Below, piece after piece: positions 1 to 64,000 of a stretch of 64,000 nucleotides of DNA (positions are counted from its first letter, which is position 1; each line of letters begins with the position of its first letter). The DNA is taken from positions 1-64,000 of the forward strand of contig JAGWAU010000004.1 of the NCBI GenBank assembly GCA_021296255.1, given 5' to 3'. Both the position numbers and the translations under genes were made by a program. The notes below the pieces were generated by a model. It saw nothing but the letters and a program-made list of their open reading frames with translations. It was not told where the DNA came from and ran no database searches. The stretch is from Alphaproteobacteria bacterium (GTDB taxonomy: Bacteria; Pseudomonadota; Alphaproteobacteria; UBA2966).

Positions 1-387
1 CGCTATATGAGATTGCGAACCTATGGCGCCGCCGTCATTCCCCTTCCCCTGGACGCGGCCGCGACTGCGCTGTGGCGGGACGAAGCCCACGTGAAGGAGA
101 TTCGGGAAGGCTACCGCAAACAGTTCGATGCCGCGGAGACGATCATCGGCGAGAGACTGGGTTTCTATCGGCCGGCCGGCGGTTTCTTCCTTTGGCTGGA
201 AGTCGACGACAGCATCTCGGCTGCGGAGGCGTTGTGGCGTGACGCCGCCGTGAAGCTCCTGCCCGGAGAGTTTCTGGCGCGAGCGGTCGATGGCGAGAAC
301 CCGGGCGCGAACTATATCCGGGTCCCTCTCGTTCATGAATTGGGAACCACGACCGAAGCGCTTGAGCGCATCGTCAATACTCTGTAG
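1..387 (+). CDS. PLP-dependent aminotransferase, DapC-like (C-terminal fragment)
   Basis: This is the 3' part of a gene whose start lies before the window; the frame is open from base 1. The visible 128 or so residues are the small C-terminal domain of a fold-type I aminotransferase. The segment around 181-210 (GGFFLWLEV) and the later NPGANYIRV stretch are typical of the substrate-side Arg region. This pattern is most familiar from succinyl-diaminopimelate aminotransferases (lysine and diaminopimelate synthesis), but other class I/II aminotransferases share it. The PLP Lys lies outside the window. The ftsK start follows 16 bases after the stop codon. The family call is safe; the exact substrate is not. 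Confidence 0.8.
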   Translation, partial: RYMRLRTYGAAVIPLPLDAAATALWRDEAHVKEIREGYRKQFDAAETIIGERLGFYRPAGGFFLWLEVDDSISAAEALWRDAAVKLLPGEFLARAVDGENPGANYIRVPLVHELGTTTEALERIVNTL

Positions 388-403
388 TCGCCAAAATTCG
401 ATC

Positions 404-2790
404 ATGACGCAAACTTCCAACGCACACGGCAAAGCCCCGATCCTCCCTCGAGGACTGAGCGATTTTGTCAGGCGTCGTGCCGTGGAAACCCTTGGCCTGG
501 GTGTGTTGATCGTCGCGATTGGCTTTGCGTTGTCGTTGCTCAGCTACGCGCCTGAAGACCCGAATTTCAACAACGCGACGGGAAGAGCCCATGGAAACCT
601 TCTCGGTCTTCCAGGCGCTTACGGGGCTGAATACTCGCTGCAGACGATCGGGGCCATGTGGTCCTGCTCTCCTGGTCGTGGCGACTGGTCTCTGATCGCC
701 ACATTCCCCGATTCTTGCTTCGCCTGACCCTGCTGCCCATCGCACTGATTTCCGCCGCGATCGCGGCCGCCAACGTCGAGCCACCCGGAATTTGGCCGCT
801 CTCGACAGGTTTGGGCGGGCTGATCGGAGACATCCTCGGCGATCAGATCGCGGTGGCCAGCCACGCACATCTTCCCGCCCTGCCCCTGGTTCTCTACGAG
901 ATCGCGTTCGGACTTCTGGCGCTGCTCTCGCTCGCCTTCACCATGGCCTTGACCATCGGCGAGTGGGGCGCCATGTCACGCTGGGGTGGTCTGATCACGA
1001 TGAGCATGCTACGCGCGATCAACACTCTCGCACACGCTGGAGAATGGCTCGACGCCCGGCGTCAGTCACGAGAGGCGCGGAACGACCCCTTCAATCGGCG
1101 GGAGCCGGTTTTGGAGCGCGGGGCCGTGAACGTCGCGGGAAGTCGGCAGTCTGGAGATGACGATCCGGATGGTGGAGCCGCCAGGCAATCCATCAAGCCG
1201 CCACGCCGTGTTCAGGAGCGGATGGCCAAACCCAAATCAGGCAAGCGTGCCGACGTCGAACGCCAGCCGGCGCTGGAACTGATCCCGACGAACGAATACC
1301 AGCTGCCCGCGCTGTCACTGCTGTCCTCGCCACCCGCGAGCAAGTCTTCCCGCACCGTGAGCGACGAAGCGCTCGAACAAAACGCACGCTTGCTCGAATC
1401 CGTTTTGGAGGAATTCGGAGTCAAAGGGCAGATCAGTGAGGTCCGGCCGGGGCCGGTCGTGACGCTTTATGAGCTCCAACCTGCTCCCGGCACGAAGACC
1501 TCGCGCGTCATCGCCCTTGCCGACGATATTGCGCGATCGATGAGCGCTGTCTCCGCCCGGATTGCTGTGGTCCAAGGTAAGAACGCAATCGGGATCGAGC
1601 TTCCAAACAGCGATCGGGAGACCGTTCACCTTCGCGAGCTCCTTTCTTCGGCGGCCTATGAGAGCACTGCGGCGAATTTGATCCTCGCCTTGGGAAAGGA
1701 CATCGCCGGCGCCCCGGTGATCGTCGATCTGGCGCGCATGCCACACCTGCTGGTTGCGGGTACGACCGGCTCCGGCAAATCGGTCGGGATCAACTCGATG
1801 ATCCTGTCGTTGCTGTATCGCCTCCCTCCGGATCAGTGCAAGCTGATCCTGATCGACCCGAAGATGCTCGAACTCTCCGCTTACGATGGCATTCCGCACC
1901 TGCTGACGCCCGTCGTCACGGAACCGGGAAAGGCCGTCATCGCCCTGAAATGGGCCGTGCGCGAGATGGAGAACCGTTATCGCGCCATGTCCCATCTCGG
2001 GGTTCGGAATGTCACGGGTTACAACCAACGCCTGGCGGAGGCCACCGCCAAGGGTGATCGGATCAAACGCACCGTGCAAACCGGCTTCGATGCCGAAAGC
2101 GGCGAGCCCGTGTTCGAGGATCAGGAGCTCGACCTCCGGCCGTTCCCGTATGTCGTCGTCGTGGTCGACGAGATGGCCGATCTCATGCTGGTGGCGGGGA
2201 AGGAGATCGAAGGAGCCATCCGCCGTTTGGCGCAGATGGCGCGTGCCGCCGGAATCCATCTGATCATGGCCACCCAGCGGCCCTCGGTGGACGTTATCAC
2301 CGGAACGATCAAGGCGAACTTCCCCTCGCGGATCAGCTTCCAGGTCACCTCGAAGATCGACAGCCGGACGATCCTCGACGAACAGGGCGCGGAGCAACTG
2401 TTGGGCGCCGGCGACATGCTCTACCAGGCGAGCGGCGGCCGCGTACAACGGGTGCACGGTCCTTATGTCTCCGACCGGGAGGTCGAAAAAGTTGCCGCGG
2501 CGTTGAAAAAGCAGGGCAGTCCCGAGTACCTCGACGCGGTGACGGAAGACGTGGAAGCGGACTTCGAGTCCGTGGAGAGCGCGGGCGGTGACGAACTCTA
2601 CGACCAGGCGGTGGCACTGGTGATGCGGGAACGCCGCGCTTCCACGAGCTTCATCCAGCGCCATTTGCAAATCGGCTACAACCGGGCGGCGCGCATCATC
2701 GAACAGATGGAGGCGCAAAGCATCGTGTCGCCGGCAGATCGGGTGGGCAAACGTGAAGTTTTGCTGCCCGACGGTGGCGGTTTCGAATAG
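404..2790 (+). CDS. ftsK: FtsK DNA translocase, with an apparent frameshift in the membrane domain
   Basis: FtsK is the septum-anchored hexameric motor that pumps chromosomal DNA at division and activates XerCD at dif. The N-terminus (ATG at 404, first transmembrane helix about residues 27-47) is read in one frame up to about base 650. The rest (from about 655) is read in another frame to 2790. The second frame holds more transmembrane helices, a short linker, the RecA-like motor with Walker A GTTGSGKS (about base 1759) and Walker [11 protein letters not shown] (about 2155), and the C-terminal winged-helix gamma domain (about 2590-2780). The break falls where the second transmembrane helix should be. 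Compared with my memory of related proteins, several codons plus one base seem to be missing there. Because FtsK is normally essential, either a sequence error or a shortened gene starting downstream must be considered. Confidence 0.9.
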
Positions 2791-2837
2791 TCTTGGCTCT
2801 CACGACGAACTTCTCTCTGTCGCTCGGAACTCGGTCG

Positions 2838-3473
2838 ATGGCCGCAAGACTCTTCCTGCCCTTTGCCTTTGTCGTGGTAGCCGCCGCCTGTTTGTTGCGC
2901 GACACCGCGGCTGCGGAGCTCTCGTTTCGGGACCAGCAGGATATCCGCCGGATCGAAGCGTATCTCAATGGCATTCGTACGCTCTCCGCAGACTTCATCC
3001 AAGTCGCTCCGGACGGTTCCATCAGTCGCGGGCGCTTCTATCTCAAACGCCCTGGCCGCCTGCGCTTCGAATACGAACCGCCCGCACCCGTCCTGGTTGT
3101 CGCTGACGGCACCTACGTGAACTACTTCGATGTTGAACTGGGTCAACTCAGCCAGATCGGGGTTTATTCCACCCCGCTCGGTGCGGTCGTCGCCAAGGAA
3201 GTCATGCTGAGCGGCAGGATCGAGGTCACGTCCGTCGAGCGTGGTTCCGCGGTCATCTCGCTCGAGACCATCGACACCGAGGAACCGGGCCGCGGAACGC
3301 TGACACTGATATTCAGCGAGCGTCCTCTCGAGATCAGGAAATGGGAGGTAAACGACTCCGGGGGACTGACGACCACGATCGCCCTGGATAACGTGTCGAT
3401 CAATCCTGACCTCGATCCGGAACTGTTCGTCTTTCGACAACACGGTGCCGAGGACGTTTCAGGCGGTGGTTGA
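2838..3473 (+). CDS. lolA: Outer-membrane lipoprotein carrier protein LolA
   Basis: This is the periplasmic chaperone that takes lipoproteins from the LolCDE complex to the outer membrane. The product from ATG 2838 starts with a clear signal peptide (hydrophobic core LFLPFAFVVVAAACLL, cleavage likely after TAAA). The half-barrel domain follows, with the family's FxQ-type segment (LSADFIQV), GRFYLKRPGRLRFEY and the VVADGTYVNYFD strand. An in-frame TTG at 2793, three bases after the ftsK stop, would add 15 polar residues before the signal peptide, so 2838 is preferred. About 211 residues is normal for LolA. It directly follows ftsK, an order common in alphaproteobacteria. Confidence 0.92.
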   Translation: MAARLFLPFAFVVVAAACLLRDTAAAELSFRDQQDIRRIEAYLNGIRTLSADFIQVAPDGSISRGRFYLKRPGRLRFEYEPPAPVLVVADGTYVNYFDVELGQLSQIGVYSTPLGAVVAKEVMLSGRIEVTSVERGSAVISLETIDTEEPGRGTLTLIFSERPLEIRKWEVNDSGGLTTTIALDNVSINPDLDPELFVFRQHGAEDVSGGG

Positions 3474-3605
3474 CGGTAAGCCCAGGACACATCGTTTGGC
3501 GATCGAACTGGACGGCAACGAACGGCGCGTCTAAATAATGTGTCGTCAATCGTCAGCGCTCGGACGATTCAAGATCCGGCGCGGTGGTTTGAGGCAAAAC
3601 GACAA

Positions 3606-4370
3606 ATGGCAAGAAAAAACCGGCCCGCGGTCGTGGGTATTCCCGCCAGTATCCGGCGAATAAACGAAAACGAATTTCACGCGGTGTCGACCCGCTACCT
3701 CGAGGCGGTTGCCCGCCACACGGGAGCGGAGCCCGTCATTATTCCCGCCATCGGCGGCCATCTCGACTTTGAAGACCTGATGCAGCGGGTCGATGGTTTT
3801 TTCTTCACCGGCTGTCCGTCCAATGTCGAGCCTCATCATTATGACGAACCCGTCAACCTGACGCCCGACAGGCGTGATCCCGACCGCGACGCCACGACGC
3901 TGCCGTTGATCCGGTTTGCGCTCGCCAATGCAGTTCCCATGTTCGCCATCTGCCGAGGCTTCCAGGAGCTGAACGTCGCGCTCGGCGGCAGTCTCCACCA
4001 GTTGCTGCATGAGGTTCCCGGAAAATGGGACCACCGAGGCGGCAGTGACAAACCCCACGAGGAACGGTTCGCTCCCAGGCATCACGTTTCCCTGACTCCA
4101 AAGGGTCAACTCGCCGACCTGACGGAGTCGGTGCGGATCGTGGTGAACTCGCTTCATGGTCAAGGCGTTGATCGCCTGGGACGCGACCTGCACGTCGAGG
4201 CCATTGCCGATGACGGCACCATCGAAGGGTTTCGGGTGGACGGTGCGGGAGCGTTCGCGCTGGGCGTCCAGTGGCACCCGGAGTGGCGCACGGAAGAGAC
4301 ATCTCACTATGGCGCTCTATTTGGCGCGTTCGGCGCCGCCGTCAAGGAACGGGCCCTCACCCGTCAATGA
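3606..4370 (+). CDS. Class-I glutamine amidotransferase-like hydrolase (peptidase C26, PuuD type)
   Basis: The protein resembles gamma-glutamyl-gamma-aminobutyrate hydrolases, which release glutamate from a gamma-glutamyl amide in polyamine breakdown. It has the GFFFTGCPSNVEPHHY segment, the nucleophile elbow MFAICRGFQELN (Cys as nucleophile) and the catalytic His-Glu pair in GVQWHPEW. ATG 3606, with GAGG about 12 bases upstream, gives a normal 254-residue protein. A GTG at 3540 is possible but adds a non-conserved extension. No other polyamine genes are nearby, so the substrate is open. Its stop overlaps the next start (ATGA at 4367). Confidence 0.85.
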   Translation: MARKNRPAVVGIPASIRRINENEFHAVSTRYLEAVARHTGAEPVIIPAIGGHLDFEDLMQRVDGFFFTGCPSNVEPHHYDEPVNLTPDRRDPDRDATTLPLIRFALANAVPMFAICRGFQELNVALGGSLHQLLHEVPGKWDHRGGSDKPHEERFAPRHHVSLTPKGQLADLTESVRIVVNSLHGQGVDRLGRDLHVEAIADDGTIEGFRVDGAGAFALGVQWHPEWRTEETSHYGALFGAFGAAVKERALTRQ

Positions 4371-4966
4371 GGTTCGCCACCGAAGACTCAGACGACCCCG
4401 AGTCGTTGGATCCTGAAGACTTTCCCACACTTCAGGCGGTGGCGCGTTTTGCACAAACGGTGCCGCGCGTTCCGTGGTTCCTGCACCTCGGCGAGCCGTT
4501 GACGGAGGAAGTCCGCCGGATCGCCGAGTCTTATGTTCACGCGCTGGGATTTCCCGATTGTGCGATCGCCGTGATCAGCGACTGGGAGGAGGCCGGAGAC
4601 GCGGCGGAGAGTCCCGGATTCGACGACGCCTCCTGGGAGGTCGAGGAGCAGCTTACCGCAGGACTCATGGATGACGCTCTCGCCGTTGTCGAAGAGCAGG
4701 AGCTGGCAACCGCGTTGACACATGCTTCGGCCGCCGGGGGTGACGCCGCGAAGCTGGCGATAGAGGAAGCGGCCGCACTCGCCGGCCACTCCGACCCCGC
4801 GTTTCTCGACGCGGCCGTGGGCGCCGTGACGAAAGCCTGTTATCAGGCGGCCCTGTTACTGGCGGGCGGCGGAGACGAGGATCATGCCGTGGTCTTCAAG
4901 TACAAACTGTTCGAAAGCGGCCGCTGGCCCGTCGGCATCATCGGAAGCACCTTCAACATATTCTGA
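4367..4966 (+). CDS. Conserved-looking hypothetical protein, translationally coupled to the C26 hydrolase
   Basis: I do not recognise this 199-residue family. The ATG overlaps the preceding stop in an ATGA, so the two genes are probably co-translated. The protein is acidic and Ala-rich, with no signal peptide or transmembrane segment. Its centre (residues about 90-150) looks helical, and the C-terminus ends in an aromatic and Gly-rich stretch (LFESGRWPVGIIGSTFNIF). Codon use resembles its neighbours. It faces the next gene tail to tail across a 111-base gap (4967-5077) with no clear terminator. Confidence 0.7.
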   Translation: MRFATEDSDDPESLDPEDFPTLQAVARFAQTVPRVPWFLHLGEPLTEEVRRIAESYVHALGFPDCAIAVISDWEEAGDAAESPGFDDASWEVEEQLTAGLMDDALAVVEEQELATALTHASAAGGDAAKLAIEEAAALAGHSDPAFLDAAVGAVTKACYQAALLLAGGGDEDHAVVFKYKLFESGRWPVGIIGSTFNIF

Positions 4967-5077
4967 TATCAGGCCGGTTCCTCAGGACCAGGTCTTCGAG
5001 ATCCGTGATCAACCCGACCGCCGGCTTGAGATACTCGCGTTGGGCGGTGAGACGGTGGATGAAGAAATCCAAGAGGT

Positions 5078-5524
5078 TCAGGAGTTGAGCGCCCGGGTCA
5101 GCTGGCTGGTCGTCCTCTCGAGACGGGTCGCGAGCTCGCGCATGATTTCGACGGCCATCTGCGGAAATTCTCCCACCATGCGGAAGAACAATTCCTTGGA
5201 AATCTTCAGGACTTCGACGTCCTGATCCGCGATCACCGTAGCCGTTCGCGGGACGTCACAGAGAATGGCGATCTCACCCACGATATCGTTCTCATACACT
5301 TCGGCGACCTTCACATCACCGTTGGGTGTCGAGACCACGATACCCACCGAACCTTTGATGATGATGTAGGCAGAATCGCCTATATCGCCCTGGTGGCAAA
5401 GCTCGGTGCCCTCTCGGAACTTCAGGCGCTCACTCGTGAAAGCCAGGAGCTTGAGTTTCGACGGCTCGATATTCGAGAACAGCGGAATCCGCCGTAGAAG
5501 ATCGACTTCCTCGTTCAAGCTCAT
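5078..5524 (-). CDS. Stand-alone cyclic-nucleotide-binding domain protein
   Basis: This 148-residue protein is a single cNMP-binding domain of the CRP/PKA-R family. The phosphate-binding cassette is complete at residues 83-97 (GEIAILCDVPRTATV), including Arg93, which contacts the cyclic phosphate. The protein ends after the C-terminal helix and has no helix-turn-helix, so it is not a DNA-binding CRP and probably acts through a partner. ATG 5524 is preferred; a TTG at 5548 overlaps the stop of the upstream ABC gene. Either way the two are tightly coupled, which suggests it regulates that transporter. Which nucleotide it binds cannot be told. Confidence 0.88.
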   Translation of the reverse strand: MSLNEEVDLLRRIPLFSNIEPSKLKLLAFTSERLKFREGTELCHQGDIGDSAYIIIKGSVGIVVSTPNGDVKVAEVYENDIVGEIAILCDVPRTATVIADQDVEVLKISKELFFRMVGEFPQMAVEIMRELATRLERTTSQLTRALNS

Positions 5525-5544
5525 TGTTTCCGTCCCACCGGCTG

Positions 5545-8199
5545 TCAAGCGCCGTCAATCAGCTGCCTGAAATATGACCCGCCCCGGTTGAGCTCTTCGA
5601 AAGTGCCTTCTTCCACGATCTTTCCCGATCGCATGACGAGCACATGGTCGAACTCTCTCGCGAGATCCGCCTTGTGCAGTACCCAGACCAACCCGCGATC
5701 GGCGAACTCCTCAAGCAGATTGCTCATTATCAGCCCTTGGCTCGCAGTGTCTAGCGCGGCCGTCGCCTCGGCGAGAAACAGTATGTCGGGTCGCTTTAGA
5801 ATGCCGCGCGCGATTGCAAGCTTCTGACGCTGTCCCGACGACAGTCGCGAACCGGACACGCCGACGTCATACCTCAATCCGACTTCAACGACCGTGTCCC
5901 TGAGGCCGAGCTCCGAGACAACTTCCGTGATCAGCGCGCTGACGCGATCCGTGGCTTCAGGCCGTCCGTAGACGACTCTCCCGAAAATGATGTTGTCCTG
6001 AATGTTCGCCGTACTCGCGTAGGTGTCGAGATCGAGGAATTCCACGGAGTCGCTTGCGTCCTCGGGAAGATCCCTGGCGAACACTTCGCGGGCATCCAGC
6101 AGCTTGGCTTGAATGTCATCGTCGATCATGCCTAGGCGGTGCCGCGCGGGGACGAGTTTGAAGGGCAACGACATGATATGAGAGCGCTCCTCGGCCGATA
6201 GATCTGCCACCCTCTCGCGGTCGATGCGCGTGAGCCGATGCTGGAGCTCGCCCAACTCTTCTGCCGACACGAAGCTGTACTGTTGGAACAACTCGTGATC
6301 GGGCGGTACGTCGGCAAAAATCTCGACCATGGTGGCGGCCGTGTCATATCCGATCTGAAGAATGCGCTCTGTCAGACCGACCTTCTCCAAGACCTCCAGG
6401 ACATAAGGATTTTCGCCAAGCCGGTCCATATCGAAGGCGTCGCCGACGACATTGCCGAATAGAAGGTTTTCTCCGACGGTCGCATTGGCGTTATAGGCGG
6501 ACCGGTCGAACACCTCGATCAAGTCCGCCATGCCTTCGTCATCGGCCAGGCGCTCGCGGAACGCCGAGCGGGCTCGAAGAATCGCCTCCGTCATGTCGCC
6601 GCGTGCCGTGGGATCGACCGTTCCCCTGAGTCCCCATCGGTACACCTCGTCGTCGAGACCTACCATTTCCAAGACGCGAAGTCCCTGTGCCTGAAGGGCC
6701 TCGGGAGTGTCCGCGCCGGCGGACTCCATGTCCACCCAATCGGCCTTGATATCGAGGGTGGTATTGCCGGCAGCCTTCGCTTCATTCTCGTGCCAGCTGC
6801 GTTGGCTCTTGGCATCATCGTCGTATTCGAACTCTCGCATGGGACGATGCTTCAAGCCGTAGAACAGATTGAAGCCCAAGGAGCCGGCGAAGACGTATCC
6901 CTGCTGACCCACATAGGCGAGCCGGCGTCCCGTGATCGCCTCCGGCACACCCGCAAATTCGAGTCCGCCGACCGAGACGCCTCCTCGTGTCGGATACAGA
7001 AGTCGACTCAGTAACTGTACCAATTCGGTCGCGCCGCTTCCCGATTCGCCGACGATGGCAATCCGTGACGGCATCGGTATCTCCAGCGAAACACCGTCGA
7101 CGACGTTGTCCCCGACCTCGTCGGTCAGCGTCAGGTTGGCCGCCGTCAGGTCGCCGGTCAGTGGGTCGATGGACTCCGGTTCCTCCGTCTGCATGCTTTC
7201 GTCCGGCATGCCGACCGGCTCGAACTGGCTGATGACCTGTTCGTATTTGATCTTCGCGTCCTCTCGCCGCTGGTAAAACGCGAGAAGGTCCTTCCAGGGA
7301 GCACCCAAATCCTTGTGCGCCGCGATTGCGGCGACCAGCGTCCCCATTTCCAGCGACCCGGCAATGACGAGGTAACCACCCAGCGAATAGAAGAAGAACG
7401 GCCCCAGTTGTTGGATGAAGTTGTTGATGAACTTGATGACGAACTTCTGGCGGTAGATGCGATACCGCACCTGGAAGATGCTCCCCAGCCGATCGGAAAA
7501 ATCGGCCAGCACGAACTGCGATGTGTCGTGAATGTGGACTTCGGGAACCCCCTGGACCGCCTCGCCGATGCGGTCCGACAGGCGACGCACCAGACGCACC
7601 CTTTCCTTGCCCAGGGCATTCACGCGCATCTGCAAGCGCGGAATCAGGTACAGCTGAATGGGATAGAGCGCGACGGCCGCCGCCGCCATGATCCAGTTCT
7701 GGTAAAACAGAAACGCCAGAATGACGATGAGCGTGCCACCCTGGAACGCCGGCAGCGCGAAGGCCTCGCCGATGAATCCACCAAGAGGCTCTACCTCCGA
7801 GGTGATCATCGGGATGATTTCACCCTGGGACATGTTCTTGAAGGTCGGCTGCGGGAAACGAAGTACCCGACTGAACAGTTGATAACGCAGCCGACGCAGC
7901 ATCCGCTCGCCGGTCAGACCCTGATAGACGTTGATGTAGTACTTGAAGGCCTGGTTGATCAGGACGAGGATCAGAAAGGCCGTGCACAGGAGGAACAGGT
8001 ACCCGGTCTGATCGAAGCGGACCCCGAACAGGTCGACGGGAAAACCTTCCGGATCCCCTTGGATGGCGCCATTGATGATGCGCTTTGGAAGCTCGTAAAA
8101 GGCATACAGGAAGGGAAACGACGAAGCCGCGAGCGCGGTGAGCCAAATCTGCTGCGGCAGACTGTAGCGAATCAGGTATTTGTAGACGGTTTTCTCCAT
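5545..8199 (-). CDS. ABC exporter-type half transporter with degenerate, expanded nucleotide-binding domain
   Basis: This 884-residue protein has an exporter transmembrane domain (residues about 15-330) followed by one nucleotide-binding domain. The Walker A motif reads GESGSGAT, with Ala390 in place of the Lys. Walker B reads ILFLAEATAALD, with Ala810 for the Asp while Glu811 is kept. The signature LSSGQRQ (786-792), a Q-loop region (GQQGYVF) and an H-loop His842 are kept. About 396 residues separate Walker A from the signature, against roughly 110-120 normally. The extra part holds repeated NxxFG...VGL modules at about 444-515, 578-609 and 736-766. Loss of Lys and Asp should weaken ATP and Mg binding, so it may need a partner, act as a pseudo-ATPase, or work differently. 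It is coupled to the cNMP-binding gene downstream. The substrate is unknown. Confidence 0.9.
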   Translation of the reverse strand: MEKTVYKYLIRYSLPQQIWLTALAASSFPFLYAFYELPKRIINGAIQGDPEGFPVDLFGVRFDQTGYLFLLCTAFLILVLINQAFKYYINVYQGLTGERMLRRLRYQLFSRVLRFPQPTFKNMSQGEIIPMITSEVEPLGGFIGEAFALPAFQGGTLIVILAFLFYQNWIMAAAAVALYPIQLYLIPRLQMRVNALGKERVRLVRRLSDRIGEAVQGVPEVHIHDTSQFVLADFSDRLGSIFQVRYRIYRQKFVIKFINNFIQQLGPFFFYSLGGYLVIAGSLEMGTLVAAIAAHKDLGAPWKDLLAFYQRREDAKIKYEQVISQFEPVGMPDESMQTEEPESIDPLTGDLTAANLTLTDEVGDNVVDGVSLEIPMPSRIAIVGESGSGATELVQLLSRLLYPTRGGVSVGGLEFAGVPEAITGRRLAYVGQQGYVFAGSLGFNLFYGLKHRPMREFEYDDDAKSQRSWHENEAKAAGNTTLDIKADWVDMESAGADTPEALQAQGLRVLEMVGLDDEVYRWGLRGTVDPTARGDMTEAILRARSAFRERLADDEGMADLIEVFDRSAYNANATVGENLLFGNVVGDAFDMDRLGENPYVLEVLEKVGLTERILQIGYDTAATMVEIFADVPPDHELFQQYSFVSAEELGELQHRLTRIDRERVADLSAEERSHIMSLPFKLVPARHRLGMIDDDIQAKLLDAREVFARDLPEDASDSVEFLDLDTYASTANIQDNIIFGRVVYGRPEATDRVSALITEVVSELGLRDTVVEVGLRYDVGVSGSRLSSGQRQKLAIARGILKRPDILFLAEATAALDTASQGLIMSNLLEEFADRGLVWVLHKADLAREFDHVLVMRSGKIVEEGTFEELNRGGSYFRQLIDGA

Positions 8200-8229
8200 G
8201 CGACTCGCGCGTCACCAGGCAGCGGACCA

Positions 8230-8885
8230 GGGGCTATTCACACTGACGCGCTGCATCGTGGATGAGTGCGAAGTGGACGAAGCTCAGGAACGGCGCATCG
8301 AGGTTCTCGAAGCGGGAGAAGATGCGCCGGAAGCCCTCGAGCCGTCGGAACAGCCGTTCGATTTCGTTGCGCCGCTTGTACGTTTCCCGCCTCTCCGGCG
8401 CGTCGTGCGCCTGTCCGGGCGAGAGCGAGAAGGTCACGGCCGTCCCGGCATCCGCGGCAACCATATGAAGCTTGGTGGTCCAGCCGGCACGGGACCCGCC
8501 GATGGATTGGGGGCCGTTTTTTCTGGCGCCCCCGTCCCGTCGGAATGCCCTTTGACGACCGTGCTGTCCAGAGACGCGGCCTCGAGCTTGATGCGCACGA
8601 TCTGCTCCCGCTGCAACTGCTCGAACACCCGATCGAGCACCCCGCTCTTCGACCAGCGGTTCATGCGCATGTAGATGGTGTGCCAGTTGCCGAAGCGGGC
8701 CGGCAACCCTCGCCACCTGCAGCCATGTTCGGCGACGTACAGGATGGCGTTGAGCACTTGCAGGTTCGACAGGCTGACGTTGCCGCGTTGCACCGGAAGG
8801 TACGGGGCAATGCGCGCGAATTGAGCTTCCGTGATCTCCATCCGCCAACGATAGCACGATTCGCATAATTAGTGTGAACACACCC
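8230..8885 (-). mobile_element. Decayed IS5-family (IS427-like) insertion sequence
   Basis: The element is bounded by imperfect inverted repeats of about 15 bases: GGGGCTATTCACACT at 8230-8244, and on the other strand GGGTGTGTTCACACT at 8885-8871 (12 of 15 match). Inside is a two-frame transposase on the minus strand. At about 655 bp it is shorter than a usual IS427-type element (about 850 bp, from family knowledge), because the middle of the transposase is missing. I could not define a convincing target duplication. It lies between two divergent genes, the ABC exporter and the first glycosyltransferase. Confidence 0.8.
8234..8841 (-). pseudogene. IS5-family transposase, two frames, internally deleted
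   Basis: Frame A runs from ATG 8841 and contains the family's N-terminal region (CRWRGLPARFGNWHTIY) and the first catalytic Asp (LDSTVVKGH). A run of six A (minus strand, 8522-8517) is where the frame must shift by -1 to continue as ARKNGPQSIGGSRAGWTTK, as expected for programmed frameshifting in this group. The second frame then jumps from GQAHDAPE directly to KRRNEIERLFRRL. The stretch that normally carries the second catalytic Asp (DRAYxxD) is absent, so the DDE triad is incomplete and the enzyme should be inactive. Confidence 0.82.
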
Positions 8886-8890
8886 CGGTC

Positions 8891-8930
8891 TCGGCTAGTC
8901 TCGGCTAGTCCCCGCTAGTCTCGGTTGCTG
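8891..8930. repeat. Short tandem repeat of a 10-base unit
   Basis: TCGGCTAGTC occurs twice in a row (8891-8900, 8901-8910), followed by the variants CCCGCTAGTC (8911-8920) and TCGGTTGCTG (8921-8930). It starts just outside the right end of the IS remnant. The remaining bases up to the glycosyltransferase start at 9092 show no gene. No function can be assigned. Confidence 0.7.
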
Positions 8931-9091
8931 CCCGCGCATGCGCTCGCCGGCGGGGTCGTCGAACAGGGGTCCGCCGACGAGCGTCGCCTGCCGACGGTGC
9001 CGGAAAACGCGGAACCGAGGCAACAGGAAAATCGTGGGATCGGCGCAATCTGTGCTTTCTCGCTGGCAATCCGTATGCAAGAGTCGCCGCC

Positions 9092-10329
9092 ATGTCGCGG
9101 GAAACTCACCGTCCCGTGATGGCTTCTCGAGCCGGTCGTGGCGCCCGAGTGTTGATCTATAGCCACGATACTTTCGGGTTGGGCCATCTACGCCGCTGTC
9201 GGACGATCGCCCACTCGCTGGTCGAGAGTCACGAGGATTTATCCGTCCTGATACTTTCCGGCTCCCCCATCATTGGCAGCTTCGATTTTTGGCGTCGCGT
9301 GGACTTCGTCCGCGTGCCGGGCGTCATCAAGCTGCGCAACGGGGAATACACGTCGCTCAATCTTCAGCTGCACCTGGAGGAAACGCTCTCGATGCGGTCC
9401 TCCATCATCGAGCACACCGCCGACATTTTCGATCCCGACGTGTTCATCGTCGACAAAGAACCGCTGGGGCTGCGCGGAGAGATCCGGGGCACCTTGGAAA
9501 TGCTGCGCGCCCGGGGGAAGCGCCTCGTGCTTGGATTGCGGGACGTCCTCGACGATCCGGCCACGCTGTTCATCGAGTGGGAACGCAAAAACGCCCTTCC
9601 GGCGCTTCAGGAGTGCTACGACGAGATCTGGGTCTACGGCTTGCCGCAGATATGCGAACCCCTGGAGGGTCTGCCGCTGACCGGGGACATGCAACGCAAA
9701 ATCACCTATACGGGCTACCTGCCGATTACCGTCCCCAAGACCGCGTTTCCCGCTGCGGCCCCGGAGATCACCAACCGTCCGTTCCTGCTGGTCACGACGG
9801 GCGGCGGCGGGGATGGAGACGTGCTGATCGAATGGGTGTTGCGCGCCTACGAGCGGGAAAAAATGCTGCCCTATCCGGCGTTGCTCGTTTTAGGACCGTT
9901 CCTTCAGCCCGAAAAACAGTCCCAATTCATGTCGCGTGCCGCCAAGCTCGATCGTGTAGAGGCGATCGTCTTCAATCCGCGCATCGAGCGGCTCGAGGAG
10001 AATGCGGTGGGGATCGTCGCCATGGGGGGGTACAACACAAGCGGGCGGTCATCGTTCCACGGACGATTCCGCGTCAGGAACAGCTGATCCGAGCGTCCCG
10101 GGCGCAAGAACTCGGCCTCGTGCGCATGCTCGAGGACGACGGTCATATGGATCCGGCGGCGATGGCCCGGGCACTGCGGGATCTGCCGCGCCAACCGAAG
10201 CCTTCGGAAACGATCGTCCCCGGTTTGCTGGAAGGTCTCATCAACGTGAATCGGTTGATCAAGCCCTGGCTCGATCAACGGCCGACACTTGAAGTCGCAG
10301 ATACCGTTACGGCGTTTCGCCCCGCCTAA
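9092..10329 (+). pseudogene. COG4671-type glycosyltransferase, frameshifted near the C-terminus
   Basis: This is a MurG/GT28-like predicted glycosyltransferase. The N-terminal domain has the FGLGHLRRC loop, and the second domain has the LLVTTGGGGDGD strand and the GGYNT donor-site motif. From ATG 9092 the frame is open to 10087 but goes wrong right after GGYNT (about 10038). The true continuation (KRAVIVPRTIPRQEQLIR and onward) is in another frame, from about 10039 to 10329. The paralogue at 13410 has about nine residues between GGYNT and its AVVVP strand, so several codons plus one base appear lost here. Unless this is a sequence error, the encoded protein lacks its last 90 or so residues. 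It heads the glycan cluster; the GT4 gene starts 26 bases later. Confidence 0.8.
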
Positions 10330-10355
10330 GCCAAACCTGTTAGATTTGGCGAAGC

Positions 10356-11624
10356 ATGAAGACGGTCGCCTTCATCCTGAAGGGCTATCCACGCCTCTCC
10401 GAGACGTTCATCGCCCAGGAAATCCTCTCCCTGGAACGTCTGGGCCTGGCCATCGAAATCGTCAGCCTTCGCCGCCCTACCGACGTTTCGACGCACCCGA
10501 TCCATCGCGAAATCGGCGCTCCGGTGACCTACCTCCCGGAGTATCTGTATCAGGAGCCGTTGCGGGTTCTGCGCGCCCTCACGGCGGTCGGACGCCGCCG
10601 CCGGTTCTGGGCCGCGTTTTCGATCTGGGGGAAAGATTTCATTCGCGACCCGACCCCGAACCGGATCCGCCGGTTCGGCCAAGCCGCCGTCTTGGCACAC
10701 GGAATACCGCCTCGGGTGAGCCAATTGCACGCACACTTCCTTCACACCCCGGCCTCGGTCGCCCGCTATGCCTCGGCGCTGACGGGACTGGCTTGGAGTC
10801 TCTCGGCTCACGCCAAGGATATTTGGACGACGCCGGCATGGGAGAAACGAGAAAAGCTCGCCGAATGCGATTGGGCCGTCACCTGCACCGAAACGGGATT
10901 CCATCACCTTGAGGGCCTCGCACCGCGGGACCGCCTGCATCTCGTCTATCACGGCTTGGACCTGGACCGGTTTCCGGCCCCTCCGGCCCCCGCCTCGGGT
11001 CGGGACGGTTCCGACGCGGACCGCCCGGTCATCCTGCTCTCCGTCGGCCGAGCAGTCGAAAAGAAAGGCCTCGACACGCTCGTCGAGGCACTCATGCGGT
11101 TGCCGACGCATATCGCGTGGCGGCTTGTCCATATCGGAGGCGGACCCCGGCTGGATCACCTGAGGGAAATGGCGACACGGTCGGGGCTGGCCGACCGAAT
11201 TCAGTGGCTCGGTCCTCAACCGCAAGAGGTCGTTCTGGAGAATTACAGATTGGCGGATCTGTTCATCCTACCCAGCGTTATCGCCAAGGACGGCGACCGC
11301 GACGGACTTCCCAACGTCCTACTCGAAGCACAAAGCCAGGGCCTTCCCTGCATCGCCGGCAAGCTGCCGGGGATTGCCGAGCTGATCTCCGATGGAACGA
11401 CCGGTGTCCTGGTCGAACCCGGCGACACCGCGGCGCTTGCCAACGCGATCTCAAGCCTCGCACAGGATCCCCAGCGTCGTCGGCAGTTGGGCTCCGCCGC
11501 ACTGAGTTGCGTCCGCAAACGGTTTGCCCTGACCGAGCACATTGGGCGGCTCGCGTCATTGTTTGGGTTGCCGCCCGTGAACGAGGACGCCGCCGCTTGC
11601 GAATCGCGTTTTACGCGCCGCTGA
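10356..11624 (+). CDS. Glycosyltransferase family 4 protein
   Basis: This is a GT-B fold retaining glycosyltransferase of 422 residues. The N-terminal acceptor domain starts MKTVAFILKGYPRLSETFI, a form common in GT4 enzymes of polysaccharide clusters, and includes the ATGC-like LHAHFLHTPASVARY stretch. The C-terminal donor domain has SVGRAVEKKGLDTLVEA and the catalytic region DGLPNVLLEAQSQGLPCIA, equivalent to the E-x7-E motif. No signal peptide is seen; it should act on the cytoplasmic face of the membrane. The last 28 bases overlap the next gene. The sugar donor and acceptor are unknown. Confidence 0.88.
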   Translation: MKTVAFILKGYPRLSETFIAQEILSLERLGLAIEIVSLRRPTDVSTHPIHREIGAPVTYLPEYLYQEPLRVLRALTAVGRRRRFWAAFSIWGKDFIRDPTPNRIRRFGQAAVLAHGIPPRVSQLHAHFLHTPASVARYASALTGLAWSLSAHAKDIWTTPAWEKREKLAECDWAVTCTETGFHHLEGLAPRDRLHLVYHGLDLDRFPAPPAPASGRDGSDADRPVILLSVGRAVEKKGLDTLVEALMRLPTHIAWRLVHIGGGPRLDHLREMATRSGLADRIQWLGPQPQEVVLENYRLADLFILPSVIAKDGDRDGLPNVLLEAQSQGLPCIAGKLPGIAELISDGTTGVLVEPGDTAALANAISSLAQDPQRRRQLGSAALSCVRKRFALTEHIGRLASLFGLPPVNEDAAACESRFTRR

Positions 11625-12790
11625 AAGCGCCGACCCACCCGGCGCCGTCGGGTGATCGCCGCATGGCCCGGCAGCTCATTTCGGCGTTGCGGTTCGCAGG
11701 GCACGCCGTCGACGTCGCGTCGACGTTCAGAAGTTTCGATGGGGATGGGAATCCCGAACGGCAAGATACCATTCGGGACGCCGCCGAGGCCGAGGTCGGC
11801 CGGATCGTTCACAACTATCGAGCCGCCGCCGAAAGTCAAAGGCCGGAGGTCTGGTTCACCTATCACCTGTACTACAAGGCTCCTGATTGGATCGGACCCA
11901 GGGTGTCGCGGACCCTCGGCCTGGGATACGTCATAGCCGAGGCGAGCCACGCGCCCAAGCGCGCGAGTGGACCATGGGCGTTGGGTCATGAGGCGGTGAC
12001 AAACGCCCTCGGTGCGGCGGATTCCGTACTGGCTCTCACGGAGCGGGACATTCCCTGCGTTCGATCCCTGCTGCATGCACGGGCTCGGTTGCTTCATCTG
12101 CCGCCGTTCCTCGATCCCGCAGCGGAAGTCGACGGCGTGACCGGCGATGAGGATCGGGACTCCTGTCGAGACGCTCTCGCCAAACGATACGCTCTCGACG
12201 GCACCAAGAGCTGGCTCCTGGCCGTGGCGATGATGCGCTCGGGCGACAAGCTCCAATCCTACCGCCACCTATCGCGCGCATTGGCTGCATTGCCGGGAGA
12301 CGACTGGCAACTCGTCATCGTGGGCGACGGCGGCGCGCGGGCGGACGTGGAAGCCGAATTCTCTCCACTCGGCTCGACCGGTCGAGGCGGGCGCGTCGCG
12401 TGTTTGGGCGAACTCGCGGCGCCCGGATTGCAACGCGTCTATGCGGCATGTGATATCCTGGTTTGGCCCGCCATCAACGAAGCCTACGGAATGACGCCGC
12501 TCGAAGCGCAGGCAGCGGGACTGGTGGTGGTTGCCGGTGATGCCGGTGGTGTCCGCGAGGTTGTTCGTGATGGCGGAACCGGCGTCCTCGTTGATCCGGA
12601 CGATTGCAACGCCTTCTCCGAGGCTGTGCGTAGCCTCCTTGACGATCCCGTCCGGCGGCGGGAACTCGGACGCCGGGGACGGAGATTCGTCCGGGAGGAG
12701 CGGTCCCTGGCCGCGGCCAGCGGCACCATCGATAGAGCCGTCGTTCACGCCGCCGAGACGCGCCACGACGCAGCACGGCGAGCTTCATGA
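11597..12790 (+). CDS. Glycosyltransferase family 4 protein
   Basis: This is a second GT4 enzyme of about 397 residues. No ATG fits the beginning of the fold (LRIAFYAPLKAP). The TTG at 11597, preceded by GAGG at 11583-11586, gives a start exactly there and overlaps the previous gene by 28 bases. The donor domain has LLAVAMMRSGDKLQSY and the E-x7-E-like segment NEAYGMTPLEAQAAG, followed by GGVREVV and GTGVLVDPDD. The acceptor domain is distinct from that of the neighbouring GT4, so it is not a simple duplicate. Its stop overlaps the next start (12787). Confidence 0.85.
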   Translation: MRIAFYAPLKAPTHPAPSGDRRMARQLISALRFAGHAVDVASTFRSFDGDGNPERQDTIRDAAEAEVGRIVHNYRAAAESQRPEVWFTYHLYYKAPDWIGPRVSRTLGLGYVIAEASHAPKRASGPWALGHEAVTNALGAADSVLALTERDIPCVRSLLHARARLLHLPPFLDPAAEVDGVTGDEDRDSCRDALAKRYALDGTKSWLLAVAMMRSGDKLQSYRHLSRALAALPGDDWQLVIVGDGGARADVEAEFSPLGSTGRGGRVACLGELAAPGLQRVYAACDILVWPAINEAYGMTPLEAQAAGLVVVAGDAGGVREVVRDGGTGVLVDPDDCNAFSEAVRSLLDDPVRRRELGRRGRRFVREERSLAAASGTIDRAVVHAAETRHDAARRAS

Positions 12791-13413
12791 CCGCGCTCGC
12801 GCTGATACGCCACGGATCCACCGTCTTCACGGAGACCCGGCGGATTCAGGGCCTGCGCGATGTGCCCTTGTCCGGGACGGGGTGCGCGAAGGTCCAGAGC
12901 TACGACGTCCCGTCCGAGTTGACAGGCTTTGCCTGGATTTCGAGTCCTCTCTCTCGCGCGCGGGAAACCGCACGGATCCTGTGCGGGAAGCCGGTTCCAA
13001 CCGATTCCCGCCTGATCGAAATGGACTGGGGGGCTTGGGAAGGCCGTACCCTGAAGAATCTCCGTGCCGATCTTGGGAAGGCCATGCGGGAGAATGAGGA
13101 CAAGGGACTGGACTTTTGTCCGGACGGGGGCGAGAGCCCCCGCCAAGTCCTGCGCCGGGTTCAGCCGCTGCTGGCCGAGATCGGCGCTGCACGCCGAGAT
13201 ACGGTGGCGGTTACCCATCAAGGCGTCATTCGGGCAATCTTCGCGGCGGCCCTCGATTGGGACATGGTGGGCCCGCCGCCGCACAAGCTGGACTGGGCCT
13301 GCATCCATGTGTTCGATGTAGACGATCGCGGCGTCTCCCGGATATCGGCCCTCAATATCCCCATGGCACCGGCCGAAAAGCCGGTGCCGACGGAGAACTG
13401 GCGAACACGGTGA
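12787..13413 (+). CDS. Histidine phosphatase family protein (phosphoglycerate-mutase-like)
   Basis: This 208-residue protein has the full catalytic set of the histidine phosphatase superfamily: the RHG motif at residues 8-10 (phospho-His), the acid in EMDWGAWEG, the SSPLSRARETA arginine segment and the second His in AVTHQGVIRA. It is probably a small-molecule phosphatase rather than a glycolytic mutase, since it lacks the longer mutase loops. It lies between glycosyltransferases with four-base overlaps on both sides. It may remove phosphate from a glycosylated intermediate, as GpgP does in mycobacteria; this is an analogy only. Confidence 0.85.
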   Translation: MTALALIRHGSTVFTETRRIQGLRDVPLSGTGCAKVQSYDVPSELTGFAWISSPLSRARETARILCGKPVPTDSRLIEMDWGAWEGRTLKNLRADLGKAMRENEDKGLDFCPDGGESPRQVLRRVQPLLAEIGAARRDTVAVTHQGVIRAIFAAALDWDMVGPPPHKLDWACIHVFDVDDRGVSRISALNIPMAPAEKPVPTENWRTR

Positions 13414-14567
13414 ACAGGCCGCGTATCCTTTTCTACGTACAGCACCTCGTGGGCATCGGTCACTTCAAGCGCGCCGCTGCCATTTCGCGAGCCGCTGCGG
13501 CGAGAGGCATGGGCGTAACCTTGGTGTCGGGCGGTCAAGCGCCTACCGAGATCGATCTCGGAGCCGCAAAGCTCATGCAACTGCCGGCGGTCCATGCAAC
13601 GGAAGACGACTACGCCACGCTCCTCGTGGAAGACGGGTCACAGGCGGACGATGTCCTGCGCCGTCGCCGAGCCGGTCTCGTGCTGGAGGAATTCGAGCGA
13701 TGCCAACCGGACGTACTCGTCGTCGAGCTGTTTCCCTTCGGGCGCCGCCAAATGAAGTTCGAGTTGCTCCCCCTGCTGCGAGCCGCCCGGGATGCGCGAC
13801 CTCGCCCCGTCATAGTCTCATCGATACGCGACATCCTGGTCGGGCAATCGAGGGCCGGCCGTGCGGATGAAGTGTGCGGCCATCTCGAAACGTACTTCGA
13901 TCACGTACTCGTTCACGCCGACCCTTCCCTTGTCACCTTGGGAGCGACGTTTCCCCAAGAGAACCGAATCAAGAAGATGGTGACGTATACGGGATATGTC
14001 GCTGACCGGATCGCCGAAGAGAACGGCGAAGACGGTACGAACGAGGTTGTCGTTTCGGCCGGGGGCGGTGCGGTGGGCCGGCGTCTGTTGGAAGTGGCGT
14101 CGACGTGCAGACCGCTTACCGCGTTGCACGATCATATCTGGCGCCTACTCGTGGGCTCACGCGGCTCGGCAGGATCGCTCGCCTCTCGACTGGGTCGGAA
14201 GGATTCCGGCGTGATCGTGGAGGCCGCCCGATCCGATTTCCCAGCGCTGCTTTCGCGGGCCGCCGTGTCCGTCAGCCAAGGCGGATACAACACCATTGTC
14301 GAAATTCTTCGGGCGAAGACGCCTGCCGTCGTCGTGCCGTTCGCAACCGGAGTCGAGACGGAACAAACGATCAGAGCGGAACTGCTGCGCAAGCGGAGGC
14401 TGATCGAAGTCGTGCCCGAGGGGGAGCTCTCGCCGGAGAGCTTGGCGAAAGCCGTCGATTCCGCCTACCGCGCGGGACCCGGAGACGCGGACATCGATCT
14501 GTCGGGCGCGAATGCGACGGCGGATCTTCTGGAGGCATGGGCGCGGCAGACAGCGCGGAATGCATGA
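13410..14567 (+). CDS. COG4671-type predicted glycosyltransferase (intact paralogue)
   Basis: This is a second MurG-like glycosyltransferase of about 385 residues, paralogous to the broken gene at 9092. GTG 13410 overlaps the preceding TGA and starts the fold directly (NRPRILFYVQHLVGIGHFKR). The GIGH loop, the VVVSAGGGAVG strand and the SQGGYNTIVEILRAKTPAV donor-binding segment are all present and in frame, so this copy should be active. It likely transfers an activated sugar at the inner membrane. The acceptor is not known. The deacetylase gene follows after 15 bases. Confidence 0.85.
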   Translation: MNRPRILFYVQHLVGIGHFKRAAAISRAAAARGMGVTLVSGGQAPTEIDLGAAKLMQLPAVHATEDDYATLLVEDGSQADDVLRRRRAGLVLEEFERCQPDVLVVELFPFGRRQMKFELLPLLRAARDARPRPVIVSSIRDILVGQSRAGRADEVCGHLETYFDHVLVHADPSLVTLGATFPQENRIKKMVTYTGYVADRIAEENGEDGTNEVVVSAGGGAVGRRLLEVASTCRPLTALHDHIWRLLVGSRGSAGSLASRLGRKDSGVIVEAARSDFPALLSRAAVSVSQGGYNTIVEILRAKTPAVVVPFATGVETEQTIRAELLRKRRLIEVVPEGELSPESLAKAVDSAYRAGPGDADIDLSGANATADLLEAWARQTARNA

Positions 14568-14582
14568 GCACGGTATGAACCG

Positions 14583-15350
14583 ATGGAACCCTGGTCCGCA
14601 TTGACGGATGAGCTGGATGCTTGGTCGGTTGCCGGGAAGACGGCGACGATGTGGTGGCGGGACGATGACGCGACATGCCCTACCCCGGCGCTGGCGCGTT
14701 TGCTCGACACCGCGGCAACGCACGGCGTGCCGCTTTGCCTCGCCGCCATCCCCAACCTCGTACGGGAAGAGCTGCTGACGCTGCTGGAAAGAGATGTGAA
14801 CGTCGCTGTCGCCGTTCACGGCGTGAGCCACAAGAACTTCGCGGCCGCCGGCGAGAAGAAATGCGAGCTCGCGGAGGCCCGGTCCCCCCACGCGATGGCG
14901 GACGAACTCGTCGAAGGGCGGGAGAAGCTCGTCGCCGTCGCGGGCCGCAGAACGATCCCGGTCCTGGTGCCGCCGTGGAACCGCGTTTCGCGAGCACTGG
15001 TCCCCCTGTTGCCGGGACTCGGCTTTCAGGGGCTTTCGACGTATGGCGACCGTCGCGCGGGCGCGCCAACCCCTGGGTTACGGCAAGTGAATTGCCACAT
15101 CGATCCCATCGACTGGCGCGGCAGCCGGGACTTCATCGGTGTCACAGGCGTGCTGGAGCAGCTGATCGGGCATCTCGCGCGGCGGCGCCTGGGAAACGCC
15201 GACCCGGCCGAGCCGACGGGATTGCTGACGCATCACGCGGTCTGGTCCGACGCGGCGTTCGCGTTTCTGCAAGAGCTCCTCGTTCGCACCGGAAGGCATC
15301 CTGCGGCTCGCTGGCTGCCTCCGCAGGTCGCGTTCGGGTTGGAGCCTTGA
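14583..15350 (+). CDS. Polysaccharide deacetylase family protein (CE4-like)
   Basis: This 255-residue protein has the features of the NodB/CE4 fold in a divergent form: an Asp cluster (WWRDDDA, about residues 24-30), the metal-binding HGVSHKN (H-x3-H) and a VPPWNRVS motif. These are expected to hold a divalent metal and remove N- or O-acetyl groups from a glycan. There is no signal peptide, so it may act on a cytoplasmic lipid-linked or nucleotide-sugar intermediate. Its TGA overlaps the next TTG start. The position inside a glycosyltransferase operon supports a glycan role. Confidence 0.78.
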   Translation: MEPWSALTDELDAWSVAGKTATMWWRDDDATCPTPALARLLDTAATHGVPLCLAAIPNLVREELLTLLERDVNVAVAVHGVSHKNFAAAGEKKCELAEARSPHAMADELVEGREKLVAVAGRRTIPVLVPPWNRVSRALVPLLPGLGFQGLSTYGDRRAGAPTPGLRQVNCHIDPIDWRGSRDFIGVTGVLEQLIGHLARRRLGNADPAEPTGLLTHHAVWSDAAFAFLQELLVRTGRHPAARWLPPQVAFGLEP

Positions 15351-15853
15351 GCACCCACCGGTATCCGGCGTCGAGCCTGGCCGCGGATCATTGCCGCGCC
15401 GGCATCGGCCTTCTCGTGACCGGGGGGCCGCTCGTGTTCCTGGGCCCGATCAGCGGCCTCATCTACATCCTGGCGCCTTTGGCGGTTCTCTTCGGCATCT
15501 TCGCGGTTCGGACACTGGTTCGTCAGCTGACCACATACGAAGCGGCGGAGACGGGGTTTCGGGTGTCGGGGCCGATCGGGTTTGAACTCGCGTGGTCTTA
15601 TTTTTCGCAAATGCCCCTGAGGTACTTTACGACCCGCCGCGACCGCGGTCGCGGCTGGATGCAGCTCCGAATTCGCGCCACTACCCGCACCGGCCGCCGG
15701 TACTCGACTTTGGGGGGGTTTTCCGACATTGTTCCGCGCGCCGCCAAGGAAGCGGCGCGGCACGATATCGCCTTGAGCGATGCCACGCTGGACAATATGC
15801 GGGCATTGGGCATTGCAGGGCTGTCGGAGAGGACAAGAATACCGACCGTTTGA
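15347..15853 (+). CDS. Small membrane protein of unknown function
   Basis: I do not recognise this 168-residue protein. The TTG at 15347 overlaps the deacetylase stop (TTGA). An upstream extension in the same frame runs antiparallel through the deacetylase gene and is not credible. Residues about 17-55 form two adjacent hydrophobic helices (GIGLLVTGGPLVFLG; LIYILAPLAVLFGIFAV). The rest is a basic soluble domain predicted to be mostly strand, then helix. Its last base is the first base of the next start (TGATG). Confidence 0.65.
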   Translation: MSTHRYPASSLAADHCRAGIGLLVTGGPLVFLGPISGLIYILAPLAVLFGIFAVRTLVRQLTTYEAAETGFRVSGPIGFELAWSYFSQMPLRYFTTRRDRGRGWMQLRIRATTRTGRRYSTLGGFSDIVPRAAKEAARHDIALSDATLDNMRALGIAGLSERTRIPTV

Positions 15854-17745
15854 TGGGAACCGTCCTACTCGTTCGCGATCTCAAGGTTGAATTTCATCTA
15901 CCCGAAGGCGCCATTAAGGCCGTTGACGGTGTGTCTTTCCGGATTCCAGAGGGGAAGACCGTTGCGCTCGTGGGCGAATCGGGATCGGGAAAGACGGTCG
16001 TTTCCCAAGCCATCACGGGCATCCTTCCCAAGCCTGCCCGTATCGCGGCCGGTGAGATTTTGTTTTTCGACCCGGAGAAGCAAGGACACTTCGTCGACGT
16101 CGCCAAGTTGAAGCCCGACGGACGGGCGATGCGGGATCTGAGAGGAGGCCGCATCTCCATCATTTTCCAGGAACCCATGACATCCTTGTCTCCGCTTCAC
16201 ACGATCGGTAATCAGATCGGCGAGGCGACACGCCTGCACACGCGTTGCAACGCCTCCGTCGCAAGCGACATGACGGTCGAGATGCTGCGATTGGTGGGCT
16301 TTCCCGATCCGCCAAAGGCATTGCACACCTATCCGTTCGAACTGTCCGGAGGACTGCGCCAACGCGCCATGATCGCCATGGCGCTGGTGTGTCGGCCCGC
16401 CATCCTGATCGCTGACGAACCGACGACCGCGCTGGATGTGACCATCCAGGCACAGATCTTGAAGTTGATGCAGGATCTGCAAGCCGAACTCGGCATGGCC
16501 ATTCTGATGATCACCCACGATCTCGGCGTGGTCGCCAATGTGGCGGACGAAATCGTGGTGATGTATCACGGAAAGGTCATGGAAGCAGGGACTCTCCGTG
16601 ACATCTTCGACGACCCCCGGCACCCGTACCTTCAGGCTCTCATGCGCGCCGTTCCCCGGTTCGATATGAAGGCGGGCGAACGGCTTGTTCCGTTGCGCGA
16701 GATCAAGGCGGAAGGCGGCCGGCTTCTCGAGAACAGGGTGCCGTGGCCGGATACCGAGGCAGCGCGCGCGCCGTTGCTGTCGGTGAAGGATCTGAGCAAG
16801 AGATTCACGACTCGAAAGACCTCGGTGTTCGGCTCGAAGCCCGGCGGCAGCGTGCTGGCCGTGGACGACGTGAGCTTCGATATCCACAGGGGCGAGTGCC
16901 TGGGACTGGTCGGCGAGTCGGGCTGTGGCAAGACGACAACCAGCAAAATCATCATACGGGCCGTCAGCCCGGGTGAGGGAACCGTCACGTTCAACGACCG
17001 GGGATCGCTGGTCGACGTGTTGAAGCTCAGCGGTCGGGAGCTGTTCGATTTCCGGCGGAGGGTCCAGTACATCTTCCAGGACCCGTTCAGTTCCCTGAAC
17101 CCGCGCATGACGGTGTTCGACATCATCAGCGAGCCGCTGGCCATTCACGGGATCGAGGATCAGGAGCAACGTGCCGCGCGCGTCCGCGAGCTCATGGGTC
17201 TCGTCGGCCTCGACGTGCGCTACCTGCGCCGCTATCCCCACAGTTTCTCGGGCGGCCAGCGTCAGCGAATCGGGATCGCGCGGGCACTTGCGCTTCAACC
17301 CGATTTGCTCATCTGCGACGAACCCGTCTCGGCCCTGGATGTCTCGGTGCAGGCGCAGGTGCTCAATCTTCTAAAGGATTTGCAGAAGGAGCTCGGTCTC
17401 ACCTACCTGTTCATTTCGCACGATCTGGCGGTTGTCGATTACGTAGCCGACAGGATCGCCGTCATGTGCAAGGGCCGGCTGATCGAGATGGCGCCCCGCG
17501 ACGCGCTGCTGCGGGATCCTGTACATCCCTATACCAAAGCGTTATTGGCCGCCGTGCCCAAGGCGGATCCGGAGAGTCGCTTGGACCTGACCGCGCTGAT
17601 GGCAGGCCGTGCCTCGGATCCGTCCGCTTGGTCGCCACCGTTTACCGTGGACGGAGAGACCAGGCCTCGTCTCGCTCACCTCGGCGACGATCACTACGTC
17701 CGGGCCGCCGTCGACGATTCGGACGCGCGTCGGCTACTGGCATGA
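15853..17745 (+). CDS. ABC importer ATPase with two fused nucleotide-binding domains (YejF/DppDF-like)
   Basis: This 630-residue cytoplasmic ATPase drives peptide or nickel/peptide-type import. Domain 1 has Walker [12 protein letters not shown], signature [12 protein letters not shown] and Walker [13 protein letters not shown]. Domain 2 (from about residue 312) has [23 protein letters not shown] and [12 protein letters not shown]. Both carry the oligopeptide-type C-terminal extension ([15 protein letters not shown]). All catalytic motifs are intact, unlike the exporter at 5545. It overlaps both neighbours, placing it in one transcript with the glycan genes upstream and the importer genes downstream. 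Confidence 0.92.
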
Positions 17746-19640
17746 TCTGGACAATCCAACGATCCGTGTCCGCTGCTGCGTTGGCGGTATGCTTGGCCTC
17801 GCCGGCCCTGGCCATCGCGCTGCGGGAAACGCCTTCTCTCGCGGAGGCCGTCGCGTCGGGAGCTCTGCCGCCCGTCGCGGAGCGCGTTCCACTGACCCCC
17901 TTGGTCGTGAATCTGGCAAGCGACTCCAAGAAGCCGGGCCGGCATGGCGGAATCCTGAACATGCTGATCGGCCGTCCCAAGGACATCCGCCTCCTCGTGG
18001 TATACGGCTACGCGCGACTCGTCGGTTACGACGGCCGGTTTCAGCTGCAACCCGACATTTTGGAAAGCTTCGACGTCCGGGAAGGCCGCATATTCACGTT
18101 CAGGCTGCGTGAGGGTCACAAATGGTCCGACGGCCATCCCTTCACGGCGGAAGACTTCCGATACTACTGGGAAGACGTTGCCAACAACCCAAGCCTTGCT
18201 CCGTCGGGTCCGCCGCGCGACATGATCGTTGCGGGGAAACCCCCGCGATTCGAGGTCATCGACGATCACGCCGTGAAATACACTTGGCCGGCGCCCAACC
18301 CCTTCTTCCTGCCGCGCATCGCCGGGGCGTCACCCCTGTTCATCTACCGCCCGGCTCACTACCTGAAGCAGTTTCACCCCCGCTATGTCGGCGAAGCGGC
18401 AGCAGCCCGCCGCGCCGAAGAGGAGGGACAGCGAAGCTGGGCCGCGCTGCACAACAAGCGGGACAACCTTTACAAGTTCGACAATCCGGATCTGCCGACG
18501 CTGCAGCCCTGGCGGAACACGACCCGTCCACCGGCGCAGCGGTTTGCCGCCAAGCGCAATCCCTTCTTCCACCGCGTCGACACACGGGGTCGTCAGCTTC
18601 CGTACATCGACGACGTCGTGCTGGTGCAGACGGACGGAAGGCTGATCTCCGCCAAAACCGGAGCCGGCGAGTCGGACCTGCAGTCGCGGAACATCTCGTT
18701 CGACGACTACACGTTCCTCAAGGACGGTTCCGAACGCAACGGGTATGACGTGCATTTGTGGCGCACCGCGAAAGGGGCGCACCTCGCGTTGTTCCCGAAT
18801 CTTAACCACAACGATCGGGTCTGGCGGGAGGTGATTCGGGACCGGCGATTCCGGGAGGCCCTGAGTCTCGCGATCGACCGTCCGTTGATCAATCAGGCGC
18901 TCTATTTCGGACTCGCCTTGGAGCATCACAACACAGTGCTGCCACGGAGCCCTCTCTACGACGAGACGTACGCGCGAACCGAGTTCGATATCGAGAAGGC
19001 GAACAGGCTGCTGGACGAGATGGGCCTGACGGAATGGGACGACAACGAAACCCGCCTGTTGCCGGACGGGCGGCCCATTCACGTCATCGTCGAGACGGCC
19101 GGCGAGGACACCGAGCAAACGGACGTCCTCGAGCTGATCCGGGATGACTGGGCCAAGATCGGGATCCGGCTGTTCACCAAACCGTCCCAACGGGAAGTCT
19201 TCCGCAACCGCATCTTTTCCGGCGAGACCCTGATGTCGATCTGGTTCGGGCTGGAGAATGGGCTCGCCACGGCCGACACGAGCCCGCAGGAGTTGGCCCC
19301 GACGAGTCAGCTACAATTGCAGTGGCCGAAATGGGGCCAGTACTTTGAGACCAAGGGCAAGTCGGGAGAGCCGCCGGACATGGCGGTCGCCACCGAATTG
19401 GCGCGACTCAACGAGGAATGGTTGAGCGCCCCCACGACCCGGAAACGCGAACGCATTTGGCAGAGAATGTTGGGGATTCATCGCGACATGCTTTTCTCCA
19501 TCGGAATAGTTTCCGGCGTGCTGCAACCGGTCGTCGCCAGGAGGGGGTTGATGAACGTGCCCGCCAGGGCCGTCTACAACTGGGATCCCGGTGCTCACTT
19601 CGGGGTCTATCGGCCCGACACCTTCTGGTTCGCAAAGTGA
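17742..19640 (+). CDS. Peptide-type ABC transporter substrate-binding protein (YejA-like)
   Basis: This is a large SBP family 5 protein of 632 residues with an N-terminal signal peptide (VSAAALAVCLASPALA). The family features GRIFTFRLREGHKWSDGHPFTAEDF and RFREALSLAIDRPLINQ are present. The length and the long insertions are closer to YejA-type proteins than to DppA. No lipobox Cys is evident after the hydrophobic core, although a Cys lies inside it. It should bind a peptide or peptide-like ligand in the periplasm. The ATG overlaps the ATPase stop (ATGA). Confidence 0.88.
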   Translation: MIWTIQRSVSAAALAVCLASPALAIALRETPSLAEAVASGALPPVAERVPLTPLVVNLASDSKKPGRHGGILNMLIGRPKDIRLLVVYGYARLVGYDGRFQLQPDILESFDVREGRIFTFRLREGHKWSDGHPFTAEDFRYYWEDVANNPSLAPSGPPRDMIVAGKPPRFEVIDDHAVKYTWPAPNPFFLPRIAGASPLFIYRPAHYLKQFHPRYVGEAAAARRAEEEGQRSWAALHNKRDNLYKFDNPDLPTLQPWRNTTRPPAQRFAAKRNPFFHRVDTRGRQLPYIDDVVLVQTDGRLISAKTGAGESDLQSRNISFDDYTFLKDGSERNGYDVHLWRTAKGAHLALFPNLNHNDRVWREVIRDRRFREALSLAIDRPLINQALYFGLALEHHNTVLPRSPLYDETYARTEFDIEKANRLLDEMGLTEWDDNETRLLPDGRPIHVIVETAGEDTEQTDVLELIRDDWAKIGIRLFTKPSQREVFRNRIFSGETLMSIWFGLENGLATADTSPQELAPTSQLQLQWPKWGQYFETKGKSGEPPDMAVATELARLNEEWLSAPTTRKRERIWQRMLGIHRDMLFSIGIVSGVLQPVVARRGLMNVPARAVYNWDPGAHFGVYRPDTFWFAK

Positions 19641-19697
19641 CTGCGGTCGATGCCGGCCGGCCAATGATTGGTTGAGGTGGTTCGGGCGGGATCGGCG

Positions 19698-20723
19698 ATG
19701 TTCACATACTTTGTCCATCGAGTATTGATCATGATCCCCACGCTGCTGGCGATCAGCGTGTTGATCTTCATCATCATCCAGCTGCCCCCGGGCGACTATC
19801 TTTCGAACCAGATCCAGGAACTGAAAAGCCAAGGCGATACCGCCGCGCTGGCAAAGGTCGAATTTCTGCGCCATCAGTACGGACTGGACCGCCCGCTCGT
19901 CGAGCAATACGCGGTGTGGCTTGGCGTCTGGCCGGGTCCGAACGGGTTCTCCGGCCTCTTGCAAGGTGATCTCGGCTATTCCTTCGAGTTCGACCTGCCG
20001 GTGACCGACGTCGTCGGAGACCGGTTGTTGCTGTCCTTTATCGTGTCCTTCGCCACGATCGTCTTCACCTGGGTGGTATCGTTCCCCATCGGCGTGTATT
20101 CCGCGACCCATCAATACAGCATCGGCGATCACTCACTGACCTTTCTCGGATTCATCGGTCTGGCGACGCCCAATTTCCTGCTCGCGCTGGTGCTGATCTA
20201 TTTCGCCAACGTCACTTTCGGCACGTCGATCGGCGGCCTGATGGATCCCCGATACCTCGACCAGCCATGGTCGTGGGCAAAGTTCGTTTCCGTTCTCGAA
20301 CACCTGTGGATCCCTGTCATCGTCATCGGAACATCTGGCACTGCTGGCATGATTCGGAGGTTGCGCGCCAACCTGCTCGACGAGCTGCAAAAGCAATATG
20401 TGGTCACGGGCCGGGCAAAGGGCCTTCCGCCGCTCCGCCTCCTGATCAAGTATCCGTTGCGCGTCTCCCTCAACCCCTTCATCTCGGACATCGGAAACCT
20501 TCTGCCGCAGGTTATTTCGGGAGCCGCCATCGTATCCGTGGTTCTGTCGCTACCGACGACAGGCCCCATGCTGGTTCACGCATTGCAGTCCCAGGACCAG
20601 TATCTCGCGGGGTCGTTCCTGATGTTCCTGTCCCTGCTGACGGTCATCGGCATGTTCCTCTCCGATGTAGCGTTGGCCGCGCTGGATCCGCGAATCCGTC
20701 TTGGCGAGCAGGTGGTTCGATGA
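19698..20723 (+). CDS. ABC transporter permease (YejB/DppB-like)
   Basis: This 341-residue inner-membrane protein has the DppB-type architecture: an N-terminal helix (LIMIPTLLAISVLIFIII), a periplasmic loop, then a core with the EAA-like motif YVVTGRAKGLPPLRLL. ATG 19698, 57 bases after the substrate-binding gene, fits the first helix; an in-frame TTG at 19668 adds ten polar residues. It pairs with the next permease to form the channel. Confidence 0.9.
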   Translation: MFTYFVHRVLIMIPTLLAISVLIFIIIQLPPGDYLSNQIQELKSQGDTAALAKVEFLRHQYGLDRPLVEQYAVWLGVWPGPNGFSGLLQGDLGYSFEFDLPVTDVVGDRLLLSFIVSFATIVFTWVVSFPIGVYSATHQYSIGDHSLTFLGFIGLATPNFLLALVLIYFANVTFGTSIGGLMDPRYLDQPWSWAKFVSVLEHLWIPVIVIGTSGTAGMIRRLRANLLDELQKQYVVTGRAKGLPPLRLLIKYPLRVSLNPFISDIGNLLPQVISGAAIVSVVLSLPTTGPMLVHALQSQDQYLAGSFLMFLSLLTVIGMFLSDVALAALDPRIRLGEQVVR

Positions 20724-21898
20724 CCTTCCGCGCTCACTCCACGGTCGACGGCAAACTGGATCACTTCGTCAGTCGCGAGTCCTTCGACCCCCATTCGGTC
20801 GAACGTATGACGGCCGAGCAGGAACGGTATTACATGGCCTCGCAATGGCAGATGATGTGGTGGAAGTTCCTCCGCCATCGCCTTGCCGTCGCGTCCGGCA
20901 TCGTATTGGCAGTGTTCTACCTGTCCATTCTGATCAGCGAGTTCCTGGCGCCCTACCATCTCCATTCGCGCGACGCAAAGCACATTTTCGCGCCGCCACA
21001 GGAATTGCATCTGTTCCATGAAGACGAGTTCGTCGGTCCCTTCGTGTATGGGCTGAGCTACCGCCTCAACATGGAGAATCTGAAACGCGAGTACACGTCG
21101 GACCCTGATTTGGTTCAGCCCATTCGGTTCTTCTGCTCCGGGGACACGTACGAATTCTGGGGCCTCTTCGAGGCCAGCCTCCACCTGATGTGCCCTGCGG
21201 AAGGAGGGACGCTGTACCTTCTGGGAACCGACCGGCTGGGTCGCGACATGCTGTCCCGGATCGTCTACGGCACGCGGATTTCGCTGACCGTCGGCTTGAT
21301 CGGCATTTCGATCAGCTTCCTTCTCGGTCTGTTCTTCGGCGGCGTATCGGGCTATTTCGGCGGATGGTGGGACACCCTGACCCAGCGGCTTATCGAAATC
21401 ATCCGATCCTTTCCCGAACTGCCCCTCTGGATGGCGCTGTCCGCGGCCCTCCCCGTGACCTGGAGTCCGACGCTCATCTATTTCGGCATCACCATCATCC
21501 TGGGCCTCATCGACTGGACTGGACTAGCGCGCGCCGTCCGAGGGAAGATTCTGGCATTGCGAGAGGAGGACTTCGCGACGGCGGCCCAACTCATGGGGGC
21601 CAGCTCCTCCCGTATCATCGGACGGCACCTGATACCGAGCTTCATGAGCCATCTCATCGCATCCGCGACTCTCTCCATTCCCTCGATGATCCTGGGTGAA
21701 ACGGCGCTCTCGTTCCTGGGACTTGGTCTTCGCCCTCCGATCACGAGTTGGGGCGTGCTTCTCAACGAGGCTCAGAACATCAATGTCGTCGCGCTGTACC
21801 CCTGGCTGATGTTACCGGTGGTGCCCGTCATCATCGTCGTGCTGACGCTCAATTTCTTCGGCGACGGACTGCGGGACGCCGCGGATCCGTATCGTTGA
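20720..21898 (+). CDS. ABC transporter permease (YejE/DppC-like), with a long periplasmic insert
   Basis: This is the second channel subunit, 392 residues, starting at an ATG that overlaps the previous stop. After the first helix (about residues 60-80), roughly 100 residues form a periplasmic segment before the GTDRLGRDMLSRI motif, longer than in DppC. The core carries the EAA motif DFATAAQLMGASSSRIIGRHLIP and ends with FLGLGLRPPITSWG. It completes the importer in the order ATPase, binding protein, permease B, permease E. The operon ends 62 bases before the convergent cyclase gene. Confidence 0.9.
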   Translation: MTFRAHSTVDGKLDHFVSRESFDPHSVERMTAEQERYYMASQWQMMWWKFLRHRLAVASGIVLAVFYLSILISEFLAPYHLHSRDAKHIFAPPQELHLFHEDEFVGPFVYGLSYRLNMENLKREYTSDPDLVQPIRFFCSGDTYEFWGLFEASLHLMCPAEGGTLYLLGTDRLGRDMLSRIVYGTRISLTVGLIGISISFLLGLFFGGVSGYFGGWWDTLTQRLIEIIRSFPELPLWMALSAALPVTWSPTLIYFGITIILGLIDWTGLARAVRGKILALREEDFATAAQLMGASSSRIIGRHLIPSFMSHLIASATLSIPSMILGETALSFLGLGLRPPITSWGVLLNEAQNINVVALYPWLMLPVVPVIIVVLTLNFFGDGLRDAADPYR

Positions 21899-21960
21899 CC
21901 GTCGCTCGTGCTGTCGACTTCCGTCGAACGCTCCCGGCAGTGCGGCGACGGCCGTCGCGG

Positions 21961-23325
21961 TTACGGGGCCAGGATCACCAAGTTGATCGGCTGCTCGACG
22001 CCGCCGACCGCGGCCTTCTCGAGCACGTGGCGCCGCCGTGGAGACACATAACCCTGCGCGCGCGCCGTCCCGTACGCCTGCTCCGTGGTGAGCGCCACGA
22101 CGCCCGCGGCCTTGTTGTGTTTCTCCAGCTTGGCGGCGAGGTTCACGGCATCTCCGATCACAGTGTACTCAAGCCTTTTGGGGTCGCCCACGGCGCCGAA
22201 GATCACTGGCCCCGTGGCCACGGCGAATCCGATTTCGAGGGGTCGCGCGCCTACCGCGCGACGGTCTTCCTGCCAAGCCTCCGTCACGGTCACGAGTTCA
22301 TCGACGGCGCTCAGGGCATCGGCGGCCCAGGTCTCCGATCTGGATGCCGCGCCGAACGTCGCCATGATGCCGTCACCCAGATATTTGTCGATGCTGCCGC
22401 CACGACCCTGAATCGTCTTGCCCATCCGTGCTTCGTATTCGGCTAACAAGGTCATCAGGGCATCGGGCGACAACTCCGAGGCGAGTTGCGTGAAACCGCG
22501 GATGTCGCAGAACAATACGGCCGCGTCGACGAGTTCCCCCTGGCCCGGCTCGATCCGCTGCTCGGCTTTGGTGATCTGATCCGCGACCTCCGGGGAGAAG
22601 AACCGCGACAGATCTTCGGCCGCCGCGCCTTCCGTCACGGACCGGACCAACAGTCGTCGCGCCCGAACGATCGCCAGGGCGAGGATCGCGGTGACGACGA
22701 GGATGGAGACGATCTTGTCGAATTCGGCACCCAGAAGAATCTGGGTCGACGTCATGTAAAGCACGAAATCGCGCGTGATCCCGTCGGTTCCCTCGGCCAC
22801 CGACATACCGACCATGAACAACCACCCCACGGCGGCGGTCGAACCGGCCAACAGCACAAAGAAGGCGTCGAACCTCAGCGCTCGCAGGGCGATGAAAATG
22901 AACACGTAGAGGAGTGTAGGAGCTTTCAGAACGAACGCCGTCGGCTGTTCGTACTGGATATGAAAACTCCAGATGAGCCCCATGAGCAAGGCCATGTCGA
23001 CGATCACGGAAAGGGTCAGGAACCACCGGGTCAGGGCATTGCGGTATCCCAGAAGAAGGCGTACGCCCGTGAAGGCGAGATAGGCCGTCAATGCCCACGG
23101 TACCGGCGTGATCGCGACGTCTGTGTCGAAGGTCTTGGGCGATAACGAGTACAGCGTCCCGAAGACGCAGACCACGCCGAGCTGGACCCAGCCGATCAGT
23201 ATCTCGCTTTGGGCCTGCTGCCGCCCGATTGCCGTGCGTACGCGCTCGGGAAGCCCGAGCCCTGTTTCACCGAACAGCAGAAGCTTCAGCATCGTCAATG
23301 GACGACCTCTGAGCGGAACAGACAT
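21961..23325 (-). CDS. Membrane-bound class III adenylate/guanylate cyclase
   Basis: This 454-residue protein has about six transmembrane helices in residues 30-240 (for example ILIGWVQLGVVCVFGTLYSL and FVLLAGSTAAVGWLFMVGM), then a class III cyclase domain. The metal-binding Asp is in VLFCDIRGFTQLA and the second in KYLGDGIMATFG; EYTVIGDAVNLAAKLE is the dimer and ribose region. ATG 23325, with AGGA about eight bases upstream, is preferred over the earlier start at 23391. Cyclase activity is likely; the choice of ATP or GTP is not certain. It could supply the ligand for the cNMP-binding protein at 5078, but that link is inference. Confidence 0.88.
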   Translation of the reverse strand: MSVPLRGRPLTMLKLLLFGETGLGLPERVRTAIGRQQAQSEILIGWVQLGVVCVFGTLYSLSPKTFDTDVAITPVPWALTAYLAFTGVRLLLGYRNALTRWFLTLSVIVDMALLMGLIWSFHIQYEQPTAFVLKAPTLLYVFIFIALRALRFDAFFVLLAGSTAAVGWLFMVGMSVAEGTDGITRDFVLYMTSTQILLGAEFDKIVSILVVTAILALAIVRARRLLVRSVTEGAAAEDLSRFFSPEVADQITKAEQRIEPGQGELVDAAVLFCDIRGFTQLASELSPDALMTLLAEYEARMGKTIQGRGGSIDKYLGDGIMATFGAASRSETWAADALSAVDELVTVTEAWQEDRRAVGARPLEIGFAVATGPVIFGAVGDPKRLEYTVIGDAVNLAAKLEKHNKAAGVVALTTEQAYGTARAQGYVSPRRRHVLEKAAVGGVEQPINLVILAP

Positions 23326-23412
23326 CGGTTTCCTTTCGTTGCGCTTATATGTCGCATACCCCGGGCACGTTCGCAGTTCACGTTCATTCACACTGTCGCG
23401 TGCATGACGTGC

Positions 23413-24249
23413 TCAGGAGATCTTTCGCAGCCACAGGCTCGATTCGAACGCGCCCGGAAGAACGGGCAGATGCCGCACAACACTCGCTTCGAAGATGGCC
23501 GGCATCGCAGTCGTCACGTAGTGACTCGAAAACACCGTCTCGTAACCCCCGAGAACGAGTTGCGTCACGGCGGCCTGCTCGTTATAGCCGCGCCAGCCCC
23601 ACTCGGCCGGGTAGTCGTCAGGTAGGAACACGTCATGGAAGTGTATCCAAATGCCTTTGGGGAGCGGGGGAAGTACGCGATTCAGGATGACGTCGACATC
23701 GCTGCCCGGCATCAGCACGTGACTCGAGTCGATCACCAGGAAATCACCCGATTGAAGGGCGTCAAACGGTCCAGTGCCGGCCTCCTGGACCGTCGCCTCT
23801 AGGAACCGGACGTCGAGACCGGACAGCGTAGCGCGCGGGCTTGGATCGACCGCGGTGACGGTACACGGGAACCCGCCGTCGGAAACGGCCCGGGCGATGA
23901 AGCGTGTGGAGTGGCCCGACCCCACCTCGACCACCCGCGACGGTCGCTCGTGACGGAGCAGGGTGTAAAGGATCGCGGCGTCGAGGCGGGGAAACCAGTC
24001 CTGTTCCCATCGCGGCGCGGGGGCGGGCTCGGTGCCGATGCCATTCAGGTCGTCGCCGAAGGATTCGGCGAGCGAAAGGATGTGCCCGAACGTCGCTTCA
24101 CGGTCGGCGAGGTGTCGGTGAATCGGTTCGTACGGAGCGTTGGCGCCCGGATGCGGCAGGTGCCCGGCATAACGGTGGGGGATGAAGAAGCCGCGCTTCG
24201 CGAGCCCCAGGACCGTCATCAAGCCGAGCCGCAGCGCTCGAAATTTCAT
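23413..24249 (-). CDS. Class I SAM-dependent methyltransferase
   Basis: This 278-residue protein has SAM motif I as VVEVGSGHSTRFIARA, the acidic loop in TAVDPSPRA and an IDSSH segment resembling the Methyltransf_24 type. An N-terminal region of about 70 residues (basic, with a short hydrophobic start) precedes the fold. The methyl acceptor is unknown. It starts six bases after the MBL-fold gene stop and so is probably co-transcribed with it. Confidence 0.82.
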   Translation of the reverse strand: MKFRALRLGLMTVLGLAKRGFFIPHRYAGHLPHPGANAPYEPIHRHLADREATFGHILSLAESFGDDLNGIGTEPAPAPRWEQDWFPRLDAAILYTLLRHERPSRVVEVGSGHSTRFIARAVSDGGFPCTVTAVDPSPRATLSGLDVRFLEATVQEAGTGPFDALQSGDFLVIDSSHVLMPGSDVDVILNRVLPPLPKGIWIHFHDVFLPDDYPAEWGWRGYNEQAAVTQLVLGGYETVFSSHYVTTAMPAIFEASVVRHLPVLPGAFESSLWLRKIS

Positions 24250-24255
24250 GCGGAA

Positions 24256-25122
24256 TCAGAGCAGGTCGATGACGAGCCCCTCGCGCGCCATCACCGATCC
24301 CGGACGCCGGGCTTCCAACTGCTCCGCTACACCATCCAGGAAATCGTCAGTGTGATTCGGATCGTGGTGGAACAGGACGAATGTCCTGACGTTCGCGGCA
24401 TCGCAGAGCCGGACTCCCTCCTGCCAGGTCGAATGTCCCCATCCCACCCGGTTGGAATATTCATCGTCGGTATACATGCCGTCGTAGGCGACGTAGTCGG
24501 CGCCTGCAATGAGCCCGACGATGTTCTGGTCGAGCCGGTCCTCCGCGTGCTCCGTATCCGTGAGGTAGCAGAACGACTTCCCCTTGTAGTCGATGCGGTA
24601 TCCCGTCGCGCGGTTGGGGTGGTTGAGTTCGGCCGTCCTCACCGAGATTCCCGGTTTGACGTCGACGGTCTGGCCTGCGGAAAAGTCGTGGTAGCTCATA
24701 TTTGCGGCGAAGATCTTCAGGGGCACCGGAAACAACGGGGCCATCATCATGTCGATCAAGACCTGTTCGAGCGTCATGTCTGGAAGCAGGTGTCCGGCCC
24801 AGATCCGGAACGTGTTGTCGGGGTTGTAGAAAGGATCGAAGAACGGAATGCCGCAGACATGATCGAAATGGGTATGCGTCAAAAACACGTCCGCATCGAT
24901 GGGTTTGCTCTGATCGAGAGAGCGACCCAGATAGCGAGCGCCCGTTCCGGCATCTAGTACGATCAGATGCTCGCCGCAGCGAACTTCAAGGCATGACGTG
25001 TTTCCACCATAGCGGAGAATATCGGGATCGGAGCATGGAATGCTTCCGCGAACTCCCCAAAACCTCACGCTGAATACGTCCGAAGCGGCCAAACGCCCCC
25101 CTTCGGCCAATGCCCGCACCAC
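24256..25122 (-). CDS. MBL-fold metallo-hydrolase
   Basis: This 288-residue protein has all metal ligands of a metallo-beta-lactamase fold: HTHFDH (about residues 82-87), the LNHPN His, the YDGMY Asp and the late HHDPNH His. The opening VRFWGVRGSIPCSD and YGGNTSCLEV are typical of the group often labelled cAMP-phosphodiesterase-like or PhnP/RNase Z-like. Cyclic nucleotide phosphodiester cleavage is therefore one possibility, interesting next to the cyclase, but unproven. The start is GTG 25122. It is followed closely by the methyltransferase. Confidence 0.83.
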   Translation of the reverse strand: MVRALAEGGRLAASDVFSVRFWGVRGSIPCSDPDILRYGGNTSCLEVRCGEHLIVLDAGTGARYLGRSLDQSKPIDADVFLTHTHFDHVCGIPFFDPFYNPDNTFRIWAGHLLPDMTLEQVLIDMMMAPLFPVPLKIFAANMSYHDFSAGQTVDVKPGISVRTAELNHPNRATGYRIDYKGKSFCYLTDTEHAEDRLDQNIVGLIAGADYVAYDGMYTDDEYSNRVGWGHSTWQEGVRLCDAANVRTFVLFHHDPNHTDDFLDGVAEQLEARRPGSVMAREGLVIDLL

Positions 25123-25182
25123 GGGTTGCCCGCGGCATTGTGCCCCACCGCGATATGACGTGAAAGGGCAAAATCGGGAAGG

Positions 25183-25236
25183 TTGGGGTCCGACCCCAAT
25201 TCGTTCCGGAACGGTTGAGTTGGACCGGAACCGTTC
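25183..25236. repeat. Two stem-loops after the response-regulator gene, one REP-like
   Basis: The first hairpin has arms GAACGGTT (25209-25216) and AACCGTTC (25229-25236) with a 12-base loop; its right arm touches the regulator's stop codon. The second has arms TTGGGGT (25183-25189) and ACCCCAA (25193-25199) with a 3-base loop. Neither has a strong T-run on the minus strand, so termination is possible but not obvious. The first resembles the hairpins at 34836 and 54849. Confidence 0.6.
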
Positions 25237-25922
25237 TAGGGAACCAGCCGATAACCGCCGGGTTCGGTGACCAGAATCTGCGCTTCGGACGGATTGCGCT
25301 CTATTTTTTGGCGAAGGCGATAGATGTGCGTTTCAAGCGTGTGGGTCGTCACGCCGGTATTGTACCCCCAAACCTCCGACAGAAGCGTATCCCGGGACAC
25401 GACTCTTGAGCCCGCCCGATAGAGATACTTGAGAATAGAAGTCTCCTTCTCCGTCAGGCGGACCTTTTGCCCGCCTTCTTCCTCGGTCAGGAGCTTCGCG
25501 CTCGGACGGAATACGAAAGGCCCGATATTGAAGACGGCGTCTTCACTCTGTTCATGCTGCCTGAGCTGGGCCCGCATCCGCGCGACCAGAACCCCCATCT
25601 TGAACGGCTTGGTAATGTAGTCGTTGGCACCCGACTCCAATCCCAGGATCGTGTCCGCATCCGAGTCGGCACCGGTCAACATGATGATGGGGCACTTGAC
25701 TCCGGCGCGCCGCATCATCCGGCAAACTTCCCGACCATCCAGGTCGGGGAGGCCGATATCGAGCAGCACCAGGTCGTAGTGCTCGCTCTTTACGTCCTCC
25801 AGCGCACCGCCGCCGTTGTTCGCGGAGGTCGTCTGAAATTCCTCGTGCATGTCGAGTTGCTCGGACAACGAGTCACGCAGCGCCTCATCATCTTCGACCA
25901 GTAGAACTCTCTTCGCCGTCAT
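25236..25922 (-). CDS. OmpR/PhoB-family response regulator
   Basis: This 228-residue protein has a receiver domain (acidic pair EDDE near residue 10, phospho-Asp in LVLLDIGLPDLDG, Lys in YITKPF) and a C-terminal winged-helix domain (SRDTLLSEVWGYNTGVTTHTLETHIYRLRQKIE). No histidine kinase gene is next to it in the window, so its kinase lies elsewhere. It is divergent from ribA across 160 bases. Targets are unknown. Confidence 0.9.
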   Translation of the reverse strand: MTAKRVLLVEDDEALRDSLSEQLDMHEEFQTTSANNGGGALEDVKSEHYDLVLLDIGLPDLDGREVCRMMRRAGVKCPIIMLTGADSDADTILGLESGANDYITKPFKMGVLVARMRAQLRQHEQSEDAVFNIGPFVFRPSAKLLTEEEGGQKVRLTEKETSILKYLYRAGSRVVSRDTLLSEVWGYNTGVTTHTLETHIYRLRQKIERNPSEAQILVTEPGGYRLVP

Positions 25923-26082
25923 TCGGTGCCTGCCGTTTCAGTCCAGGTCTGCCGCCAAGAATGCTACACAAGCCGAAGCCCGACAACCTTCCGAACTTCT
26001 GTCCCTGAAGACTTGACGCCGGTCTCGAAGCTTCCACCGCCCCACGATCTCCCATCGCTTCATTGGTCTATACTGCCGCGCC

Positions 26083-27255
26083 ATGAACGCCCGCGACGAA
26101 ACACCGGAACGGCGAATCGACGGAACGCGCGTATCGCAGTCCCCGCGGACCCGGCCCTCGGCTCGGTCCGTCGGTCGCGCGATCTCGGATATTCGGCGGG
26201 GTCTTCCAGTGGTGGTGACGGGCGCCGACGCAGAGTTCGCGGTCGCCTTCGCCGCGGAACAGACGACCGACGAGGCGCTCGCCCGCCTCGCGGACTTCGG
26301 CGGCAGTTATCCGACCCTCGCGATCACGCTCGAGCGCGCGGCCGTTCTGCATATTCCACCCACCGGCGCCGATGTGACGGTCTTGAAGATCAAGGACAAG
26401 CTGGACTCGGCCACCATCAGGGATCTGTCCGACCCGACGGCGGACCTCGCCAATCCCTTGCGCGGACCGTTCGCGACTGCCGACGCGCCGCCATCGGCGG
26501 CGGTAACCGCAGCTGTGGAGTTGTGCAAACTTGCCAAGCTGCTTCCGGCAGCGGTGACAACGTCCATCGCCGGCGGGAACTCGCCGCATGCCGAGGCCTT
26601 CTCGGCGAACAACGATCTGCTCTTAGTATCTGCCGAAAGCATCGGCAGGTTCCAGGAAAGCATGGCGGACACACTGGTCCAAGTGACATCCGCGCGCGTG
26701 CCGTTGGCGGGCTCCGAGATCGCGGAGGTCATTGCCTTTCGGCCGAGCGACGGTGGGACCGAACACCTAGCCGTCGTCGTCGGCGAGCCTCCCCGCAGCT
26801 CCGCCGTGCTGACCCGGCTGCACTCGGAGTGTTTCACCGGGGACTTGCTCGAATCCTTGCGCTGTGATTGCGGGACCCAGTTGCGTGCCGCCATAGACGC
26901 GCTGGCTAAGGAAGGGGGCGGCGTGCTGCTGTACCTCGCGCAGGAAGGCCGCGGCATCGGCCTGATCAACAAGTTGCGTACCTACCGCCTTCAGGACCAG
27001 GGCTTCGACACGTACGACGCCAATGAACGGTTGGGCTTTGAATTCGATGAACGCATCTTTGAGCCCGCGGCACGGATGCTCGGGCTGCTCGGCATCTCGC
27101 GGGTGTGCCTTCTGACCAACAATCCAAGAAAGGTCGAGGCACTTCGGCATTGTGGAATCGACGTCGTCGAGCGGGTACCGCACGCCTTCCCGGCCACCGC
27201 GCACAACGCCCATTACCTCGACGCGAAAGCCAAGCGGGCCGGCCACATCCTTTAG
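26083..27255 (+). CDS. ribA: GTP cyclohydrolase II with degenerate N-terminal RibB-like domain
   Basis: The C-terminal half (from about residue 200) is GTP cyclohydrolase II, the first step of riboflavin synthesis: the zinc ligands in HSECFTGDLLESLRCDCG, the EGRGIGLINK loop and the TNNPRKVEAL segment are intact. The N-terminal 190 residues align in position with the DHBP synthase domain of RibBA but lack the acidic ENEGD loop I would expect, so this half is probably inactive and structural. A separate ribB should exist elsewhere. I looked for an FMN riboswitch in the 160 bases upstream and found none. Confidence 0.88.
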   Translation: MNARDETPERRIDGTRVSQSPRTRPSARSVGRAISDIRRGLPVVVTGADAEFAVAFAAEQTTDEALARLADFGGSYPTLAITLERAAVLHIPPTGADVTVLKIKDKLDSATIRDLSDPTADLANPLRGPFATADAPPSAAVTAAVELCKLAKLLPAAVTTSIAGGNSPHAEAFSANNDLLLVSAESIGRFQESMADTLVQVTSARVPLAGSEIAEVIAFRPSDGGTEHLAVVVGEPPRSSAVLTRLHSECFTGDLLESLRCDCGTQLRAAIDALAKEGGGVLLYLAQEGRGIGLINKLRTYRLQDQGFDTYDANERLGFEFDERIFEPAARMLGLLGISRVCLLTNNPRKVEALRHCGIDVVERVPHAFPATAHNAHYLDAKAKRAGHIL

Positions 27256-27284
27256 GCCAACCCCCTCGATCGTCTCCCGCCGGC

Positions 27285-27449
27285 GCGCAGTGGGGCGTCG
27301 GGACCGCCCTGCTTGATGGTCTGACCCAACACTGGACGGACGCCGCCTACCGCCAGATGGCAGCGATCATCGGCGACTCCGCGAACGAGGCCTCGATCAA
27401 ACTGCACAAACGCGACGGGTTCCGCCGTATCGGCACCCTGCGATCGGGT
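27285..27449 (+). pseudogene. Remnant of a GNAT acetyltransferase gene
   Basis: This stretch encodes, in one frame, GVGTALLDGLTQ...MAAIIGDSANEASIKLHKRDGF..IGTLRSG. It matches the second half of phosphinothricin-acetyltransferase-like GNAT proteins, including the acetyl-CoA-binding GVGTALL turn. There is no start codon or N-terminal half, and the family's C-terminal end is missing. It sits between the convergent ribA and amrS genes and is best read as a gene fragment. Confidence 0.7.
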
Positions 27450-27474
27450 GCAACCGTCGGCCCGCGCAATAGCC

Positions 27475-28650
27475 CTATACGGGCGAGTGGTCGTATCCGG
27501 TCATGGAACTGGAGCGACGGTGCTGGTCGTATTCGATCAGGCGCACGGGCTTGCGCTTGCGGCCCCAGTCCCCGGGCGGGCCATCATAAACGCCTGAAAT
27601 TGCCATGCTGCAGGAGCGGCAGCGGCCCTTATCGTCGAGGTTCCAACGGGTCAACCTGTACCAGTCGCGTCCGATGACCTTGTCGCCGCAGCACGGACAG
27701 TAGGTCGAACTGCAGGCTTCGTCGTGTACGTTTCCGACGTACACGTGGTGGAGCCCGTTCCGCAGCGCAATGTCACGGGCACGGAGCAATGCCTCGTGTG
27801 GCGTGCGCAGCTTGTTGCGCATGCGATAGTCCGGATGGAAGGCCGTGAAGTGCAGCGGCACGTCAGTGCCGAGATTGTCGAGGAACCATCGCGTCATATT
27901 GTCGATCTCTTCGGGCGAGTCGTTTTCGCCGAGAATGAGAAGGGTCGTGACCTCGAACCACACATCGGTCTTGTTGCGCAGGTAAATCAGCGTGTCGAGC
28001 ACGCGCGCAAGCTCTCCCGTGCAGAGCTTGTGATAGAAGTCCTCGGTGAATGCCTTGAGGTCGACGTTGGCGGCGTCCATGTAGGTGTAGAACTCCTCGC
28101 GCGCCTCCGGCGCGATATAACCGGCCGTCACCGCCACCGATTTCACGTCGACCGCGTTGCAAGCCTTGGCGACGTCGATCGCGTACTCCAAAAAGATCGT
28201 GGGATCGTTGTAAGTATAGGCCACGGAGCGGCAGCCGAGGCGCAAAGCCGCCTCTGCCAGAGTCTCCGGCGCGGCCGCGTCCGCCAGTGTATCGACCTCG
28301 CGCGACTTGCTGATGTCCCAATTCTGACAGAACTTGCACGTAAGATTGCAGCCCGCAGTGCCAAACGACAGCACGGGTGTTCCCGGCAGGAACTGGTTCA
28401 ACGGCTTCTTCTCGATCGGATCGACGCAGAATCCGCTCGACCGGCCATAGGTCGTGAGCACCATGCGTCCGCCCGAGTTCGCGCGCACGAAGCAGAGTCC
28501 GCGTTGGCCGTTCCTGAGCTTACAGAAGCGGGGGCAGACGTCGCACTGGATGCGTCCGTCCCCGAGCGCATGCCAGTGGCGCCCGTCGGCACCCGTGATC
28601 ACATCTTCGGCTGTCGCAGCATCTCTCATGATTCTGTCGGCGAGCACCAT
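27475..28650 (-). CDS. amrS: AmmeMemoRadiSam system radical SAM enzyme
   Basis: This radical SAM protein has the cluster-binding motif CNLTCKFCQNW. Cysteine-rich segments lie before it (CDVCPRFCKLRNGQRGLC) and near the end (CPCCGD; CRSC), which suggests additional metal or cluster sites. The layout is typical of the AmrS family, genetically tied to Memo and AMMECR1 proteins; the reaction is not established as far as I know. ATG 28650 is preferred; GTG 28776 or ATG 28629 are alternatives. It is divergent from the Memo-AMMECR1 fusion gene. Confidence 0.88.
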   Translation of the reverse strand: MVLADRIMRDAATAEDVITGADGRHWHALGDGRIQCDVCPRFCKLRNGQRGLCFVRANSGGRMVLTTYGRSSGFCVDPIEKKPLNQFLPGTPVLSFGTAGCNLTCKFCQNWDISKSREVDTLADAAAPETLAEAALRLGCRSVAYTYNDPTIFLEYAIDVAKACNAVDVKSVAVTAGYIAPEAREEFYTYMDAANVDLKAFTEDFYHKLCTGELARVLDTLIYLRNKTDVWFEVTTLLILGENDSPEEIDNMTRWFLDNLGTDVPLHFTAFHPDYRMRNKLRTPHEALLRARDIALRNGLHHVYVGNVHDEACSSTYCPCCGDKVIGRDWYRLTRWNLDDKGRCRSCSMAISGVYDGPPGDWGRKRKPVRLIEYDQHRRSSSMTGYDHSPV

Positions 28651-28864
28651 TCTATCCGATATGCGAGAGCGCGGAGGTAGTTTTTGAAGAGGTGCCGACG
28701 CCACTACGCCTGCCTGGAACCAGAGGTTTGCCGGTGACCGCTGTCGCCGCGGTCTAGGCAGGACTATATTTGGCACATTCGGGGGTGGTCATTAGAGTGA
28801 CGCGACTCCCATCCACATTGGGGAATCCCGCTGGTCGACGATGACCGCAAACAGGACAGGGATC

Positions 28865-30262
28865 ATGGCCACTCAAGGAACCTTCGAGCACGTCCGTTCG
28901 CCTGCGGTCGCGGGTTTCTTCTATCCGGAGGATCCCGGTGAACTGCGCAGCACGGTGGAAGCCTATCTGGCCGATGCCCGACAGACCAACCTCGAAGATC
29001 CGGATACGCCTTGGCCCAAGGCCGTGATCGCACCCCACGCAGGCTACGTCTATTCCGGCCCCGTCGCCGCCTCCGTCTATGCACGGCTCGAAGCGGCCCG
29101 CGAGACCGTGGAGCGGGTCGTTCTGCTGGGACCATCGCATCGCATCGGCTTCACTGGCCTCGCCGTCTCCAGCGCCGAAGCCTACGTCACGCCCCTCGGT
29201 CCCATACCGATCGACGCACGCGCCATCGCCCAAGTCGCCGGGTTCAAACAGGTTCGGCTCATGGACGAAGCCCATGCTCAGGAGCATAGCCTAGAGGCGC
29301 ACCTCCCCTTCCTTCAGACGGTGCTCCGAGACTTTCAACTCGTTCCGGTCGTGGTCGGGGACGTGGCGCCCGACGATGTCACACACGCACTCGACGCCCT
29401 GTGGGGCGGCCCGGAAACCCTGATCGTCATCAGTTCGGACCTCAGCCACTACCATGACTACGCCACGGCGAACGAAATGGATAACGCTACGGGTCGTGCC
29501 ATCCAGACGCTGCAGATGGATGGAGTGACCACTCAGGGCGCCTGCGGCGGACGTCTCATCCGTGGGCTGATGGCGCTCGCCCGATGCCGGGATCTGCGCA
29601 TCACGCTCATAGACCTGCGCAATTCGGGCGATACCGCTGGTCCTCGCGACAGAGTCGTGGGTTATGGCTCGTTCATCGTCGAAGAAGGTGAGCGCCAGCA
29701 CCTGTCCGCACGGTTTCGCAAGCATCTCGGCGATATCGCCCATCGGGCCATTCGAACGGGACTGTCGACCGGAAAGGAACTCAACCTGTCCGCCTCCATG
29801 CTGTCGCCGCGGCTGTCGGCACCCCGTGCCAGCTTTGTGACGCTGGAGCGGGACGGTTGCCTGCGGGGCTGTATCGGATCGCTCTTTCCGCATCAGCCGT
29901 TGGCCACCGACGTCGCCAAAAACGCCTTTCGCGCGGCGTTCAAGGATCCGAGGTTCGAACCGCTTACCGAAGACGAATACGAGGGCATCGATCTGACTAT
30001 TTCGATCCTGAGTGCTCCCGTCCCGCTGAAGTTTACGTCGGAGGAAGACTTGATCGGCAAACTGAGGCCCGGCATCGACGGCCTTGTCCTGGAAGACGGG
30101 AAAAAACGGAGCACCTTCATGCCGCGGATCTGGAAGCACCACCCCGAGGCATCCGTATTCCTTCGTCACCTAAAGGCGAAGGCGGGGCTTGAGCCGGACT
30201 ATTGGGCGGACACCCTCAGAGTCTGGCGCTACATCACGGAGTCCTTCGTACCGGCCACGTAA
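28865..30262 (+). CDS. Fused Memo (AmrB) and AMMECR1 (AmrA) protein
   Basis: This 465-residue protein joins two families. Residues about 8-270 are Memo-like (AVAGFFYPEDPGEL, APHAGYVYSGPVAAS, GPSHRIGF, SSDLSHYHDY), with the conserved His residues of the dioxygenase-like fold. Residues about 285-465 are AMMECR1-like (FVTLERDGCLRGCIGSL, DPRFEPLTEDE). ATG 28865, preceded by AGGGA, is preferred over 28841. It is divergent from amrS across about 214 bases, giving a complete system in two transcripts. The cellular function is unknown. Confidence 0.88.
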   Translation: MATQGTFEHVRSPAVAGFFYPEDPGELRSTVEAYLADARQTNLEDPDTPWPKAVIAPHAGYVYSGPVAASVYARLEAARETVERVVLLGPSHRIGFTGLAVSSAEAYVTPLGPIPIDARAIAQVAGFKQVRLMDEAHAQEHSLEAHLPFLQTVLRDFQLVPVVVGDVAPDDVTHALDALWGGPETLIVISSDLSHYHDYATANEMDNATGRAIQTLQMDGVTTQGACGGRLIRGLMALARCRDLRITLIDLRNSGDTAGPRDRVVGYGSFIVEEGERQHLSARFRKHLGDIAHRAIRTGLSTGKELNLSASMLSPRLSAPRASFVTLERDGCLRGCIGSLFPHQPLATDVAKNAFRAAFKDPRFEPLTEDEYEGIDLTISILSAPVPLKFTSEEDLIGKLRPGIDGLVLEDGKKRSTFMPRIWKHHPEASVFLRHLKAKAGLEPDYWADTLRVWRYITESFVPAT

Positions 30263-30525
30263 CGTCACCTATTTGGGACATTTCTGTTCCTCAGCATAAC
30301 AGCCTCCTCACGCTTTACGGGATTCTCAATCTTGAATATTGAGTGACTCGAATCCATCCGGATCTGCCGTCAATCTCGGAAAGTTCCTAGGAGAACGACA
30401 CAATCATATTGATTCCAATAGAAAATTTCCTTGACAACGGATTCCACTTTGCTCATTTTTGCGTGGCTTAGCTTTCACTCCCTGGATTCGTACTAAGGGT
30501 CGACACCGGGAGACGCTCACTAGGT
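30263..30525. other. AT-rich intergenic region before the M23 peptidase gene
   Basis: These 263 bases are clearly AT-richer than their surroundings and hold no gene that I can support. A TTGACA at 30431-30436 could be a -35 element for the following gene, but the hexamer 17 bases later (CATTTT, 30454-30459) is a poor -10. No terminator with a T-run is visible after the preceding gene. Confidence 0.45.
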
Positions 30526-31971
30526 ATGGCCAGAACGCACCGAGCCCGTCGGTTCAGGCGCAATGCTCGACGCGTTGACGGTTCCCGCGTAAGAAGATTC
30601 ACCGTCTATGGCATAATCTTCGGCCTTGGCATCTTCGTGGCGTTGGCAACCACGCTAGACCTGCCGACGTTGGACAGTGCGACCGACCGCCCTGCGGACT
30701 TGGTCACCGCTCCCAATCCCTATGTGGATCCGCCATCGGATCGTGCCACTTCGCCCGAAGGCGAGGACGCTGCCTCGGTCGAACTGGAACCGGCTGTCGC
30801 GCCTGCGGCGGACCCCGAGCCCACCATCGAGGAGCGGCACATCACCGTGCGCCGCGGCGATACGTTGATGAAGGTGCTGCGCCGGACCGGTGCCGAACAT
30901 GACGAAGCTCATACCGCGATTACGGCGCTCAAAACGGTTTTCGATCCGCGACGCCTCATGGCGGGGCAGAAACTGACGGCGTCGTTCCGGCGCTCCGAGT
31001 CCTCGGACAGCAAGTCAAAGAAGACTGGGGAGCTCATGTCGGTGATGGTGAAGCTCGACGTCGAGCGCAGCGTCGCTGCAAACCGGGCAGAAGACGGATT
31101 CGAAGCCACGGAGGTCGTGCGGTCTTTCAAACCCGCCTTCGTCAGAGGCATCGGCCGAATCGACGACAGCCTGTTCGTTTCCGCTCGGCGCGCGGGCGTC
31201 CCCGCGCAAATTATCATGTATCTCATCCGCATGTTCAGCTGGGACGTCGACTTTCAGCGGGAGATCCGGCGCGGTGACCGCTTCGAAATCCTTTTCGAAA
31301 CATTCAGAGATAGCGATGGTCGGCCTGTGAAGAACGGCGACATTCTGTTCGCGTCTCTTTCGTTGAGCGGCGCAGACTTACGGCTCTACCGCTTCGCCAC
31401 CAGTGATGGCGTCGTCGACTACTACGATCCCAAGGGGCAGAGTGCCCGTAAAGCCCTGATGAAGACCCCGGTAGACGGCGCGCGGCTGTCATCGCGCTAC
31501 GGCAAGCGACGCCATCCAATCCTCGGTTACAACATGATGCATCGTGGGATCGACTTCGCAGCGCCCAGAGGCACCCCGATCATGGCTGCGGGCGACGGCG
31601 TCGTTGAGCGCGCCAGCCGCTACGGCGCCTACGGCAAGTACGTCCGCATCCGCCACAACAACACCTACAAGACCGCTTACGCTCATCTGAAAAGCTATGC
31701 CAAAGGCGTGAGAGGGGGGAAACGGGTCCGGCAAGGACAGATCATCGGATACGTGGGTTCGACTGGAAGATCGACCGGACCCCATCTGCACTATGAGATC
31801 CACCGGAACGGCAAGCAGATAAACCCGCTGCGCCTGAAGCTGCCGACGGGCAGGAAACTCAAGGGACGCGAGTTCGCCCGTTTCCTTGAAGAGAAGGCCA
31901 GCATCGATGTCGCGCTGAGCGAAACACCGGCACTATCCCGACTCGCGCAGGCCGACACCGGGGCCGAGTAG
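30526..31971 (+). CDS. M23-family peptidoglycan endopeptidase (LytM domain)
   Basis: This 481-residue envelope protein has a basic cytoplasmic N-terminus, one transmembrane helix (IIFGLGIFVALATTL, about residues 29-43), a Pro/Asp-rich linker and a region resembling LysM/OapA (ITVRRGDTLMKVLRRTGA). The C-terminal LytM domain has zinc ligands HRGIDFAAPRGTPI and HLHYEIH. All catalytic ligands appear present, so it should cut peptide cross-links in the cell wall. The C-terminal 50 residues after the fold are helical and of unknown role. Confidence 0.9.
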   Translation: MARTHRARRFRRNARRVDGSRVRRFTVYGIIFGLGIFVALATTLDLPTLDSATDRPADLVTAPNPYVDPPSDRATSPEGEDAASVELEPAVAPAADPEPTIEERHITVRRGDTLMKVLRRTGAEHDEAHTAITALKTVFDPRRLMAGQKLTASFRRSESSDSKSKKTGELMSVMVKLDVERSVAANRAEDGFEATEVVRSFKPAFVRGIGRIDDSLFVSARRAGVPAQIIMYLIRMFSWDVDFQREIRRGDRFEILFETFRDSDGRPVKNGDILFASLSLSGADLRLYRFATSDGVVDYYDPKGQSARKALMKTPVDGARLSSRYGKRRHPILGYNMMHRGIDFAAPRGTPIMAAGDGVVERASRYGAYGKYVRIRHNNTYKTAYAHLKSYAKGVRGGKRVRQGQIIGYVGSTGRSTGPHLHYEIHRNGKQINPLRLKLPTGRKLKGREFARFLEEKASIDVALSETPALSRLAQADTGAE

Positions 31972-32001
31972 CCCACCCTCTGCGTCGAGGTTCGGTGGAC
32001 C

Positions 32002-34590
32002 TTATGCCGCCTGCACCAATTCGTCATTCACGATCAGGCCGCCGTCTCCGGCAGTGACCTTGACGGCATCGCCTTTGCCGACCTCCCCCTCGAGAATCAT
32101 GCTGGCCAGAACGTTCTGAAGCTGCCGCTGGATCACGCGTTTGAGAGGCCGGGCGCCATAGACCGGATCGTAGCCCGCGTTGGCCAGCCAGATCCGGCCG
32201 GACTCCTCGATTTCGAGCGTTATGTTGCGGTCCTTGAGCAACGACTGCAGCGAACGGAGTTGAATGTCGACAATGCCCGTCATGTCGGTGCGACTGAGAC
32301 GGTGGAACAAGATGATCTCGTCGAGACGATTGAGGAACTCGGGCCGGAACGCCGCCCGCACCACCTCCATCACCTGTTCCCGCGCCGATTCCACGTCTTC
32401 CCCGTCCGCCAGAGTCGCCAAGTGATCGGAACCGAGGTTCGAGGTCAGGATGATCAGTGTATTTCGGAAATCGACCGTGTGGCCATGTCCGTCCGTCAGA
32501 CGCCCGTCATCGAGCACCTGGAGCAGCACATTGAACACGTCGGGATGAGCCTTTTCGATCTCGTCGAACAGGATCACCTGATAGGGGCGGCGGCGAACCA
32601 CCTCGGTCAGGGCACCCCCCTCCTCGTACCCGACGTAGCCGGGCGGCGCCCCGATGAGGCGCGCGACGGCATGCCTTTCCATGTACTCGGACATATCGAT
32701 GCGGACCACGGCTTGCTCATCGTCGAACAAGCGCTCCGCCAGCGCCTTCGTGAGCTCAGTCTTGCCGACACCGGTCGGTCCCAGAAACAGGAAGGAACCG
32801 ATCGGCCGGTGGGAGTCTTGAAGACCCGCCCGGGCACGACGTACGGCATTCGCCACGGCACCGACGGCCTCCTCCTGACCGACAACGCGCTGGGCCAGCT
32901 CGGATTCCAGCCCAAGGAGCTTTTCGCGTTCGCCTTCCAGCAACTTGTCGACCGGCACCCCGGTCGAGCGCGCAACGACATTCGCGATATCTTCGGCGGT
33001 GACCTCCTCCCGCATGATCTGCTGTTCGTCTTCCGCCTCGGTGCCCGCCAGGCTTTTCTCGAGTTCCGGAATGACTCCGTATACCAGTTCCCCGGCCCGC
33101 GCGAGATCGCCATCCCGTTGGGCGCGCTCCAATTCGTTACGGGCGGCGTCAAGCTGCTCCTTGACCTTCTGAGCCCCAGCCAGCTTGTCCTTTTGGGCCT
33201 GCCATTTCGCGGTCAACGCAACGCTGGACTGCTCGAGCTCGGCGAGTTCCTTCTCGAGCCGTTGCAGCCGTTCGTGGGACGCCGAATCGTCCTCCTTCTT
33301 GAGCGCTTCGCGCTCGATCTTGAACTGGATGATGCGACGGTCGAGCTCGTCGATCTCTTCGGGCTTGGAATCCACTTCCATGCGCCGCCGACTGGTGGCC
33401 TCATCGACGAGATCGATGGCCTTGTCGGGCAAGAATCGGTCCGTGATGTAGCGGTTCGACAGTGTCGCGGCGGCGATGATCGCACCGTCGGTGATGCGAA
33501 CACCGTGATGAAGCTCGTACTTCTCCTTCAACCCGCGCAGGATGGAAACGGTGTCCTCGACGGTCGGTTCCGTGACGAATACGGATTGGAAACGACGGGC
33601 CAGCGCACCGTCCTTCTCGACATGCTTGCGATATTCATCGAGTGTGGTGGCACCGACACAATGCAGCTCGCCACGCGCCAAAGCTGGTTTCAACAGGTTG
33701 GACGCATCCACCGCGCCTTCGGCCGCGCCCGCGCCGATGAGGGTGTGCATCTCGTCGATGAATAGGATGACGTCGCCGGCCGCCTGAATTTCGGAAAGCA
33801 CAGCCTTCAAGCGTTCTTCGAACTCACCCCGGAACTTAGCGCCCGCGATCAAGGCACCGAGATCGAGGGCCATCAGACGCTTGTTCCTGAGCGACTCCGG
33901 GACGTCCCGATTGACGATTCGTTGCGCCAATCCTTCGACGATGGCCGTCTTGCCAACGCCAGGCTCGCCGATCAGAACCGGATTGTTCTTCGTCCGCCGC
34001 GACAGCACCTGAATCGTACGCCGTATCTCTTCGTCGCGACCGATGACCGGATCGAGCTTGCCCTGAGTCGCATCGTCCGTGAGATCGCGGGCAAATCTCT
34101 TCAGGGCCTCGAAGGTATCCTCGGCGCCCACGGTGTCGGCGGTGCGTCCCTTCCGCATATCGGAGATGGCAGAGTCGAGCGTTTGAGGCGTGACGCCGGC
34201 ATCTCCCAGAATTTTGGCCGCTTCCGTTCTTGTTGCCACGGCGAGCGCCAGAAGCAAGCGTTCGACAGTGACATAGGTGTCGCCCGCCTTTCCTGCGAGT
34301 TGCTCCGCGGACTCGAAAAGGCGCGCGGTCTCCGGCGCGAGATACACCTGCCCGGCACCCGACCCCTCAACCTTGGGAAGCTTGGCGAGGGTCGCTTCGA
34401 CACCATTCCGAGCTTTCCTGGCGTCACCACCTGCGCTGCCGATGAGATTGACGCACAGACCTTCCCCGTCGTCGAGCAGCACCTTCAAGAGATGCTCTGG
34501 CGTAAAGCGTTGATGACCGGAGCGAAGCGCCAGACCTTGCGCGGCCTGGATGAACCCTTTGGACCGCTCGGTATAGGTCTCAAAATCCAT
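32002..34590 (-). CDS. clpB: ATP-dependent disaggregase ClpB
   Basis: This is the 862-residue heat-shock chaperone that, with DnaK, pulls proteins out of aggregates. It has the double Clp N-domain, AAA-1 with Walker [14 protein letters not shown], the long coiled-coil middle domain (about residues 400-530) and AAA-2 with [13 protein letters not shown]. The ClpP-binding loop of ClpA/C is absent, as expected. A heat-shock-like promoter lies upstream. The start ATG at 34590 gives the family's normal N-terminus ([17 protein letters not shown]). Confidence 0.96.
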
Positions 34591-34716
34591 AATGATGCCC
34601 CAACAATGTCAGGCCCAATGTGAAATCACCGTCCGCGAAATGGCCCGGTCGTACGCTCCAGCATCGCAGCCCCGAATCAAATGACCGAGATGCGACAGCT
34701 GCAACGGCACTGCCTC

Positions 34717-34746
34717 ATATGTAGTGTTGCTCAATTGTCACACAAG
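34717..34746 (-). promoter_or_regulatory. Candidate heat-shock promoter of clpB
   Basis: On the minus strand CTTGTG (34746-34741) and TACATAT (34723-34717) are spaced 17 bases apart. The CTTG-type -35 fits alphaproteobacterial sigma-32 promoters, and a sigma-70 reading (TTGTGT, TACATA) is also possible. It lies about 130 bases before the clpB start. The 337-base gap 34591-34927 otherwise contains only the hairpin at 34836 and no gene. Confidence 0.45.
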
Positions 34747-34835
34747 GGGTAGTGTCGGAAACGCGGTCTCACTGAAGCCCGGGCGGTGGGGGCCACCACG
34801 CGGCCTGCCGGTTGGAGTGACAAAGAACGCCGGAG

Positions 34836-34862
34836 CGGTTCCACTCGAACTGGAACCGTTTT
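34836..34862. repeat. REP-like palindrome, possible plus-strand terminator
   Basis: Perfect arms CGGTTCCA (34836-34843) and TGGAACCG (34851-34858) flank a 7-base loop and are followed by TTTT on the plus strand. Both flanking genes run on the minus strand, so a terminator role would serve no obvious plus-strand gene. The core matches 17 of 22 positions of the hairpin after secA (54849), hinting at a dispersed repeat family. Confidence 0.55.
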
Positions 34863-34927
34863 AATCTGTCCTGAAAGTCTTCGCCGATATATTAGGGTTG
34901 AACCATGGGGAACCGGGCACGTCCCGG

Positions 34928-35479
34928 TTACGCACTGGCGGCGGCATCCCCCTCCGATCCTGTCGGCTCGGCCTCGCTGGTGTCCTCCACTACGGCCGGT
35001 TGATTGTCGCGCCGCTTGTCATCTCCGTTTTCGGGCTCGCTTGCCGCTACCGACACGTCAGAGTCCGGTCGATCCTTTTCCTCCGCATTGGGTGCAGGCT
35101 CGGCCCGTGTGTCCATGTGGTACACGGGTGCCTGCTCGCCAGACAACGCGATCTCCGCAGGCGAGACCATGGTGCTACGACGGCCGTTATAACGGCTTTG
35201 CCCTTGCTCCTGCCCTTGGCTTTGTCCCTGTTGCCCGTCATCGCCGTGTACGACGCGATAATAATGCTCGGCGTGCTGCAAATAACCTTCGGCCTTGATC
35301 CGGTCGCCGGACGATGACGCGTCTCGCGCCAAGGCGAGGTAGCGATCGCATACCTGCGTCGCAGTTCCCCTGACTTTAACATCAGGTCCATTGCTGTCGT
35401 AGGTTCGATTGGGCCCGTAATTTGACCGCCGGCCACCGGAGCGGCCACGGCCTCTCTTGGGGTTTGAATTGTGCTTCAT
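34928..35479 (-). CDS. DUF4167 domain-containing protein
   Basis: This 183-residue protein has the family's basic start (NPKRGRGRSGGRR) and the conserved helical core VKVRGTATQVCDRYLALARDASSSGDRI...YLQHAEHYYR. A low-complexity Gln-rich stretch (GQQGQSQGQEQGQS) and an acidic tail follow. The start mixes RNA-binding-like basic/Gly residues with helices, but no function is established. ATG 35479 has GAGG just upstream. Its location after prmC is the usual one in alphaproteobacteria. The 268 bases between them hold no supportable gene. Confidence 0.88.
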   Translation of the reverse strand: MKHNSNPKRGRGRSGGRRSNYGPNRTYDSNGPDVKVRGTATQVCDRYLALARDASSSGDRIKAEGYLQHAEHYYRVVHGDDGQQGQSQGQEQGQSRYNGRRSTMVSPAEIALSGEQAPVYHMDTRAEPAPNAEEKDRPDSDVSVAASEPENGDDKRRDNQPAVVEDTSEAEPTGSEGDAAASA

Positions 35480-35747
35480 CACCTCGTGCCACCAGTATTT
35501 GTGCCACTGCCCGTAGACAAACCACGCATTGGCGGGGTCGTCCCGCGATACCTACTCAAAGCGGCTGTCTGGCAGGTCCCCTGCGCCCCCGAACAACGCT
35601 CGACCGTACATATCCGAACTGTTCGGCATTGCTGGAGTGGAGTTGGCGGCCCGTCATCAGTTGTTGTTGTCCCGCCAAATCCTAACGATGACCCTAGCGG
35701 CCCCGAGCCGCCATTCCAAGCCCTTTTTTATCTTGACATTCCGGCGC

Positions 35748-36644
35748 TCACATTCGTGCGAGAAGGCATCGTTCCACCCCTGCGAGGTCGCAACGGGACT
35801 CGATCGCGGCAAATCCCGCGCCGCGCAGGAGTGACCTGACGTTCCGTTCCTGGCCCCGGCCGATTTCGAGTACCGCCAGTCCCGTCGAACAAAGCAGTCG
35901 AGGCAAACCTGGCACAACCTCCCGGTAGGCTTCGAGGCCATCGTGTCCGCCGAAGAGGGCGCGGTGCGGATCGTAGTTGACAACCTCGGGTGCCAAGTCA
36001 TCCATGTCGCGGACCGCCACGTATGGCGGGTTCACCACGACGATGTCGAATCCTCCGCGCAAAGCGCTCCCCCAGTTTGCGCAAACAAGTCGAGCGCGCT
36101 GATGAAGACCGTTCCGGATGAGGTTCCGCCATGCCACGCGGAGCGCGACCGGCTCGATGTCGACCCCGATGCCGGTTGCGGCCTGCAATTCGCTGAGCAG
36201 TGCCGTGATTAGACATCCGCTGCCCGTCCCAAGATCGAGCAACCGGATTGGTGCCTCGCGGTCTCGCACCGCTGAAAGGACGGCCTCAACAAGGGCTTCA
36301 CTGTCGGGACGGGGATCGAGGACCGAGTCCGCCAGTTCGAAGGTCAGACTCCAGAACTCTCGCTCGCCGACGATCCGCGAGACGGGTTCACGATTGAGGC
36401 GCCGAGATACGAGACGCTGGAAACGGCGAACGTCATCATGTGTGACAACGTCTTTCCCACGACCAGCGAAACTTGCAGGGTCACGATCCATGGCATGACC
36501 TAACAGACATCGCGCATCCAGTCGCGGCGTATCTATACCGGCTTCCGCCAGCCGTGCCGCCACGTTCCGAAGAACGTCGACAGCCCTGGTCGTCAGATCT
36601 GGGACCCGGCCGGAGTCGTCCAAGAACCCAGCTGTCGCATCCAT
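35748..36644 (-). CDS. prmC: Peptide chain release factor N5-glutamine methyltransferase PrmC
   Basis: PrmC methylates the Gln of the GGQ motif of release factors, using SAM. The 298-residue protein has an N-terminal helical release-factor-binding domain, SAM motif I LLDLGTGSGCLITALL and the catalytic NPPY motif (VVVNPPYVAV). The start is ATG 36644, 13 bases after the stop of prfA, which encodes its substrate, so the two are in one operon. Confidence 0.93.
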   Translation of the reverse strand: MDATAGFLDDSGRVPDLTTRAVDVLRNVAARLAEAGIDTPRLDARCLLGHAMDRDPASFAGRGKDVVTHDDVRRFQRLVSRRLNREPVSRIVGEREFWSLTFELADSVLDPRPDSEALVEAVLSAVRDREAPIRLLDLGTGSGCLITALLSELQAATGIGVDIEPVALRVAWRNLIRNGLHQRARLVCANWGSALRGGFDIVVVNPPYVAVRDMDDLAPEVVNYDPHRALFGGHDGLEAYREVVPGLPRLLCSTGLAVLEIGRGQERNVRSLLRGAGFAAIESRCDLAGVERCLLARM

Positions 36645-36657
36645 GTCATCACCCGCG

Positions 36658-37746
36658 TTACGCGTCGACTTCCATCTCGGTCATCCGACTCGCCCGATTC
36701 TCCCCGATAAGCCTTTCGATCACCTCGTCCAATGCCTCTCCGGCCAGCACGCGATCAAGCTTGTGGAGAGTGAGGTTGATGCGGTGATCGGTGACGCGTC
36801 CCTGAGGGAAGTTGTAGGTGCGCACGCGCTCCGACCGGTCGCCCGAGCCGACTTGGCCGCGCCGCTGTTCCGCCCGTTCGGCGTGCGCCCGCTCGCGCTC
36901 AAGCTCATACAGCCTGGAGCGCAGGATCTTTAGTGCCTTGGCCCGGTTCTTGTGCTGGGACTTCTCGTCCTGTTGGGTCACCACGATCCCCGTCGGGAGA
37001 TGCGTGATGCGGACCGCCGAATCGGTCGTGTTCACCGACTGGCCCCCCGGCCCGCTGGCACGGTAGACATCGACGCGGAGGTCCTTGTCGTCGAGCTCAA
37101 CGTCGATGTCCTCGGCCTCCGGCAGGACGGCCACGGTCGCTGCAGAGGTGTGTATGCGACCGCTACTCTCTGTTTCCGGCACGCGTTGAACCCGGTGCAC
37201 ACCGGATTCGAACTTGAGACGGGCGAACACGCCCTGCCCCGAGATCAACGCCTGGACTTCCTTGATCCCGTTGAGATCGGTCTCGGACACCTGGAGGGGC
37301 TCGACCTTCCATCCACTTATCTCGGCATAACGCTGATACATGCGGTAGAGATCGGCAGCGAACAAGGCCGCTTCGTCGCCACCGGTGCCGGCACGAATCT
37401 CCAGGATCGCGTTCTTCTGATCGGCTGCATCCCGAGGCAGGAGGAGAACCTGCATTTTCCGTTCGAGGTCGGGCAACCACTGCCGATGTCCGGCGAGTTC
37501 CTCCTCGGCGAGTGCCCGCATCTCGCCATCGGTATCCGGATCCCCCAGCAGTTCCTCCAGATCTGCCACTTCACCCTGCATTTTTTGAAGCTCAACCGCG
37601 CCTTCGACAAGCGGGGTCAGCTCGGCATATTCCTTGGACAGGCGGACGAACTCATCGCCGCCGCCCGGGACCGTCGCCAATTCGCCCTCCAGTGCGGCGT
37701 GACGGTCGATAATCCTCTGCAGTTTCTCTTTCGGGATCTTGGCCAC
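36658..37746 (-). CDS. prfA: Peptide chain release factor 1
   Basis: RF1 reads UAA and UAG stop codons and triggers peptide release. At 362 residues it has normal length. It contains the GGQ loop ([17 protein letters not shown]), the acidic [18 protein letters not shown] region and the C-terminal [21 protein letters not shown]. The start is GTG 37746. It lies between hisS and prmC on the same strand. Confidence 0.95.
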
Positions 37747-37805
37747 GGACTTCCTGCCTCCACAGGGTCGTCCGGCGTAATGTGGGCGCCGGTGCGGACT
37801 TCTAC

Positions 37806-39050
37806 CTATTCCAACGACTTCAACGCCGTTTCCAGCGCATTGCGCGCGAGCTCCTGCTGCCTCCCGGAGTCGAGATCCCGCAACGTGACGACATCGCGTT
37901 CAAGCTCGTTCTCGCCCAGAAACAAGGCAACGCGTGCCCCGATCCGGTCGGCCCGCCTCATCCGGCGCGTCACATTTCCGCGGTAGCCGAGATCGACGAC
38001 GAATCCCGAATGGCGCAGATCGCGGGCCAATTGCATGGCGGCATCCTGAACATCGTCGCCGACGGGCACCAGCGCGATGGGTCGGGGAGCATCGGGTACG
38101 CCGACCGCAAGCATGGCCAGCCGCTCGATACCACCTGCCCACCCGATGGCCGGCGTGGGCGGTCCGCCCATCGTTTCCATCAATCCGTCGTAGCGACCAC
38201 CTGCGATGACCGCACCCTGCGCGCCCAACTCCCTGGTGACGAATTCGAATGCAGTGTGACTGTAGTAGTCGAGGCCACGCACCAGATGAGGATTTTTGCG
38301 GTAGCGAACCCCAAGCACATCCAAACCAGAAAGAACGGCATCAAAGAGGGCGGAAGACTCTTCGTTCAGAAAATCCTCCATACGGGGAGCCTTCGCTACG
38401 AGTACCCGGTCCCCTTCGTCCTTCGAGTCCAGAATTCGCATTGGATTACGCTTGAGCCTCTCCTGACTTTCCGCCGACAGACCATCCCGATGCACGCTGA
38501 AATAGGTCACGAGGGCGTCGCGATAGGCGAGCCGGCTTTCCGCGTCGCCCAAGGAATTTATTTCGAGTTCCGTACTCCCCAGTACACCCAGAGCTTCGAG
38601 GATATCCGCACCGAGAGAGATGACTTCGATATCCGCCTGAGGTTCCGCAACGCCGATGATCTCCACGTCGATCTGGTGGAACTGGCGCAGCCTGCCTCTC
38701 TGCGGACGCTCGTAACGGAACATGGGACCGTGCGCGAAGAACCGAAGGGGCAGTTGACGACCTAAGCCGCCCGAGACCACCGCGCGGGCAATGCCGGCCG
38801 TATACTCGGGACGCAACGTGATTTCGTCCCCGCCCCGGTCCTTAAAGGTATACATCTCCTTGGTGACAACGTCTGATGTCTCGCCCAGGGTGCGTTGAAA
38901 TACCTCGGTGAACTCGAAGATGGGCGTGGAGATTTCGGCGAACCCGTACCGTTCCGCCAACTTCCGCGCCGTCTCCATGACATGACGCTGTTTTAGGCCA
39001 TCTTCGGGCAGTATGTCGTGCGTGCCGCGGACCGGCTGCAAACGCCTCAC
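37806..39050 (-). CDS. hisS: Histidyl-tRNA synthetase
   Basis: This class II aminoacyl-tRNA synthetase of 414 residues has motif 1 near [16 protein letters not shown], motif 2 [19 protein letters not shown] and the histidine-binding [14 protein letters not shown]. The C-terminal anticodon-binding domain follows ([26 protein letters not shown]). The start is GTG 39050. The ispG stop lies just upstream, indicating an operon. Confidence 0.95.
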
Positions 39051-39066
39051 GGAAACCTCTCGAAAG

Positions 39067-40215
39067 CTAGGAGGCTTCGGTCAACGCGTCGGTCCGCAAC
39101 TTCGATTCGGTCGCGGCGCGTTCCGCCTCGAATTCCGCAGCACGTTGCTCGACCACTTCGACGATGTGATCGACAAGGCCATCCTCGTCGATCTTGTGAT
39201 CCGCCACGCCGGAAAGGTAGACCATGTGGGTCCCACGGCCACCGCCGGTGACACCGATATCCGTCTCGCGCGCCTCTCCCGGTCCGTTGACGACGCAGCC
39301 GATCACGGAAAGGGACATGGGGGTCAAAATGTGAGCCAACCGCTCCTCAAGGACGCGAACGGTCTCGATGACCGGAAAAGCCTGACGCGCACAGGAAGGA
39401 CAGGAAATCACGGTGACACCCCGGTGACGCAGACCAAGCACCTTCAGGATCTCATAACCAGCGCGGATTTCTTCGACGGGATCCGCAGATAGGGAAACAC
39501 GAATCGTGTCTCCGATTCCTGCCCACAACAAGGTCCCCAATCCGATCGAGGACTTCACCGTGCCTGTCGTGAGGCCGCCAGCCTCGGTAATACCCAGGTG
39601 GAGGGGATGGTCGCAGGCGTCCGCTAACTGCTGGTAGGCCGCTGCCGCGAGAAACACATCGGAAGCCTTGACGCTGATCTTGAACTCAAAGAAGTCGTTG
39701 TCCTCAAGCAGGCGTGCGTGATTAAGCGCGCTCTCGACCATCGCCTCGGGGCATGGCTCACCATACTTCTCAAGCAGTTCCCGTTCGAGCGACCCCGCAT
39801 TGACGCCGATTCTCATGGAACAGTCGTGGTCGCGCGCAGCCCTTACGACCTCGCGCACGCGAGCGTCATCTCCAATATTACCCGGGTTGATGCGAAGGCA
39901 ATTCGCGCCGGACTCCGCCGCCTCGATCGCCCGTTTATAGTGAAAATGGATGTCCGCAACGATCGGAACGTCCACCTGCCGCACAATCTCCTTCAGGGCC
40001 GATGACGACTCCGAGTCCGGGCAGGAGATCCGGACGATATCCGCGCCCGCCGCCTCCAGTTCCTTGACCTGCGACACCGTCGCCGCCACGTCCGTGGTCA
40101 GCGTGTTGGTCATTGACTGAACGGAGACCGGCGCATCTCCACCTACCGCCACACCGCCGACATGGATCTGCCGGCTCTTGCGGCGTGCGATATCACGGTA
40201 GGGTCGAACGCTCAT
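39067..40215 (-). CDS. ispG: 4-hydroxy-3-methylbut-2-enyl-diphosphate synthase IspG
   Basis: IspG carries out the penultimate step of the MEP isoprenoid pathway using a 4Fe-4S cluster. The TIM-barrel part shows [13 protein letters not shown] and [14 protein letters not shown]; the C-terminal cluster ligands are in ISCPSCARQ and the conserved CVVNGPGEA. From ATG 40215 the protein is 382 residues, a normal length for the one-barrel bacterial form; longer upstream starts up to 40329 add unrelated residues. Confidence 0.94.
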
Positions 40216-40370
40216 TTCAGACACGGCATCGGTGTGCAACGGATTTTGCTTGGAGACATTTCGACGGTCGCTTCGAATGTGTCCCGACGGTACCGACCTC
40301 GCTTCGCCCACGGCCGTTAAGGGTGGCACAGCCCCGCAGCCCAGTATCCGGCGACTTTACCATGAAGATG

Positions 40371-40392
40371 TTGCGCCGCAAGAGCGGCGTAA
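40371..40392 (-). terminator. Possible hairpin terminator after rodZ
   Basis: Arms TTGCGCCGC (40371-40379) and GCGGCGTAA (40384-40392) pair with one mismatch around a 4-base loop, starting 13 bases after the rodZ stop on the minus strand. The following bases are only moderately T-rich, so this is a weak candidate. Confidence 0.4.
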
Positions 40393-40405
40393 CCGCAGGA
40401 GATGA

Positions 40406-42073
40406 CTATTGTTCGACAGCCGTACCAGCGAGGAGACGCTCGGGCACCAGGGCGACATTGTCACGTACAGCCCCCGGCTGCCCAATCGAGGGCACGATCT
40501 TACCGTCCACAATAATCTCGATTCCCCCTGCGTTACCAGTCATGAGGAACAGATCCTCGCGATTAGGCACCAGGTACTTATCACCTGGACGGAGGAGCCG
40601 CGTTAACAGCAGTTCACCGTCGTCCGTGCTCATGACTTGGACCCAGCTTTCCGTCTTAGCCTTCACAACCACGCGGGCTTCCCAATTGCCTTCCCCATAG
40701 ACTCGGGGTTCATGTTCCGAAAGGTCGAGGCCGCGCACCGGGCTCGTTGACGCGACCCGGGGTTCATCCCTCGTCTCGATGGTCGCCTCGGCAGTCGTCA
40801 CGCTCAGCGTGCCTGACGGCGCGGGAGCGACCCCGGAGAGTTCAGACGACTCGACGGCGGCATCCGCCAGAGAGTCGCCGGTCGGCGGCGTCCCACTCTC
40901 AGGCTGAACCAGCCCCGCAGCCATACGGGAAAGCGATTGCAGGTCCACACGGAAAGGATCGTCTGAAACAGTGTCAACCGGAACCTCGTGCGGTGGAGGT
41001 CTCAGTATCTCCGCTGTTGTCTCTGGTGTTGCCGGTGTCCGTGACGGCGGAGGCGCCTCACCGGTCGGTGCCTGGGTTTCGGCGGCGCTCCGATCCATGT
41101 CGATTGACGGTTCGGCCGTGCCAAGTGGAGAGGACGCGCTTTCCGTGCCGCCAAATGCAGCCGTTGTCGAATCCAGGTCGGGCGGGACACCGGCCTCACC
41201 TACAGCGTCGGGAATTTGTCGAGTTGCCGCCGCGGGTCCAGTGACTGACGCGTCAGCTACCGGAGGCAATTCCCCGACGGATACCGGAAGTTCCTCCGAT
41301 CCCGCAGGCAAGGTGACGGCAGATGTTTCCGACGCGCCCGTGAGCCCAGCGGATGATGCATCGATGGAACGAGCCTCTCCGGTAGCCGTTGGCTCGGCCT
41401 CTCCGCTGACTTCCTGCGGCGGTTCCAGACGAATCTCGCGTGTCGCCGGATCAAGGCCGGTCAATGTGTCCGTGGCAGTAGGTCTTTCGGTTGCGATCTC
41501 CTGTGTTTCCACGAGCCCGATCGCTGCGGGCCGGTCGACCGAAGGGGTCGGCGCCAAGGCCGCTAGCCTCTCGGGAAGTGACGGGACCCGACCGGTCGCC
41601 AATCTACCGTTCATTTCAACGTAATACCAACCCGCGTAGATCAGACCGGCCAGCACCAGCGAGACCGCAATAAGCCGTCCTGTCGGAACGCGACTTTCAG
41701 GGATCGGAGACGGGAAAACCAACTTGGTCCCGCCATTCAGACCTAACGTCTCTTGCTTGAACGCTTCGACAGCAACTTCGCCGTCCAGCCCTAGGTACTC
41801 AGCGTAGGAACGCACGAAACCCACGGCATAAACCGGCCCCGGCAGATCATCAAAATAGCCTTCTTCGATCGCCTGAAGGTGAACGTGGCGGATTCGAAGT
41901 TCGTCTGCGACTTCCGCCAGGTCGAGCCCTTTACGCTCTCGCGCAGCTTTAAGGTCCGCCCCCAGACCATCGTACCCGCTGGTCTCGACGGTCACCTCGC
42001 GCAAATGCAACCGTCGCCTTCGCAACGGTCGAGTTTGGTTCTCCTGTGCCTCTTGTGACGTTGATTCCGTCAT
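40406..42073 (-). CDS. rodZ: RodZ-like cytoskeletal/helix-turn-helix membrane protein
   Basis: RodZ links the MreB cytoskeleton to the wall-elongation complex. The 555-residue product has an N-terminal HTH_25 domain (LGADLKAARERKGLDLAEVADELRI, with YLGLDGE), one transmembrane helix (LIAVSLVLAGLIYAGWYY), a very long Pro/Thr/Ala/Glu-rich periplasmic linker (about 280 residues) and a C-terminal DUF4115 beta domain (VVVKAKTESWVQV; RLLRPGDKYLVP). ATG 42073 is preferred; an earlier start at 42139 is possible. It lies directly upstream of ispG, a frequent pairing. Confidence 0.88.
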   Translation of the reverse strand: MTESTSQEAQENQTRPLRRRRLHLREVTVETSGYDGLGADLKAARERKGLDLAEVADELRIRHVHLQAIEEGYFDDLPGPVYAVGFVRSYAEYLGLDGEVAVEAFKQETLGLNGGTKLVFPSPIPESRVPTGRLIAVSLVLAGLIYAGWYYVEMNGRLATGRVPSLPERLAALAPTPSVDRPAAIGLVETQEIATERPTATDTLTGLDPATREIRLEPPQEVSGEAEPTATGEARSIDASSAGLTGASETSAVTLPAGSEELPVSVGELPPVADASVTGPAAATRQIPDAVGEAGVPPDLDSTTAAFGGTESASSPLGTAEPSIDMDRSAAETQAPTGEAPPPSRTPATPETTAEILRPPPHEVPVDTVSDDPFRVDLQSLSRMAAGLVQPESGTPPTGDSLADAAVESSELSGVAPAPSGTLSVTTAEATIETRDEPRVASTSPVRGLDLSEHEPRVYGEGNWEARVVVKAKTESWVQVMSTDDGELLLTRLLRPGDKYLVPNREDLFLMTGNAGGIEIIVDGKIVPSIGQPGAVRDNVALVPERLLAGTAVEQ

Positions 42074-42185
42074 GCTCTGACCCGGTACCACGAGGCGGCC
42101 ATCCGCATCGTGTGACTTGACCTGAGCAACCCGACCCAATCGCCGAAGCCGCTCATAGCAGATATGGCTAGGTCACCTTGCCATG

Positions 42186-42208
42186 CTGACCGAATCTAAT
42201 TCGGTCAG
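42186..42208. promoter_or_regulatory. 23-base palindrome upstream of rodZ
   Basis: CTGACCGAAT (42186-42195) and ATTCGGTCAG (42199-42208) are perfect inverted repeats with a 3-base centre, about 113 bases before the rodZ start. Length and symmetry suit an operator for a dimeric regulator; a terminator for the gene upstream on the minus strand is also possible, although no T-run follows it in that direction. Confidence 0.5.
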
Positions 42209-42220
42209 AACAGATATTGT

Positions 42221-42239
42221 TATTATTATTCTCATTCTC
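42221..42239 (-). promoter_or_regulatory. Fur-box-like hexamer run
   Basis: On the minus strand this reads GAGAATGAGAATAATAATA, matching 14 of 19 positions of the classic Fur box (GATAATGATAATCATTATC). It lies next to the 23-base palindrome in an unusually AT-rich spot. The nearest downstream gene is rodZ, not an iron gene, so the match may be chance from AT content. Confidence 0.3.
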
Positions 42240-42367
42240 AATGCAAACTATTAGTCGATGCCCTAAAGTCAGAAGTTGATCAGTAATCTTGGAATTTTGC
42301 AATCAGCCGAATCGGAAACCCGCCACACTGGCCGAAGGTAGCACGACAGGGCCTGCCGACCAATCGT

Positions 42368-43381
42368 CTACGCCGCTAGGGCTCGATTCGCCTGTCCGAC
42401 GAGCTCTTGAATAATCTCTTCGACGGGCTGCTCCTTCTTGACCATGCCCACGCTTTGGCCGGCCATCAACGATCCATGCTCGACGTCGCCATCAATGGCG
42501 GCTCGCCGCAACGCACCTGCCCAAAAATGCTCGATGTCCAGTTGCGCCGCCTTCTGCTCCACTTCACCGGCGTGGAACTTGGCAATGACCTCGCGCTGGA
42601 ACTCGTGAAACCTTCGGGTTCCTTCATTCACCAAGGCACGGACCGGAATAACCGGAAACTGTGGATCGAGTTGTATTGTCGGCGTGGCGTCGCGCGCATT
42701 CGCTCGGATGAAAGCCCCCTTGAATTTTGGATGGGCGATGCACTCGGCGGCGCAAACGAATCGGGTCCCCAGTTGGCATCCCGAAGCACCCATCCGCAGA
42801 TACAGGGCGACGACATCTCCGCGACCGAGTCCCCCCGCAACGAACACGGGCACCTCGGTAACATGGGGCAAGATCTCCTGCGCCAAAACGCTGGTGGAGA
42901 CCGGACCGATGTGGCCACCGGCCTCGGCACCTTCAATGATGATTCCATCGGCCCCGGATCGCACCAGCCGCCGAGCGATGGGCAGGGCCGGAGCAAAGGC
43001 AATGACCTTCACGGCAGCCTCCTTCAGGCGGCTGATATCAGTATCCCGAGGCAGTCCGCCGGCCAGAACGACATGGCTCACCTTCCGATCGATACAGACG
43101 CCGATGAGTTCCTCGAGATCCGGGTGCAAGGTGATGAGATTGACACCGAAGGGACGATCCGTGAGTTCAAACGTGGCAGCGATTTCTCTGTCGAGCATGT
43201 CAGAAGTCATGGAGCCGCATGCGATGACACCGAATCCCCCGGCGTTCGAAAGCGCGGAAACAAGGTTTCGCTCGGAGAGCCAAGTCATGGCACCGCCCAT
43301 GATGGCGTATTGCGAACCCAGCAGTTCGCAACCACGCTGCCACAGCCTATTCAGCTCAGATCGTGAATGGTCCGGCGCCAC
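42368..43381 (-). CDS. Nitronate monooxygenase / 2-nitropropane dioxygenase-like FMN enzyme
   Basis: This 337-residue TIM-barrel flavoprotein starts with QYAIMGGAMTWLSERNLVSALSNAGGFGVIA, as in the NMO/FabK family. The FMN and active-site segment IIEGAEAGGHIGP contains the family His, and GASGCQLGTRFV binds the FMN phosphate. It could be a nitronate monooxygenase or an enoyl-ACP reductase of the FabK type; the sequence alone does not decide. The start is GTG 43381. It follows lysC by 17 bases on the same strand. Confidence 0.85.
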   Translation of the reverse strand: MAPDHSRSELNRLWQRGCELLGSQYAIMGGAMTWLSERNLVSALSNAGGFGVIACGSMTSDMLDREIAATFELTDRPFGVNLITLHPDLEELIGVCIDRKVSHVVLAGGLPRDTDISRLKEAAVKVIAFAPALPIARRLVRSGADGIIIEGAEAGGHIGPVSTSVLAQEILPHVTEVPVFVAGGLGRGDVVALYLRMGASGCQLGTRFVCAAECIAHPKFKGAFIRANARDATPTIQLDPQFPVIPVRALVNEGTRRFHEFQREVIAKFHAGEVEQKAAQLDIEHFWAGALRRAAIDGDVEHGSLMAGQSVGMVKKEQPVEEIIQELVGQANRALAA

Positions 43382-43398
43382 AAATATGGTGCCTGCGC

Positions 43399-44619
43399 CT
43401 AGGCCGCGTCGAGGCCGTAGGCCGTGTGCAGCGAACGCAGAGCGAGCTCCGTGTACTCCTCCGAAATCAGAACGCTTACCTTGATCTCGGAGGTGGAGAT
43501 CGCATGAATATTGATACCCTTCTCCGCTAGTGCGCTGAACATCTTCTGAGCGACACCGGCGTGGCTGCGCATGCCGACACCAATCACGGATACCTTCGCC
43601 ACATCGGAGTCTGAGATCAGCCGGTCAAAACCAACGTCCCGTTTGGCGGTCTTCACAACGCTCACAGCCCGCTCGAAATCCGCTTCCTTGACCGTGAACG
43701 TCACGTCGGTTGACCGGCCATCCTCCGAAACACTCTGTACGATGATGTCGACATTGATATTGGCGTCAGCCAAAGGCCCAAAAATCGCCGCCGCGACTCC
43801 GGGACGGTCCGCCACCCGAACCAACGTTATCTTGGCTTCGTCACGCGAATAGGCAATCCCGCTCACAACCTGTTTTTCCACGACCTCATCCTCATCGACG
43901 ACGAGTGTTCCCATAGAATTGGAAAAGCTGGAAAGAACCTGAACCCGTACTTGGTGGTTCATCGCTAAGGACACGGAACGGGTTTGCAAGACCCGAGCGC
44001 CTTGAGATGCCATTTCAAGCATCTCTTCGTACGTGATTCTATCAAGCTTCCGTGCCTTCGCAACGATGCGGGGATCAGCCGTAAAGATACCTTCGACATC
44101 GGTGTAGATGTCGCAGCGCGCGGCTCCGAGGGCCGCCGCCAATGCGACGGCGGAGGTATCCGATCCGCCGCGACCCAGAGTTGTGATCCGGCCGTCTTCA
44201 CCTTTTCCCTGAAAGCCGGCCACGACCGCTACCTGACCCTCGTCGAAACGCCGTTCGATATCGTCGCAGTTGATCTCCTCGATCCTCGCGTTCCCGTGGA
44301 CGGCGTCGGACAGTATGGGGATCTGCCAGGCAAGCCAGGACCGGGCAGATACCCCGCTATCCTGAAGCGCCAAGGCCAGCAGGCCGGCAGTGATCTGTTC
44401 GCCAGCGGACACCACTACATCGTATTCGCGGGCATCGTGGAGAAGCGCAGTGTCACTGGTCCATTTGGCCAATTGATCGGTGGTCCCGGCCATGGCAGAC
44501 ACGACAACAGCGACCTCATTGCCCTCATCGACGCAGGCCTTGACGCGCCGGGCTACCTCCCGGATGCGGTCCACGTCCGCGAGCGACGTGCCGCCGAACT
44601 TCATAACAAGACGTGCCAT
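43399..44619 (-). CDS. lysC: Aspartate kinase
   Basis: This enzyme makes the first committed step toward lysine, threonine, methionine and diaminopimelate. The protein begins MARLVMKFGGTSLADVDRI (ATG 44619), and has TTLGRGGSDTSAVALA and CDIYTDVEGIFTADPR. The C-terminal half carries two ACT domains (ITLVRVADRPGVAAAIF; VSVIGVGMRSHAGVAQ), the site of feedback inhibition by lysine or threonine. At 406 residues it is a monofunctional enzyme. It is divergent from ubiG across 167 bases. Confidence 0.95.
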   Translation of the reverse strand: MARLVMKFGGTSLADVDRIREVARRVKACVDEGNEVAVVVSAMAGTTDQLAKWTSDTALLHDAREYDVVVSAGEQITAGLLALALQDSGVSARSWLAWQIPILSDAVHGNARIEEINCDDIERRFDEGQVAVVAGFQGKGEDGRITTLGRGGSDTSAVALAAALGAARCDIYTDVEGIFTADPRIVAKARKLDRITYEEMLEMASQGARVLQTRSVSLAMNHQVRVQVLSSFSNSMGTLVVDEDEVVEKQVVSGIAYSRDEAKITLVRVADRPGVAAAIFGPLADANINVDIIVQSVSEDGRSTDVTFTVKEADFERAVSVVKTAKRDVGFDRLISDSDVAKVSVIGVGMRSHAGVAQKMFSALAEKGINIHAISTSEIKVSVLISEEYTELALRSLHTAYGLDAA

Positions 44620-44786
44620 GTCCAGTTTCAAGCAACCGCCGGCGCCGTTCGGGCAGCCCTTCAACTCCGTTTGTGTATGGCTTTCCTTCCCGGAGAAAGG
44701 CGCGTATTCATACTCCCGGTCTCGACGCCGGGCAAGCGCTCGGAATGGCAGCCCACTCGCGGGCGACGGGAAAGATCGACCTCTTG

Positions 44787-45572
44787 ATGTCGGGAAGAAA
44801 AACCGCAAGAGAATGGCCTGAACGAGCCGCCCGGTATGCGTCGGTCGACCCTAGGGAGATTCAACGGTTCTCCGAAGTCGCCGAGGCTTGGTGGGACTCC
44901 AAAGGACCCTTTCGCTCTCTGCATCGGCTCAATCCAATTCGACTGGCGTATCTGAGACGGCATCTCGACGCGTTCTTCGAGCGTGAGCCGCGCGACATCC
45001 ACCCGTATGGCGGCCTCACCGTCCTCGATGTTGGCTGCGGCGGCGGGCTGTTGAGCGAGCCACTTGCCCGACTGGGCGCACGGGTGACAGCCATCGACGC
45101 CGATTCGCAGGCCATCGGCGTCGCTACACATCATGCGAGGGATGCAGGATTGGATATCGACTACAGATGCGCAACGGTCGAAGACGTCGCCGCGTCCCGG
45201 GAAGCGTTCGATATCGTCGTCGCCATGGAGATCATGGAGCACGTTTCCGATTTGTCTGTATTCATCGATGCTCTTGGCCGCGTCGTCGCGCCTGGCGGTG
45301 CACTTGCACTGGCCACCTTGAATCGAACGCTCAAATCACTTGTGCTGGCGATCATCGGCGCCGAGTACGTGTTGCGTTGGCTACCCAGAGGAACCCACCA
45401 TTGGGAGAAATTCGTGAAACCCTCGGAGGTCTCCCGCCATCTCCGCCGTTGTGGATTCAACATCACGGATGTCACCGGCGTAACACTCGACCCCATGGCC
45501 TTCGAGTGGCGGACCAGTCGGGATACGTCCGTCAACTACATGATGTTCGCAAACAAGACAGCGGCACGCTGA
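44787..45572 (+). CDS. ubiG: Ubiquinone biosynthesis O-methyltransferase UbiG
   Basis: UbiG does both O-methylations of ubiquinone synthesis. The 261-residue product has EVAEAWWDSKGPFRSLHRLNPIRLAYL, SAM motif I VLDVGCGGGLLSEPLARLGA, the MEIMEHV segment and the late GTHHWEKFVKPSE, all typical. ATG 44787 gives the usual N-terminus; further in-frame starts upstream (44745, 44613) overlap the lysC promoter region. Confidence 0.93.
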   Translation: MSGRKTAREWPERAARYASVDPREIQRFSEVAEAWWDSKGPFRSLHRLNPIRLAYLRRHLDAFFEREPRDIHPYGGLTVLDVGCGGGLLSEPLARLGARVTAIDADSQAIGVATHHARDAGLDIDYRCATVEDVAASREAFDIVVAMEIMEHVSDLSVFIDALGRVVAPGGALALATLNRTLKSLVLAIIGAEYVLRWLPRGTHHWEKFVKPSEVSRHLRRCGFNITDVTGVTLDPMAFEWRTSRDTSVNYMMFANKTAAR

Positions 45573-45592
45573 CGCCCGCGGGGTGACGATAG

Positions 45593-46423
45593 CTACCGGC
45601 CTCGAAACCTGGGTTGACGCCGTTCGACGAACGATTGCACCCCTTCACCCGCGTCCCACGTCCGCGCGAGCCTCAGTTGTTCCGGATCCAGAACCGCCGC
45701 GGCGGCGGCGTGGCCATGTTCGAGCCACGTCAGGGATGTCGCCCGGGTCGCCCGAACCGCCAACGGCGCTTGTTTAGCGATGGTTCGCGCGATCTCCAGC
45801 GCACGCGAGACATCCTTTCCGGTCTCGACAACCTCCGTCGCGAAATTCATGCGATAGGCTTCCTGGGCATCGAAGCGATCACTGGTCAGCAGGTATCTCA
45901 TGGCATTGCCCCAACCGCCACGTTCCACCATACGCATAGATGCCCCGCACGACGGCATGATGCCTCGGCCGACTTCCAGCTGGCAAAACACGGTTTCTCC
46001 TCCGGCGATGACGATATCGTTCGCCAGCATGAGCTCGATCCCGAGCGTGAAGCAATAACCGCGTACGGCCGTGACCACAGGCTTCGTGCGGCGGGGAGGC
46101 CGGATGTCCACGGGATCGACGAATCCCGGTGGGAAGAGTCCGTGACCCTCGGAGAACCGGTGGGCCACCTGAGGCAGATCGAGGCCTGCCGTGAAATGAT
46201 CTCCATGGGCGAACAGCACAGCGCACCGATAACGATCCCGATTCTCGAACTCGGTATAGGCCTCCGCGAGTTGGTCCAGCATCTGCGTCGTAAAGCCGTT
46301 GAGCTTTGAAGGACGGTCCAGTCCAATGAGGAAGACATTGCCCTTTTCTTCAGTGGTGATCCGGCCCTCCTTCGGAGCCGTCTTCCGGGATCCCGCCTTT
46401 CGTGATCTGGTAGATTTGGCCAC
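45593..46423 (-). CDS. Enoyl-CoA hydratase/isomerase family protein
   Basis: This 276-residue crotonase-fold protein has the oxyanion-hole segments FAHGDHFTAGLDL and CFTLGIELMLANDIVIAG, and the ending DAGEGVQSFVERRQPRFRG typical of the family. The usual catalytic Glu positions are partly altered (GWGNAMRY instead of a Glu-rich turn), so I cannot name the substrate. The start is GTG 46423, with a basic N-terminal extension of about 20 residues. Confidence 0.85.
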   Translation of the reverse strand: MAKSTRSRKAGSRKTAPKEGRITTEEKGNVFLIGLDRPSKLNGFTTQMLDQLAEAYTEFENRDRYRCAVLFAHGDHFTAGLDLPQVAHRFSEGHGLFPPGFVDPVDIRPPRRTKPVVTAVRGYCFTLGIELMLANDIVIAGGETVFCQLEVGRGIMPSCGASMRMVERGGWGNAMRYLLTSDRFDAQEAYRMNFATEVVETGKDVSRALEIARTIAKQAPLAVRATRATSLTWLEHGHAAAAAVLDPEQLRLARTWDAGEGVQSFVERRQPRFRGR

Positions 46424-46534
46424 CTTTCACTCCCTCTGATGTTGATCAGGTGCCGGTCCGTTTTGGGACCGACGGTCACGGTGCCTGACCGCAGAGCCTC
46501 AGACTAGCCCGGTCGAGATCGGAGAATTCAGAAA

Positions 46535-46951
46535 TCAGGCGTCGTGCCTGGCTGGCCAGGGAATCTCGCCGAATTCGACGCCTTCTTCACGGAGCTGCGC
46601 GGCTTCTTCGGCCGTGGCTTCCCCATAAATGTCGCGCTTCTCCACTTCGTCGTTATGAATCTTACGAGCTTCTTCCGCAAACTTGTTGCCCACGTAGTCG
46701 CAATTCTCTTCGACGTGTTCCCGCATCTTGTAGAGAAACTTCATGGCTTCGGCGGCTTCCGTTATCTGGGCCGCCGACTGTTCCTTCTTGGCCGAGATGT
46801 TGGGCGCCATGAGAGCCTTGCTGACCTCCGTATCGCCGCAAATCGAGCAAGCAATTTCACCTTTTTGGCGCTGCTTGTCGAAAGCTTCGGAGTCCGCGAA
46901 CCACGCTTCGAATACGTGATCGTTCGAACATACGACGTCATACAAGATCAT
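46535..46951 (-). CDS. DUF1178 family protein
   Basis: This 138-residue protein has the family's start MILYDVVCSNDHVFEAWF and a Cys pair in IACSICGDTEVSKALMAPN, suggesting a small zinc site (the other Cys residues are at positions near 8 and 94). The rest is charged helix. The function is not known. The 131 bases up to the next gene hold no recognisable feature. Confidence 0.88.
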   Translation of the reverse strand: MILYDVVCSNDHVFEAWFADSEAFDKQRQKGEIACSICGDTEVSKALMAPNISAKKEQSAAQITEAAEAMKFLYKMREHVEENCDYVGNKFAEEARKIHNDEVEKRDIYGEATAEEAAQLREEGVEFGEIPWPARHDA

Positions 46952-47082
46952 GACCGGTCGATCTTCCTAGCCCGGCAATTCCCAAACGGACCCCTGAAAT
47001 CCATTGCATGTACCACTTATACTGCCGCGATCAATAGCCCAATGAAGCGGGGACGACAATCAGTTAACGCTTGGCCGGCCGA

Positions 47083-47991
47083 CTAAGCTTGCCCCGGGGC
47101 TACATGCCGAGACTCCGCATCTAGCCCACGGAGCGGGCGCGACCCACTTCTTTTCGGCAGCCCGAGCTCAGGAGTCGTAATCTCCCTGTCATGAGTCAAT
47201 GCGGGGATCATATGGCGAGCCTCATCCACCTTGGCAGGATCGACGTCCGCAACCACGAAACCAAGGTCCTCTCCGGCATCGGCGAGCACTTGGCCCCACG
47301 GATTGACGATCAGCGAGTGGCCGAAAGTCTTACGCTCTCCGGGATGGGTGCCGCACTGGGCGGGCGCGATGACGTAACACCCCGTCTCGATAGCTCGAGA
47401 CCGCAACAAGACGTGCCAATGCGCGGTTCCCGTCGTTTTGGTGAAAGCCGCTGGAACGGTGAGAAAACTCGCGCCAGCCTTCGCCAGCGCTCGATAGAGA
47501 TGCGGGAACCGAATATCGTAGCAGATAGTCATGCCCAACAACCCCCAAGGTGTTGGCGCAACGATCGCTTGCTCCCCAGGCCTAAAACTCTTCGACTCGC
47601 AGTAAGATTCACCGCCCGCCAGATCAACATCGAACATGTGAATCTTGTCGTATCGCGCGACGATCTCTCCTTCGGAATCGATCAGGTAGGATCGATTGTG
47701 CACCCGCCCGTCGTCGGCCGCGATCCCCAGAGAGCCCGGCAACAGCCAAGCACCTATCTCGCGAGCGAGCTTCCGGAACGCGGCGAGGGCCGAGTGCTCA
47801 GCCTCGGGCATCGCGAGCCCGCGTATGTCGCGGGAGCGATGCCCCATCATCGCGACATTCTCGGGCATCGTAATGAAATCGGCACCCGCCGCCCGGGCTT
47901 GATGAATGAGTTCCGCCACCCGCGCGACATTTCCGTCGATGTCCCGTTGTGCATTGACCTGAATGCAGGCCACCTTGAAAGGGCTGGTCAT
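47083..47991 (-). CDS. Carbon-nitrogen hydrolase (Nit1/Nit2-like omega-amidase family)
   Basis: This 302-residue nitrilase-superfamily protein has the Glu-Lys-Cys triad: MPENV, YDKIHMFD and GMTICYDIRFP. ESYCESKSFRPG and AGASFLTVPAAFTKTTG are typical of Nit1/Nit2 proteins, which repair deaminated glutathione or hydrolyse omega-amides. ATG 47991 overlaps the grxC stop (ATGA). Placement beside a glutaredoxin gene is in line with a glutathione-related role. Confidence 0.88.
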   Translation of the reverse strand: MTSPFKVACIQVNAQRDIDGNVARVAELIHQARAAGADFITMPENVAMMGHRSRDIRGLAMPEAEHSALAAFRKLAREIGAWLLPGSLGIAADDGRVHNRSYLIDSEGEIVARYDKIHMFDVDLAGGESYCESKSFRPGEQAIVAPTPWGLLGMTICYDIRFPHLYRALAKAGASFLTVPAAFTKTTGTAHWHVLLRSRAIETGCYVIAPAQCGTHPGERKTFGHSLIVNPWGQVLADAGEDLGFVVADVDPAKVDEARHMIPALTHDREITTPELGLPKRSGSRPLRGLDAESRHVAPGQA

Positions 47992-48251
47992 GCCGCTTCC
48001 TCCAGCCACTTGTCCAGTTCTCCAGCGTCCTCGAGTGCGACGAGCTCGTCAGAACCGCCTACGTGCCGGTCACCGATGAATATCTGCGGCACCGTATAGC
48101 ATCCGCCAGCCAAGTCTATCATCTCTTGACGATACGATACGTTCACACCGACATCGATTTCAGTATATGAAACTCCCTTGGCTTCGAGTAGGCGCTTGGC
48201 CCGGGAGCAATACGGACAAAACATGGTGGTGTAGAGAACGACGGGCGCCAT
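47988..48251 (-). CDS. grxC: Glutaredoxin 3
   Basis: This 87-residue protein is a dithiol glutaredoxin with the CPYC active site (TTMFCPYCSRAKRLL), the cis-Pro TVPQIFIGDRHVGGSDE loop and the expected length. It reduces disulfides with glutathione. ATG 48251 is preceded by GAGG; earlier in-frame starts add a non-conserved basic extension. Confidence 0.93.
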   Translation of the reverse strand: MAPVVLYTTMFCPYCSRAKRLLEAKGVSYTEIDVGVNVSYRQEMIDLAGGCYTVPQIFIGDRHVGGSDELVALEDAGELDKWLEEAA

Positions 48252-48382
48252 GGGGGACCTCGGTGGACAGGTCGGGACGGCCGGAGCCAGCCCGAACAGC
48301 TTTCGCGGAGGCGCGATCAAGTGAACCTCTAATTCCGCTCTCTCAACGCCGGAGCGTTCCGATCGGCGGAAAATAAGCAAAA

Positions 48383-49171
48383 CTATATCGAGTCGGAATT
48401 GCCACCGACAACTCGACCCAGCGTGAGCACGGAAACCTCTGCCACATCCACGGCCATCAATGTCCGAGCACAGGCCTCCGCCGTCGCGCCTGTCGTGAAG
48501 ACATCGTCGACAATGAGCGCACGGCTATTGCGAAGATCGTGCCTCGCGCGCGGCGAAACGCCGAAGGCTGAACGGACGTTGTCGCGTCGCGCGGCCGCGC
48601 TCCTCCCCGACTGAGACGGGTCATTGCGTAGACGCCGGAGTGCATCGGGCAGTACCGCAACGTCGCGTCGAGTCGACGCTACGGACCGCGCCAGCAAAGC
48701 GGCCTGATTGTATCGCCGCTTGAACAGCCGCCGCCAATGGAGCGGGACCGGAATCACGACGTCGCAGCGGCCCAACAGATCGGCGCCACAGCGGATCATC
48801 CATGTTCCGAATGTCGCCGCCAGTTCCGGACGGTCGCCGTGCTTGAAGGCGAGGACCAAGTCCCGACTGGCATCGTCATAGCGAAGGGCGGCCCGCGCCC
48901 TCGCGTATGAAGGCCGACGGCGTACGCAGGCGCCGCAAAGCACATCGTAACCGGGATCGAGTTCGATCGGGTAGCCGCATACGGAGCAAACCGCCCCCTC
49001 GATGAAGTTTAGCTTCATCCAGCATTCCGGACAGAGGTCGCCCTGGCGATCCACGGCGGACCGGCAGCCTACGCAGCGAGGCACGAGAACGACGTCGAGG
49101 GTAGCGTGCAGCAGGCGTCGTATGGGCCGCTTGAGAAAAGCGGAGGTCTTTTCACTTTCACGACGTCGCAC
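48383..49171 (-). CDS. ComF family protein (phosphoribosyltransferase fold)
   Basis: This 262-residue protein starts with a four-Cys zinc finger (CVGCRSAVDRQGDLCPECW, then CSVCGYP and CGAC) and ends with the PRPP-binding loop VDDVFTTGATAEA. This is the ComF/GntX layout; in competent bacteria ComF helps DNA uptake, in others the role is unclear. The start is GTG 49171. It diverges from the methyltransferase gene across 77 bases. Confidence 0.88.
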   Translation of the reverse strand: MRRRESEKTSAFLKRPIRRLLHATLDVVLVPRCVGCRSAVDRQGDLCPECWMKLNFIEGAVCSVCGYPIELDPGYDVLCGACVRRRPSYARARAALRYDDASRDLVLAFKHGDRPELAATFGTWMIRCGADLLGRCDVVIPVPLHWRRLFKRRYNQAALLARSVASTRRDVAVLPDALRRLRNDPSQSGRSAAARRDNVRSAFGVSPRARHDLRNSRALIVDDVFTTGATAEACARTLMAVDVAEVSVLTLGRVVGGNSDSI

Positions 49172-49248
49172 AGGAACTCCGATCAGATGAATCTCTCATT
49201 CCCAAAGGCTCTCTTTAGAGAAGCCTCTCCACATGCCATATAGAAGGA

Positions 49249-50199
49249 ATGGATACCGAAATTTCGGGCCTCCCTGTGATTTTCGATCGTGCGGCCGTCC
49301 GCACGCATCGCGACAGGGCCGCACGATCTCCGGTGGCGCATGACTTTCTGATCAGAGAATCGGCAGAGCGTCTGCTCGACCGTCTCGAAGACGTAACGCG
49401 TCAATTTCCAAGAGCGCTCGATCTCGGATGTCGAACAGGAACCTTGGCCCGCATCCTGAAGGGACGGGGAGGCATCGAGAGCGTCGTGCACGCGGACCTG
49501 TCGTGGGAGATGGTTCGCCGGATCTCTCGCTTGTCGTCCTTCGGCGGCACGCTTGCGAGGTCTTGCGTGGTCGCTGACGAGGAGTTGCTACCGTTCGCTC
49601 CAGAGAGTTTCGATATCATCCTCAGCAATCTGTCCCTGCACTGGACAAATGATCTGCCGGGCACACTGGCCCAGCTCAATCGGGCCTTGAAGCCCGACGG
49701 ACTTTTTTTGGCCACGATGTTCGGCGGCGATACCTTGTGGGAATTGCGCGAAGCTTTGCTTCAGGCGGAAGCAGAATTCGAAGGCGGAGCAGGCCCGCGT
49801 GTGTCCCCTTTCGTGGACGTGCGGGATGCCGGAGACCTACTCAACCGGGCTCGCTTTGCCCTGTCCGTCGCGGATGTCGATTCGGTGACGGTGACGTATC
49901 CCGATATGTTTCGGTTAATGGCTGACTTGCGCGGCATGGGGGAAACCAATGCGGCCCGGGCCCGACGGCAAACATTTACCCGGAGAGAGACGTTGATGCG
50001 CGCCGACACGATCTACCGGGAATTGCACGGCGACGAGGAGAGCCGACTACCGGCGACGTTCCAGATCATCGCACTCACCGGCTGGGCGCCGCACGCCTCG
50101 CAGCCCAAGCCGCGGCGCCCTGGCAGCGCCACCACGCGCCTGGCAGATGCTTTGGGAACGACGGAACAGTCCGTCGGCGACAAGGCGAAGCCGGCCTAG
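49249..50199 (+). CDS. SAM-dependent methyltransferase (BioC/NDUFAF5-like)
   Basis: This 316-residue protein has SAM motif I ALDLGCRTGTLARIL, the motif after it in HADLSWEMV, and the signature LSNLSLHWTNDLPGTLAQLNRALKPDG typical of the BioC-like group that includes mitochondrial NDUFAF5. In alphaproteobacteria this gene sits beside comF, grxC and a nitrilase, as here. It may methylate or hydroxylate a complex I subunit or act in biotin synthesis; no biotin genes are near. Confidence 0.82.
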   Translation: MDTEISGLPVIFDRAAVRTHRDRAARSPVAHDFLIRESAERLLDRLEDVTRQFPRALDLGCRTGTLARILKGRGGIESVVHADLSWEMVRRISRLSSFGGTLARSCVVADEELLPFAPESFDIILSNLSLHWTNDLPGTLAQLNRALKPDGLFLATMFGGDTLWELREALLQAEAEFEGGAGPRVSPFVDVRDAGDLLNRARFALSVADVDSVTVTYPDMFRLMADLRGMGETNAARARRQTFTRRETLMRADTIYRELHGDEESRLPATFQIIALTGWAPHASQPKPRRPGSATTRLADALGTTEQSVGDKAKPA

Positions 50200-50211
50200 A
50201 CTCGACGCCCC

Positions 50212-50619
50212 CTACAGCAGGTCGCGCAGCATCGCGACAAGTGGAACATCGGCGGGAGGCATGGGAAAGTCCGCCATGTCCCGCGGTCGCACCCATTTGA
50301 GCTCCTGGCCTTCACATGCCGTGACGAGACCCTCCCACACCCGGCAAACATACAAAAGCATGAGCAAGTGAAAGTCGTCGTAGGGATACGACGCGAACGT
50401 GAACGGGGCGAGGCAGGCCTCCGTCACGTCGATTCCAAGTTCCTCTCGGAGTTCCCGGATGAGGGCGACTTCCGGAGTTTCACCATCCTGGACCTTGCCG
50501 CCCGGAAACTCCCAGAGGCCGGCCATGGACTTACCAAGCGGACGCCGCGCCAAAAGGACCCGCCCGTCGACATCGACGAGCGCCACCGCGGCCACGAAAA
50601 GGACGGGAACGTCCGGCAC
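50212..50619 (-). CDS. mutT: 8-oxo-dGTP diphosphatase MutT-like Nudix hydrolase
   Basis: This 135-residue protein has the complete Nudix box: GKVQDGETPEVALIRELREELGI, quoted here with its core GGKVQDGE and REELGI and the catalytic Glu residues. MutT clears oxidised guanine nucleotides. The start is GTG 50619. It follows argJ by ten bases, a conserved neighbour pair in alphaproteobacteria. Confidence 0.9.
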   Translation of the reverse strand: MPDVPVLFVAAVALVDVDGRVLLARRPLGKSMAGLWEFPGGKVQDGETPEVALIRELREELGIDVTEACLAPFTFASYPYDDFHLLMLLYVCRVWEGLVTACEGQELKWVRPRDMADFPMPPADVPLVAMLRDLL

Positions 50620-50629
50620 GGCTCCAGCG

Positions 50630-51901
50630 CTATGATCGGTAGTCGGCGTTTATGGAGACGTACGTCCGGGTCAGATCGCAGGTCCAGACCGTGAATCGGC
50701 CGCGCCCCACACCGACGTCCACCCGAATGTCGATTTCGCTGCCTTTCATGTATTGCGTCACCGACGACTCCTGATAATCCGCCCTGACCATGCCCTCCTC
50801 GGTCACGGGCCAGTCCCCGATACCGATCACCAGGCGATCACGATCAACCTTTTCCCCCGCCTTGCCGACGGCCATGACAATCCGCCCCCAATTGGGATCG
50901 TTCCCCGCAATCGCCGTCTTGACGAGAGGTGAATTGGCAATACACAACCCGATCCGACGTGCGGCCCGGGGTGATTCCGCACCCGATACCGTGACCGTCA
51001 CGAACTTCGACGCTCCTTCCCCGTCGCGAACGATCTGTTGTGCGAGGTCGGTCATGACCGCCCGCAACTTCGTCCTGAAATCCGCGAGGCGCGGATCGGC
51101 CGCCGTAGATATGCGCCGATGCCGGGGTGCCTGGCCGGTCGCGAAGGTCAGGACCGTGTCGGACGTAGACGTGTCGCCATCCACCGATATCGCATTGAAA
51201 GAGGTGCGATTGGCTGTCGCGGTCAGGTGCTGGAGTACGTCGGTCGGCAGCCGGGCGTCGGTGAACACGAAGGCGAGCATCGTCGCCATATCCGGCGCGA
51301 TCATTCCGGACCCCTTGGCTATTCCTGCGATTCTGTACGGCTTGCCGTCGATTTCCGCAACCGCTGTCGCGGCTTTGGGAAACGTGTCGGTGGTACGGAT
51401 GGCTTCGGCGGCAGAACGCCATGCCTTGCCTGACAGGCCCCGCCGAAGCCTTGCCAGCGCGCGCGTGATGCGTTCGTGCGGCAACGGCTCACCGATGACC
51501 CCGGTGGACGCGAGAAAAACCTCCGCCGGACGGCAGCTCAATTCGGTCGCGACCGCCTTGGCCACCGTCTCGGCCGCCGACATCCCGGCGAACCCCGTAA
51601 ACGCATTAGCATTGCCTGCGTTGACGAGAACGGCCCGAGCGCGGCCGGATTTCAGCTTCTCCCGACACCACTCCACGGGCGCCGCGGCGGTCCGAGACCG
51701 CGTGAACACGCCACCGACAGTCGTACCCGGCGCCAGTTCGGCCAGCATGACGTCTTTTCGGCCTCTGTAACGGACACCGGCGGCGACCGCGGACAGTCTC
51801 ACGCCCGCGATCTCAGGAATGTTTGGAAAGCGCTCGGGAGCCAGTGGTGATTGGGCGGGCGTTCCGGTACGGGAATGCTCGCCGCCCGATTTGCGTGCCA
51901 T
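50630..51901 (-). CDS. argJ: Bifunctional ornithine acetyltransferase / N-acetylglutamate synthase
   Basis: ArgJ recycles the acetyl group in arginine synthesis and is autocleaved into two chains. The 423-residue precursor contains NAGNANAFTG, STGVIGEPLP, the autocleavage site KGSGMIAPDMATMLAFVFTD (cut before the Thr of ATMLA) and SVDGDTSTSDT. The bifunctional form also makes N-acetylglutamate. It is divergent from secA across 199 bases. Confidence 0.95.
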   Translation of the reverse strand: MARKSGGEHSRTGTPAQSPLAPERFPNIPEIAGVRLSAVAAGVRYRGRKDVMLAELAPGTTVGGVFTRSRTAAAPVEWCREKLKSGRARAVLVNAGNANAFTGFAGMSAAETVAKAVATELSCRPAEVFLASTGVIGEPLPHERITRALARLRRGLSGKAWRSAAEAIRTTDTFPKAATAVAEIDGKPYRIAGIAKGSGMIAPDMATMLAFVFTDARLPTDVLQHLTATANRTSFNAISVDGDTSTSDTVLTFATGQAPRHRRISTAADPRLADFRTKLRAVMTDLAQQIVRDGEGASKFVTVTVSGAESPRAARRIGLCIANSPLVKTAIAGNDPNWGRIVMAVGKAGEKVDRDRLVIGIGDWPVTEEGMVRADYQESSVTQYMKGSEIDIRVDVGVGRGRFTVWTCDLTRTYVSINADYRS

Positions 51902-52100
51902 GGACTACGTTCCCTGGTCCTGATCCGAGATTGGCCGATGCTGGGCGGCCGCCCTTATGGCACGCGAAGGCGGGGGCAGCAAGGAACCCCGTGAATGGAG
52001 AACCGACCACCAACCGCCGTTGACAGGATGCCGGCCGGACCTTATGTCTCAAAGCGATTTGCCCCAAGGACGTTCCCCTCTCCGGGATCGGGGACACCCA

Positions 52101-54824
52101 ATGTTCTCTGCGCTGGCCAAGAAATTCTTCGGCACCGCCAACGAGCGCACTCTGCGCGATTTACAGCCCAAGGTGGATGCCGTCAACGCCCTTGAGGCTG
52201 ATCTCGAAGACCTTGCGGATCACGAGCTGCGCGCGCGCACCAACATGTTGCGTGAGCGTCTCGAGAACGGCGAGACCCTCGACGATATCCTGGTCGACGC
52301 CTTCGCCACCGTCCGCGAGGCTGCTAAACGGAACCTCGGACAACGTCATTACGATGTCCAGTTGCTGGGCGGAATGGTATTGCACCAGGGCAAGATCGCC
52401 GAAATGGCGACCGGCGAGGGCAAGACACTGGTAGCCACACTGCCGGTCTATCTTAACGCGATCGGCGGTAAGGGCGTTCACGTAGTCACCGTCAATGACT
52501 ATCTCGCGCGACGCGACGCCGAGTGGATGGGAGGCATCTATCGGGCCCTCGGACTCAAGGTGGGCGTCATCGTGCACGGCATCGACGACACCGGGCGGCG
52601 CGAAGCGTATGCCGCGGACGTAACTTACGGCACCAACAACGAATTCGGATTCGATTATCTGCGCGACAACATGAAGTTCGTCCTGGACGATATGGTCCAG
52701 CGCCAGCATGACTTCGCGATCGTCGACGAGGTCGACAGCATCCTCATCGACGAAGCGCGCACGCCGCTGATCATCTCCGGACCCGCCGAGGATTCATCAG
52801 AGTTGTATCTCGCCGTGGACAAGGTGATCCCCGCCCTTGAAGAAGGAGATTTTGAGGTCGACGAGAAAGCCCGGTCGGCTACCCTCACTGATGCTGGTGT
52901 CGAACGGGTTGAAGAGATCCTGTGTAAGTCGGGCCAGCTTGAGCATGGCTCCCTCTACGACATCGCAAACATCTCGACCGTCCATCACGTCAACCAAGCG
53001 CTGCGCGCGCACAAGCTGTTTGCGCGGGATACGGACTATATCGTCAAGGACGATAAGGTCGTCATCATCGACGAGTTCACGGGTCGGATGATGGAAGGCC
53101 GCAGGTACTCCGAGGGCTTGCACCAGGCGTTGGAGGCCAAAGAGTGTGTCTCCGTCCAGCAGGAAAACCAGACCCTCGCCTCAATCACGTTCCAGAACTA
53201 CTTTCGGCTTTACGACAAACTCGCGGGCATGACGGGGACGGCTCTGACGGAGGCCGAGGAGTTTGCCGATATATACAAGCTTGACGTCATCACCATTCCT
53301 ACGAACCTACCCTGTGTTCGCGACGACCAGGACGACGAGGTCTACCGCACGGCGAACGAGAAATACGATGCGATTCTGGCGCAGATCGAGGAATGCCAGA
53401 GGTCAGGCCAGCCCGTTCTCGTGGGTACGGTCTCCATCGAGAAATCGGAGCACCTGTCGAAGCTTCTCAAGGAGCATAGAATCGAGCACAACGTCCTGAA
53501 TGCCCGGTACCACGAGCAGGAAGCTCACATCATCGCCCAAGCCGGTCGTCTAGGTGGCGTCACGATCGCCACGAACATGGCAGGACGAGGTACGGACATT
53601 CAGCTCGGCGGCAACCTGGAAATGCGGATCGCTCAGGAAGCCAGTGACATCGACGACGTGGTCAAACAGGAAAAGAAGATCGCGGAGGTCACGCACCAAG
53701 TAGAGAACGACAAGAAAGCCGTCATCCACGCGAGTGGCCTGTTCATCATCGGCACGGAGCGCCATGAAAGCCGCCGCATCGACAACCAGTTGCGAGGCCG
53801 GTCGGGGCGGCAGGGAGATCCCGGCACCTCCAAGTTCTTCCTCAGTCTCGAAGACGATTTGATGCGGATCTTCGGATCAGAGCGCATGGATACCATGCTG
53901 CGCAAACTGGGACTCAAGGAAGGCGAAGCGATCGTTCACCCGTGGATCAACAAGGCACTGGAAAAGGCTCAACAGAAGGTCGAGGCGCGTAACTTCGATA
54001 TTCGAAAGAACCTGTTGCGGTTCGACGATGTGATGAACGACCAGCGCAAGGTCATCTACGAACAGCGCATCGAGCTGATGAAGGCGGAAGACGTGGCGGA
54101 AGATGTCGCCAATATGCGCCGCGAAGTCGTTGAAACGCTTTGCGTCCGCCACGTGCCCGAGAAGGCCTACGCGGAACAGTGGGAGGCAGAGACGCTGCGC
54201 TCCGAAGTCCGGCACGTGTTCGACCTCGATTTGCCAATCGCCGCATGGGCGGCGGAAGAGGGCGTTGGTCCGGTTGAGATCAGAGAGCGGCTCGAGCAGA
54301 AGGTCGATCGCAAGATGGCCGAGAAGGCGGCCAACTATGGCCGCGATCTGTGGCGCATGATCGAGAAGAACCTCCTCCTGCAATTGCTCGATCAGCACTG
54401 GAAGGAACATCTTCTGGCGCTCGATCATCTACGCCAAGGCATCGGCCTTAGGGCTTATGGCCAGCGCGATCCCCTAAACGAATACAAGAGCGAGGCGTTC
54501 GCCCTGTTCGAATCGACGCTGATCGAATTGCGCGAACACGTGACGACGCTTCTCGCACATGTAGAGCTTCACATGGAGCATCGGGAGGGCACACCTCCAC
54601 CACCCGCGGCCCGGGATCGTTCGGGTCTCCTCGAGAGTCACATCGATCCCTTCACCGGGGAAGATGAGATGGCTGCGGCGCCCAGCGGTACCGGCACGAT
54701 GTTGAAAGAACGGCCAAAGCTCGATCCAGCCGATCCCAGCACCTGGGGCAAGGTGCCACGCAACGCACCTTGCCCCTGCGGTTCAGGACGCAAATACAAG
54801 CACTGTCATGGCAAGGCGAGTTGA
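52101..54824 (+). CDS. secA: Preprotein translocase ATPase SecA
   Basis: SecA drives proteins through SecYEG. From ATG 52101 the protein is 907 residues, the usual length. It has Walker [14 protein letters not shown], the Walker B/DEAD-like [24 protein letters not shown], the second motor domain ([14 protein letters not shown], and [12 protein letters not shown]) and the C-terminal zinc SEC-C motif [12 protein letters not shown] that binds SecB. Upstream in-frame starts (51957) are less likely. The parvulin gene sometimes found beside secA is absent here. Confidence 0.96.
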
Positions 54825-54848
54825 GCCGCTTTCGGGGGCGTGGCTTCA

Positions 54849-54879
54849 ATGGCGGTTCAAGTCCAACTTCAACCGCCAT
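54849..54879. terminator. Hairpin between convergent secA and accA, REP-like
   Basis: Arms ATGGCGGTTCAAG (54849-54861) and CTTCAACCGCCAT (54867-54879) pair with one mismatch around a 5-base loop; the right part covers the accA stop. It is placed to end transcription from both genes but lacks a clear T-run on either side. Its core (GGTTC..GTCCAACT..AACCG) closely matches the hairpin at 25209 on the opposite strand. Confidence 0.55.
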
Positions 54880-55834
54880 AGGTCAAGCCGTTGCGTCCCA
54901 TTTCCAGGAATTTCTCCCGCCGGCTCGATTTTAGCTGTCCCCCGTCGAGATTGCCGAGAGACATGAATGCCGTTTCGATGGCGTCTCCGGCGGCGTCGAT
55001 GGCGCCGAGCGGGCTACGGTGCGCGCCCCCGACCGGTTCATCGATCACCGTATCGATGATCCCGAAGCTCATGAGGTCCTTCGCTGTGAGCTTTAGAGCC
55101 TCGGCGGCTTCCCGTGCGTGTTCCGCGCTGCGCCACAGAATGGACGCACATCCCTCGGGAGAAATCACCGAGTAGATAGCGTGCTCCAGCATCATGACGC
55201 GGTTACCGGTGGCGAGGGCGATCGCGCCGCCCGACCCTCCTTCACCGATCACGACGGACAGAAGGGGAACGCTTAAGGACAGGCAGGCTTCGATGGAGCG
55301 CGCGATCGCTTCGGATTGGCCGCGCTCCTCCGCGCCGATACCGGGATAGGCGCCGGGCGTATCAACGAACGTGATGATGGCGATGCCGAAACGGTCGGCA
55401 AGCTTCATCAGACGAGCTGCTTTTCTGTAGCCCTCGGGCTGAGCCATCCCAAAATTGTGCTGGACCCGTCCTTCCGTTCCACTGCCTTTTTCGTGACCGA
55501 TTACCATGACGGGCCGACCACGGAAGCGGCCCAATCCGCCCCGGATCGCCGGGTCATCACCGTACGCGCGATCGCCCGCCAACGGGGTAAAACCGTCGAT
55601 CAAACGCGAGACGTAATCACCGAAATGTGGCCGATTGGGATGACGTGCGACCTGGGTCTTCTGCCACGGCGTCAGATTAGCGTACGTGTCCATCAGCAGA
55701 GCGCTGGCCTTGGCTTCCAGCTTGGCGACTTCCTCGCCGATATCCGCGTCGCCCGTATCAGCGAGGTGGCGCAACTCCCTGATCTTGCTCTCGAGTTCAG
55801 CGATAGGCTTTTCGAAGTCGAGAAACGCTTCCAT
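54869..55834 (-). CDS. accA: Acetyl-CoA carboxylase carboxyltransferase subunit alpha
   Basis: AccA with AccD transfers the carboxyl group from biotin to acetyl-CoA in fatty-acid synthesis. The 321-residue product has [14 protein letters not shown] at its start, [35 protein letters not shown] and [12 protein letters not shown]. Length is normal. accD is not in the window. It converges on secA and is followed upstream by a CoA-lyase-like gene with a 14-base gap. Confidence 0.95.
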
Positions 55835-55848
55835 CCTTCCGCCGCGTC

Positions 55849-56886
55849 CTACACCTTCACCTTGCGGGCCGAAGATCTCCGCCGGGCGGTATTTTCGCCC
55901 CTCACTCGGCCTCGTGATCCAATCTGCCGGGCCTTCTTTACCATGACTTGAGCTTGGCGAATCGACGCAATATCGATCAAGCGACCGTCCAGCGACACGG
56001 CGGCACGACCATCACGCCGGGCGTCACGCATCGCCGACAGAATGCGCCGAGCCAGCGCCACCTCCTCCCTGGTGGGACTGAACAGTTCATTCGCAGGCTC
56101 GATTTGGCTCGGATGGATCGCCCATTTGCCCTCGCAACCGAGGGCAGCCGCGCGCAACGCCTGCGAGCGGAATCCTTCCGCGTCTTGGATGTTGCCGTAC
56201 GGCCCGTCGACGGGCCGCAATCCGTTCGCGCGTGCGGCGACGACCACACGCGAGAGCGGATAGTGCCAAACGTCGCCCCAGTGTCTCTCCCGCCGGTCCT
56301 TGTCATCCGGATCGGTGAGCGTATGATAGTTCGGATCCGGCCCCCCGATGTTGGTCGTCCGCGCACCCGTCGACGCCGCGTAGTCGGCAACCCCGAAGTG
56401 AAGGGACTCTGCGCGTTTGCTCGCCGCCGCGATCTCCTCCACGTTCCGCATCCCCAAAGCCGTCTCGACCAGCAACTCCAGGCCGATTCGTTTTTTCAAG
56501 CCCGTGGCCTGTTCTATCTGCGAAATCAGCATGTCGACGGCATAGACGTCCGACGCCGTTCCAACCTTTGGAATCATGATGAGATCGAGGTGCGCACCGG
56601 CTTTTTCCAGGATATTCACGACATCGCGATACATGTAAGGCGTGTCGAGACCGTTGATCCTCACCGACACCGTTCGGTCTTCCCAATCGAGATCGTTGAG
56701 GGCCGCGATCACGTTCTCGCGAGCTGCCATCTTGTCGTCCGGCGCCACCGAGTCTTCGAGATCGAGTAAAACGATATCCGCGGGACTGATCGCCGCGCGT
56801 TCCAGAAATCGTGTCGATATCCCGGGAACGGAAAGCTCCGAGCGATTCAATCGCGGCGTCGTCTCGTCGACGATGGTGAAGCTCAT
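55849..56886 (-). CDS. HpcH/HpaI family CoA ester lyase (malyl-CoA lyase-like)
   Basis: This 345-residue TIM-barrel enzyme resembles L-malyl-CoA / beta-methylmalyl-CoA lyases: the Mg ligands are in [13 protein letters not shown] and [12 protein letters not shown], and the segments [14 protein letters not shown] and [13 protein letters not shown] are family hallmarks. Such enzymes make glyoxylate plus acetyl- or propionyl-CoA. ATG 56886 has GAGAGG upstream. The C-terminal tail is basic and unrelated to the fold. Ethylmalonyl-CoA pathway partners are not in the window. Confidence 0.87.
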
Positions 56887-57021
56887 ATCGGCCTCTCGGA
56901 GGGGTCGCCCCGCGCGGATCCGGGTCCTTGGCGCCGTGGGCCGCACAACATGTCAATGGGTCGGAAGGCTGTCAACGGAAACGGACTCCGGCGCCGACGG
57001 ACGAACGCGCCACCAGCGGGC

Positions 57022-57930
57022 CTAAATACTCAACGGATGATGCTGCGTCACCATCTCCTTCAAACGCTCCTCAAGCACGTGGGTATAGATTTGGGTCGTC
57101 GAAATGTCCGCATGGCCCAGAATTTGCTGTACGGTCCTGAGGTCGGCACCGTGGGCCAAAAGGTGGCTCGCAAATGCGTGCCTGAGGACGTGCGGCGATA
57201 CCCTTGTCGGATCGATCCCCGAGTCGTAGGCAAGGTCCTTGATCATTTGAGCGAAACGCCGCTCCGAAAGATGACCGCGAGCACCCCGCGATGGGAACAG
57301 CCACGGCGAGTCCTCATCTCCCTTGAGAAAGTGCTGCCGCAAGGCGACGTAGCCGACGATCGCCTCTTTGGCGGACTCGCTCAGAGGAACGATCCGCTCC
57401 TTGTCGCCCTTACCTCGCACCATCAGTACACGAGAGTCCGATCTCGCAGCAGACAGGGGCAGGCTGACGAGTTCCGACACGCGGAGGCCCGTGGCGTAGA
57501 GGGTTTCCACCAGCGCCAGCAATCGCGCTCCATTGGGGCCCGTCGTCTCACGTGCCTTGTTCAGCAGCGACCCAACCTCGTTCTCCGAAAGCACTTTCGG
57601 TAACGGACGACTTCGCCGAGGCCCTTCGACAGCAATGCAGGGATCGTCCTCCCGCAGTCCCTCCGCATATAGAAAGCCGAAAAACTGCCTCAGGGCGGAA
57701 AGCCGGCGGCCCGCGGTCGATGCCGTCAGACCCCTGTCCGACATGAAGGCGAGGTAGTCCCGAACGAGGCCAGTGTCGGCGGAGACAATCGACGCGGCGC
57801 GCCCGTGTGCAAACCCGGCGAAATCCTCCAGGTCCCGCTGATAGTTACCGAGAGTCGCCAGCGCGGCACCCCGCTCCGCAGACATCATTTCGAGAAACAA
57901 CTCGATATGTCTATCAGTCAGATTTTTCAC
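57022..57930 (-). CDS. xerD: Tyrosine recombinase XerD
   Basis: XerD with XerC resolves chromosome dimers at dif, switched on by FtsK. The 302-residue protein has the N-terminal SAM-like domain (HIELFLEMMSAERGAA) and the catalytic residues: Arg in ATGLRVSEL, the beta-hairpin Lys in VRGKGDKERIVPL, HVLRHAFASHLL, LGHADISTTQIYTHV with the nucleophilic Tyr. GTG 57930 gives the usual length; an ATG at 57888 is an alternative. Housekeeping context argues against a phage integrase. Confidence 0.9.
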   Translation of the reverse strand: MKNLTDRHIELFLEMMSAERGAALATLGNYQRDLEDFAGFAHGRAASIVSADTGLVRDYLAFMSDRGLTASTAGRRLSALRQFFGFLYAEGLREDDPCIAVEGPRRSRPLPKVLSENEVGSLLNKARETTGPNGARLLALVETLYATGLRVSELVSLPLSAARSDSRVLMVRGKGDKERIVPLSESAKEAIVGYVALRQHFLKGDEDSPWLFPSRGARGHLSERRFAQMIKDLAYDSGIDPTRVSPHVLRHAFASHLLAHGADLRTVQQILGHADISTTQIYTHVLEERLKEMVTQHHPLSI

Positions 57931-57967
57931 CGACAGCCAACATGATCCGTGCCGCCCTCTCCCGCCG

Positions 57968-59794
57968 CTAAAGGCCCTTCGCGAGCGCCGATTCAAGCGC
58001 CAACTTCCTGGCATCCATTTCAAGACCAACGCCCGTCAGCGCGGACACGACTGCGTGCAAGGTCGTGGGATTGGCACCGGCGGGACCGACCTCACCAAGC
58101 GCGAGCAATGAAAGCAGAACCGTCTCGCCCACGCGATCGTTCGCGGACGCGATCTCTAACGCCTGCCGAAGTTGCACCGAAGGCAGATAGGCGGTGACGG
58201 TCAGAGACGATTGCAGCAATTCTCGCCACAAAGTCTCGGGAATGTCGTAACCGACCGCATCCATCAAGGTCAGAACCACTGCGGCCCGCTCGAAGGCATT
58301 ATCCCTCGACCGCGCCTGCTCTCCAACCCACCAGCTGGTGAGGGCATCGGCGTTCCACCCCAAGGAGCCATCGATATCCATGAGCTGGATGAGGGGCCAA
58401 AGATCCAGAATCGCAATGGCGGCATCGGGAGTTTCGTGAGAGGCGTTTTGGTACAGCATGTCGAACCAGCGACGCGCGGACGCCACATCCCCGGCAGCCA
58501 GCAAAGCTCGACCGATCTCCGACGCCGCCCACGCTAAGTCGGGTGACGGTTCGATAGAATTGCAGATATCTCGCATGACGCGCGCCGTCGTATTGAACCC
58601 GCCCGCGACACGCGCTCGCGATAGCGCGACGATGACGGCACGGGCCTTCGTTTGCGGGTCAGCCTCGATGGATGCGACCTGGTACAGCAGTGCATTGACT
58701 CGTGGTCCGGCCTCCTCAACGGCAAGCGTTTGCCACCCCAACCGATCTTCGGGCGTGACTTCGACGCTGGCGTACATCGCCGCCAGCGCATCGGGCGAAA
58801 GGGCACCAGCGGCTTCGGCACGCTCTGCCGCCAGGAGCCGCGTTGTCAACGGTGCATTTGGCGATGTCGCGATGGAGCGCAGTATGGCTGGTCGCGCACC
58901 CGGAACCGCATCGTCGGGGACATTGAGGCGGGCAGCCCGCAGCATCGCCAAATGCAGCGGCGACGGATCGATCAAACTGCTGGGCGCCGACTTCAATTCT
59001 CCCACGAGCGATGCCACCAGCTCAAAGAAGGCGTCATCTCCGTCTCCGCCCTCCTCCTGCAGCAAGGAAACACCGAGCTGAGCCGCGGCGCTTTCGCCGT
59101 TCAGTGCCTTGCAGAATGTAAGACCCTTAAGCCAATAGGGATCATCGTTATCCCGAAGCAAAGCCTCGATACTGGTGCACGCACCGGCGTGATTTCCCGA
59201 CAGCAACATGCTGTCGACTTCCGCGCGTGCGAGCGCCGTATCCTGGATTCGCGAAGAAGCCAAGCGCAGGAGGTTTCGAACGAGATCGGTTTGGCCGCTA
59301 GCGCTGAGGCGCTCTACTCGGAGTCCCAGCAAGCTCGGGGCTATGGGAGTGCCTGCCGGAACCCGCGCTTCGGAAAGCAGCAGGCGACGTGTCAGATCCT
59401 GCATCACCGGCGACAAGGTTTGGACCGGAAGACGCGGCATCAGCGCCTCGACGAAGGCGCGATCGCTCCCTGCCCACATGTCAGAACTGAACCCACCGTC
59501 CTCTTCCGTCAAAAGGCCGACAGAGGATGGATCGATGCTGGCGACTCTGCCGACCACGACATTTTCGCCCTGTTCAATGGATCGGGTCCTGGATGCAGGA
59601 TCGGCCCGCGCCGCCGGCTCGTCGACCTGACCCGTAGTAGGCGGCGCGCCTGGAACCGCGGAGTCCCGCTGCTGAACCTCGGGGACGGGTATCAACTTTA
59701 TAGGCGGTCCCACTTGCGCGTGAGCCGGCAAACCGAGCAGCGCGATCAGCAGCACGCCAAACGACGACCGGCACCGTGACGGGACAAGCGACAT
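57968..59794 (-). CDS. Large secreted protein of unknown function
   Basis: I do not recognise a named domain in this 608-residue protein. From ATG 59794 it starts with a signal peptide (FGVLLIALLGLPAHA). A Pro-rich segment follows, and the remainder is a long all-helical array with Ala/Leu-rich repeats, likely a solenoid (TPR or Sel1-like in style). Similar proteins are found beside xerD in related genomes, from memory. It probably works in the periplasm. Start at 59839 would put a charged stretch before the signal peptide. Confidence 0.8.
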   Translation of the reverse strand: MSLVPSRCRSSFGVLLIALLGLPAHAQVGPPIKLIPVPEVQQRDSAVPGAPPTTGQVDEPAARADPASRTRSIEQGENVVVGRVASIDPSSVGLLTEEDGGFSSDMWAGSDRAFVEALMPRLPVQTLSPVMQDLTRRLLLSEARVPAGTPIAPSLLGLRVERLSASGQTDLVRNLLRLASSRIQDTALARAEVDSMLLSGNHAGACTSIEALLRDNDDPYWLKGLTFCKALNGESAAAQLGVSLLQEEGGDGDDAFFELVASLVGELKSAPSSLIDPSPLHLAMLRAARLNVPDDAVPGARPAILRSIATSPNAPLTTRLLAAERAEAAGALSPDALAAMYASVEVTPEDRLGWQTLAVEEAGPRVNALLYQVASIEADPQTKARAVIVALSRARVAGGFNTTARVMRDICNSIEPSPDLAWAASEIGRALLAAGDVASARRWFDMLYQNASHETPDAAIAILDLWPLIQLMDIDGSLGWNADALTSWWVGEQARSRDNAFERAAVVLTLMDAVGYDIPETLWRELLQSSLTVTAYLPSVQLRQALEIASANDRVGETVLLSLLALGEVGPAGANPTTLHAVVSALTGVGLEMDARKLALESALAKGL

Positions 59795-59798
59795 TCGA

Positions 59799-59939
59799 TC
59801 AGCGGGGAAAACGCTCATCGGGCAAGATCTTTTCCACACGTTCCGACGGAGGAGGAATATCCCACATAGCGAGGAACAACGCTCCGCCAGCCACGGCCAG
59901 AAACATGATGATGGCTACGATATACGGCGCCTTGAACAT
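59799..59939 (-). CDS. Small membrane protein, 46 residues
   Basis: From ATG 59939 the product has one hydrophobic helix (IVAIIMFLAVAGGALFLAMW) and a charged C-terminal tail (DIPPPSERVEKILPDERFPR). The ending is of a type I have seen in small proteins at this place in Rhodospirillales, which supports it being a real gene. Its stop lies four bases before the secreted-protein start. No function is known. Confidence 0.7.
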   Translation of the reverse strand: MFKAPYIVAIIMFLAVAGGALFLAMWDIPPPSERVEKILPDERFPR

Positions 59940-60123
59940 CAAGCAGCAAAATCTCGAGGAGGCGCACCATGGGTCAGGACAGCCTCCGACCACGTATGCT
60001 AAAGTATGATTGTGGCGAAGTTGGGTCAGTTTATCGGCTCACGAATCGGGATTCAACGTCCCGAAATTGCTGCCGAAAATGGGTTGTCCGCTCAAACCAC
60101 AATGCCCCTTGGCAACTGATCCA

Positions 60124-60705
60124 ATGTCGATGTCCAGCAAAGCGGCGGCCTCAGCCGTTCTGGATCGCATGATCGTCCTCGTCGGACTGATGGGTGCGGG
60201 AAAAACCACCATAGGCCGCCGTCTGGCAGCTCAGCTAGAAGTTCCATTCGTTGACGCGGACGACGAGGTTGAACGGGCGGCCGGATGCTCCATCAAGGAC
60301 ATGTTTGAGGTCCACGGAGAGGCTGCATTCCGCGAGGGCGAAAAGCGGGTCATCGCGCGCTTGTTGGATGGACCGGCGGGTGTTCTGGCAACGGGTGGTG
60401 GCGCCTTCATGAACGAAGAGACACGCGAACGGATCAGAGAGAAAGGTATTTCGATCTGGCTGCGGGCAGATCTGGACGTCCTAGTGCGGCGATGCGCGCG
60501 GCGCGACGACCGGCCGCTTCTCAAAGACGGCGACACGCGCGAGACTCTGGAAAATCTGATGGGTCAGAGATATCCGTTGTACGGCGAGGCCAACATCATC
60601 GTGGATACCGGTGACAAGCCGCACCGAACGGTCGTCGACAAGATCCTGGATGAACTCTCGGCGGGCGGGTACTTATCGGCAAACCAATCGGATACTAACG
60701 ACTGA
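60124..60705 (+). CDS. aroK: Shikimate kinase
   Basis: AroK phosphorylates shikimate on the way to chorismate. The 193-residue product has Walker [16 protein letters not shown], the [11 protein letters not shown] segment, [12 protein letters not shown] and the GGGAFM motif with the RPLL lid. ATG 60124 is used; ATG 60130 is two codons later. aroB follows after 11 bases. Confidence 0.95.
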
Positions 60706-60716
60706 CTGACGTATCG

Positions 60717-61847
60717 ATGCAAACCAGTCCGGATGTCGTCGAGGTTGCTCTCGGGGACCGCAGCTATCGCATTCATATCGGCGCAAACGTTCTGGAGATG
60801 GCGGGACAACTGCTGGCGCCCGTGCTCCGTCAAAAGCGCGTGGCGGTGGTGACCGACGAGAATGTGGCGGCCCGACATCTCCCGGCCTTCGTGGCTTCAC
60901 TCGACTCGTCGTCGATCTCGTACGAATCGATAACGCTTCCCGTGGGAGAGCATGTCAAAAGCTTCGAGCATCTCGAAACGCTGCTCGACCACCTTCTTGA
61001 ACTTGAGATCGAACGGGACGACGCGATCGTCGCGCTTGGCGGTGGCGTCATCGGTGATCTCACCGGATTTGCGGCGAGCATCTTACGGCGCGGTATCGAC
61101 GTCATCCAGGTACCCACCACCCTCCTCTCCCAAGTTGACAGTTCCGTCGGCGGGAAGACCGCGATCAACACCCGCTGGGGTAAGAATCTCATCGGCACGT
61201 TCCATCAGCCGAAGCTGGTTCTCGCGGATACCGCCGTGCTGGAGACCCTTCCGGAGCGTGATACGAGGGCAGGATACGCCGAAGTCGTAAAATACGGCCT
61301 GATCGATCAGCCCGATTTCTTTGCTTGGCTGGAGGCAAACGGCGCGCGCGTCATCTCGGGAGACGCCGAGGCGACACGCCATGCAGTGGTAACGAGCTGC
61401 CGGACCAAGGCACGAATCGTTTCAGCAGACGAACGGGATACCGACACCCGCGCTCTTTTGAATCTGGGACATACGTTCGCCCATGCCCTGGAAGCCGAAG
61501 TCGCCTACGAAGGCCGTCTATTGCATGGCGAGGCAGTTGCAATCGGAATGGTGAAGGCATTCGAATTGTCGTGTCGGCTAGGGTTCTGCGCCGTCCAGGA
61601 ACTCGCCCGGGTGCGTCGCCACATTGCGGATGCTGGCCTTCCCACGACCGTCGCGTCGATCCCCGGGTTTGACGACGTCCGCCCCGAGACACTGCTTGAG
61701 CACATGCGACAGGATAAGAAGGTGCGTGGCGGCGGACGGCTGACGTTCGTCCTCAGCGAAGGTATCGGACAGGCATTCGTCACATCCGATGTCGAGGAGG
61801 AAGCGGTGGTCGCAGTGCTCGGAGAGGGTCTGCCGGCGTCAGCATGA
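60717..61847 (+). CDS. aroB: 3-dehydroquinate synthase
   Basis: AroB makes 3-dehydroquinate from DAHP in a NAD- and metal-dependent reaction. The 376-residue protein has GGGVIGDLTGFAASI, QVPTTLLSQVDSSVGGKTAIN and the metal ligands in LNLGHTFAHALE and HGEAVAIGM. It forms an operon with aroK. The 105 bases after it hold no clear terminator. Confidence 0.95.
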   Translation: MQTSPDVVEVALGDRSYRIHIGANVLEMAGQLLAPVLRQKRVAVVTDENVAARHLPAFVASLDSSSISYESITLPVGEHVKSFEHLETLLDHLLELEIERDDAIVALGGGVIGDLTGFAASILRRGIDVIQVPTTLLSQVDSSVGGKTAINTRWGKNLIGTFHQPKLVLADTAVLETLPERDTRAGYAEVVKYGLIDQPDFFAWLEANGARVISGDAEATRHAVVTSCRTKARIVSADERDTDTRALLNLGHTFAHALEAEVAYEGRLLHGEAVAIGMVKAFELSCRLGFCAVQELARVRRHIADAGLPTTVASIPGFDDVRPETLLEHMRQDKKVRGGGRLTFVLSEGIGQAFVTSDVEEEAVVAVLGEGLPASA

Positions 61848-61952
61848 CACCCCGATGACAAACGAAATCTGGGACCCGTCCACGATACCTCGCGGCACGG
61901 CCTCTCTCTCTCCAGTTGATCTCTTCGCCGCTCCGCATACGGACCAACAAGC

Positions 61953-63236
61953 TTGGAATTAGCGCTCCTCTTTTCCCTAATTGCGATCGCAGGTTTGCTG
62001 GTGCTGTCGGCCCTGTTCTCGGGCTCGGAGACCGCCCTTACAGCATCGAACCGGGCCCGAATTCATCATCTGCTCCGCAAGGGGAACAAACGGGCACGCA
62101 CCGTGACAAGGTTGATGGAAACGCGGGAACATCTGATCGGCGCGATCCTGCTAGGCAATAATCTGGTGAACATTCTTGCCTCTGCTCTCGCGACGAGCAT
62201 TTTGATCGGATTTTTCGGAGACCTCGGCGTTGCGATCGCGACCGTGGTGATGACGACCCTCGTGCTGATCTTCTCGGAAATCCTCCCCAAAACCTATGCG
62301 CTATCCAATGCGGATCGGGTTGCACTCGGCGTGGCGCCGACCATCCAGGTCTTTGTCGCGTTGTTTTCGCCCATCACGCGCGCCTTGAACTTCGTCGTCA
62401 GCGCGACGCTGCGTTTGCTTGGCGCCGGCAGAGGATCTTCCAGGATCGCGACGGCGAGCGAGGAGATTCGCAGCACGATCGATTTGCACGCCCGGGAGGG
62501 AGAAGTCGTAAAGCACGAGAGGGACATGCTCGGCAGCATCCTAGATCTGACCGACGTCGAGGTCGACGAGGTCATGGTCCATCGTGGGAACATGTTCGCC
62601 GTCAATGTGGACGACGCCACGTCGAGCCTCGTCGAGCAGATCCTGTCGAGTCCCTACACACGCGTTCCCGTTTGGCGGAATGACCCGGACAACATCGTCG
62701 GTATCGTTCACGTCAAGGACTTGCTGAAGGCATTGCACAACCATCAAGGACCGCTGGACGATCTCGACGTGATGGCGGTGATCAACGAACCCTGGTTCGT
62801 TCCCGAAACCACGTCGCTTCGCCAACAGCTCAACGCATTTCGTCGACGTCGCGCCCATGTCGCTCTCGTGGTGGACGAGTACGGCACCCTGATGGGCCTC
62901 GTAACCCTGGAAGACATTCTGGAAGAGATCGTCGGCGATATCGCGGACGAGCACGACGTACCGGCACCGACGGTGCGGGCACTTGGCGACGGCTCCTACA
63001 TCGTCGAGGGTGGAACAACGATCCGCGACCTCAATCGTCTGTTCGACTGGAACTTGCCCGACGAAGAGGCGGCGACGGTGGCTGGACTCGTGATCTACAA
63101 CGCCCAAGTCATTCCGGAAGTCGGCCAGATATTCGCTTTTTACGACTTCAGGTTTGAAGTCCTACGGCGCCACAGGAACCGGATCGTATCTTTGCGCGTG
63201 ACACCGCCCACGAAGCAGCGGGCCGAAGCTTCGTGA
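61953..63236 (+). CDS. HlyC/CorC family protein (DUF21, CBS and CorC_HlyC domains)
   Basis: This 427-residue membrane protein has the CNNM/DUF21 domain (four hydrophobic segments, with SGSETALTASNRARI and FSEILPKTYA), a CBS pair (VEQILSSPYTRVPVWR; VDEYGTLMGLVTLEDILEEIVG) and a C-terminal CorC_HlyC domain. Relatives transport or sense Mg or Co. The only fitting start is TTG 61953 (LELALLFSLIAIAG). Confidence 0.87.
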   Translation: MELALLFSLIAIAGLLVLSALFSGSETALTASNRARIHHLLRKGNKRARTVTRLMETREHLIGAILLGNNLVNILASALATSILIGFFGDLGVAIATVVMTTLVLIFSEILPKTYALSNADRVALGVAPTIQVFVALFSPITRALNFVVSATLRLLGAGRGSSRIATASEEIRSTIDLHAREGEVVKHERDMLGSILDLTDVEVDEVMVHRGNMFAVNVDDATSSLVEQILSSPYTRVPVWRNDPDNIVGIVHVKDLLKALHNHQGPLDDLDVMAVINEPWFVPETTSLRQQLNAFRRRRAHVALVVDEYGTLMGLVTLEDILEEIVGDIADEHDVPAPTVRALGDGSYIVEGGTTIRDLNRLFDWNLPDEEAATVAGLVIYNAQVIPEVGQIFAFYDFRFEVLRRHRNRIVSLRVTPPTKQRAEAS

Positions 63237-63326
63237 TCCCATCTTCTTCCGTGTGCCGGGCAGCCGATTCGCTGTCTCCGCCCCCGTCGCGCTTTCGGAC
63301 GCAGCCGGAATGAACGACGGCCCCGC

Positions 63327-64000
63327 GTGAACCAGGACATCGTCGTACAGCTGATCCCGGTGCTCGCACCGGTGCTCATCGCCATCGCCATCGGCTATGC
63401 CTGGGCCAAGCTCGGCCGCGACTTCGACGTCCGATTCCTCGCCAACATGATCCACAACGTCGGCATGCCCTGCCTGATTTTCTCGACCTTGACCAAGGTC
63501 GACGTAGACCCCGAGGTCTTCGTCGATATGGCGTGGGCCTCGGTCGCTACCCACCTCGCGTTCCTCATCATCGGCGCGTTCGTGCTGCGCGCGGCGCGCT
63601 TGCCGCTCTCGGTTTACCTCAACGGCATGGTCTATCCGAATGCTGGGAACATCGGCCTGCCTCTGTGTCTGTTCGCCTTCGGCGAGCTCGGGCTGGCGCT
63701 GTCCACCGCTTGGTTCACCATCGATTCGGTCATGGTCGCGACCCTGGGCGTATGGGTAGCGTCGGGACGGTTCACCATGGGGGACTTGATGCGGGCGCCG
63801 CTCCTCTATGCCGCGCTCGGTGCGGTGATGTTTCTCGCGAGCGGGACCAAACCGCCGGTATGGCTCGCCAATACCACCGGCCTGATCGGCGGCTTGGCGA
63901 TCCCGCTGTTGCTCGTCATGCTCGGCGTATCGCTGGGAACACTGCGGGTAGCCAATCTCCGCCGCGCCTTTCTGCTCTCCCTGTTGAGATTGGGAATGGG
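63327..64000 (+). CDS. AEC family transporter (auxin efflux carrier type), N-terminal part
   Basis: The gene starts at GTG 63327 and runs off the window, giving 224 residues with no stop. There are six or seven hydrophobic helices (VLIAIAIGYAWAKLG; LAFLIIGAFVLRAA; AIPLLLVMLGVSLG) and the AEC motifs NxxxPCLIF-like (VGMPCLIF) and PNAGNIGLPL. Such permeases carry small organic acids such as malonate or malate. It is 91 bases after the CBS gene. Confidence 0.82.
   Translation, partial: MNQDIVVQLIPVLAPVLIAIAIGYAWAKLGRDFDVRFLANMIHNVGMPCLIFSTLTKVDVDPEVFVDMAWASVATHLAFLIIGAFVLRAARLPLSVYLNGMVYPNAGNIGLPLCLFAFGELGLALSTAWFTIDSVMVATLGVWVASGRFTMGDLMRAPLLYAALGAVMFLASGTKPPVWLANTTGLIGGLAIPLLLVMLGVSLGTLRVANLRRAFLLSLLRLGM

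Follow-up and report, generated by a model that had tools for sequence, protein, structure and literature searches.

A family of MsbA-like proteins lacking a complete ATP site and paired with a cyclic-nucleotide-binding protein in Alphaproteobacteria

To judge from its motif residues, a family of alphaproteobacterial ABC exporter-like proteins has very probably lost normal MgATP hydrolysis: a complete ATP site was found in 0 of 122 full-length members. The member analyzed here is a pseudo-ABC exporter of 884 residues, encoded on the minus strand at 5545–8199 of a 64,000-nucleotide stretch of DNA from an alphaproteobacterium of lineage UBA2966 (the window). It consists of an ABC-exporter transmembrane domain (TMD; residues 1–330, 7210–8199) and a degenerate nucleotide-binding domain (NBD) with an insert. 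This reading frame and its motifs are as the original prediction, made from the sequence alone, had placed them. Walker A (residues 384–391, 7027–7050) reads GESGSGAT and Walker B (residues 806–817, 5749–5784) reads ILFLAEATAALD, with the core ILFLAEAT. Both substitutions that had been predicted, Ala390 in Walker A (codon 7030–7032) and Ala810 in Walker B (codon 5770–5772), are borne out, leaving the protein with neither K[ST] nor the Walker B Asp. The Q-loop region is YVGQQGYVF (residues 429–437, 6889–6915), the signature is LSSGQ (residues 786–790, 5830–5844), and the D-loop Asp817 and the switch His842 (5674–5676) are kept; all of these features lie on the minus strand.

Pfam matched PF00664 at 83.5 bits over residues 70–292, and the PF00005 match was split in two; at 37 and 30 bits, these pieces make it one of the weakest of the 82 PF00005 matches in its own genome. 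The top NCBIfam match was the MsbA equivalog TIGR02203 (214.8 bits vs. a cut-off of 602), and none of the best 25 NCBIfam matches reached its cut-off. An AlphaFold2 model, built from an 80-sequence family alignment (pLDDT 87.8, pTM 0.82; poor at TMD residues 163–176 and 294–299), aligned over its full length to exporter half-transporters. Residues 344–882 of the model superimposed on the ComA NBD (3vx4) over 240 of 240 residues (rmsd 1.8 Å, Z 30); the insert thus interrupts an otherwise complete NBD. Like the MsbA and Sav1866-type (type IV) exporters, the window protein is a one-polypeptide half-transporter with a PF00664 TMD and a complete NBD fold; unlike them, its family combines the missing ATP site with an NBD insert of about 300 residues and a cyclic-nucleotide-binding partner.

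The insert went unnoticed in the original prediction. Walker A and Walker B of the window protein are 420 residues apart because about 300 residues are inserted between the Q-loop and the signature, and all 122 full-length members carry the insert, with 367–448 residues between Walker A and the signature. Its core (about residues 451–720, 6040–6849, minus strand) matched no Pfam family at E 1 and gave no Foldseek match to solved structures under E 0.001; we therefore rejected a known domain, the only matches being weak ones to the helical subdomain of ABC NBDs. It is nevertheless confidently folded, with a mean pLDDT of 95.3 when modeled alone. Profile comparison revealed three copies of a stretch made up of the Q-loop segment and the beginning of the helical subdomain: the native unit A (residues 432–525, 6625–6906), unit B (YNANATVGENLLFG; residues 540–620, 6340–6582) and unit C (YASTANIQDNIIFG; residues 700–777, 5869–6102), all on the minus strand (hhalign A/B 1e-6, A/C 1.5e-6, B/C 1.9e-17). 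Among the aligned chains, each of the 15 best structural matches of the insert was an ABC NBD segment in the region of the helical subdomain; at a weak Z of 4.5–5.7, these serve as corroboration of the Q-loop repeats. In ABC exporters, the Q-loop and helical subdomain contact the coupling helices of the TMD.

The loss of both the Walker A Lys and the Walker B Asp had been called rare. For comparison, 58 further NBD stretches were drawn from 50 loci of this genome, and every readable position in them was canonical (Lys 56/56, Ser/Thr 56/56, Walker B Asp 57/57, Glu 57/57), so the double loss is far from chance; it is, however, a trait of the family rather than an isolated event. Local gene decay or a sequence error might be suspected from the surroundings, since the frame of a neighboring glycosyltransferase-like gene is broken and a transposase remnant lies upstream. 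We regard this explanation as close to negligible, because homologues from close relatives, aligned at Walker A and B, lack the same residues. Two congeneric species carry orthologues, 87% identical, with GESGSGTS/FLSEA in one and GEPGSGAT/FLAEA in the other, and none of the three species has a basic residue at the Lys position. Between the window species and these two congeners, dN/dS was 0.04 (with dS near saturation) and 0.15, and in the closer of these two comparisons the insert was also constrained (dN/dS 0.17). By these rates the gene, including its insert, is under purifying selection, and together with the confident fold and the family-wide pattern they rule out decay or error.

Of 61 genomes around the window genome, 21 have a homologue, as do 146 of 387 genomes drawn from the class Alphaproteobacteria; homologues also lie on many plasmids of Rhizobium, Sinorhizobium, Phyllobacterium, Azospirillum and roseobacters, and Rhizobium etli CFN42 has one in RHE_RS24195. 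In a phylum-wide draw, all full-length matches fell within the same class, with one NBD-less protein outside it; a full-length member was also present in one metagenome-assembled genome labeled gammaproteobacterial. We found no literature on this family or its ABC gene itself. By position, the Sinorhizobium meliloti member is probably SMb20813, which one paper names as the S. meliloti msbA homologue. SMb20804/05, which concern NCR peptide sensitivity, could not be tied to the pseudo-ABC and cyclic-nucleotide module. On pSymB of S. meliloti 1021 (L077, 13962–16713), the pseudo-ABC gene lies in two pieces in different frames, and most other listed S. meliloti records have it in one piece. One relative (G006; L026, L027) has, besides a full copy, a pair of overlapping truncated copies on further contigs, close to another lineage (G004); this assembly has a contamination of 7%.

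Across the 122 full-length members, no motif of the ATP site is consistently retained. Walker A K[ST] is present in 6 and LSGGQ in none. Position 390 is K in 60 members, R in 44 and A in 10, and position 391 is E in 50 and D in 37, with Ser or Thr in only 13, so that [KR][ED] replaces K[ST] in 76 members and an acid occupies the place of the Mg-binding Ser/Thr (7027–7032 in the window). This acid may form a salt bridge within the P-loop. At position 810 we counted N 63, D 22, S 21 and A 6, and at position 811, E 60, D 19 and Q 12. Twenty-three members retain the Q-loop Gln and 37 the switch His; Gly is the fourth signature residue in 16, and the A-loop aromatic is mostly lost, like the Q-loop Gln and the signature. 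The D-loop Asp is kept in 110, and the Walker A glycines largely persist. Lys, Ser/Thr, Asp and Glu co-occur in three members, each without the remaining motifs. The original emphasis on a kept signature, Glu811 and His842 is therefore right for the window protein, whose LSSGQ is near-canonical, but does not carry over to the family, in which the signature is SxG in 8 of 122 members and SGG in none, and the Glu and His are kept in 60 and 37. Similarly, the loss of the Lys is confirmed here, but its replacement by Ala or Thr occurs only in this genus and on a few further branches.

We asked how often these residues had changed, using a tree built from TMD columns alone. Along this tree, the Walker A position switched between basic and non-basic 9 times, the Ser/Thr changed 8 times, the Asp 17, the Glu 21 and the His 20 times. 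Such repeated change is what would be predicted if the constraint on ATP chemistry had been relaxed while the function of the protein was maintained. It is hard to reconcile with a normal ATPase that uses unconventional residues, perhaps supplied by the insert. That explanation could draw on the invariant residues in and beside the insert (R544, N578, R704 and N736) and on the catalytic Glu kept in half of the members, but the invariant residues of the family are mostly located in the TMD or the repeat motif, and we consider this explanation very unlikely. The suggestion that the window protein is a pseudo-ATPase is thus strengthened and extended beyond this one protein by the absence of complete sites and by purifying selection.

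A second possibility is that ATP is bound but not hydrolyzed, and that the protein is gated by ATP or ADP, in the manner of the degenerate site in TM287/288 or CFTR, with a cyclic nucleotide tuning the response. Lys or Arg at position 390 in 104 of 122 members and the largely kept Walker A glycines are consistent with this idea, and degenerate sites of other exporters do bind ATP (PMC7756269). On the other hand, the Mg-binding Ser/Thr is mostly Glu or Asp, the Walker B Asp is lost in 100 of 122 members, the A-loop aromatic, the Q-loop Gln and the signature are each absent from most members, and all three species of the window genus dispense with the basic residue. We think ATP gating rather unlikely on balance.

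The pseudo-ABC gene is nearly always accompanied by a protein that binds cyclic nucleotides, of which cAMP is an example. In the window it is encoded at 5078–5548 on the minus strand (PF00027, 76.8 bits), with a likely ATG start at 5522–5524, 20 nt past the ABC stop codon. Its phosphate-binding cassette, GEIAILCDVPRTAT (5237–5278, minus strand), has the ligand-contacting Glu and Arg intact. Such a partner is present in 113 of 121 loci, in 100 of them as a separate downstream gene in the same orientation (median gap 22 bp) and in 13 as a C-terminal fusion, which gives proteins of about 1040 residues. Some of the other 8 have long ABC proteins that may carry a divergent cyclic-nucleotide-binding domain. 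In 115 sequences of the cyclic-nucleotide-binding protein, the glycine of the cassette never varies, and the ligand Arg and Glu are conserved in 99% and 92%, respectively. Read from its residues, then, the second-messenger site is intact across the family while the ATP site is not. NHLP bacteriocin export systems (TIGR03796, TIGR03797 and TIGR03896) likewise join an ABC exporter to a cyclic-nucleotide-binding domain, but the matches of the window protein to these families were far under the cut-offs and left the insert uncovered.

The original prediction also allowed that the protein might need an ABC partner, and this part finds no support in the loci. Heterodimeric exporters such as TM287/288, TAP and MsRv1273c/72c resemble the window protein in having lost ATP-site residues in an NBD. 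In those systems, however, one site is canonical and the partner is known, whereas a homodimer of the window protein would have two defective sites and no partner gene is conserved: another exporter-type ABC gene lies within about 7 kb at only 1 of 121 loci, and the partner that is conserved is the cyclic-nucleotide-binding protein. For the working site of known heterodimers, the degenerate half still has to provide an intact signature, and in most members of this family the signature is broken. Among exporters, a heterodimer with a single degenerate site is a common arrangement (PMC7756269), and canonical sites are present in other exporters of this genome. Even so, we consider it decidedly unlikely that the protein pairs obligatorily with an ordinary half-transporter from another locus that supplies the one working ATP site.

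Genes of a putative cell-surface glycan pathway recur beside the family, mostly upstream and divergent. In the window, this plus-strand cluster comprises a glycosyltransferase-like gene (8987–10326), which has no Pfam match and is named from its counterparts in Rhizobium etli and R. leguminosarum; two family 4 glycosyltransferases (10356–11624 and 11570–12790, the latter with an uncertain start); a histidine phosphatase superfamily protein (12787–13413); a family 28-type glycosyltransferase (13410–14567); and a polysaccharide-deacetylase-like protein (14583–15350; PF01522, slightly under the cut-off). The first of these genes is one intact frame in relatives (e.g. L197 and L198); in the window it is broken near 10039, by a real change or an assembly error. 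Where relatives have a divergent promoter region of about 130–150 bp, the window has a transposase-like remnant in two frames (8234–8881, minus strand), followed by a tract of 10-bp repeats (8888–8927). Main genes of the glycan cluster are present at 66–81 of 121 loci (glycosyltransferases at about 80) and the deacetylase at 57; a glycosyltransferase cluster within 7 kb is absent at about a third of loci. On this evidence, the odds that the family acts with a cell-surface glycan are roughly even.

Beyond the glycan cluster, the window encodes a peptide-type ABC ATPase with two canonical NBDs (15592–17745, plus strand; the start is uncertain, probably near 15898), a peptide-type solute-binding protein with two permeases (17742–21898, plus strand), a class III adenylate/guanylate cyclase (PF00211; 21961–23391, minus strand), and a methyltransferase with an MBL-fold hydrolase (23413–25122, minus strand). 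A cyclase resembling this one is close in only 7 of 121 loci, which makes its link weaker; the supply of cyclic nucleotide may be distant. On the other side of the pseudo-ABC gene, a conserved hypothetical protein with no Pfam match (4403–4966, plus strand) occurs near the family in 11 loci, and the FtsK, LolA-like and C26 peptidase genes that adjoin it recur in about 23–25 loci. Genes of the kinds that follow the glycan cluster, among them cyclases, a methyltransferase and an MBL hydrolase, reappear in a stretch of about 30 kb on pRL11 of R. leguminosarum/johnstonii 3841, and in part on R. etli p42e and Phyllobacterium pT1293a.

Published phenotypes bear on the pRL11 region. We mapped the pRL numbering by counting genes from repA of pRL11; this count placed pRL110043 at the MFS gene RL_RS29975, in agreement with its published description. 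By the same count, pRL110066 would be the cyclase RL_RS30090 and pRL110071 the MBL hydrolase RL_RS30115. Both are among the 14 loci of a transposon screen for nickel and cobalt tolerance (PMC6266702), and a pRL110071 mutant attached to roots at 20–33% of the wild-type level (PMC11406972). These phenotypes concern the region and the neighboring genes, not the ABC gene itself.

A TMD of this kind is maintained without any NBD in a set of relatives of about 400–440 residues, which are 40–45% identical to the TMD, have an extra N-terminal stretch and end where the NBD would start (L080, 9773–11086; L181, 6940–8181; L182, 6801–8000; L183, 6831–8030; L184, 1–1149). They are encoded in copper-resistance loci, beside copper oxidase, cytochrome c or P-type ATPase genes; the first four lie among copper-type genes and L184 is a short contig. 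In trees, they group with the pseudo-ABC family and not with ordinary exporters (support 99). A quick tree nested them inside the family, but a branch inside it was not upheld, as a tree with the full-length family as a clade was at least as likely (AU p 0.82). These proteins are a separate parallel to SbmA/BacA (SLiPT), in which an ABC-exporter TMD works without an ATPase. SbmA, a proton-driven transporter with an ABC-type TMD (PMC13316013), sets a precedent for another energy source, an option that the original prediction had also raised; it lacks an NBD and presumably derives from an ancestor resembling YddA, whereas the window protein keeps a folded pseudo-NBD. The SbmA/BacA Pfam family was not among the matches of the window protein at E 0.001, nor among those of three NBD-less relatives at E 1.

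Taken together, our preferred reading, to which we give a probability of about 0.5, is an MsbA-fold protein whose NBD serves as a non-hydrolytic regulatory clamp, controlled by cyclic nucleotide through its partner and acting in a glycan pathway. The scaffold would be a type IV exporter, presumably a homodimer, in which loss of ATP hydrolysis is a family trait. The pair of pseudo-NBDs, with the enlarged Q-loop and helical subdomain, would form the clamp; the cyclic-nucleotide-binding protein, fed by class III cyclases, would dock on the NBD end and open or close the TMD. Of these steps, control by cyclic nucleotide through the partner is somewhat favored by our analysis. The TMD would then pass or flip a substrate of the adjacent glycan pathway, driven by the gradient of the substrate itself or by a proton gradient as in SbmA. 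The basic residue at the Walker A Lys position in 104 of 122 members argues against this mechanism, since nucleotide or phosphate may still be bound without hydrolysis; the three members that retain Lys, Ser/Thr, Asp and Glu also count against it. More tentatively, we suggest that the family as a whole may be a cyclic-nucleotide-gated, non-ATPase kind of ABC protein, in which the NBDs, enlarged by the tripled Q-loop/helical segment, have turned into a signal-operated gate, and that the family and its NBD-less copper branch might be intermediates between a primary ABC pump and a secondary transporter or channel.

The use of ATP defines ABC transporters, yet this family, present in more than a third of the sampled alphaproteobacterial genomes, has no complete ATP site, and on this evidence the current annotation of its genes as 'ABC transporter ATP-binding protein' is misleading. 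With its tripled coupling segment and nearly obligatory cyclic-nucleotide sensor, the family would be an uncommon example, from nature, of an ABC machine switched over to a different input, and would tie cyclic-nucleotide signaling to cell-surface glycans and perhaps, in rhizobia, to root attachment and metal tolerance.
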